Position numbers and translations under genes: made by a program. The notes below the pieces were generated by a model, which did no database searches, was not told the DNA's origin, and worked only from the letters and a program-made list of their open reading frames with translations. Positions 1-64,000 of a stretch of 64,000 bases of DNA are shown here, piece by piece; positions within the stretch are counted from its first letter, which is position 1; every line of letters begins with the position of its first letter. Source of the DNA: Nocardioides iriomotensis. GTDB taxonomy: Bacteria; Actinomycetota; Actinomycetes; Propionibacteriales; Nocardioidaceae. The stretch lies in contig NZ_SDPU01000001.1 of assembly GCF_004168035.1 (NCBI RefSeq), forward strand, positions 62,001 to 126,000. Reading direction: 5' to 3'.

Positions 1-2
1 CG

Positions 3-719
3 CTGGTCGGCGCTGCCGCCCTCGCCTTCGCGGCCGTCGGTGCCACGGTGAGCCAACAAAGCGCCAGCACCCCCGACGAGTTCCAGAAGTTCGCCTCGCA
101 GGCCAGCGTGCTCAACGCCGCCACCAGCATCGGGTCCAGCGACGCGGTCAGCGGTCGCAAGCGCGCGGTCAGCCGCGACAGCGAGCGTGAGGCGCTGAAG
201 GACGCCGCCGACGCCGAGCTGCTCGCCGCGGCCGAGGACCAGGCCAAGGAGCGCGACGCCGCCCTGGCCGCGCTCGCCGCGAGCGCCGAGAAGCACGCCA
301 AGGTGATCGCCCGCAACGCGTGGCAGTTCGCCCTGCCGTCCGGCAGCTACCGGGTCAGCTACAACTACGGGCAGTGCTCCTACCTCTGGTCCAACTGCCA
401 CACCGGTGAGGACTTCTCCGCGCCCTACGGCACGACGATCTACAACATCGCGGCCGGCACCGTGACCTCCGCCGGCTACGACGGCTCCTACGGCAACAAG
501 ACGGTCGTCACGCTCGAGGACGGCACCGAGCTCTGGTACTGCCACCAGTCCTCGATGAACGTCTCCGTCGGCCAGACCGTCGAGCCGGGCCAGGCCATCG
601 GCGCGATCGGCACGACCGGCAACACCACCGGCCCGCACCTCCACCTCGAGGTCCGGCCGGGCGGCGGTGACCCGGTCGACCCGCTGAGCACGCTCGCCGT
701 GCACGGCGTCACCCCCTGA
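3..719 (+). CDS. M23 family metallopeptidase, secreted (5' end outside window)
   Basis: The reading frame is open to the left edge, and its first visible residues (LVGAAALAFAAVGAT) look like the hydrophobic core of a signal peptide, so the true start lies upstream and the GTG at 48 is internal. An Ala/Glu/Lys-rich, probably coiled-coil stretch follows. The C-terminal half is a LytM/M23 domain with the zinc motifs HTGEDFSAPYG (HxxxD) and HLHLEV (HxH). Family members are exported zinc endopeptidases that cut peptidoglycan cross-links, or are inactive activators of amidases; the ligand residues visible here are intact, so activity is plausible. It ends 27 bp before the convergent helicase gene, with no obvious terminator between them. 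Confidence 0.9.
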   Translation: MVGAAALAFAAVGATVSQQSASTPDEFQKFASQASVLNAATSIGSSDAVSGRKRAVSRDSEREALKDAADAELLAAAEDQAKERDAALAALAASAEKHAKVIARNAWQFALPSGSYRVSYNYGQCSYLWSNCHTGEDFSAPYGTTIYNIAAGTVTSAGYDGSYGNKTVVTLEDGTELWYCHQSSMNVSVGQTVEPGQAIGAIGTTGNTTGPHLHLEVRPGGGDPVDPLSTLAVHGVTP

Positions 720-746
720 CGCTGCGCCAGGAGGCCGCGAGGAGCG

Positions 747-3206
747 TCAGAGCTTCTCGACCGGGGCGTAGCGCATCAGCAGCCGCTTGACGCCCTGGGA
801 ACCGAAGTCGATCGAGGCGACCGCCTTGTCACCGACGCCCTCCATCGTGACGACCGTGCCCATCCCGAAGCTGTCGTGCACGACGCGGTCGCCGGGCTCC
901 AGGCTCGGAATCTCGCGGGTCTTGCCGCGGGCGTCGGCGTCGGCCCTCGCGGCCGCGGTGCCGAAGCGCCGCACGGGCTGGGTGCCCCGGGAACCAGCAC
1001 CGGGGAAGGCCGCCACGGGCCGGTTCCAGGACGTCTGGGCGGCCTCGGTGCGCTGCCAGTCGACGAGGTCGACCGGGAGCTCGTCGAGGAACCGCGACGC
1101 CGGGTTGTGCGACGGGGCGCCCCAGGCCGACCGGACGACCGCGCGCGAGACGTAGAGCCGCTGCTGCGCGCGGGTCACCCCGACGTACGCGAGACGCCGC
1201 TCCTCCTCGAGCTCGGGCTGGTCGCCGAGCGCGCGCTGGTGCGGGAAGACGCCGTCCTCCATGCCGGTGAGGAAGACGACCGGGAACTCCAGGCCCTTGG
1301 CGGTGTGCAGCGTCATCAGCGTGACCACGCCGCCGCTCTCGTCGGCGTCGGGGATCTGGTCGCTGTCGGCGACCAGAGCGACCCGCTCGAGGAAGTCGCC
1401 CAGCCCCGGGGTCGGTGCGTCCGGCCCGGCCGCGTCGGCGGGGTCGGCGGAGGGGCCGAGCACCGGCTCGTCGGCGAACTCGCGGGCGACGGCGACGAGC
1501 TCGGCGAGGTTCTCGACGCGGGTCTCGTCCTGCGGGTCGTCGCTGGCCTCGAGCTCGGCGAGGTACCCGCTGCGGGTCAGCACGGCCTCGAGGACGACGT
1601 CGGCCCGCTCCCCCGCGTCGACCATCGACTGCAGCTCCTGGACCATCTCGACGAAGCCGCGGACCGCGCCCAGCGAGCGGGTGGCGATGCCGGGCGCGTC
1701 CTCGGCCCGCTGGAGCGCCTCCCAGAAGGTCAGCCCGTCGCGCTGCGCGAGCGCGTCGACGCAGGCCTCGGCCCGCTCACCGATGCCGCGCTTGGGCGTG
1801 TTGAGCACTCGGCGCAGCGAGATCTCGTCGGCCGGGTTGACCAGCATCCGGAGGTAGGCGAGCGCGTCGCGCACCTCGCGGCGTTCGTAGAAGCGCACCC
1901 CGCCGACGACCTTGTAGGGCTGGCCGGTGCGGATGAACACCTCCTCGAACACACGGGACTGGGCGTTGGTGCGGTAGAAGACCGCGACGTCCATCGGTTC
2001 CACGGCGGTGTCGTCGACCAGCTTGTCGATCTGCTCGGAGACAAACCGCGCCTCGTCGTGCTCGTCGTCGGCGACGTACCCGACGATCCGCTCGCCCTCG
2101 CCCGCGTCGGACCAGAGGTTCTTGGCCTTGCGGCCCTTGTTGCGGCTGATCACGGCGTTGGCCGCCTCGAGGATCGTCTGGGTGGAGCGGTAGTTCTGCT
2201 CCAGCAGGATCGTCGTCGCGTCGGGGAAGTCCTCCTCGAACTGGAGGATGTTGCGGATGCTCGCGCCGCGGAAGGCATAGATCGACTGGTCGGCGTCGCC
2301 GACGACCATCAGCTCCGACGGCTCGATGCCGCCGTCGCCATCGGGCGCGTCGGGGTCGGCGCCACCCGCCGCCACCGGCCGGCCGACGTCGTGCGCGCAC
2401 AGCTCGCGGACGAGGGAGTACTGGGCGTGGTTGGTGTCCTGGTACTCGTCGACGAGCACGTGCCGGAACCGGCGGCGGTAGTTCTCCCGGACGTCGGGGA
2501 ACGCCTGGAACAGGTGCACCGTCGTCATGATCAGGTCGTCGAAGTCGAGGGCGTTGGCCGCGCGGAGCTTCTGCTGGTAGAGCGTGTACGCCGCGGCGTA
2601 GGTCTCCTCCAGGTGGTTGCGGGCCTCCTTGGTGGCGTCCTCGTGGTCGACGAGCTCGTTCTTCTGGTTGCTGACCCAGTTGAGCACCGCCCGGGGCTGG
2701 TAGCGCTTGGGGTCGAGGTCGAGCTCCTTGAGCACCAGCGTCATGAGTCGCTTGGAGTCGGCGGCGTCGTAGATCGAGAACGACGACTTGTAGCCGAACT
2801 TGTCGATCTCCTTGCGCAGGATCCGCACGCAAGCCGAGTGGAACGTCGAGACCCACATGATCCGTGCCCGCCGGCCGACGAGGTCCTCGACCCGCTCGCG
2901 CATCTCGGCGGCGGCCTTGTTGGTGAAGGTGATCGCGAGGATCGAGCCGGGGTGCGCCTTGCGTTCGGAGATCAGCCAGGCGATGCGACGGGTGAGCACG
3001 CGGGTCTTGCCGGAGCCGGCACCGGCGACGACCAGCAGCGGCGGGCCGGCGTGCACGACCGCGGCGCGCTGCGGCTCGTTGAGCCCCGCGAGCAGCTCCT
3101 CGGGCGACGGTCCGCGGCGGCGGGCGGGCTGCTCGTCGGGCCGGTCGGGGTCGCGGGACTCGTCGACCGGCGTCGGGGCCTGCGGGATCGGGAACAGCGC
3201 ACTCAT
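747..3206 (-). CDS. pcrA: ATP-dependent DNA helicase PcrA/UvrD
   Basis: This is a superfamily 1A 3'-5' DNA helicase of about 819 residues, used in repair and removal of obstacles from DNA. Walker A (GAGSGKT) is near residues 62-68 after the Q-motif region NEPQRAAVVH. Later motifs include DEYQD, QSIYAFRGA, NYRST and TLHTAKGLEFP, all in the family order. The C-terminal end (GDRVVHDSFGMGTVV) is the small beta domain typical of PcrA. A short Asp/Gly-rich insertion follows the DEYQDT region. The ATG at 3206 was chosen; an in-frame GTG at 3218 would add four residues and neither has a strong ribosome site. It appears to be a single-gene unit. Confidence 0.95.
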   Translation of the reverse strand: MSALFPIPQAPTPVDESRDPDRPDEQPARRRGPSPEELLAGLNEPQRAAVVHAGPPLLVVAGAGSGKTRVLTRRIAWLISERKAHPGSILAITFTNKAAAEMRERVEDLVGRRARIMWVSTFHSACVRILRKEIDKFGYKSSFSIYDAADSKRLMTLVLKELDLDPKRYQPRAVLNWVSNQKNELVDHEDATKEARNHLEETYAAAYTLYQQKLRAANALDFDDLIMTTVHLFQAFPDVRENYRRRFRHVLVDEYQDTNHAQYSLVRELCAHDVGRPVAAGGADPDAPDGDGGIEPSELMVVGDADQSIYAFRGASIRNILQFEEDFPDATTILLEQNYRSTQTILEAANAVISRNKGRKAKNLWSDAGEGERIVGYVADDEHDEARFVSEQIDKLVDDTAVEPMDVAVFYRTNAQSRVFEEVFIRTGQPYKVVGGVRFYERREVRDALAYLRMLVNPADEISLRRVLNTPKRGIGERAEACVDALAQRDGLTFWEALQRAEDAPGIATRSLGAVRGFVEMVQELQSMVDAGERADVVLEAVLTRSGYLAELEASDDPQDETRVENLAELVAVAREFADEPVLGPSADPADAAGPDAPTPGLGDFLERVALVADSDQIPDADESGGVVTLMTLHTAKGLEFPVVFLTGMEDGVFPHQRALGDQPELEEERRLAYVGVTRAQQRLYVSRAVVRSAWGAPSHNPASRFLDELPVDLVDWQRTEAAQTSWNRPVAAFPGAGSRGTQPVRRFGTAAARADADARGKTREIPSLEPGDRVVHDSFGMGTVVTMEGVGDKAVASIDFGSQGVKRLLMRYAPVEKL

Positions 3207-3252
3207 CTCGGACGCCACCCTACGTCGCGGCGCGGACAGGAAGGGCGGCCCG

Positions 3253-4044
3253 TCAGCGTCCGGTCGCGCTGAAGTGCTGGTAGTCCTTGAGCGTCCGCCA
3301 GTCGCCGCCCCACGACCAACCGATCCGGGCGAACGCGCGCACGACGAGCCCCCCGCGGCGGATCATCCCGGGCCGGTGCCACGAGCGGTCGAGGTAGGAG
3401 CGGGCGCGCTCGGGGATGACCAGGCCGTCCTTCTCGTAGGGGTTCTGGAACGGGTTGAGGTCGATCGCGAGGCCGTAGGCGTGGGCGGAGTACGACGAGC
3501 CTCCGGTCGTGGCCCGGCACACCATCGCGCCGGTGCCGTTGCCGTCGCCGCTGGGCGTCGGGTCGCGCCGCGAGCTCGTCGGCAGCGTCATCTGCTCGAT
3601 CGGGAAGCGGGCCCGGTAGAGCTGCCGGAAGACCCCGGCGACGTTGCGGGCATGGCCCTTGCGGACGATGAGCTCGCCGGTGTGCGGCCGCTCGTCGAAC
3701 CCGTGGAACACCACCTGCAGGTAGCGCAGGGCGCGCAGCGGCACCGGGCAGCCGCGCTCCCACGACGTGCCCATCCGGTCCCGGACGGCCGGAGTGATCC
3801 GCTGGACCGACGAGCGGAACCGGGCGTCAGGCGGGGGCGGCAGCGCGTCGACCGTCGCCATCCTCCGGGTGCGCAGCTCGGGCGGTGTCCGCCGTACGAC
3901 GCCGAACCCGTCGGGCCGGGTCGGCAGGGTCTTCGCGCCGATCCGCCACTCGGTGAGGTGCGGCGGGTCGGCCTGCGGGACCGGGCAGCTCGCCGTCGGG
4001 ACGCTGAACGTCAGGACGGCGAGCAGCCAGGCCAGGCAGGTCAC
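3253..4044 (-). CDS. M15-type (VanY/LAS-like) D,D-carboxypeptidase-family protein, exported
   Basis: The 263-residue product starts with a hydrophobic signal-like segment (LAWLLAVLTFSVPTASC) containing a possible lipobox Cys. The C-terminal half has the metal-site pattern SAHAYGLAIDLNPFQNPY (HxxxxxxD) and a terminal DYQHF that supplies the last His, as in zinc peptidases of the LAS/M15 fold. Such enzymes trim peptidoglycan stem peptides outside the cell. Which exact bond is cut cannot be told from the sequence. The start is a GTG at 4044. The gene lies between pcrA and a permease gene with no shared function evident. Confidence 0.8.
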   Translation of the reverse strand: MTCLAWLLAVLTFSVPTASCPVPQADPPHLTEWRIGAKTLPTRPDGFGVVRRTPPELRTRRMATVDALPPPPDARFRSSVQRITPAVRDRMGTSWERGCPVPLRALRYLQVVFHGFDERPHTGELIVRKGHARNVAGVFRQLYRARFPIEQMTLPTSSRRDPTPSGDGNGTGAMVCRATTGGSSYSAHAYGLAIDLNPFQNPYEKDGLVIPERARSYLDRSWHRPGMIRRGGLVVRAFARIGWSWGGDWRTLKDYQHFSATGR

Positions 4045-4063
4045 ACCGCAGAGCCTAGGCGCC

Positions 4064-5428
4064 TCAGGCGGCGGTCTTGGCCGCCTTGCGACGCCCGTGG
4101 ACGTGGTTGGCGGCCCAGAGCACGAGGCCGACAGCCAGGAGTCCGCCGCAGTAGAGCAGCAGGCTCGGGTCGTCCAGGACCGTGTAGACGAGCAGGCCGG
4201 CGTTGCCGACGATGCCGGCGTACAGCAGCGCGGTGGGCGCCCGGAACGACGCCTTCTCGGAGTTCTCGTCGCGGCGCAGCTTGAGGCAGGCGATGATCAC
4301 CAGCCCGTAGATGAACAGCAGGAACACCACCGACGCGGCGGCGAGCGTCTCCACCTCGGCGCCGGCGGCGAGCAGCACGCCGACGACCATCACGAACGTG
4401 AACGCGATGCCGACCCACGGCGTGTGCCGCTTGGGGTGCACCTTGGCGAACACCTCCGGCACCGCGCCCTCCTGGGCCATGCCGTAGAGGATCCGCGACT
4501 GGGTCACCATCGTGACCAGGCAGGTGTTGGTGACGGCGATGAGCGCGATCGCGGCGAAGAACCACAGCGGGATCGGGAACGGACCCTCGCGCACGACCTC
4601 GAGCAGCGCTCCCTCGGAGCCGGCCACCTTGTCGTACGGCGCCACCAGCGAGGTGGAGATCGCGACCAGGACGTAGAGCAGGCCGGCGAGCGCCATGCCG
4701 CCGAGCAGCGCCTTGGGGAACACCTTGGGGGCGTTCTTGGTCTCCTCGGCCACGTTGGCGGCATTCTCGAACCCGGTCATCGCGAAGAACGACAGCGCCG
4801 CACCGCCGAGGATCGCGAGCACGATGCTGCCCTCGCCCTTGAAGTCGACGACCTGGCTGTAGCGAGCCTCGCCGGTGAAGATGACCGCGATGCCGGTGGC
4901 GATCACGATCAGCAGACCGGTCAGCTCGATGAACGTCATGACAGCGTTGGTCTTGGCGGTCTCGGAGATGCCGCGGTAGTTGATCAGCGACAGCACCGCG
5001 ACGAAGCCGATCGCGACCAGCAGCGTCGGCCAGTCGAGGAACTCCTTGAAGTACTCACCGCCGAACGTCAGCGCGAGGGCGCCGGAGGCCGTCACGATCG
5101 CGGCGAGCATGCAGAACGTCACGACGAAGGTGAAGAAGTCGTTCTTGAAGGCCTTGGAGATGTAGAGCGCGGCGCCGGCGGCCACCGGGTAGCGGGTCAC
5201 CAGCTCGGCGTACGCCAGGCCGGTGATCAGGGCGACGCCGACACCGAGGGCGAACGCCGTCCAGAACGCCCCGCCGACCTGGCCGGCGACGACGCCGATC
5301 AGGGCGTAGATGCCGGATCCGAGGACGTCCCCGAGGACGTAGAAGAAGAGAAGGCCCGCGGTCATGTTGCGGGCGAGCTTGGGTCCTGAGGAGCGTTGGT
5401 CGGCCGAGGTCTCGACGTTGCTGGACAT
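4064..5428 (-). CDS. APC-superfamily amino acid/polyamine permease
   Basis: The roughly 454-residue polytopic membrane protein opens its transport core with DVLGSGIYALIGVVAGQVGG, a glycine-rich TM1 motif typical of the APC family. About 12 hydrophobic segments can be counted. APC carriers move amino acids or amines by proton or antiport coupling. The substrate cannot be assigned, but the core resembles YfnA/CAT-like members. The ATG at 5428 is preferred; a GTG at 5449 in frame would add seven residues. No partner gene is linked. Confidence 0.85.
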   Translation of the reverse strand: MSSNVETSADQRSSGPKLARNMTAGLLFFYVLGDVLGSGIYALIGVVAGQVGGAFWTAFALGVGVALITGLAYAELVTRYPVAAGAALYISKAFKNDFFTFVVTFCMLAAIVTASGALALTFGGEYFKEFLDWPTLLVAIGFVAVLSLINYRGISETAKTNAVMTFIELTGLLIVIATGIAVIFTGEARYSQVVDFKGEGSIVLAILGGAALSFFAMTGFENAANVAEETKNAPKVFPKALLGGMALAGLLYVLVAISTSLVAPYDKVAGSEGALLEVVREGPFPIPLWFFAAIALIAVTNTCLVTMVTQSRILYGMAQEGAVPEVFAKVHPKRHTPWVGIAFTFVMVVGVLLAAGAEVETLAAASVVFLLFIYGLVIIACLKLRRDENSEKASFRAPTALLYAGIVGNAGLLVYTVLDDPSLLLYCGGLLAVGLVLWAANHVHGRRKAAKTAA

Positions 5429-5507
5429 GCGCAGGGTTTGCCCGGTCACCCGGTATCGAAAACATCGGGCAGGGCGGTGCCCCCGACATGCGGTGCCCGG
5501 CCGGGCG

Positions 5508-6983
5508 TCAGACGCCCGTCGCGTTGGGGTCGCGCCACGTCCGCTCGAAGGGCAGCCGCCACGCGTTGGGGGCGATGAGCTGGTGGATGGAGTTCGGCCC
5601 CCACGTGCCGGGCTGGTAGATCCGCACGGGCGGTGGGTCGGCGAGCAGGGGGCGGGACATCTGCCACAGGCACTCGATGCCCTCGGCCTTGGTGAACAGC
5701 GTGTGGTCGCCGCGCATGGCGTCGTGGATGAGGCGCTCGTAGGCCTCCAGGCCCGCTCCGGCGTAGTCGGACTCGTGCAGCGCGAACTGCATGCTGAGCT
5801 TGTCGAGCTTCATGCCGGGTCCGGGGCGCTTGCCGTAGAACGACAGCGACATCTTCGACGAGTCGGCGAGGTCGAAGGTGAGGTGGTCGGGCCCCTGCCC
5901 GCCGACACCCGATCCGGACGGGAACATCGTGCGGGGCGGCTCCTTGAACGCGATCGAGATGATGCGCGCGCCCTCGGCCAGCTTCTTGCCGGTGCGCAGG
6001 AAGAACGGCACGCCCGCCCAGCGCCAGTTGTCGATCTCGGCCTTCAGCGCGATGAACGTCTCGGTGTCGGAAGCGCGGGAGACGAGGTCGCGGTCGCGGT
6101 AGCCGGCGAACTGGCCGCGAACGACGTTGTGCGGCTCGACCGGACGCATCGAGCGGAACACCTTGTTCTTCTCCTCGCCGATCGGGCCCGGCGCGAGCGA
6201 GGTGGGCGGCTCCATCGCCATGAACGCCATCACCTGGAACAGGTGCGTGACGACCATGTCCTTGTAGGCGCCGGTCTGCTCGTAGAACGCCTCGCGCCCC
6301 TCGAGGCCGAGCGTCTCGGGCACGTCGACCTGCACGTGGTCGATGTGGTTGCGGTTCCAGATCGGCTCGAAGAGACCGTTGGCGAACCGGAACGCCAGGA
6401 TGTTCTGGGCCGCCTCCTTGCCGAGGAAGTGGTCGATCCTGAAGATCTGCTCCTCGGCGAAGACCTCGTGCAGCTGACGGTTCAGGTCGACCGCCGACTC
6501 GTAGTCGGTGCCGAACGGCTTCTCCATGACGATCCGGGCGCGCTCGACGAGCCCCGCCTCCCCGAGGGTCTGTACGGCGGCGAGCGCGGCCTTGGGCGGC
6601 ACGCTCAGGTAGTGCAGGTAGCGGACCATCTCGCCGTCGACCTCGTCGCGCAGCTCCTTCACGGCGCGCTCGACCATCTCGGCGAGTCCTTGCGGCCCCT
6701 TGCCCGTCGGCACGTAGCTCAGCCGGCGCGCGAACTCGCTCCACTCCTCGTCGGTCACCTTCGGCCGCTTCCCCGAGCCGGCCGAAGGGTCGTTGTCGAC
6801 CTGGCACGCCTTGCGCGCGATCTCGAGGAACTCGTCCTGGGTGATGTCGTCGAGCGCCGTGCCGACGATGCGGGTGTCCCGGGCGAGCCCGGCCTTGAAG
6901 AGGTGGAGCAGCCCGGGGAGGAGCTTGCGCTTGGCCAGGTCCCCCGTCGCTCCCACCAGCACGATCACGTGCGGGTCAGCCAT
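5508..6983 (-). CDS. zwf: Glucose-6-phosphate 1-dehydrogenase
   Basis: The enzyme oxidises glucose 6-phosphate to 6-phosphogluconolactone with NAD(P)+, the entry step of the oxidative pentose phosphate pathway, in the cytosol. The nucleotide-binding motif GATGDLAKRK is at residues 11-20, EKPFG at about 154-158, and the substrate/catalytic motif RIDHFLGKE at about 182-190 (the usual Tyr after His is Phe). Length of about 491 residues is normal. The ATG at 6983 gives the common MADP start; an in-frame ATG at 7007 adds eight residues. It is not next to opcA, tal or tkt, so it stands apart from the usual actinobacterial pentose phosphate operon and may be a second copy. Confidence 0.93.
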   Translation of the reverse strand: MADPHVIVLVGATGDLAKRKLLPGLLHLFKAGLARDTRIVGTALDDITQDEFLEIARKACQVDNDPSAGSGKRPKVTDEEWSEFARRLSYVPTGKGPQGLAEMVERAVKELRDEVDGEMVRYLHYLSVPPKAALAAVQTLGEAGLVERARIVMEKPFGTDYESAVDLNRQLHEVFAEEQIFRIDHFLGKEAAQNILAFRFANGLFEPIWNRNHIDHVQVDVPETLGLEGREAFYEQTGAYKDMVVTHLFQVMAFMAMEPPTSLAPGPIGEEKNKVFRSMRPVEPHNVVRGQFAGYRDRDLVSRASDTETFIALKAEIDNWRWAGVPFFLRTGKKLAEGARIISIAFKEPPRTMFPSGSGVGGQGPDHLTFDLADSSKMSLSFYGKRPGPGMKLDKLSMQFALHESDYAGAGLEAYERLIHDAMRGDHTLFTKAEGIECLWQMSRPLLADPPPVRIYQPGTWGPNSIHQLIAPNAWRLPFERTWRDPNATGV

Positions 6984-7086
6984 GTCGTCACCGTATGAGC
7001 CACGCATGTAGGTGACGGTACGCCCGCGCGTCGAACGGCGTCAGGGTGCGCGCCGCCGGCCGCTCACCCGCCTCGCCTCGCCGTAC

Positions 7087-7106
7087 TGGAACACGTTCCA
7101 TACAAT
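7087..7106 (+). promoter_or_regulatory. KstR-like operator overlapping a promoter -10 element
   Basis: TGGAACACGTTCCA at 7087-7100 is an inverted repeat (TGGAAC/GTTCCA, 2-bp centre) that matches the TNNAACNNGTTNNA operator consensus of the TetR-family lipid/cholesterol regulator KstR. TACAAT follows at 7101-7106 and looks like a -10 hexamer, so a bound repressor would block RNA polymerase. A good -35 is not evident. The downstream gene is the first of two acyl-CoA dehydrogenase genes, the class of gene that KstR controls in other actinobacteria. Confidence 0.65.
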
Positions 7107-7146
7107 CGACGACACTCGGCCAGGACCCGACCGACCAGGAGGCCCG

Positions 7147-8310
7147 ATGAGGCTGGAGCTGTCCGCGGAGGACGCCGCGTTCCGCGAGGAGATGCGGACG
7201 TTCTTCACCACGCAGGTGCCGCAGGAGATCCGGGACGCGGTCGCGTCGCGGCGCGAGCTGTCCAAGGACGACATCGTCCGGAGCCAACGGATCCTCAACG
7301 CCGCCGGGCTCGCGGTGCCGGGCTGGACGGTGGAGTGGGGCGGTCGCGACTGGACGCCGCTGCAGCGGCACATCTGGCACGAGGAGATGCAGCGGGCGTG
7401 CGTGCCGATCCCGCTGGCGTTCAACGCCTCCATGGTCGGTCCGGTCATCGCGACGTTCGGGTCGCAGGAGCAGAAGGAGCGCTTCCTGCCGCCGACCGCC
7501 AACCTCGACATCTGGTGGTCGCAGGGCTTCTCCGAGCCGGACGCCGGCTCCGACCTCGCGTCGCTGCGCACCACCGCCGTCCGCCAGGGCGACGAGTGGG
7601 TGGTCAACGGACAGAAGACCTGGACCACGCTCGGGCAGCACGGCGACTGGATCTTCTGCCTGGTGCGCACCGACCCCGACGCCCCGAAGAAGCAACAGGG
7701 CATCTCGTTCCTGCTCGTCGACATGACCTCGCCCGGCGTCACCGTCCGGCCGATCCAGCTGATCGACGGCGGGCACGAGGTCAACGAGGTGTGGTTCGAG
7801 GACGTCCGCGTCCCCGCCGCGAACCTCGTCGGTGAGGAGAACAAGGGCTGGGACTACGCGAAGTTCCTGCTCGGCAACGAGCGCGTCGGCGTCGCGCCGG
7901 TCGGCCAGACCAAGCGCGTGCTGGCGCAGGCGAAGGAGTGGGCGCGCGCGGGCGGCGTGCTGGACGACCCGCTGGTCGCGGCGCAGTTCGCCGACCTCGA
8001 GAACGACCTGCTCGCGCTCGAGCTCACCGCGCTCCGCGTCGTCGCGCACTCCGCCGACGGCAAGCCGCACCCGGCCTCGTCGGTGCTCAAGCTCAAGGGC
8101 ACGGTGCTGCAGCAGGCGGTCAGCGAGCTCGTCGTCGACATCGCCGGTCCGGCGTCGCTGGCGTCGGGCGCGACCGCCGACGAGAGCGACGTCGACGACT
8201 GGGCCCGGGTGGCCACGCCGGCGTACCTCAACCTCCGCAAGGCCTCCATCTACGGCGGCTCCAACGAGGTGCAGCGTCAGATCATCGCCCGCACGATCCT
8301 GGGACTGTGA
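7147..8310 (+). CDS. Acyl-CoA dehydrogenase, FadE alpha-type subunit
   Basis: The 387-residue FAD enzyme is of the type that introduces an alpha-beta double bond into acyl-CoA thioesters. FAD-contact motifs GFSEPDAGSDL and WVVNGQKTWTT are present, and the C-terminus carries IYGGSNEVQRQIIART. The Glu found here in MCAD (YEGT) is Gly, as in the isovaleryl-CoA and steroid side-chain subfamilies, where the base lies elsewhere. The ATG at 7147 has a clear AGGAGG 4-9 bases upstream, so the longer in-frame extension to 7012 is rejected. The stop is 7 bp from a second dehydrogenase gene, and the pair resembles alpha/beta heterotetramers of mycobacterial cholesterol side-chain oxidation. The true substrate is not known. 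Confidence 0.9.
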   Translation: MRLELSAEDAAFREEMRTFFTTQVPQEIRDAVASRRELSKDDIVRSQRILNAAGLAVPGWTVEWGGRDWTPLQRHIWHEEMQRACVPIPLAFNASMVGPVIATFGSQEQKERFLPPTANLDIWWSQGFSEPDAGSDLASLRTTAVRQGDEWVVNGQKTWTTLGQHGDWIFCLVRTDPDAPKKQQGISFLLVDMTSPGVTVRPIQLIDGGHEVNEVWFEDVRVPAANLVGEENKGWDYAKFLLGNERVGVAPVGQTKRVLAQAKEWARAGGVLDDPLVAAQFADLENDLLALELTALRVVAHSADGKPHPASSVLKLKGTVLQQAVSELVVDIAGPASLASGATADESDVDDWARVATPAYLNLRKASIYGGSNEVQRQIIARTILGL

Positions 8311-8317
8311 GGACCGC

Positions 8318-9454
8318 ATGAACTTCGAGTACGACGACGAGCAGGAGGCGCTGCGCGACAGCGTCAAGGCGTTGCTGGGCAAGGCCTACGGCGACTTCGA
8401 GCAGCGGCGCAAGGCGGTGGACGCCGACCCCGGCTTCGACGATTCGACCTGGCGTCGACTGGCCGAGCTGGGCGTGCTGGGCCTGCCGTTCGCCGAGGAG
8501 AGCGGCGGCATGGGCGCCGGACCCGTCGAGGTCTCGCTCGTCGCCGAGGAGGTCGGCCGCGTCCTCGCGCCCGAGCCGTTCCTCGCGACGGTCGTGCTGG
8601 CCGGCGGTCTGGTCGAGGCGGCCGGCTCCGACGAGCAGAAGGCCGCCGTCCTGGGTCCGCTCGCCGAGGGCGAGTCGGTCGTGGCGTTCGCGCACCTCGA
8701 GCCCGGCGGGCGCTGGTCGCCCACGGCGACCGCCGTGACGGCCACGTCGTCCGGCGACGGCTGGGCGCTCGACGGCGTCAAGGAACCGGTGCCGCACGGT
8801 GCCCGCGCCGACGTGCTCGTCGTGTCGGCCGCGCTGCCGTCCGGAGGCACCGGGCTGTTCCTGGTCGACCCGGCCGGCACCGAGCGCTCCGGCTACGCCG
8901 TGCACGACGGCTCGCGCGCGGCCCGGGTCACCTTCTCCGGCACTGCCGCGACGCCGCTGGGCGACGGCGGCGACGCGACCGCGACGATCGCCACCGCGCT
9001 CGACCGGACGCGGATCGCCGCGTGCCACCAGGCGCTGGGCGCGATGTCGTTCCAGCTCGGCGCAACGACGTCGTACCTCACCAGCAGGAAGCAGTTCGGC
9101 GTCACTCTCAACACGTTCCAGGCGCTGACGTTCCGCGCGGCTGACATGTACGTCTCGCTCGAGCTCGCCCGCAGCCTCACCCTCTGGGCGACGCTCGTGT
9201 CGATCGCCGGCAGCCCTGAGGAGATCGCCGACGCCGCCGCGCGTGCCTCGCTGCAGGTGAGCAAGGCGAGCCGGCACATCGGTCAGGAGGCGATCCAGCT
9301 GCACGGTGGGATCGGCATGACGGCGGAGTACGCCGTCGGCCACTACACCAGCCACCTCACAGCGCTGGAGCACTGGCTCGGTGACGGCCGGTTCCACCTG
9401 TCCACGCTGGCCTCGTGCATCGGCGACCACGACGAGGTCGACCCGATCCCGTAG
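8318..9454 (+). CDS. Acyl-CoA dehydrogenase, FadE beta-type subunit
   Basis: This 378-residue protein has the acyl-CoA dehydrogenase fold (N-terminal FEYDDEQEALRDSV; C-terminal QLHGGIGMTAEYAVGHY). Its middle domain has lost the FAD-contact motifs seen in the preceding gene: the region around HLEPGGRWSPTATAV is divergent. That is the pattern of the non-catalytic partner in alpha2-beta2 dehydrogenases such as the FadE26/27-type pairs, in which the C-terminal half shapes the shared FAD site. The ATG at 8318 follows the upstream stop by 7 bp, so the two should be translated at similar levels. An in-frame extension back to 7832 lies inside the upstream gene and is not used. Confidence 0.88.
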   Translation: MNFEYDDEQEALRDSVKALLGKAYGDFEQRRKAVDADPGFDDSTWRRLAELGVLGLPFAEESGGMGAGPVEVSLVAEEVGRVLAPEPFLATVVLAGGLVEAAGSDEQKAAVLGPLAEGESVVAFAHLEPGGRWSPTATAVTATSSGDGWALDGVKEPVPHGARADVLVVSAALPSGGTGLFLVDPAGTERSGYAVHDGSRAARVTFSGTAATPLGDGGDATATIATALDRTRIAACHQALGAMSFQLGATTSYLTSRKQFGVTLNTFQALTFRAADMYVSLELARSLTLWATLVSIAGSPEEIADAAARASLQVSKASRHIGQEAIQLHGGIGMTAEYAVGHYTSHLTALEHWLGDGRFHLSTLASCIGDHDEVDPIP

Positions 9455-9461
9455 CGGGCGG

Positions 9462-10181
9462 TCAGGCGCGGCGCTTGTCCCGCACCAGGACGACCTTGTC
9501 CTGACGGCGTACGTCGAACATGTCGATCGCCTCGATCAGGTCGCTGAGCTTGCGGTACCCGAAGTTGCGCGGGTCGAGCGACGCCTGGTTGCCGATCTGG
9601 TTCCGCACCGCGCTCAGGTGCGCCCAGCCGTCGTCACCGGCCGCCCCCTCCACGGCGTTCCGAAGCATCTGCACGAGCCGCGCGTCTCCACGCAGCTTCT
9701 TGGTGGGCGTCCTGACGGCGGTCGAGTCCGTGGTCTCGGGCTGCTCGCCGAGACCTTCGACGTAGGTGAACTGTGAGCAGGCGTTGACGAAGGGCTGCGG
9801 TGTCTTCTTCTCGCCGTAGCCGTACACCTTCAGCCCCTCAGTGAGGATCCGCATCACCAGAGGCGTGAAGTCGGCGTCGCTCGAGACGATCGCGAAGGCG
9901 TCGAGCTTCCCGGCGTAGAGCAGGTCCATCCCGTCGATGACCATCGCCATGTCGGAGGCGTTCTTGCCCTTGCTGTAGGCGTACTGCTGGACGGGGCGGA
10001 TGGCGTACTCGTGGAGCACGGCCTCCCACGACTTGAGGCCGGGGCTGGCCCAGTTGCCGTAGGCCCGCCGCACGTTGGCCGCGCCGTGGCGGGCCACCTC
10101 GGCGAGGATCACGTCGATCTTCGCGGCAGGGGCGTTGTCGGCGTCGATCAGCAGCGCGATGCGCCGTTCGCGTTCGTCCAC
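9462..10181 (-). CDS. NYN-domain (PIN-like) protein with C-terminal OST-HTH/LOTUS domain
   Basis: The 239-residue protein begins with an NYN nuclease-like domain (ALLIDADNAPAAKID; NASDMAMVIDGMDLL; AIVSSDADFTPLV), retaining the acidic residues expected of a PIN-fold metal site. Residues about 165-235 form a LOTUS/OST-HTH-type winged helix (RNFGYRKLSDLIEAI). Such Limkain-b1-like proteins are thought to act on RNA, but the bacterial targets are unknown. It ends 7 bp from the convergent dehydrogenase gene and starts just beyond the stop of the NarL-type regulator gene, so it may be the tail of that minus-strand unit. Confidence 0.85.
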   Translation of the reverse strand: MDERERRIALLIDADNAPAAKIDVILAEVARHGAANVRRAYGNWASPGLKSWEAVLHEYAIRPVQQYAYSKGKNASDMAMVIDGMDLLYAGKLDAFAIVSSDADFTPLVMRILTEGLKVYGYGEKKTPQPFVNACSQFTYVEGLGEQPETTDSTAVRTPTKKLRGDARLVQMLRNAVEGAAGDDGWAHLSAVRNQIGNQASLDPRNFGYRKLSDLIEAIDMFDVRRQDKVVLVRDKRRA

Positions 10182-10193
10182 CCCGTGATCCTG

Positions 10194-10868
10194 TCAGAGC
10201 AGGCGGCGGTCGCTGGCCCAGCGGGTCAGCTCGTGGCGCGACGAGAGCTGCAGCTTGCGCAGCACGCTCGACACGTGGGTCTCGACGGTCTTCACCGAGA
10301 TGAACAGCTCGGAGGCGACCTCCTTGTAGGCGTAGCCGCGCGCGATCAGCCGCATCACCTCGCGCTCGCGGTCGGTGAGCCGGTCGAGATCCTCGTCGAC
10401 CTGGGCGACCGCGATCGAGCCGGCGAAGGCGTCGAGCACGAAGCCGGCCAGCCGCGGCGAGAACACCGCGTCGCCCTCGGCCACCCGACCGATCGCGGCG
10501 ACGAGCTCGGGGCCGGTGATGGTCTTCGTGACGTAGCCGCGCGCGCCGGCGCGGATCGTGCCGATCACGTCCTCGGCCGCGTCGGAGACCGACAGCGCGA
10601 GGAACCGCGTCTCGGGGACCCGGTTGGCGACCCGGCGCATCACCTCGCCTCCGCCGCCGCCGGGCAGGTGCACGTCGAGCAGGACGACCTCGGGCTTCAG
10701 CCGGAGCACGGCGTCGACGGCTTGGTCGACGTCCTCGGCCTCGGCGAGCACGTCCACCGCGCCCTCGATCTCGGCGCGCACGCCGCGGCGGAACATCGCG
10801 TGGTCGTCGACCACGACGACGCTGCGCCGGGTGCCTGGTGACGACGAGGGTGCGGCGTGGGCGGTCAT
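10194..10868 (-). CDS. NarL/LuxR-family response regulator
   Basis: The 224-residue regulator has a receiver domain (VVVVDDHAMFRRGV; phospho-acceptor Asp in VVLLDVHLPGGGG; Lys in YVTKTITG) and a LuxR-type HTH (DLDRLTDREREVMRLIARG to VKTVETHVSSVLRKL). The ATG at 10868 overlaps the kinase stop (ATGA), so the two are translationally coupled; the longer open frame to 11099 lies inside the kinase gene. By context it takes phosphate from the PspC-fused kinase and probably controls the facing PspC operon. Confidence 0.92.
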   Translation of the reverse strand: MTAHAAPSSSPGTRRSVVVVDDHAMFRRGVRAEIEGAVDVLAEAEDVDQAVDAVLRLKPEVVLLDVHLPGGGGGEVMRRVANRVPETRFLALSVSDAAEDVIGTIRAGARGYVTKTITGPELVAAIGRVAEGDAVFSPRLAGFVLDAFAGSIAVAQVDEDLDRLTDREREVMRLIARGYAYKEVASELFISVKTVETHVSSVLRKLQLSSRHELTRWASDRRLL

Positions 10869-12235
10869 CGGGCGTCCTCTTCCTGCTTCTGCTCGGGGGG
10901 TGCGGTGGGCTTGCGGGTCATGGCGAGCCGGACCTCGGTGCCCTCGCCGGGGGCCGTGCGGAGGACCGCCGTACCGCCGTGCCGGGCCATCCGGTCCTGG
11001 ATGCTGTTGCGGACGCCCATCCGGTCCTGGGGTACGGCGTCCGGGTCGAAGCCCTGACCGCGGTCGCGGACGAACACCTCGAGGCGGCTTTCGTCGCACT
11101 CGGCGAACACGTCGACCTTGTCGGCGCCGGAGTGCTTGGCGGCGTTGACCATCGCCTCGCGGGCGGCGAGCACGAGCGGGCGGCGGGCCTCGTCGACGGC
11201 CACGTCACCGACGGTGACCACCTCGACCGGCACGCCGAACGCGTCCTCCACCTCGGCCGCGGCGGCCCGCAGCGCGGCGGCGACGGACGTCTCGGGGTGG
11301 GCGTCCTCGCCGTACAGCCAGCTGCGCAGGTCGCGCTCCTGGGCCCGGGCGAGCTTGGCGACGGTGCGCCCGTCGTCGGCGTGCTTCTGGATCAGCGCGA
11401 GGGTCTGCAGCACGGAGTCGTGCAGGTGCGCGGCCATGTCCGCGCGCTCCTGCGAGCGCACCCGTGCCGAGCGCTCCTCGGACAGGTCGCCCGAGAGCCG
11501 GAACAGCCACGGCCCGACCATCAGCGCGAGGCCGACGACGCCGAGCACGCCGGCGAGCACGACGTCGCGGGCGACACCCATCTGCCCCGTCTGCACGGCG
11601 AACAGCACGAGCGCCGACACGAGGAGCGCGACACCGACGGCGAGCCGCACCCAGGCGGCGGCACCCCCCGAGCCGACGACGGCACGCCACAGGTCGATCC
11701 GGCCGGTGCTGTCGATCCAGCGCTCGCGCTGGGCCTCGTCGGCCTGCCACCACAGCACGCCGAGCCCGACGACGCCGAGGAGGACCGGCCAGAACAGCAG
11801 CGACCCGCCGAACATCCCCTGGGCCAGGATCACGATGCCGAGCCCGAACACGCCGATCGCCACCAGGGGCCCGGCGTCGCTCAGCCGGGAAGCGCGACCC
11901 TGCCGCTTGCCCTGCCGGGTGGCGGCCTCGAGCCCGGGCGCGGACTCGTCGAGGTGCGGGTCGGCCGGCAGGATCATCCAGAGGCCGGCGTAGAAGACGA
12001 GGCCGAGCCCGCCGAGGGCGCAGGCCAGCACGAACGCGATCCGCACGTGCATCGGGTCGAGCCCGAGGTGCTGCGCCAGCCCGCCGGCCACGCCGGCCAG
12101 GATGCGGTCGTCCCGGGACCTGCGAGCACGCCGGGTCGGCCGGGTCAGCCGCTCGTCGCCGGGAACGGCGGACGGGGGCGGCGACGGCGGCGGGAACCCG
12201 CTCGGATCGGTGGAGGCGGACGCAGTGGTGCTCAT
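10865..12235 (-). CDS. PspC-domain sensor histidine kinase (HisKA_3 type)
   Basis: The N-terminus, after a Pro-rich lead, is a PspC domain (DDRILAGVAGGLAQHLGLDP). It is followed by several membrane segments, then a dimerisation/phosphotransfer helix (MAAHLHDSVLQTL, His acceptor) and an HATPase_c domain (EAMVNAAKHSG; RDRGQGFD). Fusion of the phage-shock-type PspC sensor to a NarX-like kinase is a recurrent actinobacterial design, thought to sense envelope stress. It is divergent from three small envelope genes, two with PspC domains, so sensor and targets share the same module. Confidence 0.9.
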   Translation of the reverse strand: MSTTASASTDPSGFPPPSPPPSAVPGDERLTRPTRRARRSRDDRILAGVAGGLAQHLGLDPMHVRIAFVLACALGGLGLVFYAGLWMILPADPHLDESAPGLEAATRQGKRQGRASRLSDAGPLVAIGVFGLGIVILAQGMFGGSLLFWPVLLGVVGLGVLWWQADEAQRERWIDSTGRIDLWRAVVGSGGAAAWVRLAVGVALLVSALVLFAVQTGQMGVARDVVLAGVLGVVGLALMVGPWLFRLSGDLSEERSARVRSQERADMAAHLHDSVLQTLALIQKHADDGRTVAKLARAQERDLRSWLYGEDAHPETSVAAALRAAAAEVEDAFGVPVEVVTVGDVAVDEARRPLVLAAREAMVNAAKHSGADKVDVFAECDESRLEVFVRDRGQGFDPDAVPQDRMGVRNSIQDRMARHGGTAVLRTAPGEGTEVRLAMTRKPTAPPEQKQEEDAR

Positions 12236-12279
12236 CGTGGATCAATCGTCACACAGCGCGCGGGCCGGAACCATGAGTG

Positions 12280-12300
12280 CCGACCCTGACCCGACCCTGA
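12280..12300. promoter_or_regulatory. Direct repeat in divergent promoter region
   Basis: Two identical copies of CCGACCCTGA, at 12280-12289 and 12291-12300, are spaced exactly 11 bp apart in the 144-bp gap between the PspC kinase operon and the PspC/LiaF-like operon. One helical turn between identical half-sites fits a regulator bound as a tandem dimer. Nothing else ties it to the neighbouring NarL-type regulator. Confidence 0.4.
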
Positions 12301-12379
12301 TCCCCCGAGTCGTTGGACCCTCTTCTTTCAGGGCCTTCCCCGATGGTGGCGGGCCGCGCGGAGGACCAGCATTGATGCC

Positions 12380-13687
12380 ATGACCGAGACCCCTCCGCAG
12401 CAGGAGACCCAGCCCGGCTCGACCGGGTTCGACCGGGACGCCCTGCGCGACTTCGACCGGCTCCGCCGCAGCACCACCGACCGCAAGATCGCCGGTGTCG
12501 CTGGCGGCCTGGGCCGCCACCTCAACATCGACCCCACCATCCTGCGCGTGCTGTTCGTCGTGCTGGTCTTCTTCGGTGGCGCCGGCCTCCTGCTGTACGG
12601 CGCCGCCTGGTTGCTCGTCCCGGAGGACGGCTCCGACGAGGCCGCGATCAGCACCAGCCCGTCCACCCGCACGACCGCCCTGGTCGTCGCCGGCGTCATC
12701 GGCGTGCTGCTCGTGCTCGGCGACTCCTGGGGCGGCTTCGGCTTCCCGTGGCCGCTCGCGATCATCGCGCTGGTGGTGGTGCTGTTCCTGATCAACAAGG
12801 ACCGGCCCAAGACGCCCGCCGCGCCGGGCGCCACCACACCCGCGGCTCCGACGAGCACCGGCGTCGGCTGGCCGCAGGCCGACCAGCCCGACGCGGCGAG
12901 CTACGACGCTCCCGGCACCACGGGCACGACCGCGCTCGGCTGGGTCGGTGACACGACCAGCGAGCGCCCGGCCGAGGAGAGCACCCCGGGCCAGGTCCCG
13001 CCGGCCCCGCCGTACGGCACCGGCTCGTGGGCGCCCACTCCCCCGCCGTACCAGGCGAAGCCGTCCAGGAAGGACCGCGGCCCCAAGCTGTTCGGCATCA
13101 CCCTCGCCCTCGTCGCTGTCGGCCTCGGCGCGCTCGGCCTGTACGACGCGCTCGGCGGCTCGCCCGTCGACTCGGCCTACCCGGCCGTCGCCCTGACGAT
13201 CGTCGGCGCGATGCTCCTGGTCGGCGCGTTCGTCGGACGCCCCGGCGGCCTGATCTTCCTCGGCATCGTCGCGGCCCTCGCCCTCGCGGTGAGCAGCGCC
13301 GGCGAGGAGTACGGCTGGGACCAGCGCACCGACCGCGTCGAGCGGCCGCAGAGCGCCGCGGCCCTGCCGAGCGAGTACCGCATGAGCGTCGGCAGCATGG
13401 TGGTCGACCTCACCGAGATCGACAACCTGCAGGCTCTCGACGGCCGCGACCTCGACATCCAGGCCGGGTTCGGCGAGATCCTCGTGATCGTCCCCGACGG
13501 CGTCGACGTGAACGTCGACAGCAGCATCAGCCTCGGCGGTGACATCGCGGTCGGCGACAACGAGCGCAACGGCAACAGCCCGCAACTCACCGACCAGATC
13601 GACGGGGGCGTCGACGTCCCCGACATGACCATCGACATCGAGCTGGCCGCCGGCCGCATCGACGTCCACCAGGAGGCAGCGGCATGA
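12380..13687 (+). CDS. PspC-domain membrane protein with LiaF-like C-terminal domain
   Basis: The 435-residue protein has an N-terminal PspC domain (STTDRKIAGVAGGLGRHLNI) with its membrane helix (VLFVVLVFFGGAGLLLYGAAW), a second pair of helices, a long Pro/Thr-rich linker at about 150-225, more helices, and a C-terminal beta-rich region (DLTEIDNLQALDGRDLDIQ) like the cell-wall-stress domain of LiaF/DUF2154 proteins. This arrangement suits an envelope stress sensor or kinase inhibitor. GGAGGA lies 14 bases before the ATG at 12380; a two-codon ORF (ATGCCATGA, 12375-12383) overlaps the start. It is the first gene of a three-gene, ATGA-linked operon. Confidence 0.82.
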   Translation: MTETPPQQETQPGSTGFDRDALRDFDRLRRSTTDRKIAGVAGGLGRHLNIDPTILRVLFVVLVFFGGAGLLLYGAAWLLVPEDGSDEAAISTSPSTRTTALVVAGVIGVLLVLGDSWGGFGFPWPLAIIALVVVLFLINKDRPKTPAAPGATTPAAPTSTGVGWPQADQPDAASYDAPGTTGTTALGWVGDTTSERPAEESTPGQVPPAPPYGTGSWAPTPPPYQAKPSRKDRGPKLFGITLALVAVGLGALGLYDALGGSPVDSAYPAVALTIVGAMLLVGAFVGRPGGLIFLGIVAALALAVSSAGEEYGWDQRTDRVERPQSAAALPSEYRMSVGSMVVDLTEIDNLQALDGRDLDIQAGFGEILVIVPDGVDVNVDSSISLGGDIAVGDNERNGNSPQLTDQIDGGVDVPDMTIDIELAAGRIDVHQEAAA

Positions 13688-14058
13688 GCACCAAGACCCA
13701 TCCCCTCAGCGTGACCCACCTGGTCGTGGGCCTGGTGTTCCTCGGGATCGCCGGCTCCTGGGCGCTCAACCAGACCGGCCTCATCGACCCCGAGGACATG
13801 ACCTGGCTGTTCCCGATGGCACTCGTCGTCGCCGGCGGCGTCGGCCTGGTCGCCGCGATGGCCAAGGGCGTCCGCGGCCGCAGGCCGCAGCCGGAGCTCC
13901 GCAGCGAGTACGTCGAGACGCCGTACGAGGAGCCGCTGCGCCCCGACTACACCAGCGACCTCGACCGGAAGCTGAACGAGGCCGAGAAGACCACCGTCAT
14001 CGCCACCGACACCACCCCCATCGACACCTCGGACGAGAACAAGGAGAACGACCGATGA
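13684..14058 (+). CDS. Small two-helix membrane protein of the PspC operon, function unknown
   Basis: The 124-residue product has two predicted membrane helices (VTHLVVGLVFLGIAGSWAL; FPMALVVAGGVGLVAAM) and a charged cytoplasmic tail rich in Glu, Asp and Lys. I do not recognise a named family. Its start overlaps the upstream stop (ATGA) and its stop overlaps the next start, so it is translated with two PspC-domain proteins and is probably part of the same envelope-stress device. Confidence 0.75.
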   Translation: MSTKTHPLSVTHLVVGLVFLGIAGSWALNQTGLIDPEDMTWLFPMALVVAGGVGLVAAMAKGVRGRRPQPELRSEYVETPYEEPLRPDYTSDLDRKLNEAEKTTVIATDTTPIDTSDENKENDR

Positions 14059-14270
14059 GCCAGCCGATCCACCAGCCCTACAACAGCCCGAAGCGGCTCG
14101 TCCGCAGCGACGACGACGCCTGGCTGGGCGGCGTGTGCGGCGGTATCGCGCAGTACACCGGCGTCGACGCCAACCTGATCAGGCTGCTCGTCGCGATCGG
14201 AGCGCTGTTCAGCTTCGGCACCCTCGTGGTCGCGTACATCGTCGCCTGGGTGCTGATGCCCAAGGAGTGA
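14055..14270 (+). CDS. Small PspC-domain protein
   Basis: This 71-residue protein is a minimal PspC domain: RSDDDAWLGGVCGGIAQYTG, then a membrane segment (IGALFSFGTLVVAYIVAWVLM). Stand-alone PspC proteins are toxin-like or sensory membrane proteins in other bacteria. It is the last gene of the operon and is followed within about 30 bp by a strong hairpin. Confidence 0.88.
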   Translation: MSQPIHQPYNSPKRLVRSDDDAWLGGVCGGIAQYTGVDANLIRLLVAIGALFSFGTLVVAYIVAWVLMPKE

Positions 14271-14300
14271 CCCGCAGCCTGCAGACACCGCGGACACCGA

Positions 14301-14335
14301 CGGACCCCCGAGCCACCCTGAGGCTCGGGGGTCCG
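14301..14335. terminator. Perfect 14-bp stem terminator between convergent genes
   Basis: CGGACCCCCGAGCC (14301-14314) pairs without mismatch with GGCTCGGGGGTCCG (14322-14335) across a 7-base loop. It lies between the end of the PspC operon and the end of the convergent phosphodiesterase gene, so it could serve both strands. There is no U-tract, as is common at this GC. Confidence 0.8.
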
Positions 14336-14355
14336 CCGCGTCCGGGGAGTCGGGC

Positions 14356-15525
14356 TCAGCCGGCCCGTCCGGCCCGCTCGGCCAGCCACAAGTCGCGCGC
14401 GTCGACCGCGGTGTCGGCGAAGTCCGAGAACACCCCGTCCACCCCGGCGTCGAGGAACGCGTGGATCTCGGCGCGCGCGTCGCCCTTCGCGTTCGGGTCC
14501 GTGCCGCGGCGGAAGTCGGTCGCCATGAACTGGTTCTCGTCGCGCATCGTCCACACGTGCACGACCAGGCCGGCGGCGTGCGCGTCGTCGACGACGGCGC
14601 TTTGGCCGGTCGTCGCGCCGGTGGCGTCACGCGGCAGGACCCAGTCCTTGTGCGCGCCGAGGCCGTCGGCGTACGTCGCGATCTCGCGCAGCCCCTCGGC
14701 GGTGACGAGCTCGGAGTACGGCGTCGGGTCGCCGGCGGCGACGGTGTCGTAGGGCGCGCCGCTCACGTCGACGAGCTGGGCGAGCGTGACCTTCGTGCGG
14801 GTGGCGAGGTCCTTGAGGTTCGCGGTCTCGAACGACTGGATGATCACCGGGGACTTCGCCTTGTCGAGGTTGGCCGCGCGCAGCGACCGGAGCAGGGGCT
14901 CCTCGAGGGAGAGGCCGATCGAGTCGAAGTACGTCGGGTGCTTGGTCTCCGGGTAGACGCCGATGGTCGTGCCGCGGCGCTTGCTCTCCTCCCTCGCGAG
15001 CCGCAGCACCTCGTCGAAGGTCGGGACCTGGAACCGGCCGTCGTAGCGGGTGTTGCCCGGCCGCACCTGCGGAAGCCGCTCCTTGGCGCGCAGGGTGCGC
15101 AGCTCGTCGAGGGTGAAGTCCTCGGTGAACCAGCCGGTGACCGGGCGACCGTCGATCGTCTTCGTCGTGCGGCGGTCGGCGAACTCGGGGTGCTCGGCGA
15201 CGTCGGTCGTGCCGCCGATCTCGTTCTCGTGACGCGCGACGAGCACGCCGTCCTTGGTGGAGACGAGGTCGGGCTCGATGTAGTCGGCGCCCATCTGGAT
15301 GGCGAGCCGGTAGGCCGCGAGCGTGTGCTCGGGACGGTAGCCGGACGCGCCGCGGTGCGCGATCACCAGCGGCTCGGTCATGCGCGGCGCGACGCCGGGC
15401 GTGCCGGAGGCGTGGCCGGGCGCGGCGCTGCCGGCCGGCGCGAGGACGGTGGAGGTGGTCAGGACGGCGGCCATGAGGACGGCTCCCTGCGTGAGGATCT
15501 TCCCGAGTCGTGACATGCGCACCAT
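14356..15525 (-). CDS. Glycerophosphodiester phosphodiesterase, secreted
   Basis: The enzyme hydrolyses glycerophosphodiesters to glycerol 3-phosphate and an alcohol. A signal peptide (ILTQGAVLMAAVLTTSTVLA) is followed by the GDPD core: LVIAHRGASGYRPEHTLAAY (catalytic His), DYIEPDLV (metal-binding Glu/Asp) and ARHENEI (second His). A C-terminal FSDF-type motif completes the barrel. The length of about 389 residues fits the periplasmic GlpQ-type rather than the short cytosolic type. Start codons at 15525 and 15516 are equally plausible. With glpD elsewhere in the window it could supply glycerol 3-phosphate, but they are not linked. Confidence 0.9.
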   Translation of the reverse strand: MVRMSRLGKILTQGAVLMAAVLTTSTVLAPAGSAAPGHASGTPGVAPRMTEPLVIAHRGASGYRPEHTLAAYRLAIQMGADYIEPDLVSTKDGVLVARHENEIGGTTDVAEHPEFADRRTTKTIDGRPVTGWFTEDFTLDELRTLRAKERLPQVRPGNTRYDGRFQVPTFDEVLRLAREESKRRGTTIGVYPETKHPTYFDSIGLSLEEPLLRSLRAANLDKAKSPVIIQSFETANLKDLATRTKVTLAQLVDVSGAPYDTVAAGDPTPYSELVTAEGLREIATYADGLGAHKDWVLPRDATGATTGQSAVVDDAHAAGLVVHVWTMRDENQFMATDFRRGTDPNAKGDARAEIHAFLDAGVDGVFSDFADTAVDARDLWLAERAGRAG

Positions 15526-15677
15526 CAACGCGGTCGCCGGTGTCCGCGCCCCGACGTACCGGCGTCGGCAGGGTGAAGAGTGCGAGACCGTGAGTCGCGC
15601 CACGTCGCCCGCGGGGGCTGGGGACGCAGGGGATAATTCGGGTGCGGCTGTCGGTGCCGCTGCCTACCGTTTGAGGG

Positions 15678-17399
15678 GTGCGCCACCTCCCTCTCGACGA
15701 CCCCGGGACCCCGGACCACCGGTCCCCGGGGAAGTTCCTGCTCTGGCTGATGAAGGGGCAGTGGCGCACCCTGCTGATGGGCATGGTGTTCGGCGTCGTC
15801 TGGATGGTCTGCCAGGCCGTGATGCCTGCGGTGATCGGGCACGCGATCGACGACGGCATCGCCGCGCGCGACACGTCGGGGCTGCTGCAGTGGACCGCCG
15901 CCATGCTCGGCATCGGCATCCTGCAGGCGGCCTCGGGCATCATGCGGCACCGGTTCGCGGTGACCAACTGGCTGACGGCGGCCTACCGCACGGTGCAGCT
16001 CGTCGCGCGCCACGCCACCCACCTCGGCGCGACGCTGCCCAAGCGCGTCGCCACCGGTGAGGTCGTCGCGATCGGCACCAGCGACCTGGCCCACCTCGGC
16101 AACGCGATGGACGTGACCGCACGCGCGGCCGGCGCCGTCGTGTCGTTCCTCGTCGTCGCCGTGATCCTGCTCGACACCTCGGTGACGCTCGGGCTCGTCG
16201 TGCTGGTCGGCGTCCCCGTCCTGCTGCTGCTCGTCGGTCCCCTGCTCAAGCCGCTGCAGCGCCGCAACATGGCGCAGCGCGAGATGATGGGGCAGCTCTC
16301 CAACCTCGCGACCGACATCGTCAGCGGCCTGCGCATCCTGCGCGGCATCGGCGGCGAGCGGGTGTTCCACGAGCGCTACGTCCGCGACTCGCAGAAGGTC
16401 CGCGAGGCCGGCGTCCAGGTCGGCCGGCTGCAGTCGTTGCTCGACGCGCTCCAGGTGCTGCTGCCCGGCGTGTTCGTCGTGATCGTCGTGTGGATCGGCG
16501 CGCGCTTCGCGGTGCAGCAGCGCATCTCGCCGGGTGAGCTGGTGGCGTTCTACGGCTACGCCGCCTTCCTCATGATCCCGCTGCGCACGTCGACCGAGTT
16601 CGCCAACAAGTGGATCCGGGCGTTCGTCGCCGCGCGTCGCGTCGTGCGCGTGCTCGACCTGGAGCCCGAGGTCGGGGAGCCCGACCAGGCCTACCCCGAG
16701 CCGTCGACCACCGCCGACCTCGTCGACATCGAGAGCGGGCTGCACGTGCGGCACGGTCTCGTCACCGCGCTCGTCTCGGAGAAGCCCGACGAGACCGCCC
16801 TGGTCGCGGACCGGCTCGGCCACTACGCCCCCGGTGAGGTGCGCTGGGGCGACGTGCCGCTCAGCGGGCTCCCGCGCGCCGTCGTCCGACGCCGGATCGT
16901 CGTGTCCGACACCGGCAGCACCCTGTTCTCCGGCTCGCTGCGCGAGTCGCTCGACCTGCGCGGGCGCAGCGACGCCGACCTGCTCGCCGCGCTCGGCACC
17001 GCGTCGGCCGAGGACGTGCTCGCCGCGGTCACCGACGGTCTCGACACCCCGGTGGCCGAGCGCGGCCGGTCGTTCTCCGGCGGCCAGCGCCAGCGGCTGG
17101 TGCTCGCCCGCGTGCTCGCGGCCGACCCCGAGATCCTCGTGCTCGTCGAGCCGACGTCGGCGGTCGACGCCCACACCGAGGCCCGGATCGCCGACCGTCT
17201 CGTCGCCCACCGCGCCGGCCGCACCACGGTCGTCACGACCACGAGCCCGCTGCTGCTCGACCGGGTCGACCAGGTGGCGTTCCTGGTCGACGGCCACGTC
17301 GTCGCCGTCGGCACCCACCGCGACCTGCTCCGTGACGAGCCCGGCTACCGCGCCGTCGTCACCCGCGAGGTCGAGGACGTCGAGGAGGTCGAGGCATGA
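15678..17399 (+). CDS. ABC exporter half-transporter with degenerate nucleotide site
   Basis: The 573-residue protein fuses a six-helix type IV exporter membrane domain (first 310 residues or so) to an ATPase domain. The ATPase part lacks any Walker A motif where GxxGxGKST should be (LVSEKPDETALVADRLG). It has no Q-loop Gln (VVSDTGSTLF), Val instead of Asp in Walker B (ILVLVEPTSAVD), and Thr instead of the H-loop His (TVVTTTSPL). The signature SFSGGQRQRL is intact. This is the degenerate partner of a heterodimer completed by the next gene, which starts inside its stop (ATGA). The GTG at 15678 follows GAGGG. Substrate unknown. Confidence 0.92.
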   Translation: MRHLPLDDPGTPDHRSPGKFLLWLMKGQWRTLLMGMVFGVVWMVCQAVMPAVIGHAIDDGIAARDTSGLLQWTAAMLGIGILQAASGIMRHRFAVTNWLTAAYRTVQLVARHATHLGATLPKRVATGEVVAIGTSDLAHLGNAMDVTARAAGAVVSFLVVAVILLDTSVTLGLVVLVGVPVLLLLVGPLLKPLQRRNMAQREMMGQLSNLATDIVSGLRILRGIGGERVFHERYVRDSQKVREAGVQVGRLQSLLDALQVLLPGVFVVIVVWIGARFAVQQRISPGELVAFYGYAAFLMIPLRTSTEFANKWIRAFVAARRVVRVLDLEPEVGEPDQAYPEPSTTADLVDIESGLHVRHGLVTALVSEKPDETALVADRLGHYAPGEVRWGDVPLSGLPRAVVRRRIVVSDTGSTLFSGSLRESLDLRGRSDADLLAALGTASAEDVLAAVTDGLDTPVAERGRSFSGGQRQRLVLARVLAADPEILVLVEPTSAVDAHTEARIADRLVAHRAGRTTVVTTTSPLLLDRVDQVAFLVDGHVVAVGTHRDLLRDEPGYRAVVTREVEDVEEVEA

Positions 17400-19144
17400 G
17401 CCAGACGGTCCTGCCCGTCGCCGAGGGGCGTCACGTCGGCCGCTACGTCGTCTCGCTGGCGAAGCGCTACCCACGCATGGTCTGGGGCTCGGCGGCGCTG
17501 CACGTCGCCGCTGCCCTGGCCGCACTGGCCGCGCCCCGCCTGCTGGGTGACCTCGTCGAGTCGGTCGAGAAGGGCACCACGGTCGCCGCGGTCGACCGGA
17601 CCGTGCTGCTGCTGGCCGGGTTCCTGCTGCTGCAGACCGTGCTCACCCGCTACGCCCGCTACCTGTCGTTCGTGACCGGCGAGCGGGTGCTCGCCGAGCT
17701 GCGCGAAGACTTCGTCGAGAACACCCTCGCGCTGCCCGTCGGCACGGTCGAGTCCGCCGGGTCGGGCGACCTGCTGACCCGCACGTCGCGCGACGTCGAG
17801 CAGCTCGGCTGGTCGGTGCGCTGGGCGCTGCCCGAGTGGCTGATCGCGGTGATCACGGCCGTGCTGACGTTCGCCGCCGCGCTGCTGGTCGGCTGGTGGG
17901 TCGCGATCCCCTGCCTGCTGGGCGTGCCACCGCTGGTGGTGGGTCTGCGCTGGTACCTCGCCCGCGCCAAAGACGGCTACCTCCGCGAGTCCGCGTCGTA
18001 CTCCGTCATGAACGCCTCGCTCACCGAGACGGTCGAGGGCGCCCGCACGGTCGAGGCGCTCGGGCTGGGGCCGGCGCGGCGTGCGCGGATCGACCGCGAC
18101 ATCTCGGGGTCCTACCACGCGGAGAGGTACACCCTGTTCCTGCGCACGGTGTTCTTCCCCTCGGTCGAGGTCGCCTACCTGATCCCGACCGTGGCGACGC
18201 TGCTGTTCGGTGGCTGGCTCTACACGCAGGGCTCGGTGTCGCTGGGTGACGTGACCGCGGCGACGCTCTACGTGCAGATGCTGATCGACCCGGTCGACCG
18301 GATCGTCAGCATCCTCGACGAGCTGCAGGTGGGCGCGGCCTCGCTCGCGCGCCTGCTCGGCGTCGCGCAGGTGCCGGACGACCGGGTCGCGACCGGCCGG
18401 GAGCCTCAGGACGAGCGGATCGACGCCGAGGACGTGCGGTTCTCGTACGTCGACGGCCGCGACGTGCTGCACGGCGTCGACCTCGACGTCGGTGTCGGCG
18501 AGCGGATCGCGATGGTCGGCCCCTCCGGCGCCGGCAAGTCGACGCTCGGCCGGCTGCTTGCGGGCATCCACCCACCGCGCACCGGGTCGGTGACCGTCGG
18601 CGGCGTGGGCCTGACCGAGCTGCCGCTCACCGACCTCCGCGGTCATGTCGCGCTGGTGACGCAGGAGCACCACGTGTTCGTCGGCACGCTGCGCGACAAC
18701 CTGGCGCTGGCGCTGCCCGAGGACGCCGAGATCGACGACGAGGTGCTGCTGCGTGCGCTCGACGCCGTCGACGCGCGTGAGTGGGTCGAGGAGCTGCCCG
18801 AGGGGCTCGACACGGTCGTGGGCTCGGGCGGACGCGCACTGTCGCCGCCGCAGGCGCAGCAGCTCGCGCTCGCCCGCCTGGTGCTCGCCGACCCGCACAC
18901 GCTCGTGCTGGACGAGGCGACCTCGCTGATCGACCCGCGGGCGGCCCGGCACCTCGAGCGCTCGCTCGCCGCGGTGCTGGAGGGCCGCACGGTGATCGCG
19001 ATCGCCCACCGGCTGTTCAGCGCCCACGACGCCGACCGGGTGGCCGTCGTCGAGGACGGCGTGATCACCGAGCTCGGGTCGCACGACGAGCTCGTGGAGC
19101 GCGAGGGCTCGTACGCAGCACTGTGGAAGAGCTGGCAGGCCTAG
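17396..19144 (+). CDS. ABC exporter half-transporter with intact Walker motifs
   Basis: The 582-residue partner of the preceding protein has the same membrane-plus-ATPase layout. Here Walker A (GPSGAGKST), the Q-loop (VALVTQEHH), Walker B (TLVLDEATSLID) and the H-loop (IAIAHRLFS) are intact, but the signature motif is ruined (ALSPPQAQQ instead of LSGGQ). The heterodimer therefore has one fully competent ATP site, formed by this Walker A/B and the partner's SGGQ, and one in which both halves are lost. Asymmetric exporters of this kind move drugs, lipids or peptides; no cargo gene is adjacent. Confidence 0.93.
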   Translation: MSQTVLPVAEGRHVGRYVVSLAKRYPRMVWGSAALHVAAALAALAAPRLLGDLVESVEKGTTVAAVDRTVLLLAGFLLLQTVLTRYARYLSFVTGERVLAELREDFVENTLALPVGTVESAGSGDLLTRTSRDVEQLGWSVRWALPEWLIAVITAVLTFAAALLVGWWVAIPCLLGVPPLVVGLRWYLARAKDGYLRESASYSVMNASLTETVEGARTVEALGLGPARRARIDRDISGSYHAERYTLFLRTVFFPSVEVAYLIPTVATLLFGGWLYTQGSVSLGDVTAATLYVQMLIDPVDRIVSILDELQVGAASLARLLGVAQVPDDRVATGREPQDERIDAEDVRFSYVDGRDVLHGVDLDVGVGERIAMVGPSGAGKSTLGRLLAGIHPPRTGSVTVGGVGLTELPLTDLRGHVALVTQEHHVFVGTLRDNLALALPEDAEIDDEVLLRALDAVDAREWVEELPEGLDTVVGSGGRALSPPQAQQLALARLVLADPHTLVLDEATSLIDPRAARHLERSLAAVLEGRTVIAIAHRLFSAHDADRVAVVEDGVITELGSHDELVEREGSYAALWKSWQA

Positions 19145-19270
19145 AGGGGAACGTGCTGGCCCCTGCCCCGCGTTCCTCACCCCAGACCTGTTGGCTTCTC
19201 GACAGGACCTTCACACTTTCCACACGGCGTTCGTGGGCTTTGCGGTCGTAGCGCCACTTAACCTCCTGGT

Positions 19271-19993
19271 GTGGGGACAACGAAGGTGCTGGTCGTCGAG
19301 GACGAGCAGGTCATCAACCAGGCGGTCGCGGACCGGCTGGTAGCCGAGGGTTTCGACGTGCGGCAGGCGTACGACGGCACCACGGGGGTCGCCGAGGCCG
19401 CCAGCTGGTCGCCGGACCTCGTCGTGCTCGACGTGATGCTGCCGGGCCTGGACGGGCACGAGGTGTGCCGTCGCGTGCAGGCCGAGCGGCCGGTGCCGGT
19501 GATCATGCTGACCGCCCGCGACGACGAGACCGACGTGCTGGTCGGGCTCGGGGTCGGCGCCGACGACTACCTCACCAAGCCGTTCTCGATGCGCGAGCTC
19601 GTCGCCCGGGTGCGCGTGCTGCTCCGCCGCGTCGAGCGTGCCGCCGAGCTCGCCCGGGGAGACCACGGCGACGGCCACCTGACCGTGGGCGACCTGGTGG
19701 TCGACCGGTCCGGGCGGCGCGTGCGCGTGGGCGCGGACGACGTACACCTGACGCCGACGGAGTTCGACCTGCTCACCTGCCTGGCCGTGCAGCCGGGCAC
19801 CGTGCTGTCGCGCGAGGAGCTGCTGCGCGACGTGTGGGGCTGGGCCGACCCGGCCGCCGCCCGGGGCGGGACGCGGACGGTCGACAGCCACGTCCGCAGC
19901 CTCCGCGCGAAGATCGGTGCCGACCGCGTCCGGACGGTGCATGGTGTGGGATACGCCCTCGAGGGCGCGCACGACGGAGGCACCCCGCGATGA
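19271..19993 (+). CDS. OmpR/PhoB-family response regulator
   Basis: The 240-residue protein has a receiver domain (VLVVEDEQVINQAV; Asp in LVVLDVMLPGLDG; Lys in YLTKPFSMREL) and a winged-helix effector domain (LTPTEFDLLTCLAVQPG; TRTVDSHVRSLRAKIG; VHGVGYAL). The GTG at 19271 has no Shine-Dalgarno, so the mRNA may be leaderless. Upstream, TTCACAC and TTCCACAC (19210-19225) repeat with near 9-bp spacing and could be a regulator site. It overlaps the sensor kinase gene by ATGA. Confidence 0.93.
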   Translation: MGTTKVLVVEDEQVINQAVADRLVAEGFDVRQAYDGTTGVAEAASWSPDLVVLDVMLPGLDGHEVCRRVQAERPVPVIMLTARDDETDVLVGLGVGADDYLTKPFSMRELVARVRVLLRRVERAAELARGDHGDGHLTVGDLVVDRSGRRVRVGADDVHLTPTEFDLLTCLAVQPGTVLSREELLRDVWGWADPAAARGGTRTVDSHVRSLRAKIGADRVRTVHGVGYALEGAHDGGTPR

Positions 19994-20988
19994 GACCACT
20001 CGACCGGCTCCACTCGATCCGCACCAAGCTCGGCCTGCTGATCGCGGTCACCGTGGCCCTGACAGCGGTGGTGTCGGTGGTCGCGACCGAGCGTGGCGTC
20101 AGCCCGTGGGTCACCGTGCCGGTGGCCGTCGTCGTCGCCCTGGCCGTCACGCAGGTGCTGGCGCGTGGCATGACCTCGCCGTTGCGCGAGATGACCGCGG
20201 CCGCGCGACGGATGGCGACCGGCGACTACAGCCAGCAGGTCACCGCGACGTCGCAGGACGAGGTCGGCGAGCTCGCCCGCACGTTCAACGCGATGGCGGC
20301 CGACCTCGCCCTGGTCGACCGGCAGCGCCGGGACCTGGTGGCCAACGTCTCCCACGAGCTGCGCACCCCCGTGTCGGCGCTGCGGGCGCTGCTGGAGAAC
20401 CTCGTCGACGGCGTGGTACGCCCGGACGCCGAGCGGCTGCAGGTCGCACTCACCCAGACCGAGCGGCTCGGCCGGCTCGTCACCGACCTGCTCGACCTGT
20501 CCCGGCTCGACGCCGGGCTCTCGCAGCTCAACCCGTCGCGGCTGGCGGTGCGGCCGTTCCTCCAGGACGCGGTGAAGGAGGCGCGGCTGGCCGAGCACCC
20601 GGTGCGGTACGCCGTCGAGGTCGACCCGTTCGACCTGGTCGTCGTGGCCGACCGGGCCCGGCTGCACCAGCTGCTCGCCAACCTGCTCGACAACGCCGGT
20701 CGGCACTCGCCGGTCGGCGGAACCGTTCGCGCGAGGGCCTACCGCGGCAACGGCGGCATGATCCTCGAGGTCGCCGACCAGGGCCCCGGGATCGCTCCCG
20801 AGGAGCGCGAGCAGGTCTTCGAACGCTTCACGACCGGTGACTCCTCCGCCGAGAGCGGGACCGGCCTCGGGCTGGCCATCGCCCGGTGGGTCACCGACCT
20901 GCACAGCGGCTCGATCGAGGTCGTCGACCGGCCTCGCGGCTGCCTGATCCGCGCTCGCATCCCGCTGACCCAGGAGGTCACAGCATGA
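19990..20988 (+). CDS. HAMP-domain sensor histidine kinase
   Basis: The 332-residue kinase has two membrane helices within residues 12-55, almost no extracytoplasmic loop (ATERGVSPW), then a HAMP domain (SPLREMTAAARRMATGDYSQ), HisKA (LVANVSHELRTPVSALRALL, phospho-His) and HATPase_c (NLLDNAGRHSP; DQGPGIAPEE; GTGLGLAI). The near-absence of a sensor loop suggests that it senses the membrane or a partner protein. It is coupled at both ends by ATGA overlaps: regulator before, membrane protein after. Confidence 0.93.
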   Translation: MRPLDRLHSIRTKLGLLIAVTVALTAVVSVVATERGVSPWVTVPVAVVVALAVTQVLARGMTSPLREMTAAARRMATGDYSQQVTATSQDEVGELARTFNAMAADLALVDRQRRDLVANVSHELRTPVSALRALLENLVDGVVRPDAERLQVALTQTERLGRLVTDLLDLSRLDAGLSQLNPSRLAVRPFLQDAVKEARLAEHPVRYAVEVDPFDLVVVADRARLHQLLANLLDNAGRHSPVGGTVRARAYRGNGGMILEVADQGPGIAPEEREQVFERFTTGDSSAESGTGLGLAIARWVTDLHSGSIEVVDRPRGCLIRARIPLTQEVTA

Positions 20989-22463
20989 GCACTCCCGCCA
21001 CGCCTGCCGTCCCCGCCCCGGGTCAACCGCCGGCCGCGACCGTCCCGTCCGTCGACGTGTTCGGCGACCTCTGGCCCGACACCGGTGTGCCGGCCCGCCC
21101 GGGTGTCGTGGGTGCCGCGCTCGCCGTCGGGCTGCTGGCCGCGCTGGTGATCCCGGAGCGCGAGCCGGGCATCGGCTTCGTGGCCGTGATGCTCGCGATG
21201 GGCACCGTGGCGTTCGGGCCGGCGCCGACCCGCCCGTACCTCGTCGCGTCGTTCGCGCTCGCCGTACCGCTGGCGTCGATGTTCGCCGTCCGCGACGCCG
21301 CCTGGATCGCGGTGCTCTGCCTGCTGGCCGCCGGGGCGCTCGGCTGCGTCGCGCTGGTCGACGCGCGCTCGGTGCCCGGGATCTTCGCGTCGGCGTTCGC
21401 GCCACCGCTCGCCGCGGTGCGCGGGATGCCGTGGCTGGGCCGGACGGTCAAGGGCGTCGGCCGGCTGGGCTCGCTGTGGCCGGTGCTGCGCACCGTCGTG
21501 CTGTCGGTGGCCGCGGTGACAGTGTTCGGCGCGCTCTTCGCCTCGGCCGACGCGGTCTTCGCGCGCTGGGCGGACGCGGTGGTGCCGGACCTGACCGTCG
21601 ACACCCTCGTGCTGCGCGGGTTCCTGCTGGTGGTGGTCGGAGGCATCACGCTGGCCGCGGCGTACGTCGCGCTCAACCCGCCGCGCGTCGAGCGGCTGCA
21701 CCCCGGCGAGGCCACGCCGGTGGGCCGGACGTTCGAGTGGCTGGTGCCGGTCGGGCTGGTGGTCGCGCTGTACGTCGGCTTCGTGCTGGCGCAGGCGGCG
21801 GCCATGTTCGGCGGCCACGCCTACCTGCAGGAGACGACCGGCCTCACCTATGCGGAGTACGTCCACCAGGGGTTCGGCCAGCTCACCGTCGCCACCCTGC
21901 TGACGCTCGGCGTCGCCGCTGCCGCCGCTCGCAAGGCGCCACGCGGCACGGCGCGCGAGCGTCTGTTGCTGCGGGTCGCGCTCGGCCTGCTCGGGCTGCT
22001 GACGCTGGTGGTCGTGGCGTCCGCGCTGTACCGGATGCACGTCTACGAGGAGGCCTACGGCTTCACCGAGCTGCGGGTGCTGGTGTCGGTGTTCGAGGGC
22101 TGGCTCGGCCTGGTCGTGCTGCTGGTGCTGGTGGCCGGCATCCGGCTCGACGGCTGGTGGCTGCCGCGCGCGGCGGTGCTGACCGGGGCGGCGGCGCTGC
22201 TCGGGCTGGCACTGCTGAACCCGGACGGGTACGTCGCCGAGCGCAACGTGGAGCGGTACCTCGAGACCGGCAAGATCGACTGGGACTACCTCGCCACGCT
22301 CTCGGCGGACGCCGTACCCGCGCTGGAGCAGCTGCCCGCCGACGTCCGGCACTGCGTGCTCGTGCCGGGCACCGAGGACGGGGACGTGATCGCCTGGAAC
22401 CTCGGCCGGTCTCGCGCGGACGGCACGACGCTCGACGCGAGTGCCGGCTGCCCGTCGAGCTGA
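20985..22463 (+). CDS. Polytopic membrane protein, DUF4173/DUF4153-like
   Basis: The 492-residue protein has about a dozen hydrophobic segments and a soluble C-terminal tail ending in a Cys-containing region (DVRHCVLVPG; SAGCPSS). The conserved RVEAYG-like element appears here as RMHVYEEAYGFTELRVLV, followed by NPDGYVAERNVERYLETGKID, which is characteristic of DUF4173. The biochemical function of this family is unknown. AGGAGG precedes the ATG at 20985, which overlaps the kinase stop, so it may be the membrane partner or the target of the two-component pair. Confidence 0.8.
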   Translation: MSTPATPAVPAPGQPPAATVPSVDVFGDLWPDTGVPARPGVVGAALAVGLLAALVIPEREPGIGFVAVMLAMGTVAFGPAPTRPYLVASFALAVPLASMFAVRDAAWIAVLCLLAAGALGCVALVDARSVPGIFASAFAPPLAAVRGMPWLGRTVKGVGRLGSLWPVLRTVVLSVAAVTVFGALFASADAVFARWADAVVPDLTVDTLVLRGFLLVVVGGITLAAAYVALNPPRVERLHPGEATPVGRTFEWLVPVGLVVALYVGFVLAQAAAMFGGHAYLQETTGLTYAEYVHQGFGQLTVATLLTLGVAAAAARKAPRGTARERLLLRVALGLLGLLTLVVVASALYRMHVYEEAYGFTELRVLVSVFEGWLGLVVLLVLVAGIRLDGWWLPRAAVLTGAAALLGLALLNPDGYVAERNVERYLETGKIDWDYLATLSADAVPALEQLPADVRHCVLVPGTEDGDVIAWNLGRSRADGTTLDASAGCPSS

Positions 22464-22587
22464 CCCGCGGCCGGCGGCCTGGGCCGCCGCAACCGGTATG
22501 GACCAGCAGGGCCCGCGTGAGGTGACTTCGGGGACTTTCCGCGCATTCCCGGGACAGCCCCTTGAGTCGTCGTGTTCACTTGTACAT

Positions 22588-22625
22588 GAACGGCCGCTGG
22601 TGACCCGAGACGCCAGCGGCCGTTC
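22588..22625. terminator. 13-bp perfect-stem terminator
   Basis: GAACGGCCGCTGG (22588-22600) pairs perfectly with CCAGCGGCCGTTC (22613-22625), loop 12 bases. It lies in the 215-bp gap between the convergent DUF4173-like gene and npdG, so it can act for either strand. Confidence 0.75.
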
Positions 22626-22678
22626 GTCGCGTCCGGGGGTTGTTCACCCGCTGCCCGGCGATCCGCTCCGTGGCGTGC

Positions 22679-23341
22679 TCAGTGGTCGAGGCCGGAGATC
22701 GCGACCCCCGAGCGGGTCTTGTAGCGCTTGTTGACCGAGATCAGCACCGCCGTCAGCGGTTCGAGCTGACGGGCCAGGCGCAGCCGCCCGGCGTCCACGC
22801 CGTCGCGACCGGTGACCGTGCGAGCGAGCTCGATGACCTGCTGCTTGGCGTCGACGTCGTCGCCGCAGACCAGGACGTCCTCGTGGTCGAGGTAGTCCGC
22901 CTCGCCCCACAGCGTCACCGCCGAGACGTGGTGGAACGCGCCCACCACCCGTGCGGTGGGCACGAGCGTGGCGGCGGACTCGGCGGCCGACCGCTCGAGC
23001 GGGAGACCGTAGGGCCCCTGCTTGTCGAAGCCGAGCGGGTTCACGCACGACACCACGACCTTGCCGGCCAGCGCGTCGGCCAGTGAGGCGACCAGCTCGT
23101 CGTGCCCGTCGTAGGGCACGGCGAGCAGCACCAGCCCGGCCTGCGCCGCGGCGTCTGCGTTGGCCGCGCCGGTCACGTCGGCCTCAGGCAGCCGCTCCCG
23201 GATCGCGGCGGCCGCCTCGTCGGCGCGGTCCGCCACACGGGAGCCGAGCACTACGCCGTACCCGTGCCGGGCGAAGCGGTAGGCCAGACCCTTGCCCTGC
23301 GGGCCGGTGCCGCCGACGACGGCGATGCGGGGTGTGCTCAC
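22679..23341 (-). CDS. npdG: NADPH:coenzyme F420 oxidoreductase
   Basis: The 220-residue Rossmann protein begins RIAVVGGTGPQGKGLAYRFA, with GSR at the end of strand 2 suited to NADP(H), and continues with VLLAVPYDGH and VVGAFHHVSA, the signature segments of F420-dependent NADP reductases. It shuttles hydride between NADPH and deazaflavin F420 in the cytosol. It is divergent from an F420-type LLM oxidoreductase, which supports the assignment: one gene would charge the cofactor and the other use it. Confidence 0.88.
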   Translation of the reverse strand: MSTPRIAVVGGTGPQGKGLAYRFARHGYGVVLGSRVADRADEAAAAIRERLPEADVTGAANADAAAQAGLVLLAVPYDGHDELVASLADALAGKVVVSCVNPLGFDKQGPYGLPLERSAAESAATLVPTARVVGAFHHVSAVTLWGEADYLDHEDVLVCGDDVDAKQQVIELARTVTGRDGVDAGRLRLARQLEPLTAVLISVNKRYKTRSGVAISGLDH

Positions 23342-23435
23342 GGGACTCCTCCTCGGCGGTCCTTGCAGGCGGGCCGCTCGTTCGCGATCATGACAGTGTT
23401 GGTGTCACGGTTACCAGGGCCAGTAGAGGACAGTG

Positions 23436-24467
23436 ATGAAGCTCTCGACCATGCTGATGTACGCCGGCAACCCCCGCGAGGCGGCCGACCAGGTCTCCTC
23501 CTGGGAGCAGGCCGGGCTGGACACCGTGTGGGTGGCCGAAGCCTACGGATTCGACTCGCCGACGCTCATGGGCTACCTCGCCGCGCGGACCGAGACGGTC
23601 GAGATCGGATCGGCGATCCTCAACATCTACTCGCGCACGCCGGGTGCCCTCGCGCAGACCGCCGCCGGCCTCGACAACGTCAGCGGCGGCCGCGCGATCC
23701 TCGGGCTCGGCGCGTCCGGCCCGCAGGTGATCGAGGGCTGGCACGGGCTGCCCTACGACAAGCCGCTGACCCGCACCCGCGAGGTCGTCGAGATCGTGCG
23801 CCGCGCGATCCGCCGCGAGACGATCGACTTCCACGGCAAGGTGTTCGACCTGCCACTGCCGAGCGACCAGGGGCTCGGGCTCGGCAAGCCGCTGAAGATG
23901 CTGACGAAGCCGGAGCGCTCGTCCATCCCGATCTACGTCGCGGCGCTGGGCGAGAAGAACGTCGCCGGGACGGCGGAGTACGCCGACGGCTGGCTGCCGT
24001 TCATGTACGCCCCCGAGATGGCCGAGTCGGTCTGGGGCGCGTCGCTGCGCACCGGGACCGCCAAGCGGCCCGACGACCTCGCGCCGCTGGAGGTGGTGGC
24101 CGGCGGCATGGTCGCGATCGGCGACGACGTGAAGGGGATGCTCGACTTCGCCCGGCCGATGTTCGCGCTCTACATCGGGGGCATGGGCGCGCGGGGCAAG
24201 AACTTCTACAACACCCTGTGCCGCCAGTACGGCTACGAGAAGGAGGCCGAGGAGATCCAGGAGCTGTACCTCGGTGGCAACAAGCGCGACGCGGAGTCCG
24301 TCGTACCGCTCGAGCTGCTGGAGATGTGCAACCTCGTCGGGCCCGAGGGCTACGTCAAGGAGCGGATCGAGGCGTTCCGCGAGTCCGGCGTGACCAACCT
24401 GCAGGTGATGCCGGCGACCGACGACCCGGCGGCGACGATCCGACAGCTGAAGGAGTGGGTGTCCTGA
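23436..24467 (+). CDS. LLM-class F420-dependent oxidoreductase
   Basis: The 343-residue TIM-barrel protein of the luciferase-like family has an N-terminal MLMYAGNPREAADQ and an internal TVEIGSAILNIYSRTP, and is of the length typical for the F420-using branch. AGAGGA ends 5 bases before the ATG at 23436, which is preferred to the GTG at 23433. The end overlaps the start of an acyl-CoA dehydrogenase gene (TGATG), implying a shared pathway, perhaps in lipid or steroid breakdown. A TGACA-N7-TGTCA inverted repeat at 23391-23407 lies in the divergent gap and might bind a repressor. Confidence 0.88.
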   Translation: MKLSTMLMYAGNPREAADQVSSWEQAGLDTVWVAEAYGFDSPTLMGYLAARTETVEIGSAILNIYSRTPGALAQTAAGLDNVSGGRAILGLGASGPQVIEGWHGLPYDKPLTRTREVVEIVRRAIRRETIDFHGKVFDLPLPSDQGLGLGKPLKMLTKPERSSIPIYVAALGEKNVAGTAEYADGWLPFMYAPEMAESVWGASLRTGTAKRPDDLAPLEVVAGGMVAIGDDVKGMLDFARPMFALYIGGMGARGKNFYNTLCRQYGYEKEAEEIQELYLGGNKRDAESVVPLELLEMCNLVGPEGYVKERIEAFRESGVTNLQVMPATDDPAATIRQLKEWVS

Positions 24468-25627
24468 TGAGTGGTCTCGAGCGACCGCTGCTGACCGGGG
24501 AGCACGAGGCGTTCCGCCAGACCGTGCGCACGTTCGTCGAGAAGGAGGTGCTCCCCCACCACGCCCAGTGGGAGCAGGACGGCATCGTGCCGCGCGAGCT
24601 CTGGACGAAGGCCGGTGCGCAGGGGCTGCTCTGCTTCGACGTCCCCGAGGAGTACGGCGGCCCGGGGGTGCGCGACTTCCGCTACAACATGGTGATGGCC
24701 GAGGAGCTCACCAAGGCCGGCGCCAACGGACCGGGCTTCCCCGTCCACACCGACATCATCGTCCCGTACCTCACCGGCCTCGGCACCGACGAGCAGAAGC
24801 AGCGCTGGCTCCCCGGCTGCGTCAGCGGCGAGACCGTCACCGCGATCGCGATGACCGAGCCCGGCGCCGGCAGCGACCTGCAGGGCATCCGGACGAACGC
24901 GGTCGACAAGGGCGACCACTACGTGCTCAACGGCGCCAAGACCTTCATCAGCAACGGCATCCTGGCCGACCTCGTGATCGTGGTCGCGCGCACCGACTCC
25001 CCCGACGCGCGTGAGGGGCACAAGGGCATCAGCCTGCTCGTCGTCGAGCGCGGCATGGAGGGGTTCGAGCGCGGGCGCAACCTCGACAAGATGGGGCTCA
25101 AGGCGCAGGACACCGCCGAGCTGTTCTTCGACGACGTCGTCGTGCCCAAGGCGAACCGCCTCGGCGAGGAGGGCTCCGGCTTCATCTCGCTGATGGTGAA
25201 CCTGCCGCAGGAGCGGCTCTCGATCGCGTGCATCGCGGCCGCGGCCTGCGAGGCGATCCTCGACATGTGCCTCTCCTACGCCAAGGAGCGCGAGGCGTTC
25301 GGCCGCCCGATCGGGAAGTTCCAGCACAACCGGTTCCTCGTCGCCGAGATGGCGACCGAGGCCCGTATCGCCCGGGTGTTCGTCGACGACTGCGTGCGGC
25401 TGCACAACGAGGGCAAGCTCGACCCCTCGATGGCCGCGATGGCGAAGTGGTGGACGACCGAGCTGCAGAACAAGCTGGCCGACCGGGCGGTCCAGCTGCA
25501 CGGCGGCTACGGCTACATGAACGAGTACCCGGTCGCCCGCGCGTTCGTCGACAGCCGGATCCAGACGATCTACGGCGGCACGACGGAGATCCAGAAGGAG
25601 ATCATCGGACGCTCGCTCGGGCTCTGA
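24467..25627 (+). CDS. Acyl-CoA dehydrogenase
   Basis: The 386-residue enzyme has intact FAD motifs AMTEPGAGSDLQGIRT and YVLNGAKTFISNG, the helix motif REAFGRPIGKFQ, and QLHGGYGYMNEYPVAR near the C-terminus. It ends with IYGGTTEIQKEIIGRS; the MCAD-type Glu position is Gly. The start overlaps the F420 oxidoreductase stop, so the two are co-translated. Chain length or substrate cannot be inferred. It catalyses an alpha-beta dehydrogenation, probably with electron-transferring flavoprotein as acceptor. Confidence 0.92.
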   Translation: MSGLERPLLTGEHEAFRQTVRTFVEKEVLPHHAQWEQDGIVPRELWTKAGAQGLLCFDVPEEYGGPGVRDFRYNMVMAEELTKAGANGPGFPVHTDIIVPYLTGLGTDEQKQRWLPGCVSGETVTAIAMTEPGAGSDLQGIRTNAVDKGDHYVLNGAKTFISNGILADLVIVVARTDSPDAREGHKGISLLVVERGMEGFERGRNLDKMGLKAQDTAELFFDDVVVPKANRLGEEGSGFISLMVNLPQERLSIACIAAAACEAILDMCLSYAKEREAFGRPIGKFQHNRFLVAEMATEARIARVFVDDCVRLHNEGKLDPSMAAMAKWWTTELQNKLADRAVQLHGGYGYMNEYPVARAFVDSRIQTIYGGTTEIQKEIIGRSLGL

Positions 25628-25814
25628 CCAGCGTCTGTCCCGGGTTGCCCCGACCGAACCAGTCGTCACCACTCGACCGGGGTGGTCGCGAGGCCGACGG
25701 CGCTGTCGAGCGTCGACGGGCCCGCGCCGCTACGCTCTTCGGGCGATGCGCGCGGGCTGAGCCCTCGTAGGCTCGACGAGTCGGCCCTTCATTGGTCGGC
25801 GGGAGCGGGGGGCC

Positions 25815-27245
25815 ATGGCACTGGGGGACGACCGAAGCCACCGGCTGATCCGCGCGGCGGCCGGGTCGGCCTGTGCGGCCCTCGTCCTGGCGGGCTGTAC
25901 CTCCGACGGAGGTGCCAGGGAGGACACCGCCGGCAGCGGCACGGACGCCGCGGCCCCCGCGAAGGCGTGTGGCGGGAGGCTGCCGGCCTTCCCCGGCGCC
26001 GAAGGGTTCGGGTGCGCGACACCGGGCGGACGAGGCGGTCAGGTCCTCACGGTCACGAACCTCGACGACTCCGGTCCAGGCAGCCTCCGCGAAGCCCTGG
26101 AGGCATCGGGCAAGCGGGTCGTGGTGTTCGCGGTGTCGGGCACCATCGACGTCCGCGAGCAGATCGTGATCGACGACCCGTACCTCACCGTGGCCGGCCA
26201 GACCGCGCCCGGCGGCGGCATCACCCTCAAGGCCGCCGACGACAACGCCAGCGGGCTCGTCGACGTCAGCACCCACGACGTGGTCATCCGCTTCATGCGG
26301 TTCCGCACGGGGGCACCGACCTCCGTCGAGGGCGACAACCTTGACGGCATCAACATCTGGCGGGACGACGGCCACGACGTGATCATCGACCACAACTCGT
26401 TCAGCTGGGCGGTGGACGAGAACGCGAGCATCTGGGACAACGCCCACGACATCACCTTCTCCTGGAACATCATCGCCCAGGGCCTGCGCGAGTCCACCCA
26501 CTCCGACGGGGAGCACAGCAAGGGTCTGCTGGTCAGCGGTGACGCGACCGAGGACATCAGCGTCCACCACAACCTGTTCGTCCACAACACCGCCCGCAAC
26601 CCGCAGGTGACCAGCCCCGGACGCATCCAGGTCGTCAACAACGTGATCTTCAACTACGGCGACTCCGCGCTCCAGACCTCGAACCCGTACGGTCCGCCCC
26701 AGGTGGAGATCGTGGGCAACTACTTCAAGGCGGGCCCCGACAGCGACCCCGACCGGTACGAGATCGACGCCTACCCGATCGAGGAGGCAGGCGAGTGGCA
26801 CCTGCACCTCAGGGGCAACGTCGGACCGCACGGAAGCGCCGACGGCCCGCAGACCGACCTGGTCTCGCCCGAGGACCGCGGCCTCATCGTGGAAGCCGCT
26901 CCGCTGGACCTGCCCGCTGTCTCCACGACAGACGCGGAGCAGGCGCTCGAGGACGTCCTGATGGGTGCCGGCGCCAGGGTCCCCTACCTCGACCCGGTCG
27001 ACGCGCAGATGATCGACGACGTGCACGACGAGCGTGGCGGGATGATCAACGACGTGTCCGAGGTCGGCGGCTGGCCGGACCTCCCCGCTGAGGAGCCGCC
27101 GGCCGACGAGGACTCCGACGGCATGCCGGACACGTGGGAGACGGCGCACGACCTCGACCCCGGCACCGACGACAGCGCGGACGACCGTGATGGTGACGGG
27201 TACACGAACGTCGAGGAGTACGTCAACGACCTCGTCCCCCGGTGA
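25815..27245 (+). CDS. Pectate lyase-like (right-handed beta-helix) lipoprotein
   Basis: A lipobox (ALVLAGC) marks the 476-residue product as a lipid-anchored exported protein. The body begins FPGAEGFGCATPGGRGGQVL and VTNLDDSGPGSLREAL, which are typical of PL1-type pectate lyase-like proteins. It continues as beta-helix coils rich in Asn, Asp and His (VIIDHNSFSWAVDEN; SVHHNLFVHN). The last 45 residues hold Asp-rich calcium loops (DEDSDGMPDTWE; DDRDGDGYTNVEEY) like thrombospondin type 3/dockerin repeats. It presumably cleaves or binds an acidic polysaccharide outside the cell. GGAGCGGGGGG precedes the ATG. A terminator hairpin follows at 27321. Confidence 0.85.
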   Translation: MALGDDRSHRLIRAAAGSACAALVLAGCTSDGGAREDTAGSGTDAAAPAKACGGRLPAFPGAEGFGCATPGGRGGQVLTVTNLDDSGPGSLREALEASGKRVVVFAVSGTIDVREQIVIDDPYLTVAGQTAPGGGITLKAADDNASGLVDVSTHDVVIRFMRFRTGAPTSVEGDNLDGINIWRDDGHDVIIDHNSFSWAVDENASIWDNAHDITFSWNIIAQGLRESTHSDGEHSKGLLVSGDATEDISVHHNLFVHNTARNPQVTSPGRIQVVNNVIFNYGDSALQTSNPYGPPQVEIVGNYFKAGPDSDPDRYEIDAYPIEEAGEWHLHLRGNVGPHGSADGPQTDLVSPEDRGLIVEAAPLDLPAVSTTDAEQALEDVLMGAGARVPYLDPVDAQMIDDVHDERGGMINDVSEVGGWPDLPAEEPPADEDSDGMPDTWETAHDLDPGTDDSADDRDGDGYTNVEEYVNDLVPR

Positions 27246-27320
27246 GCGCCGCCCGCGTCACGATGCCTGATCGGCCAGGAATCGGGCACTCGGTGGAAGA
27301 CCCCCTTGGGTAACCTCCCC

Positions 27321-27356
27321 GCCGCGGGCACCTGGAGCAGCACGGGTGCCCGCGGC
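27321..27356. terminator. 12-bp stem terminator between convergent genes
   Basis: GCCGCGGGCACC (27321-27332) pairs with GGTGCCCGCGGC (27345-27356). The hairpin sits between the lyase-like gene and the last gene of the opposite strand, whose stop begins 5 bp later. Confidence 0.75.
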
Positions 27357-27360
27357 GGCT

Positions 27361-27936
27361 TCACACGTGGGCCGGCAGAGGTTCGTCGTGCAGGAGCCGC
27401 TGGTAGAGGTGGTGGTCCTGCCAGTCGCCGGCGATGAACAGGAACCCCGGCGCGGTGCCGTACTGCTCGAAGCCCGCGCCCAGCAACACCTTCTGCGACG
27501 CGACGTTGGCGATCATCGTGCCGGCGTCGACGCGGTGCAGGCCCATCGCCAGCGCCTGGGCACAGGCGTGCTCGACCGCCGCCGACGCCAGGCCGCGGCG
27601 GGTGTGCTGCTGGTCGACCCAGTAGCCGACCGACCCGCTCTGCAGCACGCCGCGGACGATGTTGTTGATGTTGACCCGGCCGACGACGTCGTCCCCGTGC
27701 GTGATCACCCAGGCAGCCAGCAGCCCGCCCTCGACGAGGCTGAGCTGGCGGGCGAGTGCCTCCCGCTGACCGTCGGTGGTGTAGTACTCCGGCGGGCGGA
27801 CCGGGTCCCAGCGGTCGAGGTGCGCCCGGTTGCGGTCGTACGCCGCGGCGAGCGCGGCGGCGTCGTCGATGCGCAGCTCGCGGATGACGTAGCCCTCCGG
27901 CAGCGCGCTCCGGACGGCGGTGTCAGCAGGCGTCAC
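27361..27936 (-). CDS. GNAT-family N-acetyltransferase, RimJ/RimL-like
   Basis: The 191-residue protein matches the RimJ/RimL layout: an N-terminal strand (YVIRELRIDDAAALAAAYDR), the VGYWVDQQHTRRGLAS motif that binds acetyl-CoA, and NVASQKVLLGAGFEQYG near the end. It transfers an acetyl group, perhaps to a protein N-terminus or an amino sugar; the target is not evident. The GTG at 27936 overlaps the stop of the upstream glycosidase gene by 14 bp, so the pair is probably coupled. The longer open frame to 28221 is a shadow of that gene. Confidence 0.85.
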   Translation of the reverse strand: MTPADTAVRSALPEGYVIRELRIDDAAALAAAYDRNRAHLDRWDPVRPPEYYTTDGQREALARQLSLVEGGLLAAWVITHGDDVVGRVNINNIVRGVLQSGSVGYWVDQQHTRRGLASAAVEHACAQALAMGLHRVDAGTMIANVASQKVLLGAGFEQYGTAPGFLFIAGDWQDHHLYQRLLHDEPLPAHV

Positions 27937-28732
27937 GGCGGTAGCCCTTCTGGTCGGGGAGCCGCAGGTCGCGGTCGCGAAGGACGATCGGCCAGACAGG
28001 GCCACGCAGCGCGCAGGCCTCACGGAACGCGGCCCGGCCGTCGTCGGCGTACTCGACCTCGAGGACGGCGCGACCGTAGGCGGCTCGGTAGCGGCCGCAC
28101 TCGTCGTAGACCTGGCAGTCCTCGGCGACGGCCAGGTCGAAGCCGACCGCCCGGGCCGTGGCCGCCGGCAGCTCGGCGAGGTTCTTCTGCGCCACGGCAA
28201 GGCCGTGCCGGTGGCCCGCACGCACGACCAGCGTGGCGAGCGCGAGGTTCTGCCGGCGCCTCAGCAGGCCTTCCGAGCGCGTGAAGGAGTCGAGGTTGTC
28301 CGGCTCGACCGCGTCGAAGCCGTCGCGCGCACAGCCGGCGACCCAGCGGTCGAGCACCGCGGCGATGCGGGTCCGCTTCGCCGCCGTCCGCGTGTCGAGC
28401 AGCGCCTCGTCGGGCCAGCCCGGGTCGCGGACCAGGCGGCCGCGCTCGCGCAGCAGCAGGCCGGGATGCTCACGCCGCCACCAGGACAGCGCGCCGGGCT
28501 GGGTCTGGAACGCGTTGACGTAGCAGAGGTTGTAGGCGCCCGGTGCCGGCTCGTCGGTGCGGTCGCGCACGACGATGCCGGCGGCGACGTCGTACCCGCC
28601 GGAGAGCTGGTAGTCGACGTCGGCGTCGGGGTCGAACAGCACCGGCGCGCCCGAGGCGGGAGCGAACGGGACGAGAAGGGGGGCAATCAGGAGGACGAGG
28701 ACGAACCGGACGTGACGGGCCACGCCGGGCAT
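27923..28732 (-). CDS. Secreted GH114-like endo-alpha-1,4-polygalactosaminidase family protein
   Basis: The 269-residue product has a signal peptide (VLVLLIAPLLVPFAPASGAP) and a TIM-barrel-like body with YNLCYVNAFQTQ, DGFDAVEPDNLDSF (candidate acidic catalytic residues) and AVAEDCQVYDECG. These segments match the GH114/Spherulin-4-like family, whose known members cut galactosaminogalactan-type polymers. The natural substrate here is unknown, though amino-sugar polysaccharide is produced by genes 8-20 kb away. The ATG at 28732 is inferred from the signal peptide. Confidence 0.82.
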   Translation of the reverse strand: MPGVARHVRFVLVLLIAPLLVPFAPASGAPVLFDPDADVDYQLSGGYDVAAGIVVRDRTDEPAPGAYNLCYVNAFQTQPGALSWWRREHPGLLLRERGRLVRDPGWPDEALLDTRTAAKRTRIAAVLDRWVAGCARDGFDAVEPDNLDSFTRSEGLLRRRQNLALATLVVRAGHRHGLAVAQKNLAELPAATARAVGFDLAVAEDCQVYDECGRYRAAYGRAVLEVEYADDGRAAFREACALRGPVWPIVLRDRDLRLPDQKGYRRDAC

Positions 28733-28742
28733 CGTCCCACGG

Positions 28743-28937
28743 TCACGGACGGGCCGGGTGGTGACGCTGGGTCGGGATCCGCGGCCGTTCCAGCGTGGCC
28801 AGGAAGCTGTCGACCGTCTCTCGTTCGCGGCGGGCCTTCGCGTTGGCGATGGCGGCGCGCTGGGCGTTGCGCCGCGACCCGTCCTGCGAACGCACCCCCC
28901 ACGCGACCACGAGGTCGAGGGGACGGAGAGCGCGCAC
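28743..28937 (-). CDS. Small basic protein, function unknown
   Basis: A 64-codon ORF starts at a GTG with GAGGAAA six bases upstream and ends 10 bp before the glycosidase start, so it looks like the first gene of that unit. The sequence (RPLDLVVAWGVRSQDG; AKARRERETVDSFLATLERP) is plausible protein, amphipathic and basic in the middle. I do not recognise the family. The alternative is chance coding in a GC-rich leader. Confidence 0.55.
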   Translation of the reverse strand: MRALRPLDLVVAWGVRSQDGSRRNAQRAAIANAKARRERETVDSFLATLERPRIPTQRHHPARP

Positions 28938-29056
28938 GATTTCCTCAGGGGTTCGGGGTTGGGGACCCGACCGAGCCTAGGTCGGTCCCGTCCGCGACAC
29001 ATGACCTTTTCGGACCAGATCCGCTAGTCGCGCCCCGATCTCGGAGTGGTCAGAAT

Positions 29057-29110
29057 GGGCCAGGATGCGCTGACTCGCCCGGTTTGAGAGGGCAAGATGC
29101 GCCGACTCGC
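29057..29110. repeat. Imperfect direct repeat, about 32-bp period
   Basis: GATGCGCTGACTCGC at 29064-29078 and GATGCGCCGACTCGC at 29096-29110 differ at one base, and the similarity extends upstream (GGGCCAG/GGGCAA) with one indel. It lies in the 189-bp gap after guaA. Only two copies are seen in the window. Confidence 0.55.
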
Positions 29111-29126
29111 GAGGTTCCGGGGTGGG

Positions 29127-30695
29127 CTACTCCCACTCGATGGTGCCGGGGGGCTTGCTCGTGATGTCGACGGTCACCCGGTTGACCTCACGGACCTCGT
29201 TGGTGATCCGGGTGGAGATCGTCTCGAGCACGTCGTAGGGCAGCCGGGCCCAGTCGGCGGTCATGGCGTCCTCGGAGGTCACCGGCCGCAGCACGACGGG
29301 GTGGCCGTAGGTGCGTCCGTCGCCCTGCACGCCGACGGAGCGTACGTCGGCGAGCAGCACGACCGGGAACTGCCAGATGTCGCGGTCGAGGCCGGCGCGG
29401 GTGAGCTCCTCGCGCGCGATGGCGTCGGCCTCGCGCAGGATCTCCAGGCGGTCGTGGGTGACCTCGCCGATGATCCGGATGCCAAGGCCCGGGCCGGGGA
29501 ACGGGTGGCGCCAGACGATCTCGGCCGGGAGACCGAGCTGCTCGCCGACGAGGCGGACCTCGTCCTTGAACAGCGTGCGCAGCGGCTCGACGAGCTCGAA
29601 CTCGAGGTCCTCGGGCAGGCCGCCGACATTGTGGTGCGACTTGATGTTGGAGGTGCCCGCGCCGCCGCCGGACTCGACCACGTCGGGGTAGAGCGTGCCC
29701 TGGACGAGGAACTGGACCTTCTCGCCGTGCGCTGCGGCGTCCCCGACGATCTCGGCCTCGGCGGCCTCGAAGACCCTGATGAACTCGCGGCCGATGATCT
29801 TGCGCTTCGCCTCCGGGTCGCTGACCCCGGAGAGCGCGTCGAGGAACCGCTTCTGGGCGTCGACGACGTGCAGGGAGACGCCGGTGGCGGCGACGAAGTC
29901 GCGCTCGACCTGTTCGGCCTCGCCCTTGCGGAGCAGGCCGTGGTCGACGAAGACGCAGGTGAGCCGGTCACCGATCGCGCGCTGCACGAGCGCCGCGGCC
30001 ACCGCGGAGTCGACACCGCCGGAGAGGCCGCAGATCGCGCGGCGGTCGCCGATCTGGTCGCGGATCCGCGCGACCTGCTCCTCGACGATGTTGACCATCG
30101 TCCAGGTCGGGCGGCAGCCGGCGATGTGGTGCAGGAAGTGCTCGAGGACGGCCTGGCCGTGCTCCGTGTGCATGACCTCGGGGTGCCACTGCACGCCGGC
30201 CATCTTGAGCTCGAGGTTCTCGAACGCCGCGACCGGTGTCGAGGCTGTGCTGGCCAGCACGTCCCAGCCGGGCGGGGCCGCGACGACGCTGTCGCCGTGG
30301 CTCATCCAGACCTTGTGCTCGGCCGGGACCTCGGCGAGCAGCGTGCCCGGGGCGGAGACCGTGACGGGCGTGCGTCCGTACTCCGAGCGGCCGGTGCGGC
30401 GTACCTCTCCCCCGAGGTTCAGCGCCATCGCCTGGAAGCCGTAGCACATCCCGAACACCGGCACGCCGGCCTCGAAGACGGCGGCGTCGACGTTCGGCGC
30501 GCCGGGCTCGTAGACCGACGAGGGGCCGCCGGACAGGACGATCGCCTTCGGGTTGCGGGCGAGCATCTCGGCGACCGGCATGGTGTGCGGGACGATCTCG
30601 GAGTACACCCGGGCCTCGCGCACGCGGCGGGCGATGAGCTGGGCGTACTGCGCCCCGAAGTCGACGACGAGGACCAGGTCGTGGTCGGTGGTCAC
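29127..30695 (-). CDS. guaA: GMP synthase (glutamine-hydrolysing)
   Basis: The 522-residue enzyme converts XMP to GMP using ATP and glutamine in purine synthesis. The N-terminal class I amidotransferase domain has [26 protein letters not shown] (nucleophile Cys) and GVQWHPEV. The ATP-pyrophosphatase domain carries the P-loop SGGVDS. The C-terminal dimerisation part ends with the conserved KPPGTIEWE. The GTG at 30695 follows GAAAGG. The leader region upstream (30696-30988) contains strong hairpins. Confidence 0.97.
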
Positions 30696-30882
30696 GGGCA
30701 GCCTTTCTTGGGCCTCGCGGGGCCGTACGGACGGCGGCTGGAGCCCCGATCGTATCGCCCGGAAAATTCTTCATCGGACGCCGTAACCCCCCTGGACCGG
30801 GGTCGTTGGTAGGTGCAGAGGTCCGGTGGCATCAGCTCCCTCCCAGGCCGGATCTCACCATGTCCGTGCAGCTGCGGACTTA

Positions 30883-30921
30883 TCAGGGCCCGACCACCCT
30901 CCCTCCCCGGTCGGGCCCTGA
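30883..30921. terminator. 13-bp perfect-stem terminator downstream of the GMC oxidoreductase gene
   Basis: TCAGGGCCCGACC (30883-30895) pairs with GGTCGGGCCCTGA (30909-30921). For the minus strand it lies 68 bp beyond the oxidoreductase stop and upstream of guaA. On the plus strand it would end any transcript that includes three smaller hairpins at 30786-30803, 30818-30856 and 30863-30880. Confidence 0.75.
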
Positions 30922-30988
30922 CTGCTTCCGGCGCCCGTCCCCGCCCGGCTCGGGGGTGCGGGGACGGCGCCGGCTCGGCGCTCAGCGC

Positions 30989-32722
30989 TCAGGAGACCTG
31001 GACGATCGGGAGCCGCAGGGCGCCCGGCGCGTCGGCGGGCACGACCGGGTGGGCCGGCGGGACCGGCGCGAGCCGCTGGTACGGCGAGCCGGGCCCGGGG
31101 CGCGGGTCGGCCTCCCCCTTGTTCGGCCAGAACGCCATCGCGCGCTCGGCCTGGGCGGTGATCGTCAGGGAGGGGTTCACGCCGAGGTTGGCGCTCACCG
31201 CCGAGCCGTCGACGACGTGCAGCCCCGGGTAGTGGTGCACCCGCTGGTAGGGGTCGATCACGCCGGACTCGGCGTCCAGGCCGATCGTGCAGCCGCCGAG
31301 GAAGTGGGCGGTCAGCGGCCGGTTGAACGGCTCGCCGATCGACCCGCCGGGTCGGCCGCCGACGATCGCCGCCATCCGCCGTACCGCCTCGTTGCCCGCC
31401 GGGATCCAGGTCGGGTTGGGCACGCCGTGGCCCTGCCGCGAGGTGAGGTAGCGACGCTTCGAGAACGGCACCTTCCGGGTGTACGTCGTGATCGAGTTGT
31501 CGAGGCTCTGCATCACCAGGGCGATGACGGTGCGCTCGGACCAGTGCCGCATGTCGTAGAGGTCGAGGACGTTCGCCTTCTCCTTCCACATCTCCGCGAG
31601 CCACGTGCGCCAGCGCGGGACGGGGCCGTCGCCGTCGGTGAGCACGGTCTGCAGCAGCGACATGAGGTTGCTGCCGCGGCCGTAGCGGACCGGCTCGATG
31701 TGGGTGTCGGGGTCCGGGTGGAAGCTGGAAGTGATCGCGACGCCCTCGCTGTAGTCGACCGACGTGTCGGGCGCGATCGCGCCGAGGATCGACTCCGAGT
31801 TGGTGCGCGAGAGGTGGCCCAGGCGCGGCGACAGCGCAGGCAGGTGCCCCTCGTCACGCATCCGGTGCAGCAGCCGCTGGGTGCCGAGCGCGCTGGCCGA
31901 GAGCACGACGTGCTCGGCGGTCAGGGTGCGGGCGGCCGCGCGGCGGCGCAGCTTGGCCTTGGTGAACCGGACCTGCACGTCGTAGCCGCCGCCCGAGCGG
32001 GGGCTGACCCGGGTGACGGTGGTGAGCGGGAGGACGACGGCGCCGTTCTCCTCGGCGAGGTAGAGGTAGTTCTTCACCAGGGTGTTCTTGGCGTTGTGCC
32101 GGCAGCCGGTCATGCACTCGCCGCACGCGCGGCAGGGGTTGCGCGCCGGTCCGGCGCCACCGAAGAACGGGTCGGGTTGGGCCCGGTCGGGGTCGTCCTG
32201 GCCGGGTCCGCCGAAGAACACGCCGACCGGGGTCGGGTGGAACGTGTCGCCCACGCCCATGTCGGTCGCGACCTTCTCCATCACCTCGTCGGCGGGCGTG
32301 CGGAGGGGGTTCTCGACGACGCCGAGCATCCGCTTGGCCTGGTCGTAGTAGGGGGCGAGCTCGTCGCGCCAGTCGGTGATGTGGCTCCACTGCGGGTCGC
32401 GGTAGAACGCGTCGAGCGGTTCGTAGAGGGTGTTGGCGTAGACGAGCGAGCCGCCGCCGACGCCCGCGCCGGACACGATCATGCAGTCCCTGAGCGCGTC
32501 GATGCGCTGGATGCCGTAGCAGCCGAGCTCGGGCCGGAAGAGGAACTTCCTGGTGTCGAACGACGTCGCGGCGAAGTCCTTGTCGTCGAACCGGGCGCCG
32601 GCCTCGAGCACGCCGACGCGGTAGCCCTTCTCGGTGAGCCGCAGCGCGGTGACGGAGCCGCCGAACCCGGAGCCGACGACCAGGACGTCGAAGTCGAAGG
32701 TCTCGTCGGTCGTGGACGTCAT
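30989..32722 (-). CDS. GMC-family oxidoreductase, ChoD/cholesterol oxidase-like
   Basis: The 577-residue flavoprotein has an N-terminal FAD Rossmann motif (VLVVGSGFGGSVTALRLTEK), the GMC motif GAGVGGGSLVYANTLYEP, and a C-terminal HYPGLHVVDGSAVSANLGVNP with PSLTITAQAERA. These segments are strikingly close to mycobacterial ChoD, a putative cholesterol oxidase whose substrate is still debated. Near residue 200 a Cys cluster (CRACGECMTGC, pattern CxxCxxCxxxC) is shared with that group. The position near guaA also echoes mycobacteria. The gene starts 8 bp after an aldehyde dehydrogenase gene and overlaps nothing; the longer open frame to 33556 is a shadow. Confidence 0.9.
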   Translation of the reverse strand: MTSTTDETFDFDVLVVGSGFGGSVTALRLTEKGYRVGVLEAGARFDDKDFAATSFDTRKFLFRPELGCYGIQRIDALRDCMIVSGAGVGGGSLVYANTLYEPLDAFYRDPQWSHITDWRDELAPYYDQAKRMLGVVENPLRTPADEVMEKVATDMGVGDTFHPTPVGVFFGGPGQDDPDRAQPDPFFGGAGPARNPCRACGECMTGCRHNAKNTLVKNYLYLAEENGAVVLPLTTVTRVSPRSGGGYDVQVRFTKAKLRRRAAARTLTAEHVVLSASALGTQRLLHRMRDEGHLPALSPRLGHLSRTNSESILGAIAPDTSVDYSEGVAITSSFHPDPDTHIEPVRYGRGSNLMSLLQTVLTDGDGPVPRWRTWLAEMWKEKANVLDLYDMRHWSERTVIALVMQSLDNSITTYTRKVPFSKRRYLTSRQGHGVPNPTWIPAGNEAVRRMAAIVGGRPGGSIGEPFNRPLTAHFLGGCTIGLDAESGVIDPYQRVHHYPGLHVVDGSAVSANLGVNPSLTITAQAERAMAFWPNKGEADPRPGPGSPYQRLAPVPPAHPVVPADAPGALRLPIVQVS

Positions 32723-32730
32723 CGGGGCGG

Positions 32731-34335
32731 TCACTTCCAGCCGAGCTTGTTGAGCAGGCGCAGGTTGGCGGTCATCACCTTGGCGAACGTCTCGTCGCTC
32801 ATCCCGAGCATCGGCGAGAGCCGCACCAGCCGCTGCGTCGCGACCGACTGCGCCTCGGTGTAGCGGTGGATCCCCTCGGCGCCTTGCCGCCGGCCGAGAC
32901 CGGACTCGCGCATGCCGCCCATCGGCGAGGCGATGCTGGCGAACGTGGCGCCGAACGCCTCGTTGATGTTCACCGTGCCGCACTTGACCTCGCGGGCGAG
33001 GACACGGCCGCGGGCGGTGTCGCGCGTGTAGATCGAGGCGTTGAGGCCGTAGTCGCCGGCGTTGGCGCGGGCGACCGCGTCGGCCTCGTCGCCGAACCGG
33101 TAGAGCGAGACGACCGGTCCGAACGTCTCGGTCCCGAAGCAGGTCATCTCCGGCGTGACGCCCTCGAGGATCGTGGGCTCGTAGTAGAACGGCCCGAGGT
33201 CCGGCCGGGCGCGCCCGCCGGTGAGCACGCGGGCGCCCTGGGCCCGGGCGTCCTCGACGTGCGCGGTGACGGTCTCGAGCTGCTGCCGGCTGGTCAGCGA
33301 CCCCATGTCGCTGCCCCAGTCGATGCCGGGCTCGAGCCGCATCGCCTGCGTGCGCGCGACGAGCTTCTCCACGAACCGGTCGTAGACCTGGTCGGCGACG
33401 AACATCCGCTCGGTCGAGACGCAGAGCTGACCGGCGTTGGAGAAGCTGGCCCGGACCGCGCCCTCGGCGGCCCGGTCGAGGTCGGCGTCGCGCAGCACCA
33501 GGATGGGGTTCTTGCCGCCGAGCTCGAGCGAGCAGCCGATCAGTCGGTCGGCGCACTTCTGCGCGATGATCCGGCCGGTCGCCGTGGAGCCGGTGAAGCA
33601 GACGTAGTCGGCGCGTTCGACGATCGCCGTACCGATCTCACCGCCGGGGCCGGCCACCACCTGCCAGAGGTCGCGCGGGAACCCCGCGTCCTCCAGCAGG
33701 CGCTTGCCGAGCAGCGCCGTCAGCATGGTCTGGGAGTCGGGCTTCGCGACGACGGCGTTGCCGGCCATCAGGGCGGGGATGCCGTCGCAGAGCGCGAGCG
33801 TGAAGGGATAGTTCCAGGGCGAGATGATGCCGACGACGCCCTTGGGGACCCGGTTGACGTCGACCCGGGTGAGGCCCGGGACCAGGCCCGGGACACGCTG
33901 GGTCGCGAGGTGCTCCTCCCCGGTGCGGGCGTAGTAGCGGGCGGTCAGCGCGATGTGCAGCGGCTCGTCGAAGGCGTGCTTGCGGGCCTTGCCGGACTCC
34001 CAGCAGATCAGGTCCATGATCTCGGCCTGCCGGTCCAGGACGAGGTCGTGCAGCCGCAGCAGGATCGCGCTGCGCTCGGCGAGCGACGTGCGCGCCCACG
34101 CCCGTTGGGCGCGGCGGGCCCGCTCGAACGCCTCGGCCACGTCGCCGGTGCTGCTCTGCGGCACCATGCCGAGCGGCTGGCCGTTGACGGGGGCGTACGT
34201 CGGCTCGGTGCGGCCCGTCGTGGCGAGCACGCCGTCGGTGAGCGACCGGACGTAGCCGGGCTCGAGGGCGTAGGCCGCGGTGGGGTCGGTGTCCGGGTCG
34301 CGCAGGTCCGAGGTCCCGAGGTGCTGGTCACTCAT
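32731..34335 (-). CDS. Succinate-semialdehyde dehydrogenase (NADP+), GabD2-like
   Basis: The 534-residue ALDH has the canonical order: the ISPWNYPFTLALCDGIPALM cofactor region, FTGSTATGRIIAQ, catalytic Glu in LELGGKNPILVL, catalytic Cys in SNAGQLCVSTERMFV, and the C-terminal MGGMRESGLGRRQGAEGI. The length and the LIRCWESGK-like motif (DLICWESGKARKHAFDEP) place it in the succinic semialdehyde dehydrogenase 2 group. It would oxidise succinate semialdehyde or a related aldehyde. The ATG at 34335 lacks a ribosome site but has CATACT seven bases before it, suggesting a leaderless message. It is co-directional with the ChoD-like gene, 8 bp away. Confidence 0.9.
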   Translation of the reverse strand: MSDQHLGTSDLRDPDTDPTAAYALEPGYVRSLTDGVLATTGRTEPTYAPVNGQPLGMVPQSSTGDVAEAFERARRAQRAWARTSLAERSAILLRLHDLVLDRQAEIMDLICWESGKARKHAFDEPLHIALTARYYARTGEEHLATQRVPGLVPGLTRVDVNRVPKGVVGIISPWNYPFTLALCDGIPALMAGNAVVAKPDSQTMLTALLGKRLLEDAGFPRDLWQVVAGPGGEIGTAIVERADYVCFTGSTATGRIIAQKCADRLIGCSLELGGKNPILVLRDADLDRAAEGAVRASFSNAGQLCVSTERMFVADQVYDRFVEKLVARTQAMRLEPGIDWGSDMGSLTSRQQLETVTAHVEDARAQGARVLTGGRARPDLGPFYYEPTILEGVTPEMTCFGTETFGPVVSLYRFGDEADAVARANAGDYGLNASIYTRDTARGRVLAREVKCGTVNINEAFGATFASIASPMGGMRESGLGRRQGAEGIHRYTEAQSVATQRLVRLSPMLGMSDETFAKVMTANLRLLNKLGWK

Positions 34336-34351
34336 ATACCGAGAGTATGTG
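34333..34351 (-). promoter_or_regulatory. Inverted repeat over the dehydrogenase start and -10 region
   Basis: CATATAC (34333-34339) and GTATGTG (34345-34351) form an inverted repeat with one mismatch and a 5-bp centre. Read on the minus strand it covers a CATACT hexamer and the ATG, so a protein bound here would block both transcription start and a leaderless translation start. The regulator is unknown. Confidence 0.4.
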
Positions 34352-34534
34352 ACCGCCGTCTCGCTGGCTACCCCCCGGTAACCAGCCGTCCGGACCGGGC
34401 TGCTCGCGGGGTGGGGCAGATCACCCCCAGGTAACCGCCACTTCGGCCGATTGGCAATTACGCACCCGGTACACTCGAAATGTCGCAAAGACACCATGAA
34501 TCCGCCTCTGACCAGCAAGAAAGAAGTCGCCGTC

Positions 34535-34693
34535 ATGTCCTCCGGACAGGCCCCCCTGCTCATGCTCGACCTCGCGACGAGCCAGATCCGCGACCGTCGG
34601 CGCGCCGTCCGCGGCCTGGCCTCACCGGCCGCCGCACGCGCCGCCCGCCGGACCGCGCGGGGGCGGGGTCGCGCGAGCCGCGCCGGCCGCTGA
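34535..34693 (+). CDS. Small Arg-rich protein, function unknown
   Basis: A 52-codon ORF (MSSGQAPLLMLDLATSQIRD, then a strongly basic tail) ends 21 bp before an exceptionally strong terminator, which is the main reason to accept it. An upstream in-frame ATG at 34496 would add 13 residues. A TACACT hexamer at 34470-34475 could be a -10 element. The hydrophobic-then-basic profile would suit nucleic-acid or membrane binding, but no family is recognised. Confidence 0.42.
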   Translation: MSSGQAPLLMLDLATSQIRDRRRAVRGLASPAAARAARRTARGRGRASRAGR

Positions 34694-34714
34694 CCCAGCA
34701 CCGACACGACACAG

Positions 34715-34757
34715 ACGGGCGCCGCCCGCCGGATCGACTCCGGCGGGCGGCGCCCGT
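34715..34757 (+). terminator. 19-bp perfect-stem terminator
   Basis: A 19-base arm at 34715-34733 (begins ACGGGCGCC) pairs without mismatch to 34739-34757 (ends GGCGCCCGT) across a 5-base loop. It is the strongest simple hairpin seen in the window and closes the small plus-strand unit before it. Confidence 0.85.
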
Positions 34758-34876
34758 GTCATGTGCTTCCCGTGTCCGAGCCTGTCAGCAGGGACGTCGG
34801 CCCGGGTGCGTGCCGGGCCCCGAGCTGCCCAGCGGGTTCCAGCCTCGCCCGGACACGCCGGTCAGAGCCACCCGTA

Positions 34877-34896
34877 GTTTGTGCAACTGCACAAAC
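34877..34896. promoter_or_regulatory. 20-bp operator-like palindrome
   Basis: GTTTGTGCA and TGCACAAAC form perfect 9-bp half-sites around a 2-bp AC centre. It lies 43 bp beyond the stop of the BldC-like gene and 120 bp after the preceding terminator, in a gap without genes. With almost no room for a loop it looks more like a dimeric repressor or MarR/TetR-type site than a terminator, although no promoter obviously belongs to it. Confidence 0.45.
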
Positions 34897-34938
34897 CCGC
34901 AGAATCGAGACCCGCGCGTCGGCGGGCCTGCTCGGCGC

Positions 34939-35148
34939 CTACAGGTCCTGAGCCTCCCGCTCGGCGACGGCGATGCCGTTGCGCAGCGCGAGGACCTCCG
35001 CCTTCCGGAACCTCCGGTGACCACCCAGGGTCCTGATCACGGTGAGCTTCCCCGCATCCCCCCAGGACGAGACCGTCTTGGGATCGACGTCGAACAGCGC
35101 TGCTACCTGCGCCGGCTTGAGGAGGGCCTCAGTGTCGTCGTGCTCCAT
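34939..35148 (-). CDS. BldC-like MerR-type helix-turn-helix regulator
   Basis: The 69-residue protein is a single winged HTH: LLKPAQVAALFDVDPKTVSS, AGKLTVIRTLGGHRRFRKAE, then a short acidic tail. It closely resembles streptomycete BldC, a developmental regulator that binds AT-rich direct repeats as head-to-tail multimers. AAGGGG lies nine bases before the ATG. It stands at the edge of the polysaccharide locus, divergent from its plus-strand operon; repeats that such a protein might bind occur upstream of both operons. Confidence 0.9.
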   Translation of the reverse strand: MEHDDTEALLKPAQVAALFDVDPKTVSSWGDAGKLTVIRTLGGHRRFRKAEVLALRNGIAVAEREAQDL

Positions 35149-35540
35149 CTACAACCCCTTGCACCATGGCGGACGTGTTGGACGAGCGCCGGCAGGGGCT
35201 CCCCTCAAGCACTTGTCTAACCCGAACGGGCGGTCCGTGCATATCCGCCAATCGGCGTAATCGCGTGTAATCCCGGAATTGGTAAAAAACCTGGTCGGAT
35301 ATCTTTCGAGGATTTCCGAGGAAACGGACATCTGCCCCGAACCACTCGCGCGACGGCCTGATCGAATCGCACGAATCGTCAATATTGCAAGGGGTTCTGG
35401 CTCACTTGAGCCAGGACGCCCATCCGATGAGGTCAATTCCCGGACCATTATCAGCGCGACGGGTGACCACGATGGAAAGTCGTGAACATACTGACCCAGA
35501 CGTCGACATCGCGATTATCGCGGAGTGAAAGGGGGAGACC
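35149..35540. promoter_or_regulatory. 392-bp divergent regulatory region with tandem AT-rich repeats
   Basis: This gap between the BldC-like gene and the polysaccharide operon is markedly more AT-rich than its surroundings. Three short direct repeats, GTAATC (35257), GTAATC (35267) and GGAATT (35275), are spaced 10 and 8 bp apart. AACCCCTTGCA (35153-35163) recurs inverted as TGCAAGGGGTT (35386-35396), once next to the ribosome site of the BldC-like gene. GAAAGGGGGAGA at the right end is the ribosome site of the oxidoreductase. No convincing gene is seen; a TTG-initiated frame at 35279-35485 was not accepted. Confidence 0.5.
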
Positions 35541-36764
35541 GTGGAAGAAGCACAGGTCGCCGTTATCGGAGCGGGCCCGCACGGGCTCGCAGCAACCGCC
35601 CACCTCGCCCGGGCAGGCGCGGAGGTCCACACGTTCGGCGAGCCCTTGGACTTCTGGAAAGCGATGCCGAAGGGGATGCTGCTCCGGTCGAACTGGACCG
35701 CCACCAGCATCGCCGAGCACGACGGCCCGCTCTCCCTCACGAGCTATTGCGAGAGCACGGGCACGGACCTGCACCTGCCGGTCCCGCTGGACGCCTTCGT
35801 CGACTACGGCATGTGGGTGCAGGGACGTGCGGCCCCCGACGTCGACCGGAGGCGGATCACCCGCATCGACCAGAACGGTGCCGGGTTCTCGATCACGCTG
35901 GCCGACGGCGAGCGGATGGCGGCCCGCACCGTGGCCGTCGCCGCCGGCATCGCACCGTTCACGAACCGTCCGGAGGTGGCCGCCCACCTCCCGCGCGAGC
36001 TGGTCTCGCACACGGCCGACCACGACGACCTGAGCCGGTTCAAGGACCAGGAGGTCCTCGTCGTCGGCGCCGGGCAGAGCGCGCTCGAGTCGGCCGCCCT
36101 CATGCACGAGGCCGGGGTCTCCGTCGAGGTCGTGGCGCGCGCCGACCACATCAACTGGCTGCACGGCGGCAAGTACCACCGAATGCTGGGTCCCAAGCTG
36201 ACCCCCTTCGTCTACGCCCCGACCGATGTCGGCCCGATGGGGCTCTCGCGGATCGTCGCTGTCCCGGACCTGTTCCGCCGGTTCCCCCGCGCGGCGCAGA
36301 AGCCGATGGCCTACCGCGCCATCCGCCCGGCCGGGGCGGCGTGGCTGCAGCCCCGCCTCGTCGACGTGCCGCTGCACCTCGGCCGGAGGATCACCGCCGC
36401 CGACGGCAGCGGCGACAAGGTCACGGTCCGGCTCGACGACGGCACGTCCCGCACGGTCGACCACGTGCTGTTCGGCACCGGCTACCGGGTCGACGTCTCG
36501 AAGTACCCGTTCCTGTCGCCGGAGCTGGTGAGCCGGATCAAGCACGTCGACGGCTACCCCGTGCTGCGCCGCGGCATGGAGTCCAGCGTGCCCGGGCTGC
36601 ACTTCCTGGGCGCCCCGGCAGCCTGGAGCTTCGGGCCGATCATGCGGTTCGTCGCCGGCGGCTGGTACGGCGCGTCGTCCCTGACCCGCAGCATCGTCGA
36701 CCGACGAGCGGCCGCCGGTGCGAGCACCTTCACCGTGCCATCGCCGGTCGCCGACGACCTGTGA
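35541..36764 (+). CDS. FAD/NAD(P)-dependent oxidoreductase, monooxygenase-like
   Basis: The 407-residue flavoprotein has an N-terminal FAD motif (QVAVIGAGPHGLAATAHLAR) and a second nucleotide motif in the middle (EVLVVGAGQSALESAALMHE), the two-dinucleotide layout of flavin monooxygenases and N-hydroxylases. A segment like KGMLLRSNWTATSIAEHDGP replaces the usual FMO linker. It is the first gene of a plus-strand operon with an ATP-grasp ligase, a NodB-like protein and a glycosyltransferase, and overlaps the next start (GTGA). It probably oxidises a sugar or amino substituent of the polysaccharide, but this is inference. Confidence 0.8.
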   Translation: MEEAQVAVIGAGPHGLAATAHLARAGAEVHTFGEPLDFWKAMPKGMLLRSNWTATSIAEHDGPLSLTSYCESTGTDLHLPVPLDAFVDYGMWVQGRAAPDVDRRRITRIDQNGAGFSITLADGERMAARTVAVAAGIAPFTNRPEVAAHLPRELVSHTADHDDLSRFKDQEVLVVGAGQSALESAALMHEAGVSVEVVARADHINWLHGGKYHRMLGPKLTPFVYAPTDVGPMGLSRIVAVPDLFRRFPRAAQKPMAYRAIRPAGAAWLQPRLVDVPLHLGRRITAADGSGDKVTVRLDDGTSRTVDHVLFGTGYRVDVSKYPFLSPELVSRIKHVDGYPVLRRGMESSVPGLHFLGAPAAWSFGPIMRFVAGGWYGASSLTRSIVDRRAAAGASTFTVPSPVADDL

Positions 36765-37972
36765 CCACCACCCAGACCAGCGGACGCGGGACGGCGCGGA
36801 CCGGACCGCCGGGCGTGGGCGCGCTCGTCGTCGGGGGCGACTACCAGGGTCTGGGGATCGCACGCAGCCTGGGCAGGCGCGGCATCCCCGTCGTGGTGGT
36901 CGACGACGAGCGCTCCGTCGCGCGGGTGTCGCGGTACGTGAACCGCGTGGAGCGGGTGAAGGACCTGCGCACCGAGACCGGCACGGTCGACGCGCTGCTC
37001 GACGTGACCACCCGCCTGAAGCTCGACGGCTGGGTGCTCTACCCGACCCGCGAGGAGACCGTCGCGGCGGTGGCGGCGAACCGCGACCTGCTGGCGACGC
37101 GGCTGTCGGTGTCCACGCCCCCGCTCGCGTCGGTGGAGGCCGCGTGGGACAAGCGACAGACCTACCAGGTCGCCGAGTCGCTGGGCGTCGCCGTGCCGCG
37201 CTGCTGGTTCCCGACCTCGGAGGCCGAGCTCGACGCGGTGGACCTGACGTCGCCGGTCGTGCTCAAGCCCGCCATCAAGGAGCACTTCTTCTACGAGACC
37301 CGGGCGAAGGCCTGGCGCGTGGACACCCGGCAGGAGCTCCTCGACGCCTACCGTCGGGCCGCCGCGATCACGGGTCCGGGCGAGATCATCATCCAGGAGC
37401 TCGTTCCCGGCGGCGGGGACCGCCAGGTGGCGTACTGCGCGTTGTTCACCGGCGGCGAGTCGGTCGCCGAGATGACCGTCGTACGCCGCCGGCAGCACCC
37501 CTCCGACTTCGGGCGCGCGAGCACCTTCGTCGAGACCGTCGACCTGCCGGAGCTGCGCGAGCCGTCGGTGCGCTTCCTCCGCGCCATCGGCTACCACGGG
37601 CTCGTCGAGCTCGAGTACAAGCGCGACCCGAGGGACGGCGTCCCCAAGCTGCTCGACGTCAACGCCCGGACCTGGGGCTACCACTCGCTCGGCGCGGCGG
37701 CGGGGGTCGACTTCCCGTACCTCCTGTTCCGCGAGCAGCTCGGGCTGCCCGTCGAGCGGGCGCACGCCCGGCCGGGGGTGCACTGGGTGCGGCTGCTCAC
37801 CGACCTGCCCAACGCCGTCCGGGACGCCCGGGCCGGGCAGCTGCGCGTGCGGCCGTACCTGAGGTCCCTGCGGCGGGCCGACACGGAGGCGGTGTTCTCG
37901 TGGCGCGACCCGCTGCCGGGGCTCTACGAGATCGCCCTGCTCCCCTATCTCGCCGTCCGACGCGGGCTGTGA
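36761..37972 (+). CDS. ATP-grasp family ligase
   Basis: The 403-residue protein starts with a PreATP-grasp Rossmann-like domain (VGALVVGGDYQGLGIARSLG) followed by the ATP-grasp fold: PVVLKPAIKEHFFYE (nucleotide Lys), IIIQELVPGGGDRQVAYCAL, and the metal-binding end VELEYKRDPRDGVPKLLDVN with NARTWG. This is the carboxylate-amine ligase type, which activates a carboxylate as acyl phosphate and joins it to an amine. In a locus that makes a diamino-uronic acid it might amidate the uronate or attach an amino acid. Both ends overlap neighbours by four bases. Confidence 0.85.
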   Translation: MTTTQTSGRGTARTGPPGVGALVVGGDYQGLGIARSLGRRGIPVVVVDDERSVARVSRYVNRVERVKDLRTETGTVDALLDVTTRLKLDGWVLYPTREETVAAVAANRDLLATRLSVSTPPLASVEAAWDKRQTYQVAESLGVAVPRCWFPTSEAELDAVDLTSPVVLKPAIKEHFFYETRAKAWRVDTRQELLDAYRRAAAITGPGEIIIQELVPGGGDRQVAYCALFTGGESVAEMTVVRRRQHPSDFGRASTFVETVDLPELREPSVRFLRAIGYHGLVELEYKRDPRDGVPKLLDVNARTWGYHSLGAAAGVDFPYLLFREQLGLPVERAHARPGVHWVRLLTDLPNAVRDARAGQLRVRPYLRSLRRADTEAVFSWRDPLPGLYEIALLPYLAVRRGL

Positions 37973-39459
37973 CCGCGTCCCGCCTGGAGGTCGACCCCGT
38001 GTTCGAGTCATCCGCGCCGTTCGCGCTCCTCGACTACTTCCGGGTCCCGTACACGGTGGGCGCGGCGGCCGGGCCGTCCCTGCCGCCCGGCTGGGGCCGG
38101 CTGCACGCGACGGCCGGCGGACCGAGCCTGTACTGGCCGGTGACCCCGGACCGTCACGCGTGGGCGGGCCTGTTCCGGGTCGCCGGGTCGACCCTGGCGG
38201 GTCACGTGGCGCAGCAGGCTCCGCGTGCGGTGATGCCCACCGGTGAGTGGCGGCCCGTCGAGCACCTCCACGACCGCGCGGGTGCGCCGGTCGCATCGGT
38301 GTGGCAGGACCGCGACGGGAACGTCTGGCTGCCCTTCGACCCCGGCGAGGTGATGCGCTGCCTGTGGTCCGAGCGGTACACGGCGCTGGGCACGCGGGCC
38401 AAGGCTGTGCGGGCGGCACGCAAGGTCGCGCTCAAGGGCTACTACGCCGCGCGCCCCCTGATGCCGCGGTCGCTGCAGCTGCGGATGCGCCGCACCCTGG
38501 CCCGGCACCAGCAGCAGGACGGCGCGGCGTTCCCGGCCTGGCCCGTCGAGGACGGCCTGCACCGGATGTACGACTGGCTCTTCGACCTGCTGGCCGGGCT
38601 CGCCGGCGAGCAGGTGCCCGCGATCGACACCTGGCCGGACGGCTGCTCGTGGGCCCTCGTGCTCACCCACGACGTGGAGACCCAGCAGGGGGTCGACGAC
38701 ATGGAGCTGCTGCGCGGAGACGAGCGTCGGCTGGGCTACCGGTCCTCGTGGAACTTCGTCCCGGAGCGGTACGACGTGGACGCCGCGCTCGTGCAGCGGA
38801 CGGAGGCCGACGGATGCGAGGTGGGCGTGCACGGCCTCCGCCACGACGGCCGCGACCTGGCCTCGCGCCGGCACCTGATGCGCCGGCTCCCGGCGATCCG
38901 CCGCAACGCGGCGGCCTGGGGAGCCGTCGGCTTCCGGTCGCCGGCGACGCAGCGGGCCTGGTCGCTGATGCCCCTCCTCGGCTTCGAGTACGACGCGTCG
39001 TACACCGACACCGACCCCTACGAGCCGCAGCCGGGTGGCTGCTGCACCTACCTGCCGTTCTTCATCGACGACCTCGTCGAGCTGCCCATCACGGTCCCGC
39101 AGGACCACACCCTCTTCGAGATCCTCCGCGAGACCGACGCCGGCACCTGGCGGCGGAAGGTCGGGGCGCTGCGAGAGCGCGGCGGCCTGGCGCTGGTGCT
39201 GGCGCACCCCGACTACGCGCGCAACCCCCACATGGCGCGCGAGTGGCGTGCGCTGCTCGAGGAGGTGGCCGGCGACACGACCATGTGGCAGCCGCTCGCG
39301 CGCGACGCGGCCCGCTGGTGGCGGGAGCGCGCCGCCTCGGACGTGCGGAGGGACGGCGACGGCTGGACGGTCCGGGGACCGGCCGCCGGTCGTGCCGGCG
39401 TCCGCCTGCTCGGCGACCCGGCCTCCTCGGCCGTACCGCACGGGACCCGGGCGGGCTGA
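37969..39459 (+). CDS. Polysaccharide deacetylase (NodB)-like protein with N-terminal extension
   Basis: The 496-residue cytosolic-looking protein has no signal peptide. The first 200 residues resemble nothing I can name. From about residue 225 it contains a NodB-type domain: ALVLTHDVETQ (metal-binding Asp), EVGVHGLRHDGRD (HxxxH-like HGLRHD), AVGFRSPATQRAW and LVLAHPDY near the end. Such LTHDVD-type relatives occur in many polysaccharide loci and may remove N-acetyl groups from a lipid-linked sugar before export. It overlaps the ATP-grasp gene by GTGA and is followed immediately by the glycosyltransferase. Confidence 0.8.
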   Translation: MTASRLEVDPVFESSAPFALLDYFRVPYTVGAAAGPSLPPGWGRLHATAGGPSLYWPVTPDRHAWAGLFRVAGSTLAGHVAQQAPRAVMPTGEWRPVEHLHDRAGAPVASVWQDRDGNVWLPFDPGEVMRCLWSERYTALGTRAKAVRAARKVALKGYYAARPLMPRSLQLRMRRTLARHQQQDGAAFPAWPVEDGLHRMYDWLFDLLAGLAGEQVPAIDTWPDGCSWALVLTHDVETQQGVDDMELLRGDERRLGYRSSWNFVPERYDVDAALVQRTEADGCEVGVHGLRHDGRDLASRRHLMRRLPAIRRNAAAWGAVGFRSPATQRAWSLMPLLGFEYDASYTDTDPYEPQPGGCCTYLPFFIDDLVELPITVPQDHTLFEILRETDAGTWRRKVGALRERGGLALVLAHPDYARNPHMAREWRALLEEVAGDTTMWQPLARDAARWWRERAASDVRRDGDGWTVRGPAAGRAGVRLLGDPASSAVPHGTRAG

Positions 39460-39460
39460 G

Positions 39461-40717
39461 GTGGCCGGGCTCGTCGGTCCCGCACGTCGCCGCACCGCGC
39501 GCCGGCGGGACTGGCACGTCGCCGTCGTCGTCGAGAACGTCGCCGCCGGCGTCGACACCCGGCTGCGCAAGCAGATCGACGACCTCACGACGGCCGGCTT
39601 CCGGGTCTCCGTCGTGACCCGGCGGTCCCCCGACAACAGCCGCTACCGGGGACGAGCGGAGATCCGCCTGCTGGAGTACCCGGAGCCGCCCGAACCGCGC
39701 GGCGCGGCGGGGTTCGCGGTCGAGTACCTCGTCTCCTTCGGCTGGGCGGCCGTGCACCTGGCCCGGCTTCGCGCCCGCGGGCGGATCGACGTGCTCCAGC
39801 TCTGCCAGCCGCCCGACGTCTACTTCCCCCTGGCGTGGCTGCTGCGCCTCGCAGGCGCGCGCGTGGTGGTCGACCAGCGCGACCTGATGCCGGAGCTGCT
39901 CGCCTCGCGGTACGACGGCCGTCCTCCGGCCGTCCTCGACGCCGCGCTGCGCTGGCTGGAGCGCCGTACGCAGCGGGTAGCCCACCACACCGTCACCGTC
40001 AACGAGCACCTCCGGAGGCGTCTGGTGGAGGCGGGTGCCGACCCGTCCCAGGTCTCGGTCGTCCGCAACGGACCCGTGCACGCCCGCGCCGAGCGGGCGG
40101 TCCCCGACGACGCCCTGCGTCGCGGCCACCGGCACCTGGTCTGCTGGGCCGGGAAGATGGGGCCCCAGGACCGGGTCGATCTCGTGCTGCGGGTGGCCGA
40201 CCACGTCGTGCACGCGATGGGCCGCACCGACTGCGGGTTCGCGATCCTCGGCGACGGCGAGTGCCTCGACGACCTCCGCCGGCAGGCCACCGAGCTGGGG
40301 CTCGACCGCTGGGTGCACTTCACCGACTGGCTGCCCGAGCAGGAGGTGTTCGCGCACCTCGTCACCGCGGACCTGGGTCTCGACACCTCCCTCCAGGAAG
40401 AGGTCTCCCCGGTCAAGGCGATGGAGTACATGGGTTGCGGCCTGCCCGTGGTGTCGTTCGACCTGCCCGAGACCCGAGCCATCACCGAGGGGGCCGGCGC
40501 GCTGGTCCCCGCGGGCGACGAGGTCGCCCTGGCGCGGGCCCTGGTCGCCCTGCTGGACGACCCGGGTCGACGGGAGATGCTCGGTCGGGCTGGCCGGGAG
40601 CGCGTGCGCGACTGGCTGAGCTGGGAGCGGCAGTCCCCGGAGTACGTCCGGGCGGTGGGTCCCGCCGACGGCTCAGTCAGCCCGGCCCGGCCCCACGGGA
40701 CACCCGTAGGTCGGTGA
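39461..40717 (+). CDS. Glycosyltransferase, GT4-like
   Basis: The 418-residue GT-B protein has an N-terminal domain with DWHVAVVVENVAAGVDTRLR, a nucleotide-sugar domain with FAILGDGECLDDLRRQA, and the C-terminal signature SLQEEVSPVKAMEYMGCGLP (EX7E region) plus LVPAGDEVALARAL. It should add one sugar from a nucleotide donor to a lipid-linked acceptor at the cytosolic membrane face. It is the only elongating glycosyltransferase in the locus. The GTG at 39461 is one base after the previous stop. Its 3' end overlaps the convergent gene by 45 bp. Confidence 0.88.
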   Translation: MAGLVGPARRRTARRRDWHVAVVVENVAAGVDTRLRKQIDDLTTAGFRVSVVTRRSPDNSRYRGRAEIRLLEYPEPPEPRGAAGFAVEYLVSFGWAAVHLARLRARGRIDVLQLCQPPDVYFPLAWLLRLAGARVVVDQRDLMPELLASRYDGRPPAVLDAALRWLERRTQRVAHHTVTVNEHLRRRLVEAGADPSQVSVVRNGPVHARAERAVPDDALRRGHRHLVCWAGKMGPQDRVDLVLRVADHVVHAMGRTDCGFAILGDGECLDDLRRQATELGLDRWVHFTDWLPEQEVFAHLVTADLGLDTSLQEEVSPVKAMEYMGCGLPVVSFDLPETRAITEGAGALVPAGDEVALARALVALLDDPGRREMLGRAGRERVRDWLSWERQSPEYVRAVGPADGSVSPARPHGTPVGR

Positions 40718-41734
40718 GCACGGCGGGTCGTGCAGCCCGAACTCGACGCTGAGCCAGGTGTGGTCCTCCTCCGCCTGCTCGACCAGTCCGAGGTACTCGA
40801 GGGCCGGTGGCGAGCGCCACTCCCCGGCGTACCAGGCACCGACGCAGCCATCGAGGTCCCCGGCCGCGTAGCTGCCGTCACCCGTGGTGGCCAGCCAGGG
40901 GACCCAGCCCTCGTAGCAGCCGCGGAGGAACGAGCCCAGGTAGTCGAGCGCGAACGCCGTCGAGTCACGGCTGAACGGGAACGTGCCGTTCTGGTTGCCG
41001 TCCATGACCCCCCAGCGGGGGTCCTGCCACGCCATCACCCCGGTGATGGAGAACGTCTTGGGGCAGACACCCACGCCCTGGTCCGCCTGGTAGTCGTGCC
41101 CGAAGCGGCTGAGGCCGCGGCAGTAGACCCGGGTCGCGGCGTCGGCGTCCTCCACCATGTCCCCGCAGCCGAGGGTGGGCACGCACCGGCCCGCGGGGTA
41201 CTGCTCGCCCTGGTACCACGTCGACTCCCGTACGGCGATCGCCCGGAGGAGGTTGTCCGGTAGCCCCCACTTGCACGCCGCCCACTGGATGTTCTCGTCG
41301 GTGGTGCCGGTGTGGCGCCCGGTCACCCGCGCCAGGAGCCAGCTGTCGAAGCGCGGGTCGTAGCCCTCCGCCTCCCCGCTGCGCGGACGGCTCGCCAACG
41401 CCGCGCGGACCGCGTCCTGGTCCGGCACGGTGCGGTTCGGGGCACTGTTGTCGGGACGGGGCTCCCACGTCGAGCGGTGCACCCGGGCCTCGCAGGTGGG
41501 GTCGTCGGGCAGCTGCGCCCACGACCCGGCCGGCACGAGCTGGAAGTACCCCGCCTCGGGGGGCGGCCGGTGCCCGGGAGCCGGGCCCTCGTCGCCGTCC
41601 GAGATCATCAGGCCCAGGGGTGCCGCCGCCAGCAGGGTGACGGTGAGCAGTACCAGCACGACCTTCCGGCCGGTCCGCCCGCGGACGTGACGTCCACGAG
41701 GGCGGCCGGCCGGTCGCCTCAGCTCAGGACGCAT
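40673..41734 (-). CDS. Secreted lysozyme-fold (transglycosylase-like) protein
   Basis: The 353-residue protein has an arginine-rich N-terminus and one membrane helix or signal (VVLVLLTVTLLAAAPLGLM), then a Pro-rich linker. From about residue 130 it has the lysozyme-like pattern NIQWAACKWGLPDNLLRAIAVRES with Glu as the expected catalytic residue, plus six or more Cys that could form disulphides outside the cell. It is the last gene of the eight-gene minus-strand polysaccharide operon, and its start overlaps the chain-length gene by 11 bp. It may trim the polysaccharide or open peptidoglycan for its passage. Confidence 0.75.
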   Translation of the reverse strand: MRPELRRPAGRPRGRHVRGRTGRKVVLVLLTVTLLAAAPLGLMISDGDEGPAPGHRPPPEAGYFQLVPAGSWAQLPDDPTCEARVHRSTWEPRPDNSAPNRTVPDQDAVRAALASRPRSGEAEGYDPRFDSWLLARVTGRHTGTTDENIQWAACKWGLPDNLLRAIAVRESTWYQGEQYPAGRCVPTLGCGDMVEDADAATRVYCRGLSRFGHDYQADQGVGVCPKTFSITGVMAWQDPRWGVMDGNQNGTFPFSRDSTAFALDYLGSFLRGCYEGWVPWLATTGDGSYAAGDLDGCVGAWYAGEWRSPPALEYLGLVEQAEEDHTWLSVEFGLHDPPCSPTYGCPVGPGRAD

Positions 41735-43100
41735 TCCGCGCGGCGCCCCGCTCGGCGGTGGGCGTCACGGGCTCCACCGGCTCGGCGGGCACGACCGACG
41801 GGTCGGAGTCCGGAGGCCCGGCTCCGGCATCCGGTCGTGACGCGGCCCGCCGGCGCGGCAGCCGCGGGCGGTTGGCCACGACGCCGACCAGGCTTCCGGG
41901 AAGGCCGCGCAACGTGTCGGCGGCCAGCGCGGCGTCCTTGCGGCTGCTTGCTCGGGCGTCGACGACGAGGACGGTGAGGTCGCAGGCGTTGCCCACCAGC
42001 ATCGTGTCGGGCAGCTCGAGCACCGGTGCCGCGTCGATGACGACGACAGCCTTCGCGGCCAGCCGCTTGACGACCGCCAGGTAGTCGTCGATGTCCACCC
42101 GGGACATGCCCGACGAGGTTCCCGCCGCCAGCACGCGCAGGTTGGGGTGGGACGTGAACTGGACCGCGGAGATCAGGCTGCTCTCGCCGTGCAGCACCTC
42201 GACCACGCCCGGAGCCCGCTCGAGGCCCAGGACCCGGTGCAGGTCGGGCCGTCGCTGGTTGCCCGACACGAGCACCACGTCCCGTCCGACGTCGGCCAGC
42301 GCCACCGCGAGGTTGGTCGCGACGGTGGTCGCGCCGGCACCGCGTCGCGGCGAGGTGACCATGAGCGTGACGTTCTTGCTCCGCTGACCGATGAGGTTGC
42401 TGAGCCGGGCCGCGAGGTGGCCGAACCCACCTGGTCCGTGCTCGAGCGGCGCCTGGACCTTCGCCCGCGCGGGGACCGACAGGAGGACCTCGGCGCCCGT
42501 GACCCGGGCGGTGTCGGCAGGCCCGCGCAGGTGACCGCGGAGCATGTCCCAGAGGAAGGCGGCCGCGAAGCCGAGGGCCAGACCGACCATGAGAGCGAGC
42601 ACCACCACGACGGCGTAGTTGGGAGGCGACGGCGCGGAGGGCAGGACCGGCTCGGTGATCACCTGCGCCACCGGGTTCTTCAGGTCGAGGTTGCGGTACT
42701 CGACGTAGGCCTGCGCGAACGCCTCCGCACCCGCGCGGGCCGCGACGGGCGTCGACGCGGTGTAGACGAAGTCGAGGACCTGGGCGTCCACCGGGACCGT
42801 GATGTCCAGGCCCGCACTGGCCGCGGACGTCGACATGTTCAGCGACGATGCGGCCCGCTCGGCCACCTCGGCGGACAGGGCGACCTCCCGCTCGGTCCCC
42901 ATCTGCGGAAGGATCGGCGCACCGCTCTCCGCGTTGTCGGGGCCGACCAGGACAGCGCCCGACGAGACGTACTCCGGCGGCTGGGACGCGAGGACCCAGC
43001 CGGCCGTGAGGCTCGTCAGCACGGCCACGGCCAGGATCGGCCAGAGGAACGTGCGAAGCACGCCGCTGACCGGACTTCGGTTCATTGCTGTGTCGTTCAT
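41724..43100 (-). CDS. Chain-length determinant/BY-kinase-like protein with degenerate ATP site
   Basis: The 458-residue protein combines a Wzz domain (membrane helices near residues 20-38 and 162-184) with a cytoplasmic BY-kinase-like P-loop domain. The P-loop reads [16 protein letters not shown] (250-265), with Ala257 where the essential Lys of GEGKST belongs. The usual Walker A' DADLRRP is SGNQRRP (279-285), losing its Asp. Walker B ([10 protein letters not shown], 353 on) keeps its Asp. The C-terminus lacks a Tyr cluster. It probably sets polymer length by structural means without autophosphorylation. The ATG follows GGGGAAA and overlaps the polymerase stop. Confidence 0.87.
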
Positions 43101-44575
43101 GGTCTTTCCCCTGTGGTGCGACGGTTGGCGATGTCGGTGCGGGCCGGCTCGGCCCCGGTGTCGGGAGGCGACGGCCCGTTCGCTGCTCCCGCCACCGCGG
43201 CGAGGGCCAGCAGGGAGAACAGGCAGTCCGCGGCAGCGCGGTAGGTCAGGTGCGGGTCGAAGTTCATCAGCACGGCACCGACGGCGATGCCGGTGAACGC
43301 GCCGAGCGCTGCCACGGAGCTCCACGACGGGAGCCCACCGATGCGGCGCCACAGCCAGCGCAGGCTGACGACCAGGAAGACGACGTACGACGCGAACAGC
43401 GGCAGGCCACCGCCCCACAGGAGCCACGTGTAACCGCTCTCGATCCAGACGTACCCGAGGCCCTCGCTCGCCACCTCGACCCGGGCCGCCGGCCGGACGC
43501 CCAGCAGCAGGTTGTTCCCGGACAGCAGCTCGGGCCAGAAGTAGGTCTGCAGGTTCGTGAGCCGCGTCGTCCAGCTCACCGGCAGGCCGTGCACGGTCTG
43601 GAAGCCGGCAAGCCGGTGCTCGACCACGGGCCAGACCGCCAGCAGGCCGATGGCCCCACCGACGGGCGCGTACTTCAACAGGTCGAGGCGGCGCAGGGCG
43701 GCCGCCACGCAGACGACGCCGACGACGAGCCCGAGTGCACTGGAGAACTCCGCGGCGGCGAACGTCCCGAGCACGAAGACACCGCCGGCCCCGAGGAGCA
43801 GCACCGGGTGCCGACGCGCCTTCCACCAGAGGCCGGCGACCACCGCGAGGTTCATCACCAGCAGGTCGGCCGTCGCCGCCGGAAGGCCGATCGTGGAGCC
43901 ACCGCGCGGCTGCTCGAGCGCGGCGTCGTACCCGAACGGCGTGTACAGCGGCCGGAGCAGCTCGCGCACGCCGAGGAGGTCGAGCGCCTGGAGGATGCCG
44001 ATGACCGCGACCACCGCCGCCGTCACCACGGACGTGACGAGCGCCCACCGGACCTGGGACTGGGTGGTGACCGACGCGCGGACGACGGCGTAGCCGACGA
44101 GGAACTTCCACAGCACCAGCGCGTGGCTGAAGTCGTCCCCCGTCGGGTGCCGACCCCGGACGTACATGAAGGCGAGGGGCACGAACGACGCGCACACGGC
44201 CATCGCCACCAAGGTCCACTCGACCTTGCTCAGCCGCAGCGTGAGGCGGTGTCCGAGCGGCATCATCGCCACCGCGCGCAGCGCCAGGACGCCGGCGACG
44301 AACACCACCACGGCCTCGTTCGGCCGGAGCCCGGGGACCAGACGGTCGCGGTCGATGCCGGCGACGAGCGGGGTGACACCGATGACGAGGAGCGCGGCGG
44401 TGGCGGGACGTACCCAGATGAGGGCTCCGAGCGCCACCGCGGCGACCGCCCCGGCCGCCATCACCGGGATCCGGGCGACGACCACCCCCAGGGCGACGGC
44501 TGCGAACGCGGTCACGACGACGAGGGCGGCGGCCGGCGTCACCGGTGCGCGCCTGCTCTCGAGATAGCCGCTCAC
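43097..44575 (-). CDS. Wzy/O-antigen ligase-like polymerase
   Basis: The 492-residue protein has about 12 membrane segments and a large extracytoplasmic loop between about residues 290 and 380 ([35 protein letters not shown]), with conserved Arg and Gly as in the Wzy_C region. It fits the polymerase that links lipid-carried repeat units outside the membrane. Position between the flippase and chain-length genes supports this. The GTG at 44575 overlaps the flippase stop. Confidence 0.85.
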
Positions 44576-46212
44576 TGCACGACCTCCTCGGTCAGCACCT
44601 GCCGGGAGGCCTTGCCCCGGACGCCGTGGCGCAGGGCGGCCAGCTCCGGTGAGCGCATCACGAGCTGCACCCCCAGGAACACGACCGCGCCGACGAGGGT
44701 GCCGAGCACCAGCGACAGGAGCCACCCGGCCCGGCCGCCCACGTTCGCGACCAGCACCTCCGCGACGACGAGCACGGGGAGGGCCATCGCCAGCGCGCCC
44801 ACGGACAGCCGCAGCGCGAGCGGCGCCAGCCGGCGCGCGGGCAGCTCGCTCCGGCGGATCATGGCGCGGGTCAGGTGCAGGCCGCCGACGAGCGCTCCGG
44901 CGGCGTACGCCGCACCCAGGAGGCGCACCGCCTGCTCCCCCGGTACGGCGAGCGTGGCCAGCGCCAGGGAGAGGCACACGGCGGTCTGGATGCTCATGGA
45001 CACCAGGGGGGTGCGCGTGTCCTGCCGGGCGTAGGCGGCCTGCATCGAGATGTAGAACGCGGTCTGGCCGACGATGCCCGGGGCGATCGTCGCGAGCGCG
45101 CCGGCCATCATGCCGACCCCGGCGGCCGAGGCCATCGCGCCGACGGCGATCGAGTGGGCGACCGGTCCCGCCAGCAGGACGTAGCCGATCGCGGCCGGGA
45201 CGGCCAGGAACAGCGCGAGGTCGAGTCCCTCGAGGTAGGTCTCGCGGAAGTCCCGCGCCTGCCGGGCCCGGTGCATCCGGGACAGCCGCGGGATGAGCGC
45301 GAGCCCCACCGGCGTGGCGACGAGCTCGATGGGGAGGGAGTAGAAGTTGAAGACCATCTGGAGCGCGACGGTGCCTCCCGCGGCACGTCCGGCGAGCAGC
45401 AGCAGGACCAGCATCTGGAGGGCGAGAAGACCTGCCTGCACCACGGCGCGGACGGCGCGTCGCACGACCGACATCACCTCGGGGTCGCGCCACCCGGCCC
45501 GTGGCCGCACCGTCACCCCCGAGGAACGGGCTCCCGCCCACGCCAGCGCGGCGTTGGCCGCGACCGCGGTGGTCGAGCCGAGTCCGAGCAGCACCAGCAC
45601 ACCGGTGGGCTGGCCGCCCTGCTCGGCGACCGAGCCGTAGACCAGCCACGTGGCCGCCAGCATCGCGATCATCCCGACGTTCTCGACAGCGGGGGCGAGT
45701 GCGGCCAGGGCGAACCGACGGTGGGCGTTGAGGACGGATGCCGAGGCGCCGGACAGCGCGTAGAGGAACACCTGCGGGCACATCAGCAGGAGCAGCAGCC
45801 GGGCCTGGTCGGTCTGCGTGGCCACCGCGGCCTCGCCGCCGGGCGCGAGCAGCCCGATGGCCGTCGGGATCACGAGGACGACGACCGGGACCAGGACCAG
45901 CATCGCCAGCCAGGAGAACCCGAGGAAGCCGCCGCTGACCCGCGCCGTCCGGTCCGGGTCTCCCGCGTCGACGTGCCGGACCAGGGCTGGCACGAGCAGC
46001 GAGGCGAACAGCGACCCGGCGAGGAACCCGTAGTAGACGAGGTTGGGCAGCGAGTTGGTCAGCTGGAACGTGTCGCCGAACGTGGTGGGGCCCAGCACGC
46101 CGCCGACCATCACGACCCGCGCCACCCCGGTGAGCCGGCTGACCGCCGTCCCCACACCGGCCACGAGGGAGTCGCGGGCAGTGCCCGAGAACTCCTCCCT
46201 CGTGGCAGTCAT
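44572..46212 (-). CDS. MurJ/MviN-family flippase, Wzx-like role
   Basis: The 546-residue MOP-superfamily protein shows about 14 membrane helices and begins with [20 protein letters not shown], the TM1-TM2 motif of MviN/MurJ proteins. It also has [21 protein letters not shown] and [20 protein letters not shown]. Inside an operon with an initiating transferase and polymerase it should flip the lipid-linked repeat unit rather than lipid II. The start (TGATG) shares one base with the preceding stop. Confidence 0.88.
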
Positions 46213-46895
46213 CAGCGTGCTCCGCGTTCGAGCACCGCCGGGAGGGTGCGGAGCAGGATCACGAGGTACAGCAGCAACGTGCGATGCGCGACGTAGTCCA
46301 CGTCGAGCCGGAGCCCTTCGGTCATGGTCAGGCGGTTGCGGCCGCTCACCTGCCACAGCCCGGTCAGACCGGGCCGTACGTCGAAGCGGGGGGACGCCCA
46401 GGGCGGGAACTCGACCATCTCGCCGGGCAGGCAGGGGCGCGGCCCGACGATCGACATCTCACCCCTCAGCACGTTGAAGAGCTGCGGGAGCTCGTCGAGG
46501 CTGGTCCGCCGCAGGAAGGCGCCGACCCGGGTGACGCGGGGGTCGTCGGAGAGCTTGTAGAGCCCGCCCTCCGGCTCCACCTCGCCGCGCAGCAACCGGG
46601 TCACGTACTCCGCGTGGATCGCCGGGTCGGAGTCGCGCCGCATCGTCCGGAACTTGTACATCACGAACTCCTGCCGCCGCGCCCCGACGCGCACCTGCCG
46701 GAACCAGCCACCTCCGCGGCTGGAGAGCACCACGAGGAGGTACACGCCGACGATCAGCGGCGCGGCGAGGAACAGCACGCCGCAGGCGATCAGGAGGTCG
46801 AGCCCCCGGACGGCCGCCTCACGCCCACGGGGGGACGGACGGAGGCGGCCTCGGTGGCGGGGGGCTGCCACCTCCCGGGCTTGGTCCGTGCTCAT
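46212..46895 (-). CDS. Undecaprenyl-phosphate sugar-phosphotransferase (initiating)
   Basis: The 227-residue protein has a single membrane segment ([20 protein letters not shown]) and the catalytic domain of the bacterial sugar transferase family: [45 protein letters not shown] and [14 protein letters not shown]. It is the short PglC-like form without extra N-terminal helices. It starts repeat-unit assembly by moving a sugar phosphate from UDP-sugar to the lipid carrier. GGGAGG precedes the ATG by six bases. It overlaps the acetyltransferase gene by ATGA. Confidence 0.92.
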
Positions 46896-47551
46896 CCGGA
46901 CCTCCCCAGGGAACCATTGACGAACCGGTACCGGGAGAACGACGTCGCGTCCTCCTGGACCCGTCCGGCGACGTCGGCGAGGTGGGAGACCTCGCCGTGG
47001 ATCGTGGCGGGATTGCCGTAGGCGACCACGCCCGCCGGCAGGTCTCGCGTGACGACGGAGCCCGCACCGACCAGGGTGCCCTCGCCGATGCGGACGAACG
47101 GCAGCACGGTGACGTTGACGCCGAGCTGCGCCCCGGCGCCGATGCGGGGCCCGGACATCAGCCGCGCCGAGTCGGCCTGACCGGGGTACAGGTCGTTGGC
47201 CAGCGTCACGCCCGGGGCCAGGAAGGCGTCGTCGTCGATCTCGGTGTGCTGCGCGACGTAGCAGTTGCTGTGGATCTTGACCCGCGACCCGAGCCGGCAG
47301 CCGTAGTCCACCACCGTGTTGCTCCACAGCGAGACGTCGTCACCGATGCGGCACTGCTCGCGGACGATCACGTGGTGCCCGGTCTCGAACCGCTCGCCGA
47401 TCTCGCTGCCGACGTAGATCACCGTGCCGCTGCGCAGGTTGGCACCGCCGCCGAGGGTCAGGTGCTGGTCGACGTCGCGCGCCACGTGGTAGCCGATGAG
47501 CACGTCCTGGTCGGCGTTCAGGCCCGGGCCGACCTCGATCCCGATGGTCAT
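46892..47551 (-). CDS. Left-handed beta-helix acyltransferase, WbpD/WlbB-like
   Basis: The 219-residue protein is built of hexapeptide repeats (IGERFETGHHVIVREQCRIG; GDDVSLWSNTVVDYGCRLGS; LGVNVTVLPFVRIGEGTLVG), with a loop containing DLYPGQADSARL. It ends with GAGSVVTRDLPAGVVAYGNP, the acetyl-CoA site typical of nucleotide-sugar N-acetyltransferases. Next to an aminotransferase and a Gfo/Idh dehydrogenase it would acetylate the new 3-amino group of a UDP-uronic acid. Other acyl groups cannot be excluded. Confidence 0.85.
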   Translation of the reverse strand: MTIGIEVGPGLNADQDVLIGYHVARDVDQHLTLGGGANLRSGTVIYVGSEIGERFETGHHVIVREQCRIGDDVSLWSNTVVDYGCRLGSRVKIHSNCYVAQHTEIDDDAFLAPGVTLANDLYPGQADSARLMSGPRIGAGAQLGVNVTVLPFVRIGEGTLVGAGSVVTRDLPAGVVAYGNPATIHGEVSHLADVAGRVQEDATSFSRYRFVNGSLGRSG

Positions 47552-48693
47552 CGCAGGTCCCGCGCGGCGACCTCGTTGACGGTCTTGGCGACCCGCTCGG
47601 CGTCCTCGACGGACAGGAACGGCGACATCGGCAGCGACAGCAGCTGCGCGGCGTCGGCCTCGACCGTCGGGAGGGGCCGGTCGGTCAGGTGGCGGTACGG
47701 CGACATCAGGTGGCAGGGCGTCGCGTAGTGGATGCCGGTCCCGATCCCGAGCTCGGCGAGCTCCGACCTGACCCGGTCGCGGTCGTGGACGCGGACCACG
47801 GCGAGGTGATAGACACCGCGGCTGCCCTCCAGCTCGGAGACGGGCCGGACGACCGTGCGGTCCAGGAGCTCGTGGTAGACCGCCGCGACATCGCGACGTC
47901 GGGTGTTCCAGTCGTCGAGCCGCGACAGCTTCGCCTCGAGCACGACGGCCTGCAGGGCGTCGAGGCGGCTGTTCGTGCCCACGTAGGCGTGGTCGTGGTG
48001 GGCCGTGCCGCCGGCACGGCCGTGGTCGCGCAGTGCCCGCAGCGTCTGGGCCAGCTCCGGGTCGTCGGTCACCACGGCACCGGCGTCACCGAAGGCACCG
48101 AGGTTCTTGCCGGGGTAGAAGCTGGTGCACCCGGCCGCGCCGAAGGAACCCGCCCGGCGGCCGCGCCAGGCGGCTCCCTGGGCCTGGGCCATGTCCTCGA
48201 TCACGAGGAGGTCGAGCTCGTCGGCCGTCCGGCACAGCGCGTCCATGTCGGGCATCTGGCCGTAGAGGTGCACCACCGCGACCGCTCGGGTGCGGGGGGT
48301 CACCGCGGCGGCCAGGGTCTCGGGGGTGAGCAGGAGGGTGTCCGGGTCGACGTCCGCAAAGGCCGGCTGGGCACCGGCGAGGACGACCGCCTCCGCGGTC
48401 GCGACGAACGTGTTGGCCGGGACGACGACCTCGTCGCCCGGACCGATCCCGAGCGCCCGCATCGACAGGTGCAGCGCGTCGGTCCCGTTGGCCATGCCGA
48501 TGGCGTAGCGCCGGTCGCAGTACGCCGCCCACGCGTCCTCGAAGCGCTGCACGGCCTCCCCGCCGACGAACGCGTTGACGTCGAGCAGGCCGTTCCAGCG
48601 CGCGAGCACCTCGTCCCGGACGGCCTGCGTGGTCCCGGACAGGTCGAGGAAGGGGATGGCGTCGAGCGACGCCGCGGCCCCCGCCCGGCTCAT
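47548..48693 (-). CDS. DegT/DnrJ-family PLP sugar aminotransferase, WbpE-like
   Basis: The 381-residue enzyme has the nucleotide-sugar aminotransferase signatures IGMANGTDALHLSMRALGIG, VVVPANTFVATAEAV, the PLP-Asp in LLVIEDMAQAQGAAW, and the PLP-Lys region TSFYPGKNLGAFGDAG. GTNSRLDALQAVVL and the GIHYATPCHL segment bind the nucleotide sugar. It would convert a 3-keto-UDP-uronic acid to the 3-amino sugar using glutamate. ATGA overlaps join it to both neighbours. Confidence 0.92.
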   Translation of the reverse strand: MSRAGAAASLDAIPFLDLSGTTQAVRDEVLARWNGLLDVNAFVGGEAVQRFEDAWAAYCDRRYAIGMANGTDALHLSMRALGIGPGDEVVVPANTFVATAEAVVLAGAQPAFADVDPDTLLLTPETLAAAVTPRTRAVAVVHLYGQMPDMDALCRTADELDLLVIEDMAQAQGAAWRGRRAGSFGAAGCTSFYPGKNLGAFGDAGAVVTDDPELAQTLRALRDHGRAGGTAHHDHAYVGTNSRLDALQAVVLEAKLSRLDDWNTRRRDVAAVYHELLDRTVVRPVSELEGSRGVYHLAVVRVHDRDRVRSELAELGIGTGIHYATPCHLMSPYRHLTDRPLPTVEADAAQLLSLPMSPFLSVEDAERVAKTVNEVAARDLR

Positions 48694-49790
48694 CGGACCC
48701 GCTCGATGGCGGTGGGCACCGTCTGCCGCGGAATGGCGGTCTCCGCCGGCGGCAGGGCGCCTTCGCGCACCTCGGAGAGCTGCACCGCCCGGCGGAGCTG
48801 GGACGACAGCTGCGCCGCCTCCAGCACCTCGACCACGGCGAGGCCGTTCTGCCCGTCGGTGGTCGGCCGCATGCCGGTCAGGGCGCAGTCGACGAAGTGC
48901 TCGTCCTCGAGGGAGAGGGGCTCGTTGACGACCAGGTAGGGCGCCACGACGTCGCCGTAGCGGTAGGACATGGGCGGCTGTGTCAGGTCGCCCTCGGTCT
49001 GGGTCTGGGCGACGCCCTTGTCGTGGACGCGCACGCGCTCGTCGGCGGCCAGGTCGTCGAACACCACCATCTTCTCGCTGCCGACCATCGTGACCCGCCG
49101 GACCTTGCAGGGGTCGAGCCAGCTCACGTGCACGTTGGCGACGACGTCGGGGTCCTCGTAGTAGAGCCGGAGGTAGGCGACGTCCTCGAGCCTCTTGTGC
49201 GCGTGCCGGGACGCCCAGCACTCGACCGCCGTCGGCTCGCCGCCCAGCACGTAGTTGAGGATGGAGATGTCGTGCGGGGCGAGGTCGAAGATGACGTTGA
49301 CGTCGTGCTGGTAGAGACCGAGGTTGAGCCGGGCGGTGTGCAGGTAGTACAGGCGGCCGAGCACGCCCTTGCGCACCATGTCGCGGAGGCTCCAGACGGC
49401 CGAGTGGTACTCGAAGGTGTGTCCGACCATCAGGACGACGCCCTGCGCCTGGGCCGCGTCGACCATCGCCCGGGCGTCCGCTGCCGTGGTCGCCAGGGGC
49501 TTCTCGACGAGCACGTGCTTGCCGGCGGCGATCGCCTCGAGCGCGAGCCTCGCGTGGGTGCTCGGCGGGGTGGCGATCACCAGGGCGTCGATGTCGGGGA
49601 GCGCCTCCGTGAGCTGGGCGGCCCGGCCGAGCCCCGGGAAGTGCCGCTCCAGGGCCGTGTGGCGGTCCGGGCTGGGGTCGATCACCGTGACCGTCTCGAC
49701 CGAGTCCAGCGCCCGGAGCGCTCGTACGTGCTTCGAACCCCAGTAGCCGCAGCCGGCGACTCCGACGCGCAATCCCACAGAAGCTGACAC
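48690..49790 (-). CDS. Gfo/Idh/MocA-family nucleotide-sugar dehydrogenase, WbpB/WlbA-like
   Basis: The 366-residue oxidoreductase has the NAD motif RVGVAGCGYWGSKHVRAL, the family EKP (HVLVEKPLATTA) and the substrate-site HxxxD-like VIFDLAPHDISILNYVLGGE. These match the branch that oxidises the 3-position of UDP-GlcNAc-uronic acid. It is the first gene of the minus-strand operon. The GTG at 49790 is assumed; an internal start at GLRVGVAGC is possible. No gene for the UDP-GlcNAc 6-dehydrogenase that would supply its substrate is present in the window. Confidence 0.9.
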   Translation of the reverse strand: MSASVGLRVGVAGCGYWGSKHVRALRALDSVETVTVIDPSPDRHTALERHFPGLGRAAQLTEALPDIDALVIATPPSTHARLALEAIAAGKHVLVEKPLATTAADARAMVDAAQAQGVVLMVGHTFEYHSAVWSLRDMVRKGVLGRLYYLHTARLNLGLYQHDVNVIFDLAPHDISILNYVLGGEPTAVECWASRHAHKRLEDVAYLRLYYEDPDVVANVHVSWLDPCKVRRVTMVGSEKMVVFDDLAADERVRVHDKGVAQTQTEGDLTQPPMSYRYGDVVAPYLVVNEPLSLEDEHFVDCALTGMRPTTDGQNGLAVVEVLEAAQLSSQLRRAVQLSEVREGALPPAETAIPRQTVPTAIERVR

Positions 49791-50143
49791 GACAGGTTTC
49801 CCCCATCCACTCTCTCACCCAGGAGGTGTGGATGCTGCGAGGAGTCGTGCCCGGCAGCACCCGATGCATGAATTCTTTCGGAGGCTTCATCCCACCATTA
49901 GTAATGCGTCTGGGAAATGACGAAGTCGCCTTATTCGACCGATGACCCGCTGGGCGTCAAACCCCTACGCCGGATGGGGTAGGTGGCTCTTTACCACCCG
50001 CGGCGATCGTCCGACTTGGCCGGTTTTGTCGCCCGTGACCGCATCCACGGAATTATCGTCATAGAGGAATTCCCCGTATTCCCCGAGAATTCATTCGGGC
50101 TGACTTGACACCTATTTTGCGACGCTATTTCTCGCAACATTAG
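49791..50143 (-). promoter_or_regulatory. AT-rich control region upstream of the polysaccharide operon
   Basis: This 353-bp stretch is unusually AT-rich for the window and holds no convincing gene. GAATTCCCC and GTATTCCCC (50067-50084) are adjacent 9-bp direct repeats, followed by GAATT at 50087 and preceded by GAATT at 50050. Such head-to-tail AT-rich repeats are the kind of site bound by BldC-type proteins. On the plus strand TTGACA at 50105-50110 could be a -35 element, but no gene follows. No clear minus-strand promoter was fixed. Confidence 0.45.
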
Positions 50144-50193
50144 GCCGGGCCCGTGACCGCCGGACGCTCGCGCGTCCTGGTCACGGGCCCGGC
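50144..50193 (-). terminator. 15-bp stem terminator after the tandem deacetylase gene
   Basis: A 15-bp perfect stem joins 50144-50158 (GCCGGGCCCGTGACC) with 50179-50193. Within the loop GGACGC (50162-50167) and GCGTCC (50172-50177) form a second stem, giving one long hairpin 28 bp beyond the stop at 50222. Confidence 0.85.
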
Positions 50194-50221
50194 TCACGGT
50201 CGGAGCTCCCGGGAGTGGCCG

Positions 50222-53200
50222 TCAGGTCACGACGGTCACTCCGTTGGCCAGGGTGAAGCTGCCGAAGTTGTTGCCTTGCGTCACGGTCACCGATCGCGTC
50301 GTCAGCGCCGCCCCGGCGGTGACCCTCAGGACGGCGGTCATCCGCGTGGCGCTGAGCCGGGTGGTGCTCCGGACCGTCACACCGGCGCCCGAGACGGTGA
50401 CGTCGGTCTGGTTGGTGAACCCCGTGCCCGTGAGCGTCACCGTCGTGTCGCGCCCGCGGCGGATCGTGGCCGGTGAGACCGACGTGAGTGTCGGGCCCGC
50501 CACGATCGTCAGACACGTGGCACAGGTGACGGTCGAGCCGTTGGGGTTCGTCACCGTGACGCTGCGTGCCCCGGTCGGCGCGTCCCCTGCGACCGAGACC
50601 GAGAGGGTGACCCTGGTCGCCGTACGCGCGGTGACGGTCGAGGTGACCCCGGTGCCACCGATGGCGACGGTGGCCCCTGCGAGGAAGCCACTGCCGTTGA
50701 CCCGCACGGTGACGGCGCTCGCCCCTTGGCCGAGGTTGGCCGGGTTCACGCCGGTGATCCGGGGCGGTGCCGACATCGTGACGGTGACCAGCCCGCTCGT
50801 TCCGACGTTGCCGGCCGCGTCGGACTGCCGGGCCCGCAGCGTGTAGGTGCCGGCGGCCAGGCCGGTCAGCGTCGTCGTCCAGCTGCCCGAGGTGACGGCC
50901 GCCGTCGTCGTCCGCACCGGCGTGCCGGTGGCGGCGGACCCGGCGAACACGTCCAGGGTCACGGTCGCCGCGTCCCCCTGCTGCGTCCCGGCAGCGCCGG
51001 AGGCCGTGAGCGAGGTGGACGAGATGCTGCTTCCCGTGACCGGGCTGGTGATCGTCACCGCCGGCGCCGTCGTGTCGGCCGGTTGCGTGTTCACCGTGAA
51101 GGTGACGGCGGTGCTCGTCCCGATGTTCCCGGCGGCGTCGACCTGGGTGGCCTGCACCGTCCACGTGCCGTCCGCGAGGGCGGCAGGAGTCGCGGTCCAC
51201 GACCCGTCGGTGCCGACCGTGGCCTGGAGGTTCTGCACCTCGCCCTGGGCCGGGCTGGAGGGGGAGATGCGGAGGGTGACCTGGTTCGTGTCACCGGCCG
51301 CCGTACCACCCGTCCCGGAGACGGTCGGGGTGCTGGTGGTCACCGTGGCACCCGAGGCAGGCGCGGTGACCGCGACCACCGGTGGAGTGCTGTCGACCAC
51401 TGTCGTGTCGATGTTGAACGTCGTGGCGGGGCTCGTCGCGAGGTTGCCTGCGGCATCACCCTGGGTCACCGTGACGGTCCACGGACCGTCGGCCAGCGCG
51501 TTGGCGGACGTGGACCACGTCCCACCGGCGCCCACCGGGACGGTGGTGGTCTGCGCGGGCGTGCCCGCAGCGGTCGATCCGGAGTACACGCGCACCGTCA
51601 CGGCGGTGTCGTCGCCGGCGGCCGTGCCGGCCGCGCCCGCGAGGGTGGGCGTGGGCGTGCGCACCGTGCTGCCGGAGGTCGGGCTCGTCACGGTCGGCGC
51701 GGGTGCCGTGGTGTCGGCGGGGCCCGACGCGTTGACGATGAACGTCCGCGGCACGCTGGTACCGACGGTGCCGGAGTTCTGCGCCACCTGCACCGTGTAG
51801 GTGCCGCTGGGCAGCGGGGAAGCCGGCTGCACCGACCACGACCCGTTGGTGACCGGGGCGGTGAGGGTGGCCAGCGGCGTCCCCATCGAGTACGGCCCGT
51901 CGTAGACCGAGACCGACACCGAGCTGCTGCCGGTGGCCGTGCCGCTCAGGACCGGCTGCGCCGCGTTCACGGTCGCACCGGCGGCCGGCCCGCTCACCGC
52001 CACGCGGGGCGCGGTCTGGCCGCCGCCGATCACGTCGGTGATCGTCTTCACGCTGACGTTCTGTCCGGACAAGGTCTCCAGCCAGGTGAGGAACTGGTCG
52101 ATCGTGGTGTCGGAGATCGGCCGGTAGCCGTCCATGCAGCTGCTGAAGCCGGGCTGCCCGGCGTAGCAGATCTCGTGGAACAGCGTGGGCAGCCAGCTGC
52201 CGCCGTGCGCCCTCGCCTGGTTGACCGCGAGCTGCAGTGCCTCGAGCGTGACGGCACCGTTGTAGTTGGTGCCGAGGATGCGGATCGCCCACGGGTTCTC
52301 GGTCGGCGGGATGGTCTCGGAGAAGATCGGGCCGTCGGACGTCACCGTGCCCGCCTTGCGGGCGGACTGGTAGCCGCAGGCTCGCGCCAGGGCGGAGGTG
52401 TCGTCGTTCATCGAACCGAAGGGGAACGCGAAGCTCACCGCGTTGAAGCCCTGCTCGAGCAGGCGAGCCCGGTCGTCACAGGTCTGGTGCCACTTGAAGT
52501 CGAAGGTCGTGTTCGAGGCCAGCAGGTCGACGTGCTCGCTGGTGTGACCGCCGATGTCGTGACCGGCGTTGGCCAGGTCGTGGATCTGCGGCCACGTCAT
52601 GACGCCGGGCTCGCCGGCGTCGACGGCGCCGGAGTTGATGTAGAACGTGCCGTGCGCGTTGTGCCGGGCGAAGATCTGGCGCAGGTTGTACTGCGAGCGC
52701 AGCCCGTCGTCGAACGTCAGGCTGACGACGAACGGCCGCTGCTCCAGCGTGGGGTGCGGCGCACCCATCACCTCGCCGACGGTCCTCACCGTGACGCCCT
52801 CCGCCTCCTGGCTCTTCAGCCACACCAGGAAGGACGAGAAGACGTCCCGGTCGATCGCCTGCGGGGTCCCCATGCAGGTGCTGTAGCCGGACTCGGCCTG
52901 GCTGCACACGCGGTTGAACGCGAACGGCAGCCAGCCGCCGCCGTTCGCCCCGGCCGCGGTGACGGCGTCCTGCAGCGACTGCAGCGTGATCGCACCGCCC
53001 GGCAGGTTGGCCGTGCGCAGGGCCATGGGCTGGGCCGGCGGCACCGACTCGGCATAGTCGGGGCCGGTGGCGGCCAGGCCACCTGGCATGCGCCCGGTCA
53101 GGTAGCCGCAGCTCTGCACGATCTGCTGCGCCTGGGCGTTGCTCACCCCGAACGGGTAGCTGAAGCTCGCGGGGTGGTAGCCCCAGGCCGTGAGCTGCTG

Positions 53201-53602
53201 GAAGTCACCACACACCTGGTCGGTCTTGTAGGCGAGGTCGGCGGTCGCGTCGGTGTCGTAGGTCGCGGTGAGGTCCTGGTGGTCCTTGCCCATGCCCCCG
53301 ATCTCGTTGCCCTGGCGGTAGAGCTCGTCGAGCTCGTAGAACCGCATGTAGTTGGAGTCGAACGTCTTCACCCAGTTGCTCGCGACGTAGAACGTGCCGT
53401 CCAGGCCGTTCTGCTCGAGGAGGGGCGCTGCGTTGCGGTACTGGGAGCTCAGCCCGTCGTTGAAGGTCAGCGAGACCACGGTCGGTGCCGCCGCCGTCAC
53501 CGGCGCAGCCGTCACCACCAGTCCCGCCGCCGCGGTCACCAGGGCGGCCACCGCCGCCACGCCTGCTCTCGTCCGCCTGGTCAGCCGCGTCGTCGCGCCC
53601 AT
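50222..53602 (-). CDS. Secreted tandem NodB polysaccharide deacetylase with Ig-like and IPT repeats
   Basis: The 1126-residue protein has a signal peptide (residues 1-38), two NodB domains (about 40-270 and 285-500), four Ig-like repeats of about 90 residues (about 535-925, each with DAAGN- or GT-rich turns) and two IPT/TIG-like domains at the C-terminus. The second NodB domain has the full active-site set: SLTFDDGLRSQ and IGGHTSEHVDL (HxxxH). The first has TFNDG and GGMGKDHQ, losing the base Asp and one metal His, so it is probably inactive. No sortase motif or membrane anchor is seen. It lies upstream of the polysaccharide operon on the same strand but has its own terminator. Confidence 0.9.
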   Translation of the reverse strand: MGATTRLTRRTRAGVAAVAALVTAAAGLVVTAAPVTAAAPTVVSLTFNDGLSSQYRNAAPLLEQNGLDGTFYVASNWVKTFDSNYMRFYELDELYRQGNEIGGMGKDHQDLTATYDTDATADLAYKTDQVCGDFQQLTAWGYHPASFSYPFGVSNAQAQQIVQSCGYLTGRMPGGLAATGPDYAESVPPAQPMALRTANLPGGAITLQSLQDAVTAAGANGGGWLPFAFNRVCSQAESGYSTCMGTPQAIDRDVFSSFLVWLKSQEAEGVTVRTVGEVMGAPHPTLEQRPFVVSLTFDDGLRSQYNLRQIFARHNAHGTFYINSGAVDAGEPGVMTWPQIHDLANAGHDIGGHTSEHVDLLASNTTFDFKWHQTCDDRARLLEQGFNAVSFAFPFGSMNDDTSALARACGYQSARKAGTVTSDGPIFSETIPPTENPWAIRILGTNYNGAVTLEALQLAVNQARAHGGSWLPTLFHEICYAGQPGFSSCMDGYRPISDTTIDQFLTWLETLSGQNVSVKTITDVIGGGQTAPRVAVSGPAAGATVNAAQPVLSGTATGSSSVSVSVYDGPYSMGTPLATLTAPVTNGSWSVQPASPLPSGTYTVQVAQNSGTVGTSVPRTFIVNASGPADTTAPAPTVTSPTSGSTVRTPTPTLAGAAGTAAGDDTAVTVRVYSGSTAAGTPAQTTTVPVGAGGTWSTSANALADGPWTVTVTQGDAAGNLATSPATTFNIDTTVVDSTPPVVAVTAPASGATVTTSTPTVSGTGGTAAGDTNQVTLRISPSSPAQGEVQNLQATVGTDGSWTATPAALADGTWTVQATQVDAAGNIGTSTAVTFTVNTQPADTTAPAVTITSPVTGSSISSTSLTASGAAGTQQGDAATVTLDVFAGSAATGTPVRTTTAAVTSGSWTTTLTGLAAGTYTLRARQSDAAGNVGTSGLVTVTMSAPPRITGVNPANLGQGASAVTVRVNGSGFLAGATVAIGGTGVTSTVTARTATRVTLSVSVAGDAPTGARSVTVTNPNGSTVTCATCLTIVAGPTLTSVSPATIRRGRDTTVTLTGTGFTNQTDVTVSGAGVTVRSTTRLSATRMTAVLRVTAGAALTTRSVTVTQGNNFGSFTLANGVTVVT

Positions 53603-53901
53603 GATCGCCCGCCCTCGCTCGTATCCGGTCCGTCTTCATCCCCCGACGGTGTCGGCCACGCGTCGGACATGTCGGAGCAGTCCTCCGAGCGCTCATGGAA
53701 CCAACGAGAGGCCCGACGCGACATCCCCCGTGTGACTGTCACGATCTGTTGGGAATCCTCAGGTTCACCGGAAGTCACCCGGCCACGGATCCCGCCGAGA
53801 TGACGGCGGTGGTGCCATTGACACCGAGGGCGACATGGCCCGAACGGGTGGTGCGGCGCGTCGGAAAGTGACCCGGCCGATTTCCGGACGGATTTCGTTC
53901 C
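53603..53901. other. 299-bp intergenic region, no gene recognised
   Basis: The gap contains the start region of the tandem deacetylase gene and the end of glpD. Short frames occur but none has a ribosome site and plausible composition. I see no clear promoter; TTGACA at about 53817 on the plus strand has no good -10 at the right distance. Confidence 0.4.
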
Positions 53902-55605
53902 TCAGACGATGTCGGGCGCGCTCACCCGCGCCTCGTCGGCCTCGCGGTCGGTGCCGGTCCGCTGGCTCTGCCGCTCGGCCTCGACCCTGCGGAGGTAGTG
54001 GTCCACCTCGTCGTCGAGCCGGGCGCCGTCCCAGCCGAGCGCATCGGCCATCAGCACCGCGGCCGGCCGCGCGGCCTTGACGCCGCGGTCGAACGTCTCG
54101 ATGGAGATCCGCGTGCGGCGGGTGAGCACGTCGTCGAGGTGCCGCGCGCCCTCGTGGGTCACGGCGTAGACGACTTCGGCCCGCAAGTGGTCCTCGGCAC
54201 CGTCGAGGGGCGCCGCGAGCTCCGGCCGCTCGGCGACCAGTGCGAGCACCTCGTCGACCATCCCGCCGTAGCAGCCGAGGAGGTGGTCGATCCGCGCCCG
54301 GTGCAGGCCGGACTCGCGGGCGAGCCGGGCACGTTGGTTCGTGCGCGTCTCCCAGCCGTCGGCACCGACCAGGGGCACCCGGTCGGTGATCGAGTCGGGC
54401 ACGGTCCCGCCCAACGAGTGCGCGGCGGCGTCGACCGCGTCGACACCCATGACGCGGTACGTCGTCAGCTTGCCGCCGGCGATGATCACCAGCCCGGGCA
54501 CCGGTGTCACGACGGTGTGCTCGCGCGAGATGCGGCTGGTCGGCTCGGACTCGCCGGTCAGCAGCGGGCGGAGGCCGGCGTACACGCCCTCGACGTCCTC
54601 GTGGCCGAGCGGCTCCTTCAGCAGCCGGTTGGCCTGGGCGAGCAGGTAGTCGATGTCGGTGCGGGACGCGGCCGGGTGCGCCTTGTCGAGGTCCCACGGG
54701 GTGTCGGTCGTGCCGATGATCCAGTGCCGGCCCCACGGGATGACGAAGAGCACCGACGTCTCGGTCCGCATGATGATTCCGCTCTCGGAGCGGATCCTGT
54801 CGCGCGGCACGACGAGGTGGATCCCCTTGCTGGCTTGGACATTGAGCGCCCCACGACCTCCGACGAGCTCCTGGATCTCGTCCGTCCACACACCGGCGGC
54901 GTTGACGACGACGCGAGCGCGGACGGACAGCTCGCGACCGGTCTCGAGGTCGACGGCGCGGGCGCCGGTGACGCGCTCGCCCTCGCGCAGGAAGCCGACC
55001 ACCTTGACCCGGCTCGCCACGTGCGCGCCGTACGTCGCGGCCGTGCGGGCGATGGTCACGACCAGCCGGGCGTCGTCGACCTGGGCGTCCCAGTACTGCA
55101 GCGCACCCGTGATCCCGTCGGTGCGGATGTCGGGCGCCACGCGGGCGACCCCGCGGCGGGTGAGGTGCCGGTGGCGGGGCAGCCCGTTGTCGTAGCGGCC
55201 GACGATCGCCATGCCGTCGTAGAGCGTGAGACCGGCGCCGACGTAGGGCCGCTCCCAGCCGCGGTGGGTGAGCGGGTAGAGGAACGGCACCGGCCGGACG
55301 AGGTGCGGGGCGAGCCGGGTGAGCAGCAGACCCCTTTCCTGCAAGGCCTCCCGCACCAGACCGAAGTCCAGCATCTCGAGGTAGCGCAGCCCGCCGTGGA
55401 TCAGCTTGCTCGACCGTGACGAGGTGCCGGAGGCGAAGTCGCGCTGCTCCAGCAGGCCGGTCGTCAGACCGCGGGTGACCGCGTCGAGCGCGGTGCCGGT
55501 GCCGACCACGCCGCCGCCGACCACGAGGACGTCGAGCTCCTCTGACTCCATCGCCGCGAGCGCGGCGTCGCGGGCGGACGGGCTCAGCGCGACCGGGGAG
55601 CTCAT
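53902..55605 (-). CDS. glpD: Aerobic glycerol-3-phosphate dehydrogenase
   Basis: The 567-residue membrane-associated flavoprotein oxidises glycerol 3-phosphate to dihydroxyacetone phosphate and passes electrons to quinone. The FAD motif is LDVLVVGGGVVGTGTALDAV, followed by RSSKLIHGGLRYLEMLDFGL. Later segments include IIGTTDTPWD and GGKLTTYRVMGVDAVDAAA, all family hallmarks. The start is 9 bp after the response-regulator stop, so it probably belongs to that transcript. Confidence 0.95.
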   Translation of the reverse strand: MSSPVALSPSARDAALAAMESEELDVLVVGGGVVGTGTALDAVTRGLTTGLLEQRDFASGTSSRSSKLIHGGLRYLEMLDFGLVREALQERGLLLTRLAPHLVRPVPFLYPLTHRGWERPYVGAGLTLYDGMAIVGRYDNGLPRHRHLTRRGVARVAPDIRTDGITGALQYWDAQVDDARLVVTIARTAATYGAHVASRVKVVGFLREGERVTGARAVDLETGRELSVRARVVVNAAGVWTDEIQELVGGRGALNVQASKGIHLVVPRDRIRSESGIIMRTETSVLFVIPWGRHWIIGTTDTPWDLDKAHPAASRTDIDYLLAQANRLLKEPLGHEDVEGVYAGLRPLLTGESEPTSRISREHTVVTPVPGLVIIAGGKLTTYRVMGVDAVDAAAHSLGGTVPDSITDRVPLVGADGWETRTNQRARLARESGLHRARIDHLLGCYGGMVDEVLALVAERPELAAPLDGAEDHLRAEVVYAVTHEGARHLDDVLTRRTRISIETFDRGVKAARPAAVLMADALGWDGARLDDEVDHYLRRVEAERQSQRTGTDREADEARVSAPDIV

Positions 55606-55614
55606 GTGCCGAGG

Positions 55615-56310
55615 CTAGCCGTCGGCTGCGTCACCGGGGCGGACGATGCCGGCCTCGTAGGCGAGGATCACCGCCTGGACGCGGTCCCGCAGGCCGAGCT
55701 TGGCGAGGATCCGGCCGACGTGCGTCTTCACGGTCTTCTCGCTCACCACGAGCCGGTCGGCCAGCTCCCGGTTGGACAGCCCTCGCCCGATCAGCTCGAG
55801 CACCTCGGCCTCGCGCGGCGTGAGCTCGTCCAGGCCCGGCACGGGTACGGCGCGCGGCGGCTGCGGGCTCACGAAGTGCTCGATGAGCCGCCGCGTGACC
55901 GACGGGGCGACCAGCGCGTCGCCGTCGGCGGCCCGACGGACCGCCTCGAGGATGCGCTCGCGGGGCGCGTCCTTGAGCAGGAAACCGCTGGCCCCGGCCT
56001 TGAACGCGGCGAAGACGTACTCGTCGAGGTCGAAGGTCGTCAGGATCACGACCCGCGGCAGCTCGTCCACCGCCGCGGCCCGGATCCGCCGGGTCGCCTC
56101 GATGCCGTCGATACCGGGCATCCGCAGGTCCATGAGCACGACGTCGGGCCGCTTCTCCTCCACGACACGCACGGCCTCGAGACCGTCGGCCGCCTGCCCG
56201 ACGACGGCAACGTCGTCGAGCCCGGCGAGCATCATGTCCAGCCCGGCGCGGACGAGGTCCTGGTCGTCGACGAGCACGACCGACACAGGCGACTCAGCCG
56301 GCCCGGTCAC
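55615..56310 (-). CDS. NarL/LuxR-family response regulator
   Basis: The 231-residue regulator has a receiver domain (VVLVDDQDLVRAGLDMML; Asp in VVLMDLRMPGIDG; Lys in FLLKDAPRERI) and a LuxR-type HTH (LDELTPREAEVLELIGRGLS; VSEKTVKTHVGRILAKLGLR). It overlaps the kinase gene by ATGA and is followed after 9 bp by glpD. Controlled genes are unknown; glpD is the nearest candidate. Confidence 0.93.
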   Translation of the reverse strand: MTGPAESPVSVVLVDDQDLVRAGLDMMLAGLDDVAVVGQAADGLEAVRVVEEKRPDVVLMDLRMPGIDGIEATRRIRAAAVDELPRVVILTTFDLDEYVFAAFKAGASGFLLKDAPRERILEAVRRAADGDALVAPSVTRRLIEHFVSPQPPRAVPVPGLDELTPREAEVLELIGRGLSNRELADRLVVSEKTVKTHVGRILAKLGLRDRVQAVILAYEAGIVRPGDAADG

Positions 56311-57458
56311 ACCGGGATCCTCGCCGCGACGCGGAAGCCGGGCCCCGGCTCCCGCGAACCCGTCTCGACCGAGCCACCCAGCACCCGGACGCGCTCGCGC
56401 ATGCCGACGAGCCCCCGCCCGGACCCGGCCAGGGCCCCGAGCTCGTCCGGCTCCGCGGTGCCGTCGTCCACGACCTCGAGCTCGAGGCAGTCGCCGAGCC
56501 GGCGGACGTCGACGCGGACGTGCGCGGCGCGCGCGTGCTTCATCACGTTGGTGAGCGCCTCCTGGAGCACACGGTAGGCGGACACGTCGACGGCCGGCGG
56601 CAGGTCGCTCAGCTCGCCGTGCACCTGGAGGGTGACGTCCGGGCCGGTCGCGCGCACGTCGGCGACCAGGTCGTCGAGCCGCGCCAGTCCCGGCTGCGGC
56701 TGCAGCGAGCCGTCGTCCTCCTCGCCCAGCAGCCCGAGGAGCCGGCGCATCTCCTCGAGGCCCTGGCGGGCGGAGCGCTCGATCGCGCCGAGGCTGTCGC
56801 GCACCCGGTCCGGGTCGCGGTCGAGGACGTTGCGCGCCCCGCTCGACTGCATCACGATCGCCGCCAGGCTGTGCGACACGACGTCGTGCATCTCGCGCGC
56901 GATGCGGGCGCGCTCGGCCGCCACGGCCTCAGCCGCGTGCTCGTCACGCGCGTGCAGCAGCGCCGCCGCCCGCTCGTTGCGGACGCCGACGACGCGGCCG
57001 ACCAGCCACACGGTGCCGAACAGCACGAGCGACGCGACCGGGTCCGGGGCCGCGTCGGTCCCGCTCCCCTGCACGACGGCGACGGCGAGGGCCAGCACCG
57101 AGACGGCCGCCGACAGCAGCGCGTCGCGCAGGGGCGCGTAGGAGGCGACCGTGTACGTCGCGACGAGCAGCGCGAGGTAGGTGGCGTAGAGCTCGAGCGG
57201 GTCGGCCACGAGCGCCCGTCCGGCGAGCACGCCGTACAGGACGAGGGAGACGCCCAACGGCGCACGGCGGCGGACGGCCAGCGGCAGCGTCCCGAGCAGC
57301 ACCGTGACGACGTTGAGGGCGACGGGGCCCTCGACGACGTCCTCGGCCAGCGGCTGGCCGAGGACCTCGACCAGTCCCACGACGCAGAACGCCGCGGCGA
57401 CGACGGCGTCGAGCAGCTGGCCCAGAGGTAGGCGCTGCGGCAGGCGGTTGCGGTCCAT
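56307..57458 (-). CDS. NarX/DesK-type sensor histidine kinase
   Basis: The 383-residue kinase has about six membrane helices in its first 155 residues, then a HisKA_3 helix (IAREMHDVVSHSLAAIVMQS, phospho-His) and an HATPase_c domain (LQEALTNVMKHARAAHV; GRGLVGMRERVRVLGG). There is no large extracytoplasmic domain, so the membrane part is likely the sensor. The ATG at 57458 faces a divergent small membrane-protein gene. Confidence 0.92.
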   Translation of the reverse strand: MDRNRLPQRLPLGQLLDAVVAAAFCVVGLVEVLGQPLAEDVVEGPVALNVVTVLLGTLPLAVRRRAPLGVSLVLYGVLAGRALVADPLELYATYLALLVATYTVASYAPLRDALLSAAVSVLALAVAVVQGSGTDAAPDPVASLVLFGTVWLVGRVVGVRNERAAALLHARDEHAAEAVAAERARIAREMHDVVSHSLAAIVMQSSGARNVLDRDPDRVRDSLGAIERSARQGLEEMRRLLGLLGEEDDGSLQPQPGLARLDDLVADVRATGPDVTLQVHGELSDLPPAVDVSAYRVLQEALTNVMKHARAAHVRVDVRRLGDCLELEVVDDGTAEPDELGALAGSGRGLVGMRERVRVLGGSVETGSREPGPGFRVAARIPV

Positions 57459-57607
57459 GGTGGCGCCACCCTAGGGCCGCAGGGGGCCCGTGGCGTCGGA
57501 CCACGGTCGTACGTCGGGTTCGGGCCGCGGGCCGACGACCCGGGGTGCTGCCGGTGCCTACCTTTCCGTCGACGGCCGGAACCGCCGGCCCCACCGATGG
57601 AGTCACC

Positions 57608-58135
57608 ATGCAGCTCACCGCTCGTCCGGCGGCCCTCGTCGCCGGCACCCTGTTCGCCGCCACCGCCGCGATCGACGTCCCGCACGTCCAGGCCCAGCCG
57701 TTCGCCGGTCCGCTCGACTACGCCCTCGAGGCGCTCTTCGCCGCCGCGCTCTGGTCCGCCGCGCTCGCCCTCTGGCTGCTCTCCCGGGCCGCCACCGGAC
57801 GGGGCAGGCGGGTCGCCTGGCGGGTGCCGGCCGCGGGGTGCGGGCTGGTCGCTGTCGCCGCGACGGCCACGCTGGTCGCGGCGCACGACGTGCTCGGACC
57901 CGTGTTCATGCTCGGCCTGCTCCTGGTGCTGGCCGGCTACCTCGTGCTCGCGGTCCTCGACCTGCGGCGGCGCCTGACGCCGCGGTTCGCCGGTCTCTGC
58001 CTGGCCGCGGGGACCGTCGGCATGGTCGCGCTCGGCGACGGCGTCGGCACCGTGGCCTGGGCCGCGGCGTGGTTCGGCGTCGCGGCGCTGCTGCAGCCCG
58101 CCTCGGCGCGGGTCTCCGAGCCGGCCGCTGCCTAG
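57608..58135 (+). CDS. Five-helix membrane protein, function unknown
   Basis: The 175-residue product starts at an ATG six bases after GGAG and is almost entirely hydrophobic, with about five membrane segments (for example VAGTLFAATAAIDV; LALWLLSRA; VFMLGLLLVLAGYLVLAVLD). I recognise no family. It is divergent from the two-component system and ends 4 bp inside the convergent hydrolase gene. An extension back to 57545 lacks a ribosome site. Confidence 0.75.
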   Translation: MQLTARPAALVAGTLFAATAAIDVPHVQAQPFAGPLDYALEALFAAALWSAALALWLLSRAATGRGRRVAWRVPAAGCGLVAVAATATLVAAHDVLGPVFMLGLLLVLAGYLVLAVLDLRRRLTPRFAGLCLAAGTVGMVALGDGVGTVAWAAAWFGVAALLQPASARVSEPAAA

Positions 58136-58989
58136 CCGGCCCGGCCGACCTCGAGCCGCTCCCGGTGGCCGAGGCTGTCCCGGCGGTCGCGCGCGACCGT
58201 GTTGACCTCGTCCTGCACGCGGCGGACCTCGGCGATGTCGAGGTCCGCCACGACGACCGCCGGGTCGTCCGCGCCGGTGCGCGCGACGGCCCGGCCCTCG
58301 GGGTCGTAGACCGCGCTGCCGCCGCTGAACGACGACGCGCCGCAGGTGCCGGTCAGCCCGGCGAAGACCACGTAGATGCCGTTGTCGATGGCGCGGGCGG
58401 CGTAGTAGAGGTCGCGGCGGTGGTCGGAGCCGGTGAAGAACGCGGCCGGCGTGAGGTACGCCGTCGCACCGGCCGCTGCCGCGGACGCCGCGTGCTCGGG
58501 GAACGAGCCGTCGTAGCAGATGCCGAGGCCGAGCTCCCAGCCGTCGACGACGATGGTCGCGCCGTGGTCGCCGGCGGTGAAGAAGCCCTGCTCCTCGAGG
58601 CCGCACAGGTGTTGCTTGTCGTACGGCGCCCGCACCTCCCCGTCCGGGGTGAGCACGACCGCCGACAGGGTGGATGCGTCGAGCGCCCGGCGGACGGCCG
58701 CGCTGGCCACCACCGTCACGCCGCGCTCCCGCGCGAGGTCGGCCAGCGGCCGGAGCCGCTCGTCGGGCCCTCCTGAGCCTGTCGAAGCGTCGAGGGCCAG
58801 GGAGTCGTCGTGCCGCCACTCCTCCGCCGCGTAGCCGGTGAGGAACAGCTCGGGCAGCACCACGACGCGCGCGCCCTGGTCGGCGGCGGTCGTGACGAGC
58901 GAGCAGGCGGTGGCGACGTTGGCCGCGACGTCGCGCGGCACGGACGTCGCCTGCCCAGCGGCGACGCGCAGCCGAGCGGGAGCGTTCAT
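58132..58989 (-). CDS. Carbon-nitrogen hydrolase (nitrilase superfamily)
   Basis: The 285-residue protein has the Glu-Lys-Cys triad: Glu in VVLPELFLTGY, Lys in RAPYDKQHLCG and Cys in LGICYDGSFPE. It would hydrolyse an amide, nitrile or N-carbamoyl compound to a carboxylic acid. The IclR regulator gene overlaps its start (ATGA), so regulator and enzyme are co-made. The segment DASTGSGGP is encoded by a short sequence that looks like a dispersed repeat (58772-58788). The product of this enzyme may feed the CoA-transferase pathway across the divergent promoter. Confidence 0.88.
   Translation of the reverse strand: MNAPARLRVAAGQATSVPRDVAANVATACSLVTTAADQGARVVVLPELFLTGYAAEEWRHDDSLALDASTGSGGPDERLRPLADLARERGVTVVASAAVRRALDASTLSAVVLTPDGEVRAPYDKQHLCGLEEQGFFTAGDHGATIVVDGWELGLGICYDGSFPEHAASAAAAGATAYLTPAAFFTGSDHRRDLYYAARAIDNGIYVVFAGLTGTCGASSFSGGSAVYDPEGRAVARTGADDPAVVVADLDIAEVRRVQDEVNTVARDRRDSLGHRERLEVGRAG
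58772..58788. repeat. Dispersed-repeat-like sequence inside a coding region
   Basis: CCTGAGCCTGTCGAAGC is the complement of a CTTCGACAGGCTCAGG-type motif commonly found between genes in high-GC bacteria. Here it is in frame in the hydrolase gene, encoding DASTGSGG in a surface-like stretch. Confidence 0.5.
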
Positions 58990-59819
58990 CGTGCGTCCTC
59001 CTCGGACGGTTCGGCGAGCGCGAGCTGGCGGTCGACGGCCTCGCGGGTGGCACCGAGCGCCTCGGAGACCTCCCAGGCGACGTCGCGCGCCCGTGCGCCG
59101 AGCTCGCCGGCGCGCGCATCGTCCATCCGGACGGTCGGCACCGAGAGGCCGAGCGCCCCCACCGCCTTCCCGGTGTGGTCGAAGACCGGCGCGGCCAGGG
59201 CCCGGATGCCCGGCGTGCGCTCGGCGTCGGAGCCGGCCCAGCCTCGCTTCCGCGCCACCGCCAGCTCCGCGGCGAGCACGACCGGGTCGGTCACCGTGCG
59301 GTCGGTGATGGCGGCGATCTCCTGCTCGAGGGCGCGCACCTGCTGCGCCCACGGCAGCGTCGACAGGATCGCTTTGCCGGGCGCGCCGTGCACGAGCTGG
59401 ATGGGCACGCCGATGTCGGTGTAGTGCCGGCGCAGCTCCTGGCGGCTCTCCACCTGGTCGACCACCGCGCGCTCGCCGGTCGCGAGCAGCTCGTGCAGCC
59501 CGACCGTCTCGTCGACCTCGTCGCGCAGCGCGATCATGAACGGCCGGGCCGCGCCCTGCAGCGTCGAGGGCACGGCACCCGACCGGCCGAGCTGCACGAG
59601 CAGCGGTCCCGGTCGGTACCTCCGGTCCGGCGACTGGGCCAGCAGCCGGTTGCTCGTCATCGACGCCAGCAGCCGGTGCGTCGTGCTCGTGGACAGCCCG
59701 GTCATCCGGGCGATCTCGCTGATCCCGAGCGAGGAGTGGTGGGCGTCGAAGCAGCGCAGTATCGCGACCGCGCGGTCGATCGACTGCACGCCGCCGCGCC
59801 CGTCGGTTGCTGGGGACAC
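58986..59819 (-). CDS. IclR-family transcriptional regulator
   Basis: The 277-residue regulator has an N-terminal winged HTH (SIDRAVAILRCFDAHHSSLG; ISEIARMTGLSTSTTHRLLA) and a C-terminal effector-binding domain (PIQLVHGAPGKAILSTLPWA; RTPGIRALAAPVFDHTGKAV). The GTG at 59819 is preferred because GGTGGAG lies at the right distance; another GTG at 59837 lacks one. It faces the CoA-transferase gene across a 96-bp gap with a perfect inverted repeat, so it probably controls that operon in response to a pathway acid. Confidence 0.92.
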   Translation of the reverse strand: MSPATDGRGGVQSIDRAVAILRCFDAHHSSLGISEIARMTGLSTSTTHRLLASMTSNRLLAQSPDRRYRPGPLLVQLGRSGAVPSTLQGAARPFMIALRDEVDETVGLHELLATGERAVVDQVESRQELRRHYTDIGVPIQLVHGAPGKAILSTLPWAQQVRALEQEIAAITDRTVTDPVVLAAELAVARKRGWAGSDAERTPGIRALAAPVFDHTGKAVGALGLSVPTVRMDDARAGELGARARDVAWEVSEALGATREAVDRQLALAEPSEEDAR

Positions 59820-59880
59820 CGCTCCACCCTTCGCCACGCAGAGAAGTCTGCACCAGTCGTGAATTTCCGGATCCGAACCC

Positions 59881-59916
59881 TTGACCGCCTCTGTGTCGTC
59901 TGACACAGTTCCCGCA
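59881..59916 (+). promoter_or_regulatory. Promoter with inverted-repeat operator; leaderless start likely
   Basis: TTGACC (59881-59886) and CACAGT (59904-59909) are separated by 17 bp. Between and over them CTGTGTC (59891-59897) and GACACAG (59902-59908) form a perfect inverted repeat with 4-bp centre. The ATG of the CoA-transferase at 59916 falls where transcription should begin and has no ribosome site. The repeat is the best candidate for the divergent IclR protein. Confidence 0.6.
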
Positions 59917-61175
59917 TGACGGTAAGCAATCCCACGATACGGGAAGCAGGAAGCGGAAGTCCAGCCCTCCCGCTCGCCGGTTTCCGCGTCCTCGACCTCA
60001 CCCGCTTCCTCTCCGGGCCCTACTGCACGATGGTTCTCGCCGAGCTCGGCGCCGACGTCATCAAGATCGAGCAGCCGCACACCGGCGACGACTCGCGGCG
60101 GCTGGCGCCGAAGATCGACGGGGAGAGCTACCCCTTCGCGATGCCCAACCGCAGCAAGCGGTCGGTGTCCCTCGACCTCAAGACCGAGCAGGGGCTCGCG
60201 GTGTTCCGGCGGATGGCCGCCGACGCGGACCTGGTCATCGAGAACTTCCGGCCGGGCGTCGCGAAGCGCCTCGGCATCGGGTACGACGACCTCACGGCGG
60301 TCCGCGAGGACATCCTCTACTGCTCGATCAGCGGCTTCGGCCAGACCGGCCCGTACCGGGACCGCCCCGGCTTCGACATCATGGCCCAGGGCATGGTCGG
60401 CTTCCTGCGGATGACCGGCGAGCCCGGCGGCCGCCCGGCCAAGGTCGGCATCGCGATCAACGACATCGCCGCCGGCGCCACCGCCATCTACTCGATCATG
60501 GCCGCCGAGATGCAGCGCCGGGCCACCGGCGAGGGCCAATACATGGACATCTCCCTCGTCGACGCCGGCCTGGCATGGGCGGTCTGGGAGTCCGGCGCGT
60601 ACTTCGGCGCCGGCGAGGTCCCGCAGCCGACCGGCACCCGGCACCGCCGGTCCACGCCGTACCAGGCCTATCGCACCAGCGACGGCTACGTGACGATCGG
60701 CGCCGCCAACGACCGGCTCTGGCTCCGGCTGCTCACGGCGCTGGAGAGGCCGGAGTGGGAGACCGACCCGCGGTTCGCGTCCCTCCCCGACCGGATGTCC
60801 AACATCGAGGAGCTCGAGCGGGAGATCGAGGCGATCACCACCACCCGCACGACCGACGAGTGGATCAAGCGCGTCGACGAGGCCGGCGTCCCCTGCGGCC
60901 CGGTCCTCACGTTCGACGAGACGCTGAGCGACCCGCACGTCATCGCCCGGGACATGGTCGCCGAGCTCGACCACCCGATCATCGGCGAGATGCGGACCAT
61001 CGGCCCGCCGACGAAGTTCAGCGGGCTCGACTTCGCCGTCCGTGGCCCGGCCCCCTGGCTCGGCCAGCACACCGCCGAGGTGCTGCGTGAGACCGGCCTC
61101 GGCGACGACGAGATCGCGGCACTGTTCACCGACGAGGTCGTCTTCGACGCCCACCCCGACCGGCAGGAGAGCTGA
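59916..61175 (+). CDS. CaiB/BaiF-family CoA-transferase
   Basis: The 419-residue class III CoA-transferase has VLDLTRFLSGPYCTMVLAEL near the N-terminus, DVIKIEQPHTGDDSR, GFGQTGPYRDRPGFDIMAQG, and the catalytic Asp in GQYMDISLVDAGLAW. It moves CoA from one acyl-CoA to a free carboxylate without ATP. It is the first gene of an operon with a crotonase, a thioesterase and probably a tricarboxylate transporter. The start lies at the predicted transcription start; see the promoter entry. Confidence 0.93.
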   Translation: MTVSNPTIREAGSGSPALPLAGFRVLDLTRFLSGPYCTMVLAELGADVIKIEQPHTGDDSRRLAPKIDGESYPFAMPNRSKRSVSLDLKTEQGLAVFRRMAADADLVIENFRPGVAKRLGIGYDDLTAVREDILYCSISGFGQTGPYRDRPGFDIMAQGMVGFLRMTGEPGGRPAKVGIAINDIAAGATAIYSIMAAEMQRRATGEGQYMDISLVDAGLAWAVWESGAYFGAGEVPQPTGTRHRRSTPYQAYRTSDGYVTIGAANDRLWLRLLTALERPEWETDPRFASLPDRMSNIEELEREIEAITTTRTTDEWIKRVDEAGVPCGPVLTFDETLSDPHVIARDMVAELDHPIIGEMRTIGPPTKFSGLDFAVRGPAPWLGQHTAEVLRETGLGDDEIAALFTDEVVFDAHPDRQES

Positions 61176-61177
61176 GC

Positions 61178-61960
61178 ATGTCCGACCACCTCGTGGTGGA
61201 GCGTCGCGGCGAGGTCGCGACCCTGATCCTCAACCGTCCCGAGAGCCACAACGCGCTCAACGTGGCGACGTACCGCGACCTCCCCGACGTGCTCCGCGAC
61301 CTCGACAACGACAGCGGCGTCAAGGTCGTCGTGCTGCGCGGCGCCGGCGAGAAGTCGTTCGCCTCCGGCGCCGACATCACCGAGTTCGAGGCCGAGCGCA
61401 GCGACGCGGTGAAGGCCAAGGCCTACAACGAGAAGGTCGCCGCGGCCGAGCACGCGCTGGAGGGCGTCCGCAAGCCGACCATCGCGATGATCCACGGCTA
61501 CTGCATCGGCGGCGGCGCCGGCCTCGCGCTCGCCTGCGACCTCCGCTTCGCCGACACCCGCGCGAAGTTCGCGATCACCCCGGCCAAGCTCGGCCTGGTC
61601 TACAGCCTCGAGTCCACCAAGCGCATGGTCGACCTGGTCGGCCCGTCCCGCGCCAAGTGGGTGCTCATGAGCGGTCTGCAGATCCCCGCCGCGCGGGCCT
61701 ACGAGCTCGGCCTGTTCGACGAGGTCGTCGAGCCGGACGATCTCGAGAAGCTGACCTACGACTTCGCCGAGACCGTCTGCACCCGCGCGCAGCTCAGCGT
61801 GCGCGCCGGCAAGCAGATGGTCGACAAGGTCGTGGCCGGCCAGGTCGTGGACGACGACGCGACCACCGACCTGCGCAACTCGTCGTTCGACACCGAGGAC
61901 TTCGCCGAGGGTGTCCGCGCCTTCATGGAGAAGCGCTCGCCGAGGTTCACGTGGTCATGA
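61178..61960 (+). CDS. Crotonase-superfamily protein lacking hydratase glutamates
   Basis: The 260-residue protein has the oxyanion-hole elements SFASGADITEF and MIHGYCIGGGAGLALACDLR. However, the first catalytic Glu of enoyl-CoA hydratase (GGGCEL) is Gly, and the second (QPE) lies in FAITPAKLGLVYSLESTKRM, where no Glu aligns. The TPxxLGxxYxL pattern recalls methylmalonyl-CoA decarboxylase (YgfG). Hydratase activity is therefore doubtful; a decarboxylase, isomerase or hydrolase role is possible. CAGGAGAG precedes the ATG 2 bp after the transferase stop, and the end overlaps the thioesterase start. Confidence 0.85.
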   Translation: MSDHLVVERRGEVATLILNRPESHNALNVATYRDLPDVLRDLDNDSGVKVVVLRGAGEKSFASGADITEFEAERSDAVKAKAYNEKVAAAEHALEGVRKPTIAMIHGYCIGGGAGLALACDLRFADTRAKFAITPAKLGLVYSLESTKRMVDLVGPSRAKWVLMSGLQIPAARAYELGLFDEVVEPDDLEKLTYDFAETVCTRAQLSVRAGKQMVDKVVAGQVVDDDATTDLRNSSFDTEDFAEGVRAFMEKRSPRFTWS

Positions 61961-62445
61961 CGACGGGTGGTCTCGACAAGCTCGACCAGCCGGCGCTCGA
62001 CCGCCCGGCGGCCCGGGTCGACCCCGACGCGCTGGCCGCCCTCGCGCGCAGCGCGGCGGCGGACCCCGCGTGGGAGTTCGGCTCGTTCTTCCTCAGCCGG
62101 TTCCTGCAGCTGGGGATCAGCTACGACGACGCGGAGCAGACCTGCACCGTCGTCCTTCCTTACGGCGCGCACCTCTGCAACCCGCAGGGATCCGTGCACG
62201 GCGGAATCGTCACGACGGCGCTCGACATCTCGATGGGTCACCTCTGCAAGAAGTACCTCTCGGCCGCCGTGACCATCGAGATGCAGATGCGGTTCTTCCG
62301 GCCGCTGACCGGCGACGCGACGTGCACCGGTCGCCTCGTCCGGGCCGGCCGCCGGATCGTCCACCTCGAGTCCCGCATGACCGACGCCGACGGCAAGCTC
62401 ACCGCCCTCGGCACTGGCTCGTGGCACCGGCTCGACGCCGGATGA
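61957..62445 (+). CDS. PaaI-like hotdog-fold thioesterase
   Basis: The 162-residue hotdog protein has NPQGSVHGGIVTTALDISMG, containing the HGG motif of PaaI/YigI-type acyl-CoA thioesterases, and EMQMRFFRPLTGDATCTGRL. It would release a free acid and CoA. The first residues (MTTGGLDKLDQPALDRPAAR) look like an added tail and are encoded by a dispersed-repeat-like sequence. The ATG overlaps the crotonase stop (ATGA). Confidence 0.88.
   Translation: MTTGGLDKLDQPALDRPAARVDPDALAALARSAAADPAWEFGSFFLSRFLQLGISYDDAEQTCTVVLPYGAHLCNPQGSVHGGIVTTALDISMGHLCKKYLSAAVTIEMQMRFFRPLTGDATCTGRLVRAGRRIVHLESRMTDADGKLTALGTGSWHRLDAG
61968..61988. repeat. Dispersed-repeat-like sequence forming a gene's 5' end
   Basis: TCTCGACAAGCTCGACC (61971-61987), within a TGGTC...GACCA partial palindrome, resembles the intergenic GGTCTCGACAAGCTCGACC-type repeats of Nocardioides and relatives. 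Here it encodes residues 5-11 of the thioesterase. Confidence 0.5.
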
Positions 62446-62521
62446 GCAGCGACACCCGATCGACCAGTCCGACCGGCGCCCCCGTCCCCTGCGGACGCGC
62501 CACCCAACCAGGAGGAACACG

Positions 62522-63505
62522 ATGAATCGCAAGTGGACGGCCGCCGCCGCGGCGGTGTCCGGCATGGTGCTGACGCTGAGCGCGTGCGGCGGAGGTGCCG
62601 ACGGGACCAGCGCCGGAGGTGACTACCCGTCGGAGGACATGGACTGGACGATCGCGTTCGGTCCCGGCGGCGGCAACGACATCATGGCCCGCACCATGGT
62701 CGACATCCTGCAGAAGAACGACCTCTACCCCGAGAACATCGTGGTGGAGAACAAGGAGGGCGGCTCGGGCGCGACCGGCTGGGGCTACCTCTTCGGCCAG
62801 TCCGGCACCGGCTACGGCATCTCGACCACGTCCGGCTCGTTCATCACCACCCCGCTCCAGGCCGACACCGGCTGGGAGCCGACCGACTTCACGCCGGTCG
62901 GGCTCATGGCGGCCGACTACGCCCTGCTCATGACCGCAGGTGACGGCGAGTGGTCGACGTACGACGAGTGGGTGGAGTACGCCAAGTCGAAGGGCACGGT
63001 CGCGGTCGGCGGCATCGGCACCGTCAACGTGGACTACATCGTCCAGCAGATGGTCGCCGACGCCAACGGCTACAAGATCGACTACGTGCCCTACAACGAG
63101 GAGGGCCAGATGCAGACGTCGCTCCTCTCCGGCGCGATCGACGCGATGATCTCCAACCCCGGCTCGATCATGGGCCAGATCGAGGGCGGCCAGATGAACG
63201 CGCTGCTCTTCACCGGTCCCGAGCGGCTCGACGCGCTCGCCGACGTGCCGACCGCCGAGGAGGAGGGCATCTCCGACATCCCGTCGATGCCCCGGGGCCT
63301 CATCCTCCCGCCGGACGCGCCCGAGGAGGCGCAGCAGTGGTGGATCGACACCATGAAGGAGGTCGTCACCACGCCCGAGTGGCAGGACTACCTCGACGAG
63401 AACTACCTGCTCAAGGACGAGAAGTGGGGCGAGGACTTCACGGCCTACCTCGACGACACCCAGTCGTCGTTCGAGGAGCAGCTGACCGAGCTGGGCGCGC
63501 TGTGA
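62522..63505 (+). CDS. Tripartite tricarboxylate transporter substrate-binding lipoprotein (TctC-like)
   Basis: The 327-residue exported protein has a signal peptide with lipobox (VLTLSACGGG). The TctC/Bug-type fold follows: MDWTIAFGPGGGNDIMARTM, VENKEGGSGATGWGYL, and PTAEEEGISDIPSMPRGLIL. It captures a carboxylate outside the membrane for the TctAB carrier. GGAGGAA precedes the ATG by five bases. The next gene, TctB-like, overlaps its stop (GTGA). Ligand identity is not evident. Confidence 0.92.
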   Translation: MNRKWTAAAAAVSGMVLTLSACGGGADGTSAGGDYPSEDMDWTIAFGPGGGNDIMARTMVDILQKNDLYPENIVVENKEGGSGATGWGYLFGQSGTGYGISTTSGSFITTPLQADTGWEPTDFTPVGLMAADYALLMTAGDGEWSTYDEWVEYAKSKGTVAVGGIGTVNVDYIVQQMVADANGYKIDYVPYNEEGQMQTSLLSGAIDAMISNPGSIMGQIEGGQMNALLFTGPERLDALADVPTAEEEGISDIPSMPRGLILPPDAPEEAQQWWIDTMKEVVTTPEWQDYLDENYLLKDEKWGEDFTAYLDDTQSSFEEQLTELGAL

Positions 63506-64000
63506 CCGCAGTGCACGCCAACGCCACGACGGGAGCCCGGTCCACGGGCCGGGCTCCCGGGTGGGTGCGCCCCAAGACGGTCTTCCTGACCGCGCTGCTG
63601 GTGGTCCTGGCCGTCTACACCGAGATGGCGTTCGCCCTCGAGTGGCGTACGGCGGCCGGCCGGATCGGCCCCGGCTTCTTCCCGCGCATCGTCGGGATCA
63701 CCGGCCTGGCCCTCACGCTGTGGTCGCTGGTGGCCGCGGTGCGGGCGCCGGCCGCCGAGGACGAGGTGGTCGCACTCGAGGACGAGGTGGGCGACGCCGA
63801 CCTCGGCAAGCACCCCAGGCTGCTCGCCCTGATGGTCCTGGCGTCGCTGGTCTTCCTGGTCACGCTCGTGAGCCTCGGCGCGATCGTGTCGTCGGCGGTC
63901 TTCCTGCTGGCGATGCTCTTCCTGCTCAACCGGCAGCACCTGCTCCTCAACATCGCCGTGGCACTCGGGCTGCCGCTGGCGCTGTACCTGCTCTTCCAGA
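63502..64000 (+). CDS. Tripartite tricarboxylate transporter small membrane subunit (TctB-like), truncated by window end
   Basis: The frame opens at a GTG overlapping the TctC stop and stays open to the window edge (166 codons visible). It shows a first membrane helix (TVFLTALLVVLAVYTEMAFA), the segment GRIGPGFFPRIVGITGLALT typical of TctB, a short acidic loop and further helices (LLALMVLASLVFLVTLVSLG; LLLNIAVALGLPLALYLLF). The large TctA subunit is expected just beyond 64000. Confidence 0.9.
   Translation, partial: MTAVHANATTGARSTGRAPGWVRPKTVFLTALLVVLAVYTEMAFALEWRTAAGRIGPGFFPRIVGITGLALTLWSLVAAVRAPAAEDEVVALEDEVGDADLGKHPRLLALMVLASLVFLVTLVSLGAIVSSAVFLLAMLFLLNRQHLLLNIAVALGLPLALYLLFQ

What the first reader, a model, noticed from the sequence alone, without database searches (positions are those of the whole stretch)
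35541..39459. FAD oxidoreductase, ATP-grasp ligase and NodB-like protein as an uncharacterised tailoring set
Three coupled, cytosolic-looking enzymes precede the glycosyltransferase. A ligase that activates carboxylates in a locus that seems to make a uronic acid suggests amidation or amino-acid attachment; the NodB-like protein could de-acetylate and the flavoenzyme could oxidise the freed amine. I know of no described pathway with this combination.
Basis: inference. Interest (0 to 1): 0.58.

Follow-up and report, generated by a model that had tools for sequence, protein, structure and literature searches.

The report
Conserved sugar-tailoring enzyme cassette
Three neighbouring genes in an actinobacterium's polysaccharide locus form a real enzyme cassette shared across several bacterial phyla; it probably strips a sugar of its acetyl group, couples a small acid to it and then modifies that addition, a decoration not described in the papers searched.

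Summary
35541-39459 carries three overlapping genes (FMO-like flavoenzyme, ATP-grasp ligase, NodB-fold deacetylase), followed one base later by a GT4 glycosyltransferase. Of 41 loci from other genomes with enough flank, FMO is at 36 and NodB at 38, in several phyla. NodB, ligase, GT4 and Psd occur fused in various pairs.

Unforeseen: where the FMO is missing, a phosphatidylserine-decarboxylase-like gene (Psd) lies directly behind the ligase (5 of 5 loci; 2 of 3 in a second sample). Those 7 genomes show no FMO relative at E<=1e-40. Three loci have both.

The "uronic acid" premise is weak: no UDP-sugar dehydrogenase match lies on the window's contig; nearby sugar genes look like a 3-amino-sugar set.

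Best reading: GT4 adds an N-acetylated sugar, NodB deacetylates it, the ligase acylates the freed amine, and FMO or Psd modifies the addition. Order and substrates are inferred. The paper searches showed no description.

The parts
35541..36764 (+). FMO-like FAD/NAD(P)H oxidoreductase (407 aa), GTG start
   Evidence: Pyr_redox_2 1.6e-20, Lys_Orn_oxgnase 3.2e-07; A3 profile's best PDB match 5nmw, 'Flavin-containing monooxygenase'
36761..37972 (+). ATP-grasp ligase (403 aa), start overlaps FMO stop
   Evidence: PF15632 39.0 bits (cut-off 29.1); AlphaFold model pLDDT 89.5, VIA Z 27.7 to 2pn1, 25.9 to L-amino acid ligase 3vot, 25.4 to PylC 4ffl
37969..39459 (+). NodB/CE4-fold deacetylase with an extra N-terminal region (496 aa), start overlaps ligase stop
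   Evidence: pLDDT 90.2, Z 23.4 to 3rxz, 22.2 to HP0310 and PuuE; no Pfam hit
39461..40717 (+). GT4 glycosyltransferase (418 aa), fourth gene of the run
   Evidence: PF13692 2.4e-22; relatives fused to NodB relatives in L011, L028, L042, L072
40673..41734 (-). conserved protein without Pfam hit, first of the divergent polysaccharide genes
   Evidence: 54-66% identical relatives in 7 of 54 loci, each time behind the GT4 gene
41724..43061 (-). chain-length/tyrosine-kinase-like (Wzc-type) protein
   Evidence: TIGR03018 82.7 bits, below its cut-off 230.65
43097..44575 (-). membrane protein, polymerase/ligase-like by eye only
   Evidence: no family hit; label is inference
44572..46212 (-). MurJ/Wzx-type flippase
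   Evidence: PF03023 4.6e-45
46212..46895 (-). initiating sugar-phosphate transferase
   Evidence: PF02397 4.4e-56
46892..47551 (-). hexapeptide acetyltransferase, nearest solved relative QdtC
   Evidence: 3fs8 (QdtC) 108 bits; 3mqg (LPS acetyltransferase, WlbB by recall) 62 bits
47548..48693 (-). DegT-type sugar aminotransferase
   Evidence: 7b0d 322 bits, QdtB 270 bits, WbpE 259 bits
48690..49778 (-). Gfo/Idh sugar 3-dehydrogenase-like
   Evidence: NF040723 UDP-GlcNAc 3-dehydrogenase 179.6 bits, below its cut-off 450

Best explanation
A four-step cytosolic tailoring module for a lipid-linked sugar chain. (1) The GT4 enzyme adds an N-acetylated amino sugar. (2) The NodB-fold enzyme removes the N-acetyl group. 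(3) The ATP-grasp ligase, spending ATP, couples the carboxylate of a small acid, most likely an amino acid joined through a side-chain carboxyl so that its amino-acid head stays free, to the freed amine. (4) The FMO-like enzyme acts on that attached head group (N-oxygenation, or oxidative loss of the carboxylate), at the point where other genomes use a Psd-type pyruvoyl decarboxylase. Shown here: the genes, folds, motifs, co-occurrence, fusions and the FMO/Psd exchange. Inferred: that they work on one substrate, the order, the acid, and the chemistry of step 4.
For: Co-occurrence: the same 6 of 196 genomes for ligase, FMO and NodB at >500 bits, adjacent. 41 flanked loci (of 54): FMO at 36 (34 within 400 bp), NodB at 38. 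All 11 genomes checked (locus cut, without NodB, or of Psd type) have a NodB relative at E<=1e-30, some partial. Fusions read through without a stop: NodB-ligase in L060, NodB-GT4 in L011, GT4-NodB in L028 and L042, Psd-ligase in L043 (for the open frame, for the domains), GT4-NodB in L072. Where FMO is missing, Psd lies 4-39 bp behind the ligase (5 of 5), Fisher p 7.5e-5 in 41 loci, and these 5 genomes show no FMO relative at E<=1e-40. The locus Psd type (417-448 bits) is in 0 of 12 FMO genomes that I picked. Second sample: 18 FMO-only, 2 Psd-only, 0 both, 1 neither, Fisher p 0.014. Ligases of 45 FMO and 5 Psd loci are equally alike (57.5% between, 58.2% and 59.2% within), with no column that separates them, so the ligase probably does the same job in both. 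In 11 second-sample stretches without a NodB, a different CE4-like deacetylase is present.
Against: No substrate, product or activity was tested. Three loci (L011, L021, L043) carry both FMO and Psd, so the exchange is not strict. Some triplets (Actinoplanes L034, L037, L055) have no GT4 or polysaccharide gene of the tested kinds within about 10 kb. In the second sample, L107, L112, L114, L121 and L123 show no deacetylase of either kind in the stretch fetched; L119, L122 and L124 neither, but they are short. L078 has the ligase without any of the partners tested; genome G971 has no FMO (its locus is cut). Motifs are not uniform: FMO GxGQSA in 35 of 40 and [AG]TGY motif in 29 of 40; NodB HxxxH in the form searched in 23 of 36 and the motif-3 form in 21 of 36. 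Apart from its best match and a few monooxygenases, most solved matches of the FMO profile are thioredoxin or ferredoxin reductases. A Psd needs a free alpha-amino acid (family knowledge), so a plain alpha-aminoacyl amide would not fit step 4.
Confidence: 0.4

Rival explanations
1. The ligase amidates a uronic acid carboxylate with an amine or amino acid; NodB works on another sugar and FMO/Psd prepare or modify the amine.
For: Direct precedent: the C-terminal ATP-grasp domain of Cj1438, fused to a glycosyltransferase, amidates GlcA with ethanolamine-phosphate or serinol-phosphate (passages of PMC11800379). The window's genome has two UDP-glucose-dehydrogenase-like genes on other contigs, so GlcA may be in the polymer; a nucleotide-sugar dehydrogenase (TIGR03026, over cut-off) lies beside the triplet in L013.
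Against: No PF03721 match on the window's contig; local sugar genes look like a 3-amino-sugar set; fusions tie the ligase to the deacetylase or Psd and the deacetylase to GT4; P0002 hits PF15632 and no other Pfam family at E<=0.01.
Confidence: 0.25
2. FMO or Psd make the building block (a hydroxylamine or a decarboxylated amine) which the ligase then attaches; they act before the ligase, as a decarboxylation is thought to supply ethanolamine-phosphate in Campylobacter (recalled).
For: Psd lies directly behind the ligase or is fused to a ligase paralogue; the FMO profile's best solved match is 5nmw, by recall an alkaloid N-oxygenase.
Against: Two different building blocks should leave specificity marks in the ligase; none separates the two groups. 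The one locus Psd tested (L059) has a strongly hydrophobic stretch (19-residue mean 2.54), which fits a membrane-bound substrate better.
Confidence: 0.2
3. The set makes a soluble or lipid-linked small molecule, not a polysaccharide part; nearness to polysaccharide genes is incidental.
For: Some acidobacterial and chloroflexotal loci carry acyl-carrier, thioesterase or phosphopantetheinyl-transferase genes (Pfam) and PKS-like or AMP-ligase genes (by eye) next to it; Actinoplanes loci lack the tested polysaccharide genes within about 10 kb.
Against: Fusions of NodB with GT4 in L011, L028, L042 and L072, from different phyla or classes; 14 of 24 actinobacterial loci have flippase, initiating transferase and chain-length relatives in the fetched stretch.
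Confidence: 0.15

Closest known systems
Campylobacter jejuni Cj1438 C-terminal amidoligase (ATP-grasp, TupA-like) with its glycosyltransferase domain
   Same: ATP-grasp ligase coupled to a glycosyltransferase tailoring a growing capsule chain (passages of PMC11800379)
   Different: other ATP-grasp branch as far as Pfam tells (P0002 matches PF15632 only), amidates GlcA carboxylate, no NodB, FMO or Psd partner in the passages read
Mycothiol/bacillithiol logic: GT4 (MshA/BshA), deacetylase (MshB/BshB), amino-acid ligase (MshC/BshC) (recalled)
   Same: order of roles: GT4 adds GlcNAc, a deacetylase frees the amine, a ligase acylates it with an amino acid
   Different: other enzyme folds for deacetylase and ligase (recalled); P0004 scores 42.3 bits against MshA's cut-off of 462.5; soluble thiol versus presumed glycan
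XrtA/PEP-CTERM exopolysaccharide loci (FemAB, CE4 deacetylase, AMP ligase, decarboxylase; make-up recalled)
   Same: FemAB relatives in some loci (TIGR03019, 114-133 bits for three tested, below cut-off 260) and exosortase-like genes (by eye) in L025, L035, L041
   Different: no FemAB- or exosortase-type profile match at window 28000-54000; ATP-grasp plus FMO/Psd instead of AMP ligase plus PLP decarboxylase
3rxz, Mycobacterium smegmatis polysaccharide deacetylase
   Same: best fold match of P0003 (Z 23.4, rmsd 2.9, 228 aligned)
   Different: chain of 286 residues against 496, so most of P0003's N-terminal region has no counterpart; the entry title says only 'putative polysaccharide deacetylase'

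Membership tests
ATP-grasp ligases (superfamily) | ATP-grasp fold over the whole chain | tested here: met
   pLDDT 89.5; Z 27.7 (2pn1), rmsd 3.1, 290 aligned; PurK and biotin carboxylase tied
ATP-grasp ligases (superfamily) | metal/ATP residues ([DE]xNxR; two lysines) | tested here: met
   [DE].N.R 39 of 39, K of KPA/KRA 38 of 39, DKRxT 38 of 39
PF15632 ATPgrasp_Ter | score over the gathering cut-off | tested here: met
   39.0 against 29.1 bits
TupA-like amidoligase (Cj1438 type) | Pfam match to a TupA-like ATP-grasp family | tested here: not met
   only PF15632 at E<=0.01; so filed as 'may work like', not as a member
NodB/CE4 deacetylases | NodB fold | tested here: met
   Z 23.4 (3rxz), 22.2 (HP0310, PuuE), 17.9 (ArnD)
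NodB/CE4 deacetylases | Pfam Polysacc_deac_1 match | tested here: not met
   no family for P0003 at E<=0.01
NodB/CE4 deacetylases | catalytic Asp/Glu and His motifs | tested here: met
   HDxE 36 of 36, HPDY 36 of 36, H292 invariant, H288 in at least 90%; the stricter patterns for motif 2 and motif 3 hit only 23 and 21 of 36
NodB/CE4 deacetylases | N-deacetylase activity | not testable with these tools
   needs enzyme assay
Class B flavin monooxygenases / N-hydroxylases | FAD and NADPH dinucleotide motifs | tested here: met
   GxGPxG 40 of 40; GxGQSA 35 of 40 (the same five miss GxGxxA)
Class B flavin monooxygenases / N-hydroxylases | [AG]TGY-type C-terminal motif (motif recalled) | tested here: inconclusive
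   29 of 40
Class B flavin monooxygenases / N-hydroxylases | a named NCBIfam equivalog over cut-off | tested here: not met
   84 families matched, none of the 25 shown over cut-off
Phosphatidylserine decarboxylases (the exchange partner, not in the window) | PF02666 match and GS self-cleavage site | tested here: met
   PF02666 134-143 bits for L043, L076, L077; GSQVD, DVHVNR and NER in 7 of 7 of A4
Phosphatidylserine decarboxylases (the exchange partner, not in the window) | NCBIfam Psd equivalog cut-off | tested here: not met
   three tested (L059, L060, L021), best 163.9 bits against 183; with A4 the locus type scores 417-448 bits, other Psd copies 71-95
Mycothiol enzymes MshA-C | MshA equivalog cut-off | tested here: not met
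   42.3 against 462.5 bits

The most novel reading that the evidence does not exclude
A new type of glycan decoration: an amino acid is ligated by an ATP-grasp enzyme to the freed amine of a sugar, and its free amino-acid head is then either decarboxylated by a Psd-family pyruvoyl enzyme (to my knowledge the first of that family to act on a glycan and not a phospholipid) or oxidised by an FMO to an N-oxygenated group such as a hydroxylamine, oxime or nitro group. The two unrelated enzymes would be interchangeable finishing steps of one pathway shared by several phyla.
Probability: 0.22. Interest if true: 0.8.

Novelty: new variant of a known kind. Interest (0 to 1): 0.58.

Why it matters
It turns a loose guess about three genes into a defined, recurrent cassette with a testable order of reactions, present in isolates (Kribbella, Aeromicrobium, Geodermatophilus, Actinoplanes, Bradyrhizobium). 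The FMO/Psd exchange gives a sharp chemical clue, because both enzyme types commonly act on amino-acid or amine head groups. If the ligase's acid and acceptor were found, the genomes that carry this set could be assigned a sugar decoration at once, and a Psd-family enzyme working on a glycan would, to my knowledge, be new.

Tried and rejected
Uronic acid made in the locus: looked for PF03721 in the whole genome; 3 matches, none on contig C1; two are Ugd-like, the third is short and weak (28.3 bits). PIG-L as a replacement of NodB in L023 (27.3 bits, cut-off 28.2): rejected, because the same contig also carries a GT4-NodB fusion. One search's list 'FUSION?' was partly wrong, since it ignored reading frame (window, L034, L037, L024, L058 are not fusions); I kept those read through as one protein or given as the same ORF; L039 and L045 share a frame by coordinates only. 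Psd loci as one clade of the ligase tree: 4 changes at least; one-clade test p-AU 0.0445, with the group named beforehand by gene content but borderline, so repeated exchange is likely and not shown. The gene callers were partly misled by antisense frames in high-GC loci; counts rest on profile searches. The fold search of P0003 barely tested its N-terminal region; no claim on it. Sampling: one search finds close relatives only and may leave out genomes near the window's; near-copies (L039/L045, L022/L026) were not removed from the 41; 13 of 54 were dropped for short flanks. L051 was not checked for a NodB elsewhere. The profile bits use models built from these same loci. Fisher values ignore relatedness. 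Papers: nine searches for the set and one for the Campylobacter precedent. Searches matched 34 and 19 papers, of which 12 each were listed and none opened. Only PMC11800379 was opened (passages).


Full report
What is there. The window is part of a 4.7 Mb genome of high GC content. At 35541-40717 four genes run head to tail on the + strand: an FMO-like flavoenzyme, an ATP-grasp ligase, a NodB-like protein and a GT4 glycosyltransferase. The first three overlap by their start and stop codons and the fourth starts after one spare base. On the other strand, from 40673 to 49778, lie polysaccharide genes: Wzc-type, MurJ/Wzx-type, an initiating sugar transferase, and an acetyltransferase, aminotransferase and Gfo/Idh dehydrogenase of the 3-amino-sugar kind.

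The proteins. P0002 passes the PF15632 cut-off and its model (pLDDT 89.5) is a whole ATP-grasp fold; 2pn1, PurK and biotin carboxylase are tied at the top (Z 26.9-27.7), L-amino acid ligase 3vot (25.9) and PylC (25.4) follow. P0003 has no Pfam or NCBIfam hit, yet its model (pLDDT 90.2) is a clear NodB fold (3rxz Z 23.4) with an N-terminal region that the search barely tested; HDxE and HPDY are in 36 of 36 relatives, while my stricter patterns for motifs 2 and 3 hit 23 and 21 of 36. P0001 is FMO-like: FAD motif in 40 of 40, NADPH motif GxGQSA in 35 of 40 and a [AG]TGY motif in 29 of 40 relatives. Its profile's best solved match is 5nmw, a flavin-containing monooxygenase (by recall an alkaloid N-oxygenase), but most further matches are thioredoxin or ferredoxin reductases. 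None of the three window proteins has a membrane segment by hydropathy.

Is the triplet conserved? Yes. A scan of named genomes gave 54 loci from Actinomycetota, Acidobacteriota, Chloroflexota, Gemmatimonadota, Verrucomicrobiota and a Bradyrhizobium. Of the 41 with at least 2.5 kb on both sides, 36 have the FMO (34 within 400 bp of the ligase) and 38 have NodB. In an even draw of 196 genomes of the window's order, matches above 500 bits to the ligase, to NodB and to the FMO fall in the same six genomes, side by side; eight more genomes have a weaker FMO relative (239-346 bits) and two others a distant ligase. It is rare at E<=1e-80: 3 of 396 genomes of the phylum, and 2 of 297 and 26 of 301 in the phyla of two other carriers, each count including the starting carrier or carriers.

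Fusions. NodB-ligase (L060), NodB-GT4 (L011), GT4-NodB (L028, L042) and Psd-ligase (L043) read through without a stop (Pfam itself names only some of these domains, the others come from the profiles), and L072 has GT4-NodB in one ORF. One FMO carries a methyltransferase domain (L062).

The exchange. Five of the 41 loci have no FMO; all five have a Psd-like gene 4-39 bp behind the ligase, and their genomes show no FMO relative at E<=1e-40 (four of the five are metagenome bins by title, so absence is not proof). The Psd type of these loci scores 417-448 bits; it is absent from the 12 FMO genomes that I picked, of which 6 have another Psd at 71-94 bits and 6 have none at E<=1e-10. L011, L021 and L043 have both FMO and Psd. 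A second sample, chosen by the ligase alone, gave 18 loci with FMO only, 2 with Psd only (L076, L077; no FMO relative in those genomes), none with both, and one with neither (L078); three more were cut. Of those three genomes two have an FMO elsewhere and one (G971) has none. Ligases of the two groups are no more different from each other than within groups.

Deacetylase everywhere? All 11 genomes checked for a NodB relative have one, some partial. In 11 stretches of the second sample without a NodB, a different CE4-like protein is present (PF01522 over cut-off in the 4 scanned). In others (L107, L112, L114, L121, L123, and the short L119, L122, L124) no deacetylase of either kind was seen in the stretch fetched.

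What it most likely does. Fusions and co-occurrence make GT4, NodB, ligase and FMO/Psd likely steps of one route. A deacetylase tied to a ligase suggests that the freed amine is acylated. Psd enzymes need a free amino-acid head, and FMOs often oxidise amines (established knowledge of the families), so the added group may be an amino acid joined by its side chain. The order and the chemistry are inference. The main rival is amidation of a uronic acid, which has a good precedent in Campylobacter (passages of PMC11800379) but weak local support: no UDP-sugar dehydrogenase match lies on this contig, though the genome has two elsewhere and L013 has one beside its triplet.

Known or new? The parts belong to known folds; the combination and the FMO/Psd exchange did not appear in the listings of nine searches of the held papers, which do not cover most subscription journals. 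I rate it a new variant of a known kind, polysaccharide tailoring.

Noticed in passing
L076:7502-8791, L077:10237-11523, L110:11253-12527 and 8 further stretches: A CE4-like deacetylase whose parts look circularly permuted: HxxxH at residue 74-81 in 11 of 11 and GDID near the C-terminus in 5 of 11; residues 35-303 match NodB profile positions 226-462 (99.3%), the C-terminal 48 match 185-234 only weakly (9.3%).
   Followed up: partly
L043:11162-13222: Psd-like domain fused to a second, divergent ATP-grasp ligase, beside a full FMO-ligase pair.
   Followed up: partly
L042, L021: Two or more ligase and FMO copies in one locus, which may mean more than one ligation step.
   Followed up: no
L022, L029, L040, L046: Acyl-carrier (L046), thioesterase and phosphopantetheinyl-transferase (L022) genes by Pfam, and PKS-like or AMP-ligase genes by eye, beside the triplet in Acidobacteria and Chloroflexota.
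   Followed up: no
window 50222-53560 -: 1112-aa protein, secreted-looking and with a deacetylase-like TFNDG stretch by eye, no NCBIfam hit at E<=1e-20; a 62% identical relative lies near the triplet in L056.
   Followed up: no
window 40673-41734 -: Protein without any Pfam hit at E<=0.01, conserved behind the GT4 gene in 7 of 54 loci, from Kribbella and Nocardioidaceae.
   Followed up: no
L066:5776-6963, L067:6050-7279: More distant FMO relatives (340-342 bits) in other gene clusters (sugar or sulfotransferase genes by eye); L067 also holds a distant ATP-grasp gene about 4.5 kb away.
   Followed up: partly
window genome G000: No Psd relative at E<=1e-10 in the window's own genome, unlike several other carriers.
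   Followed up: no
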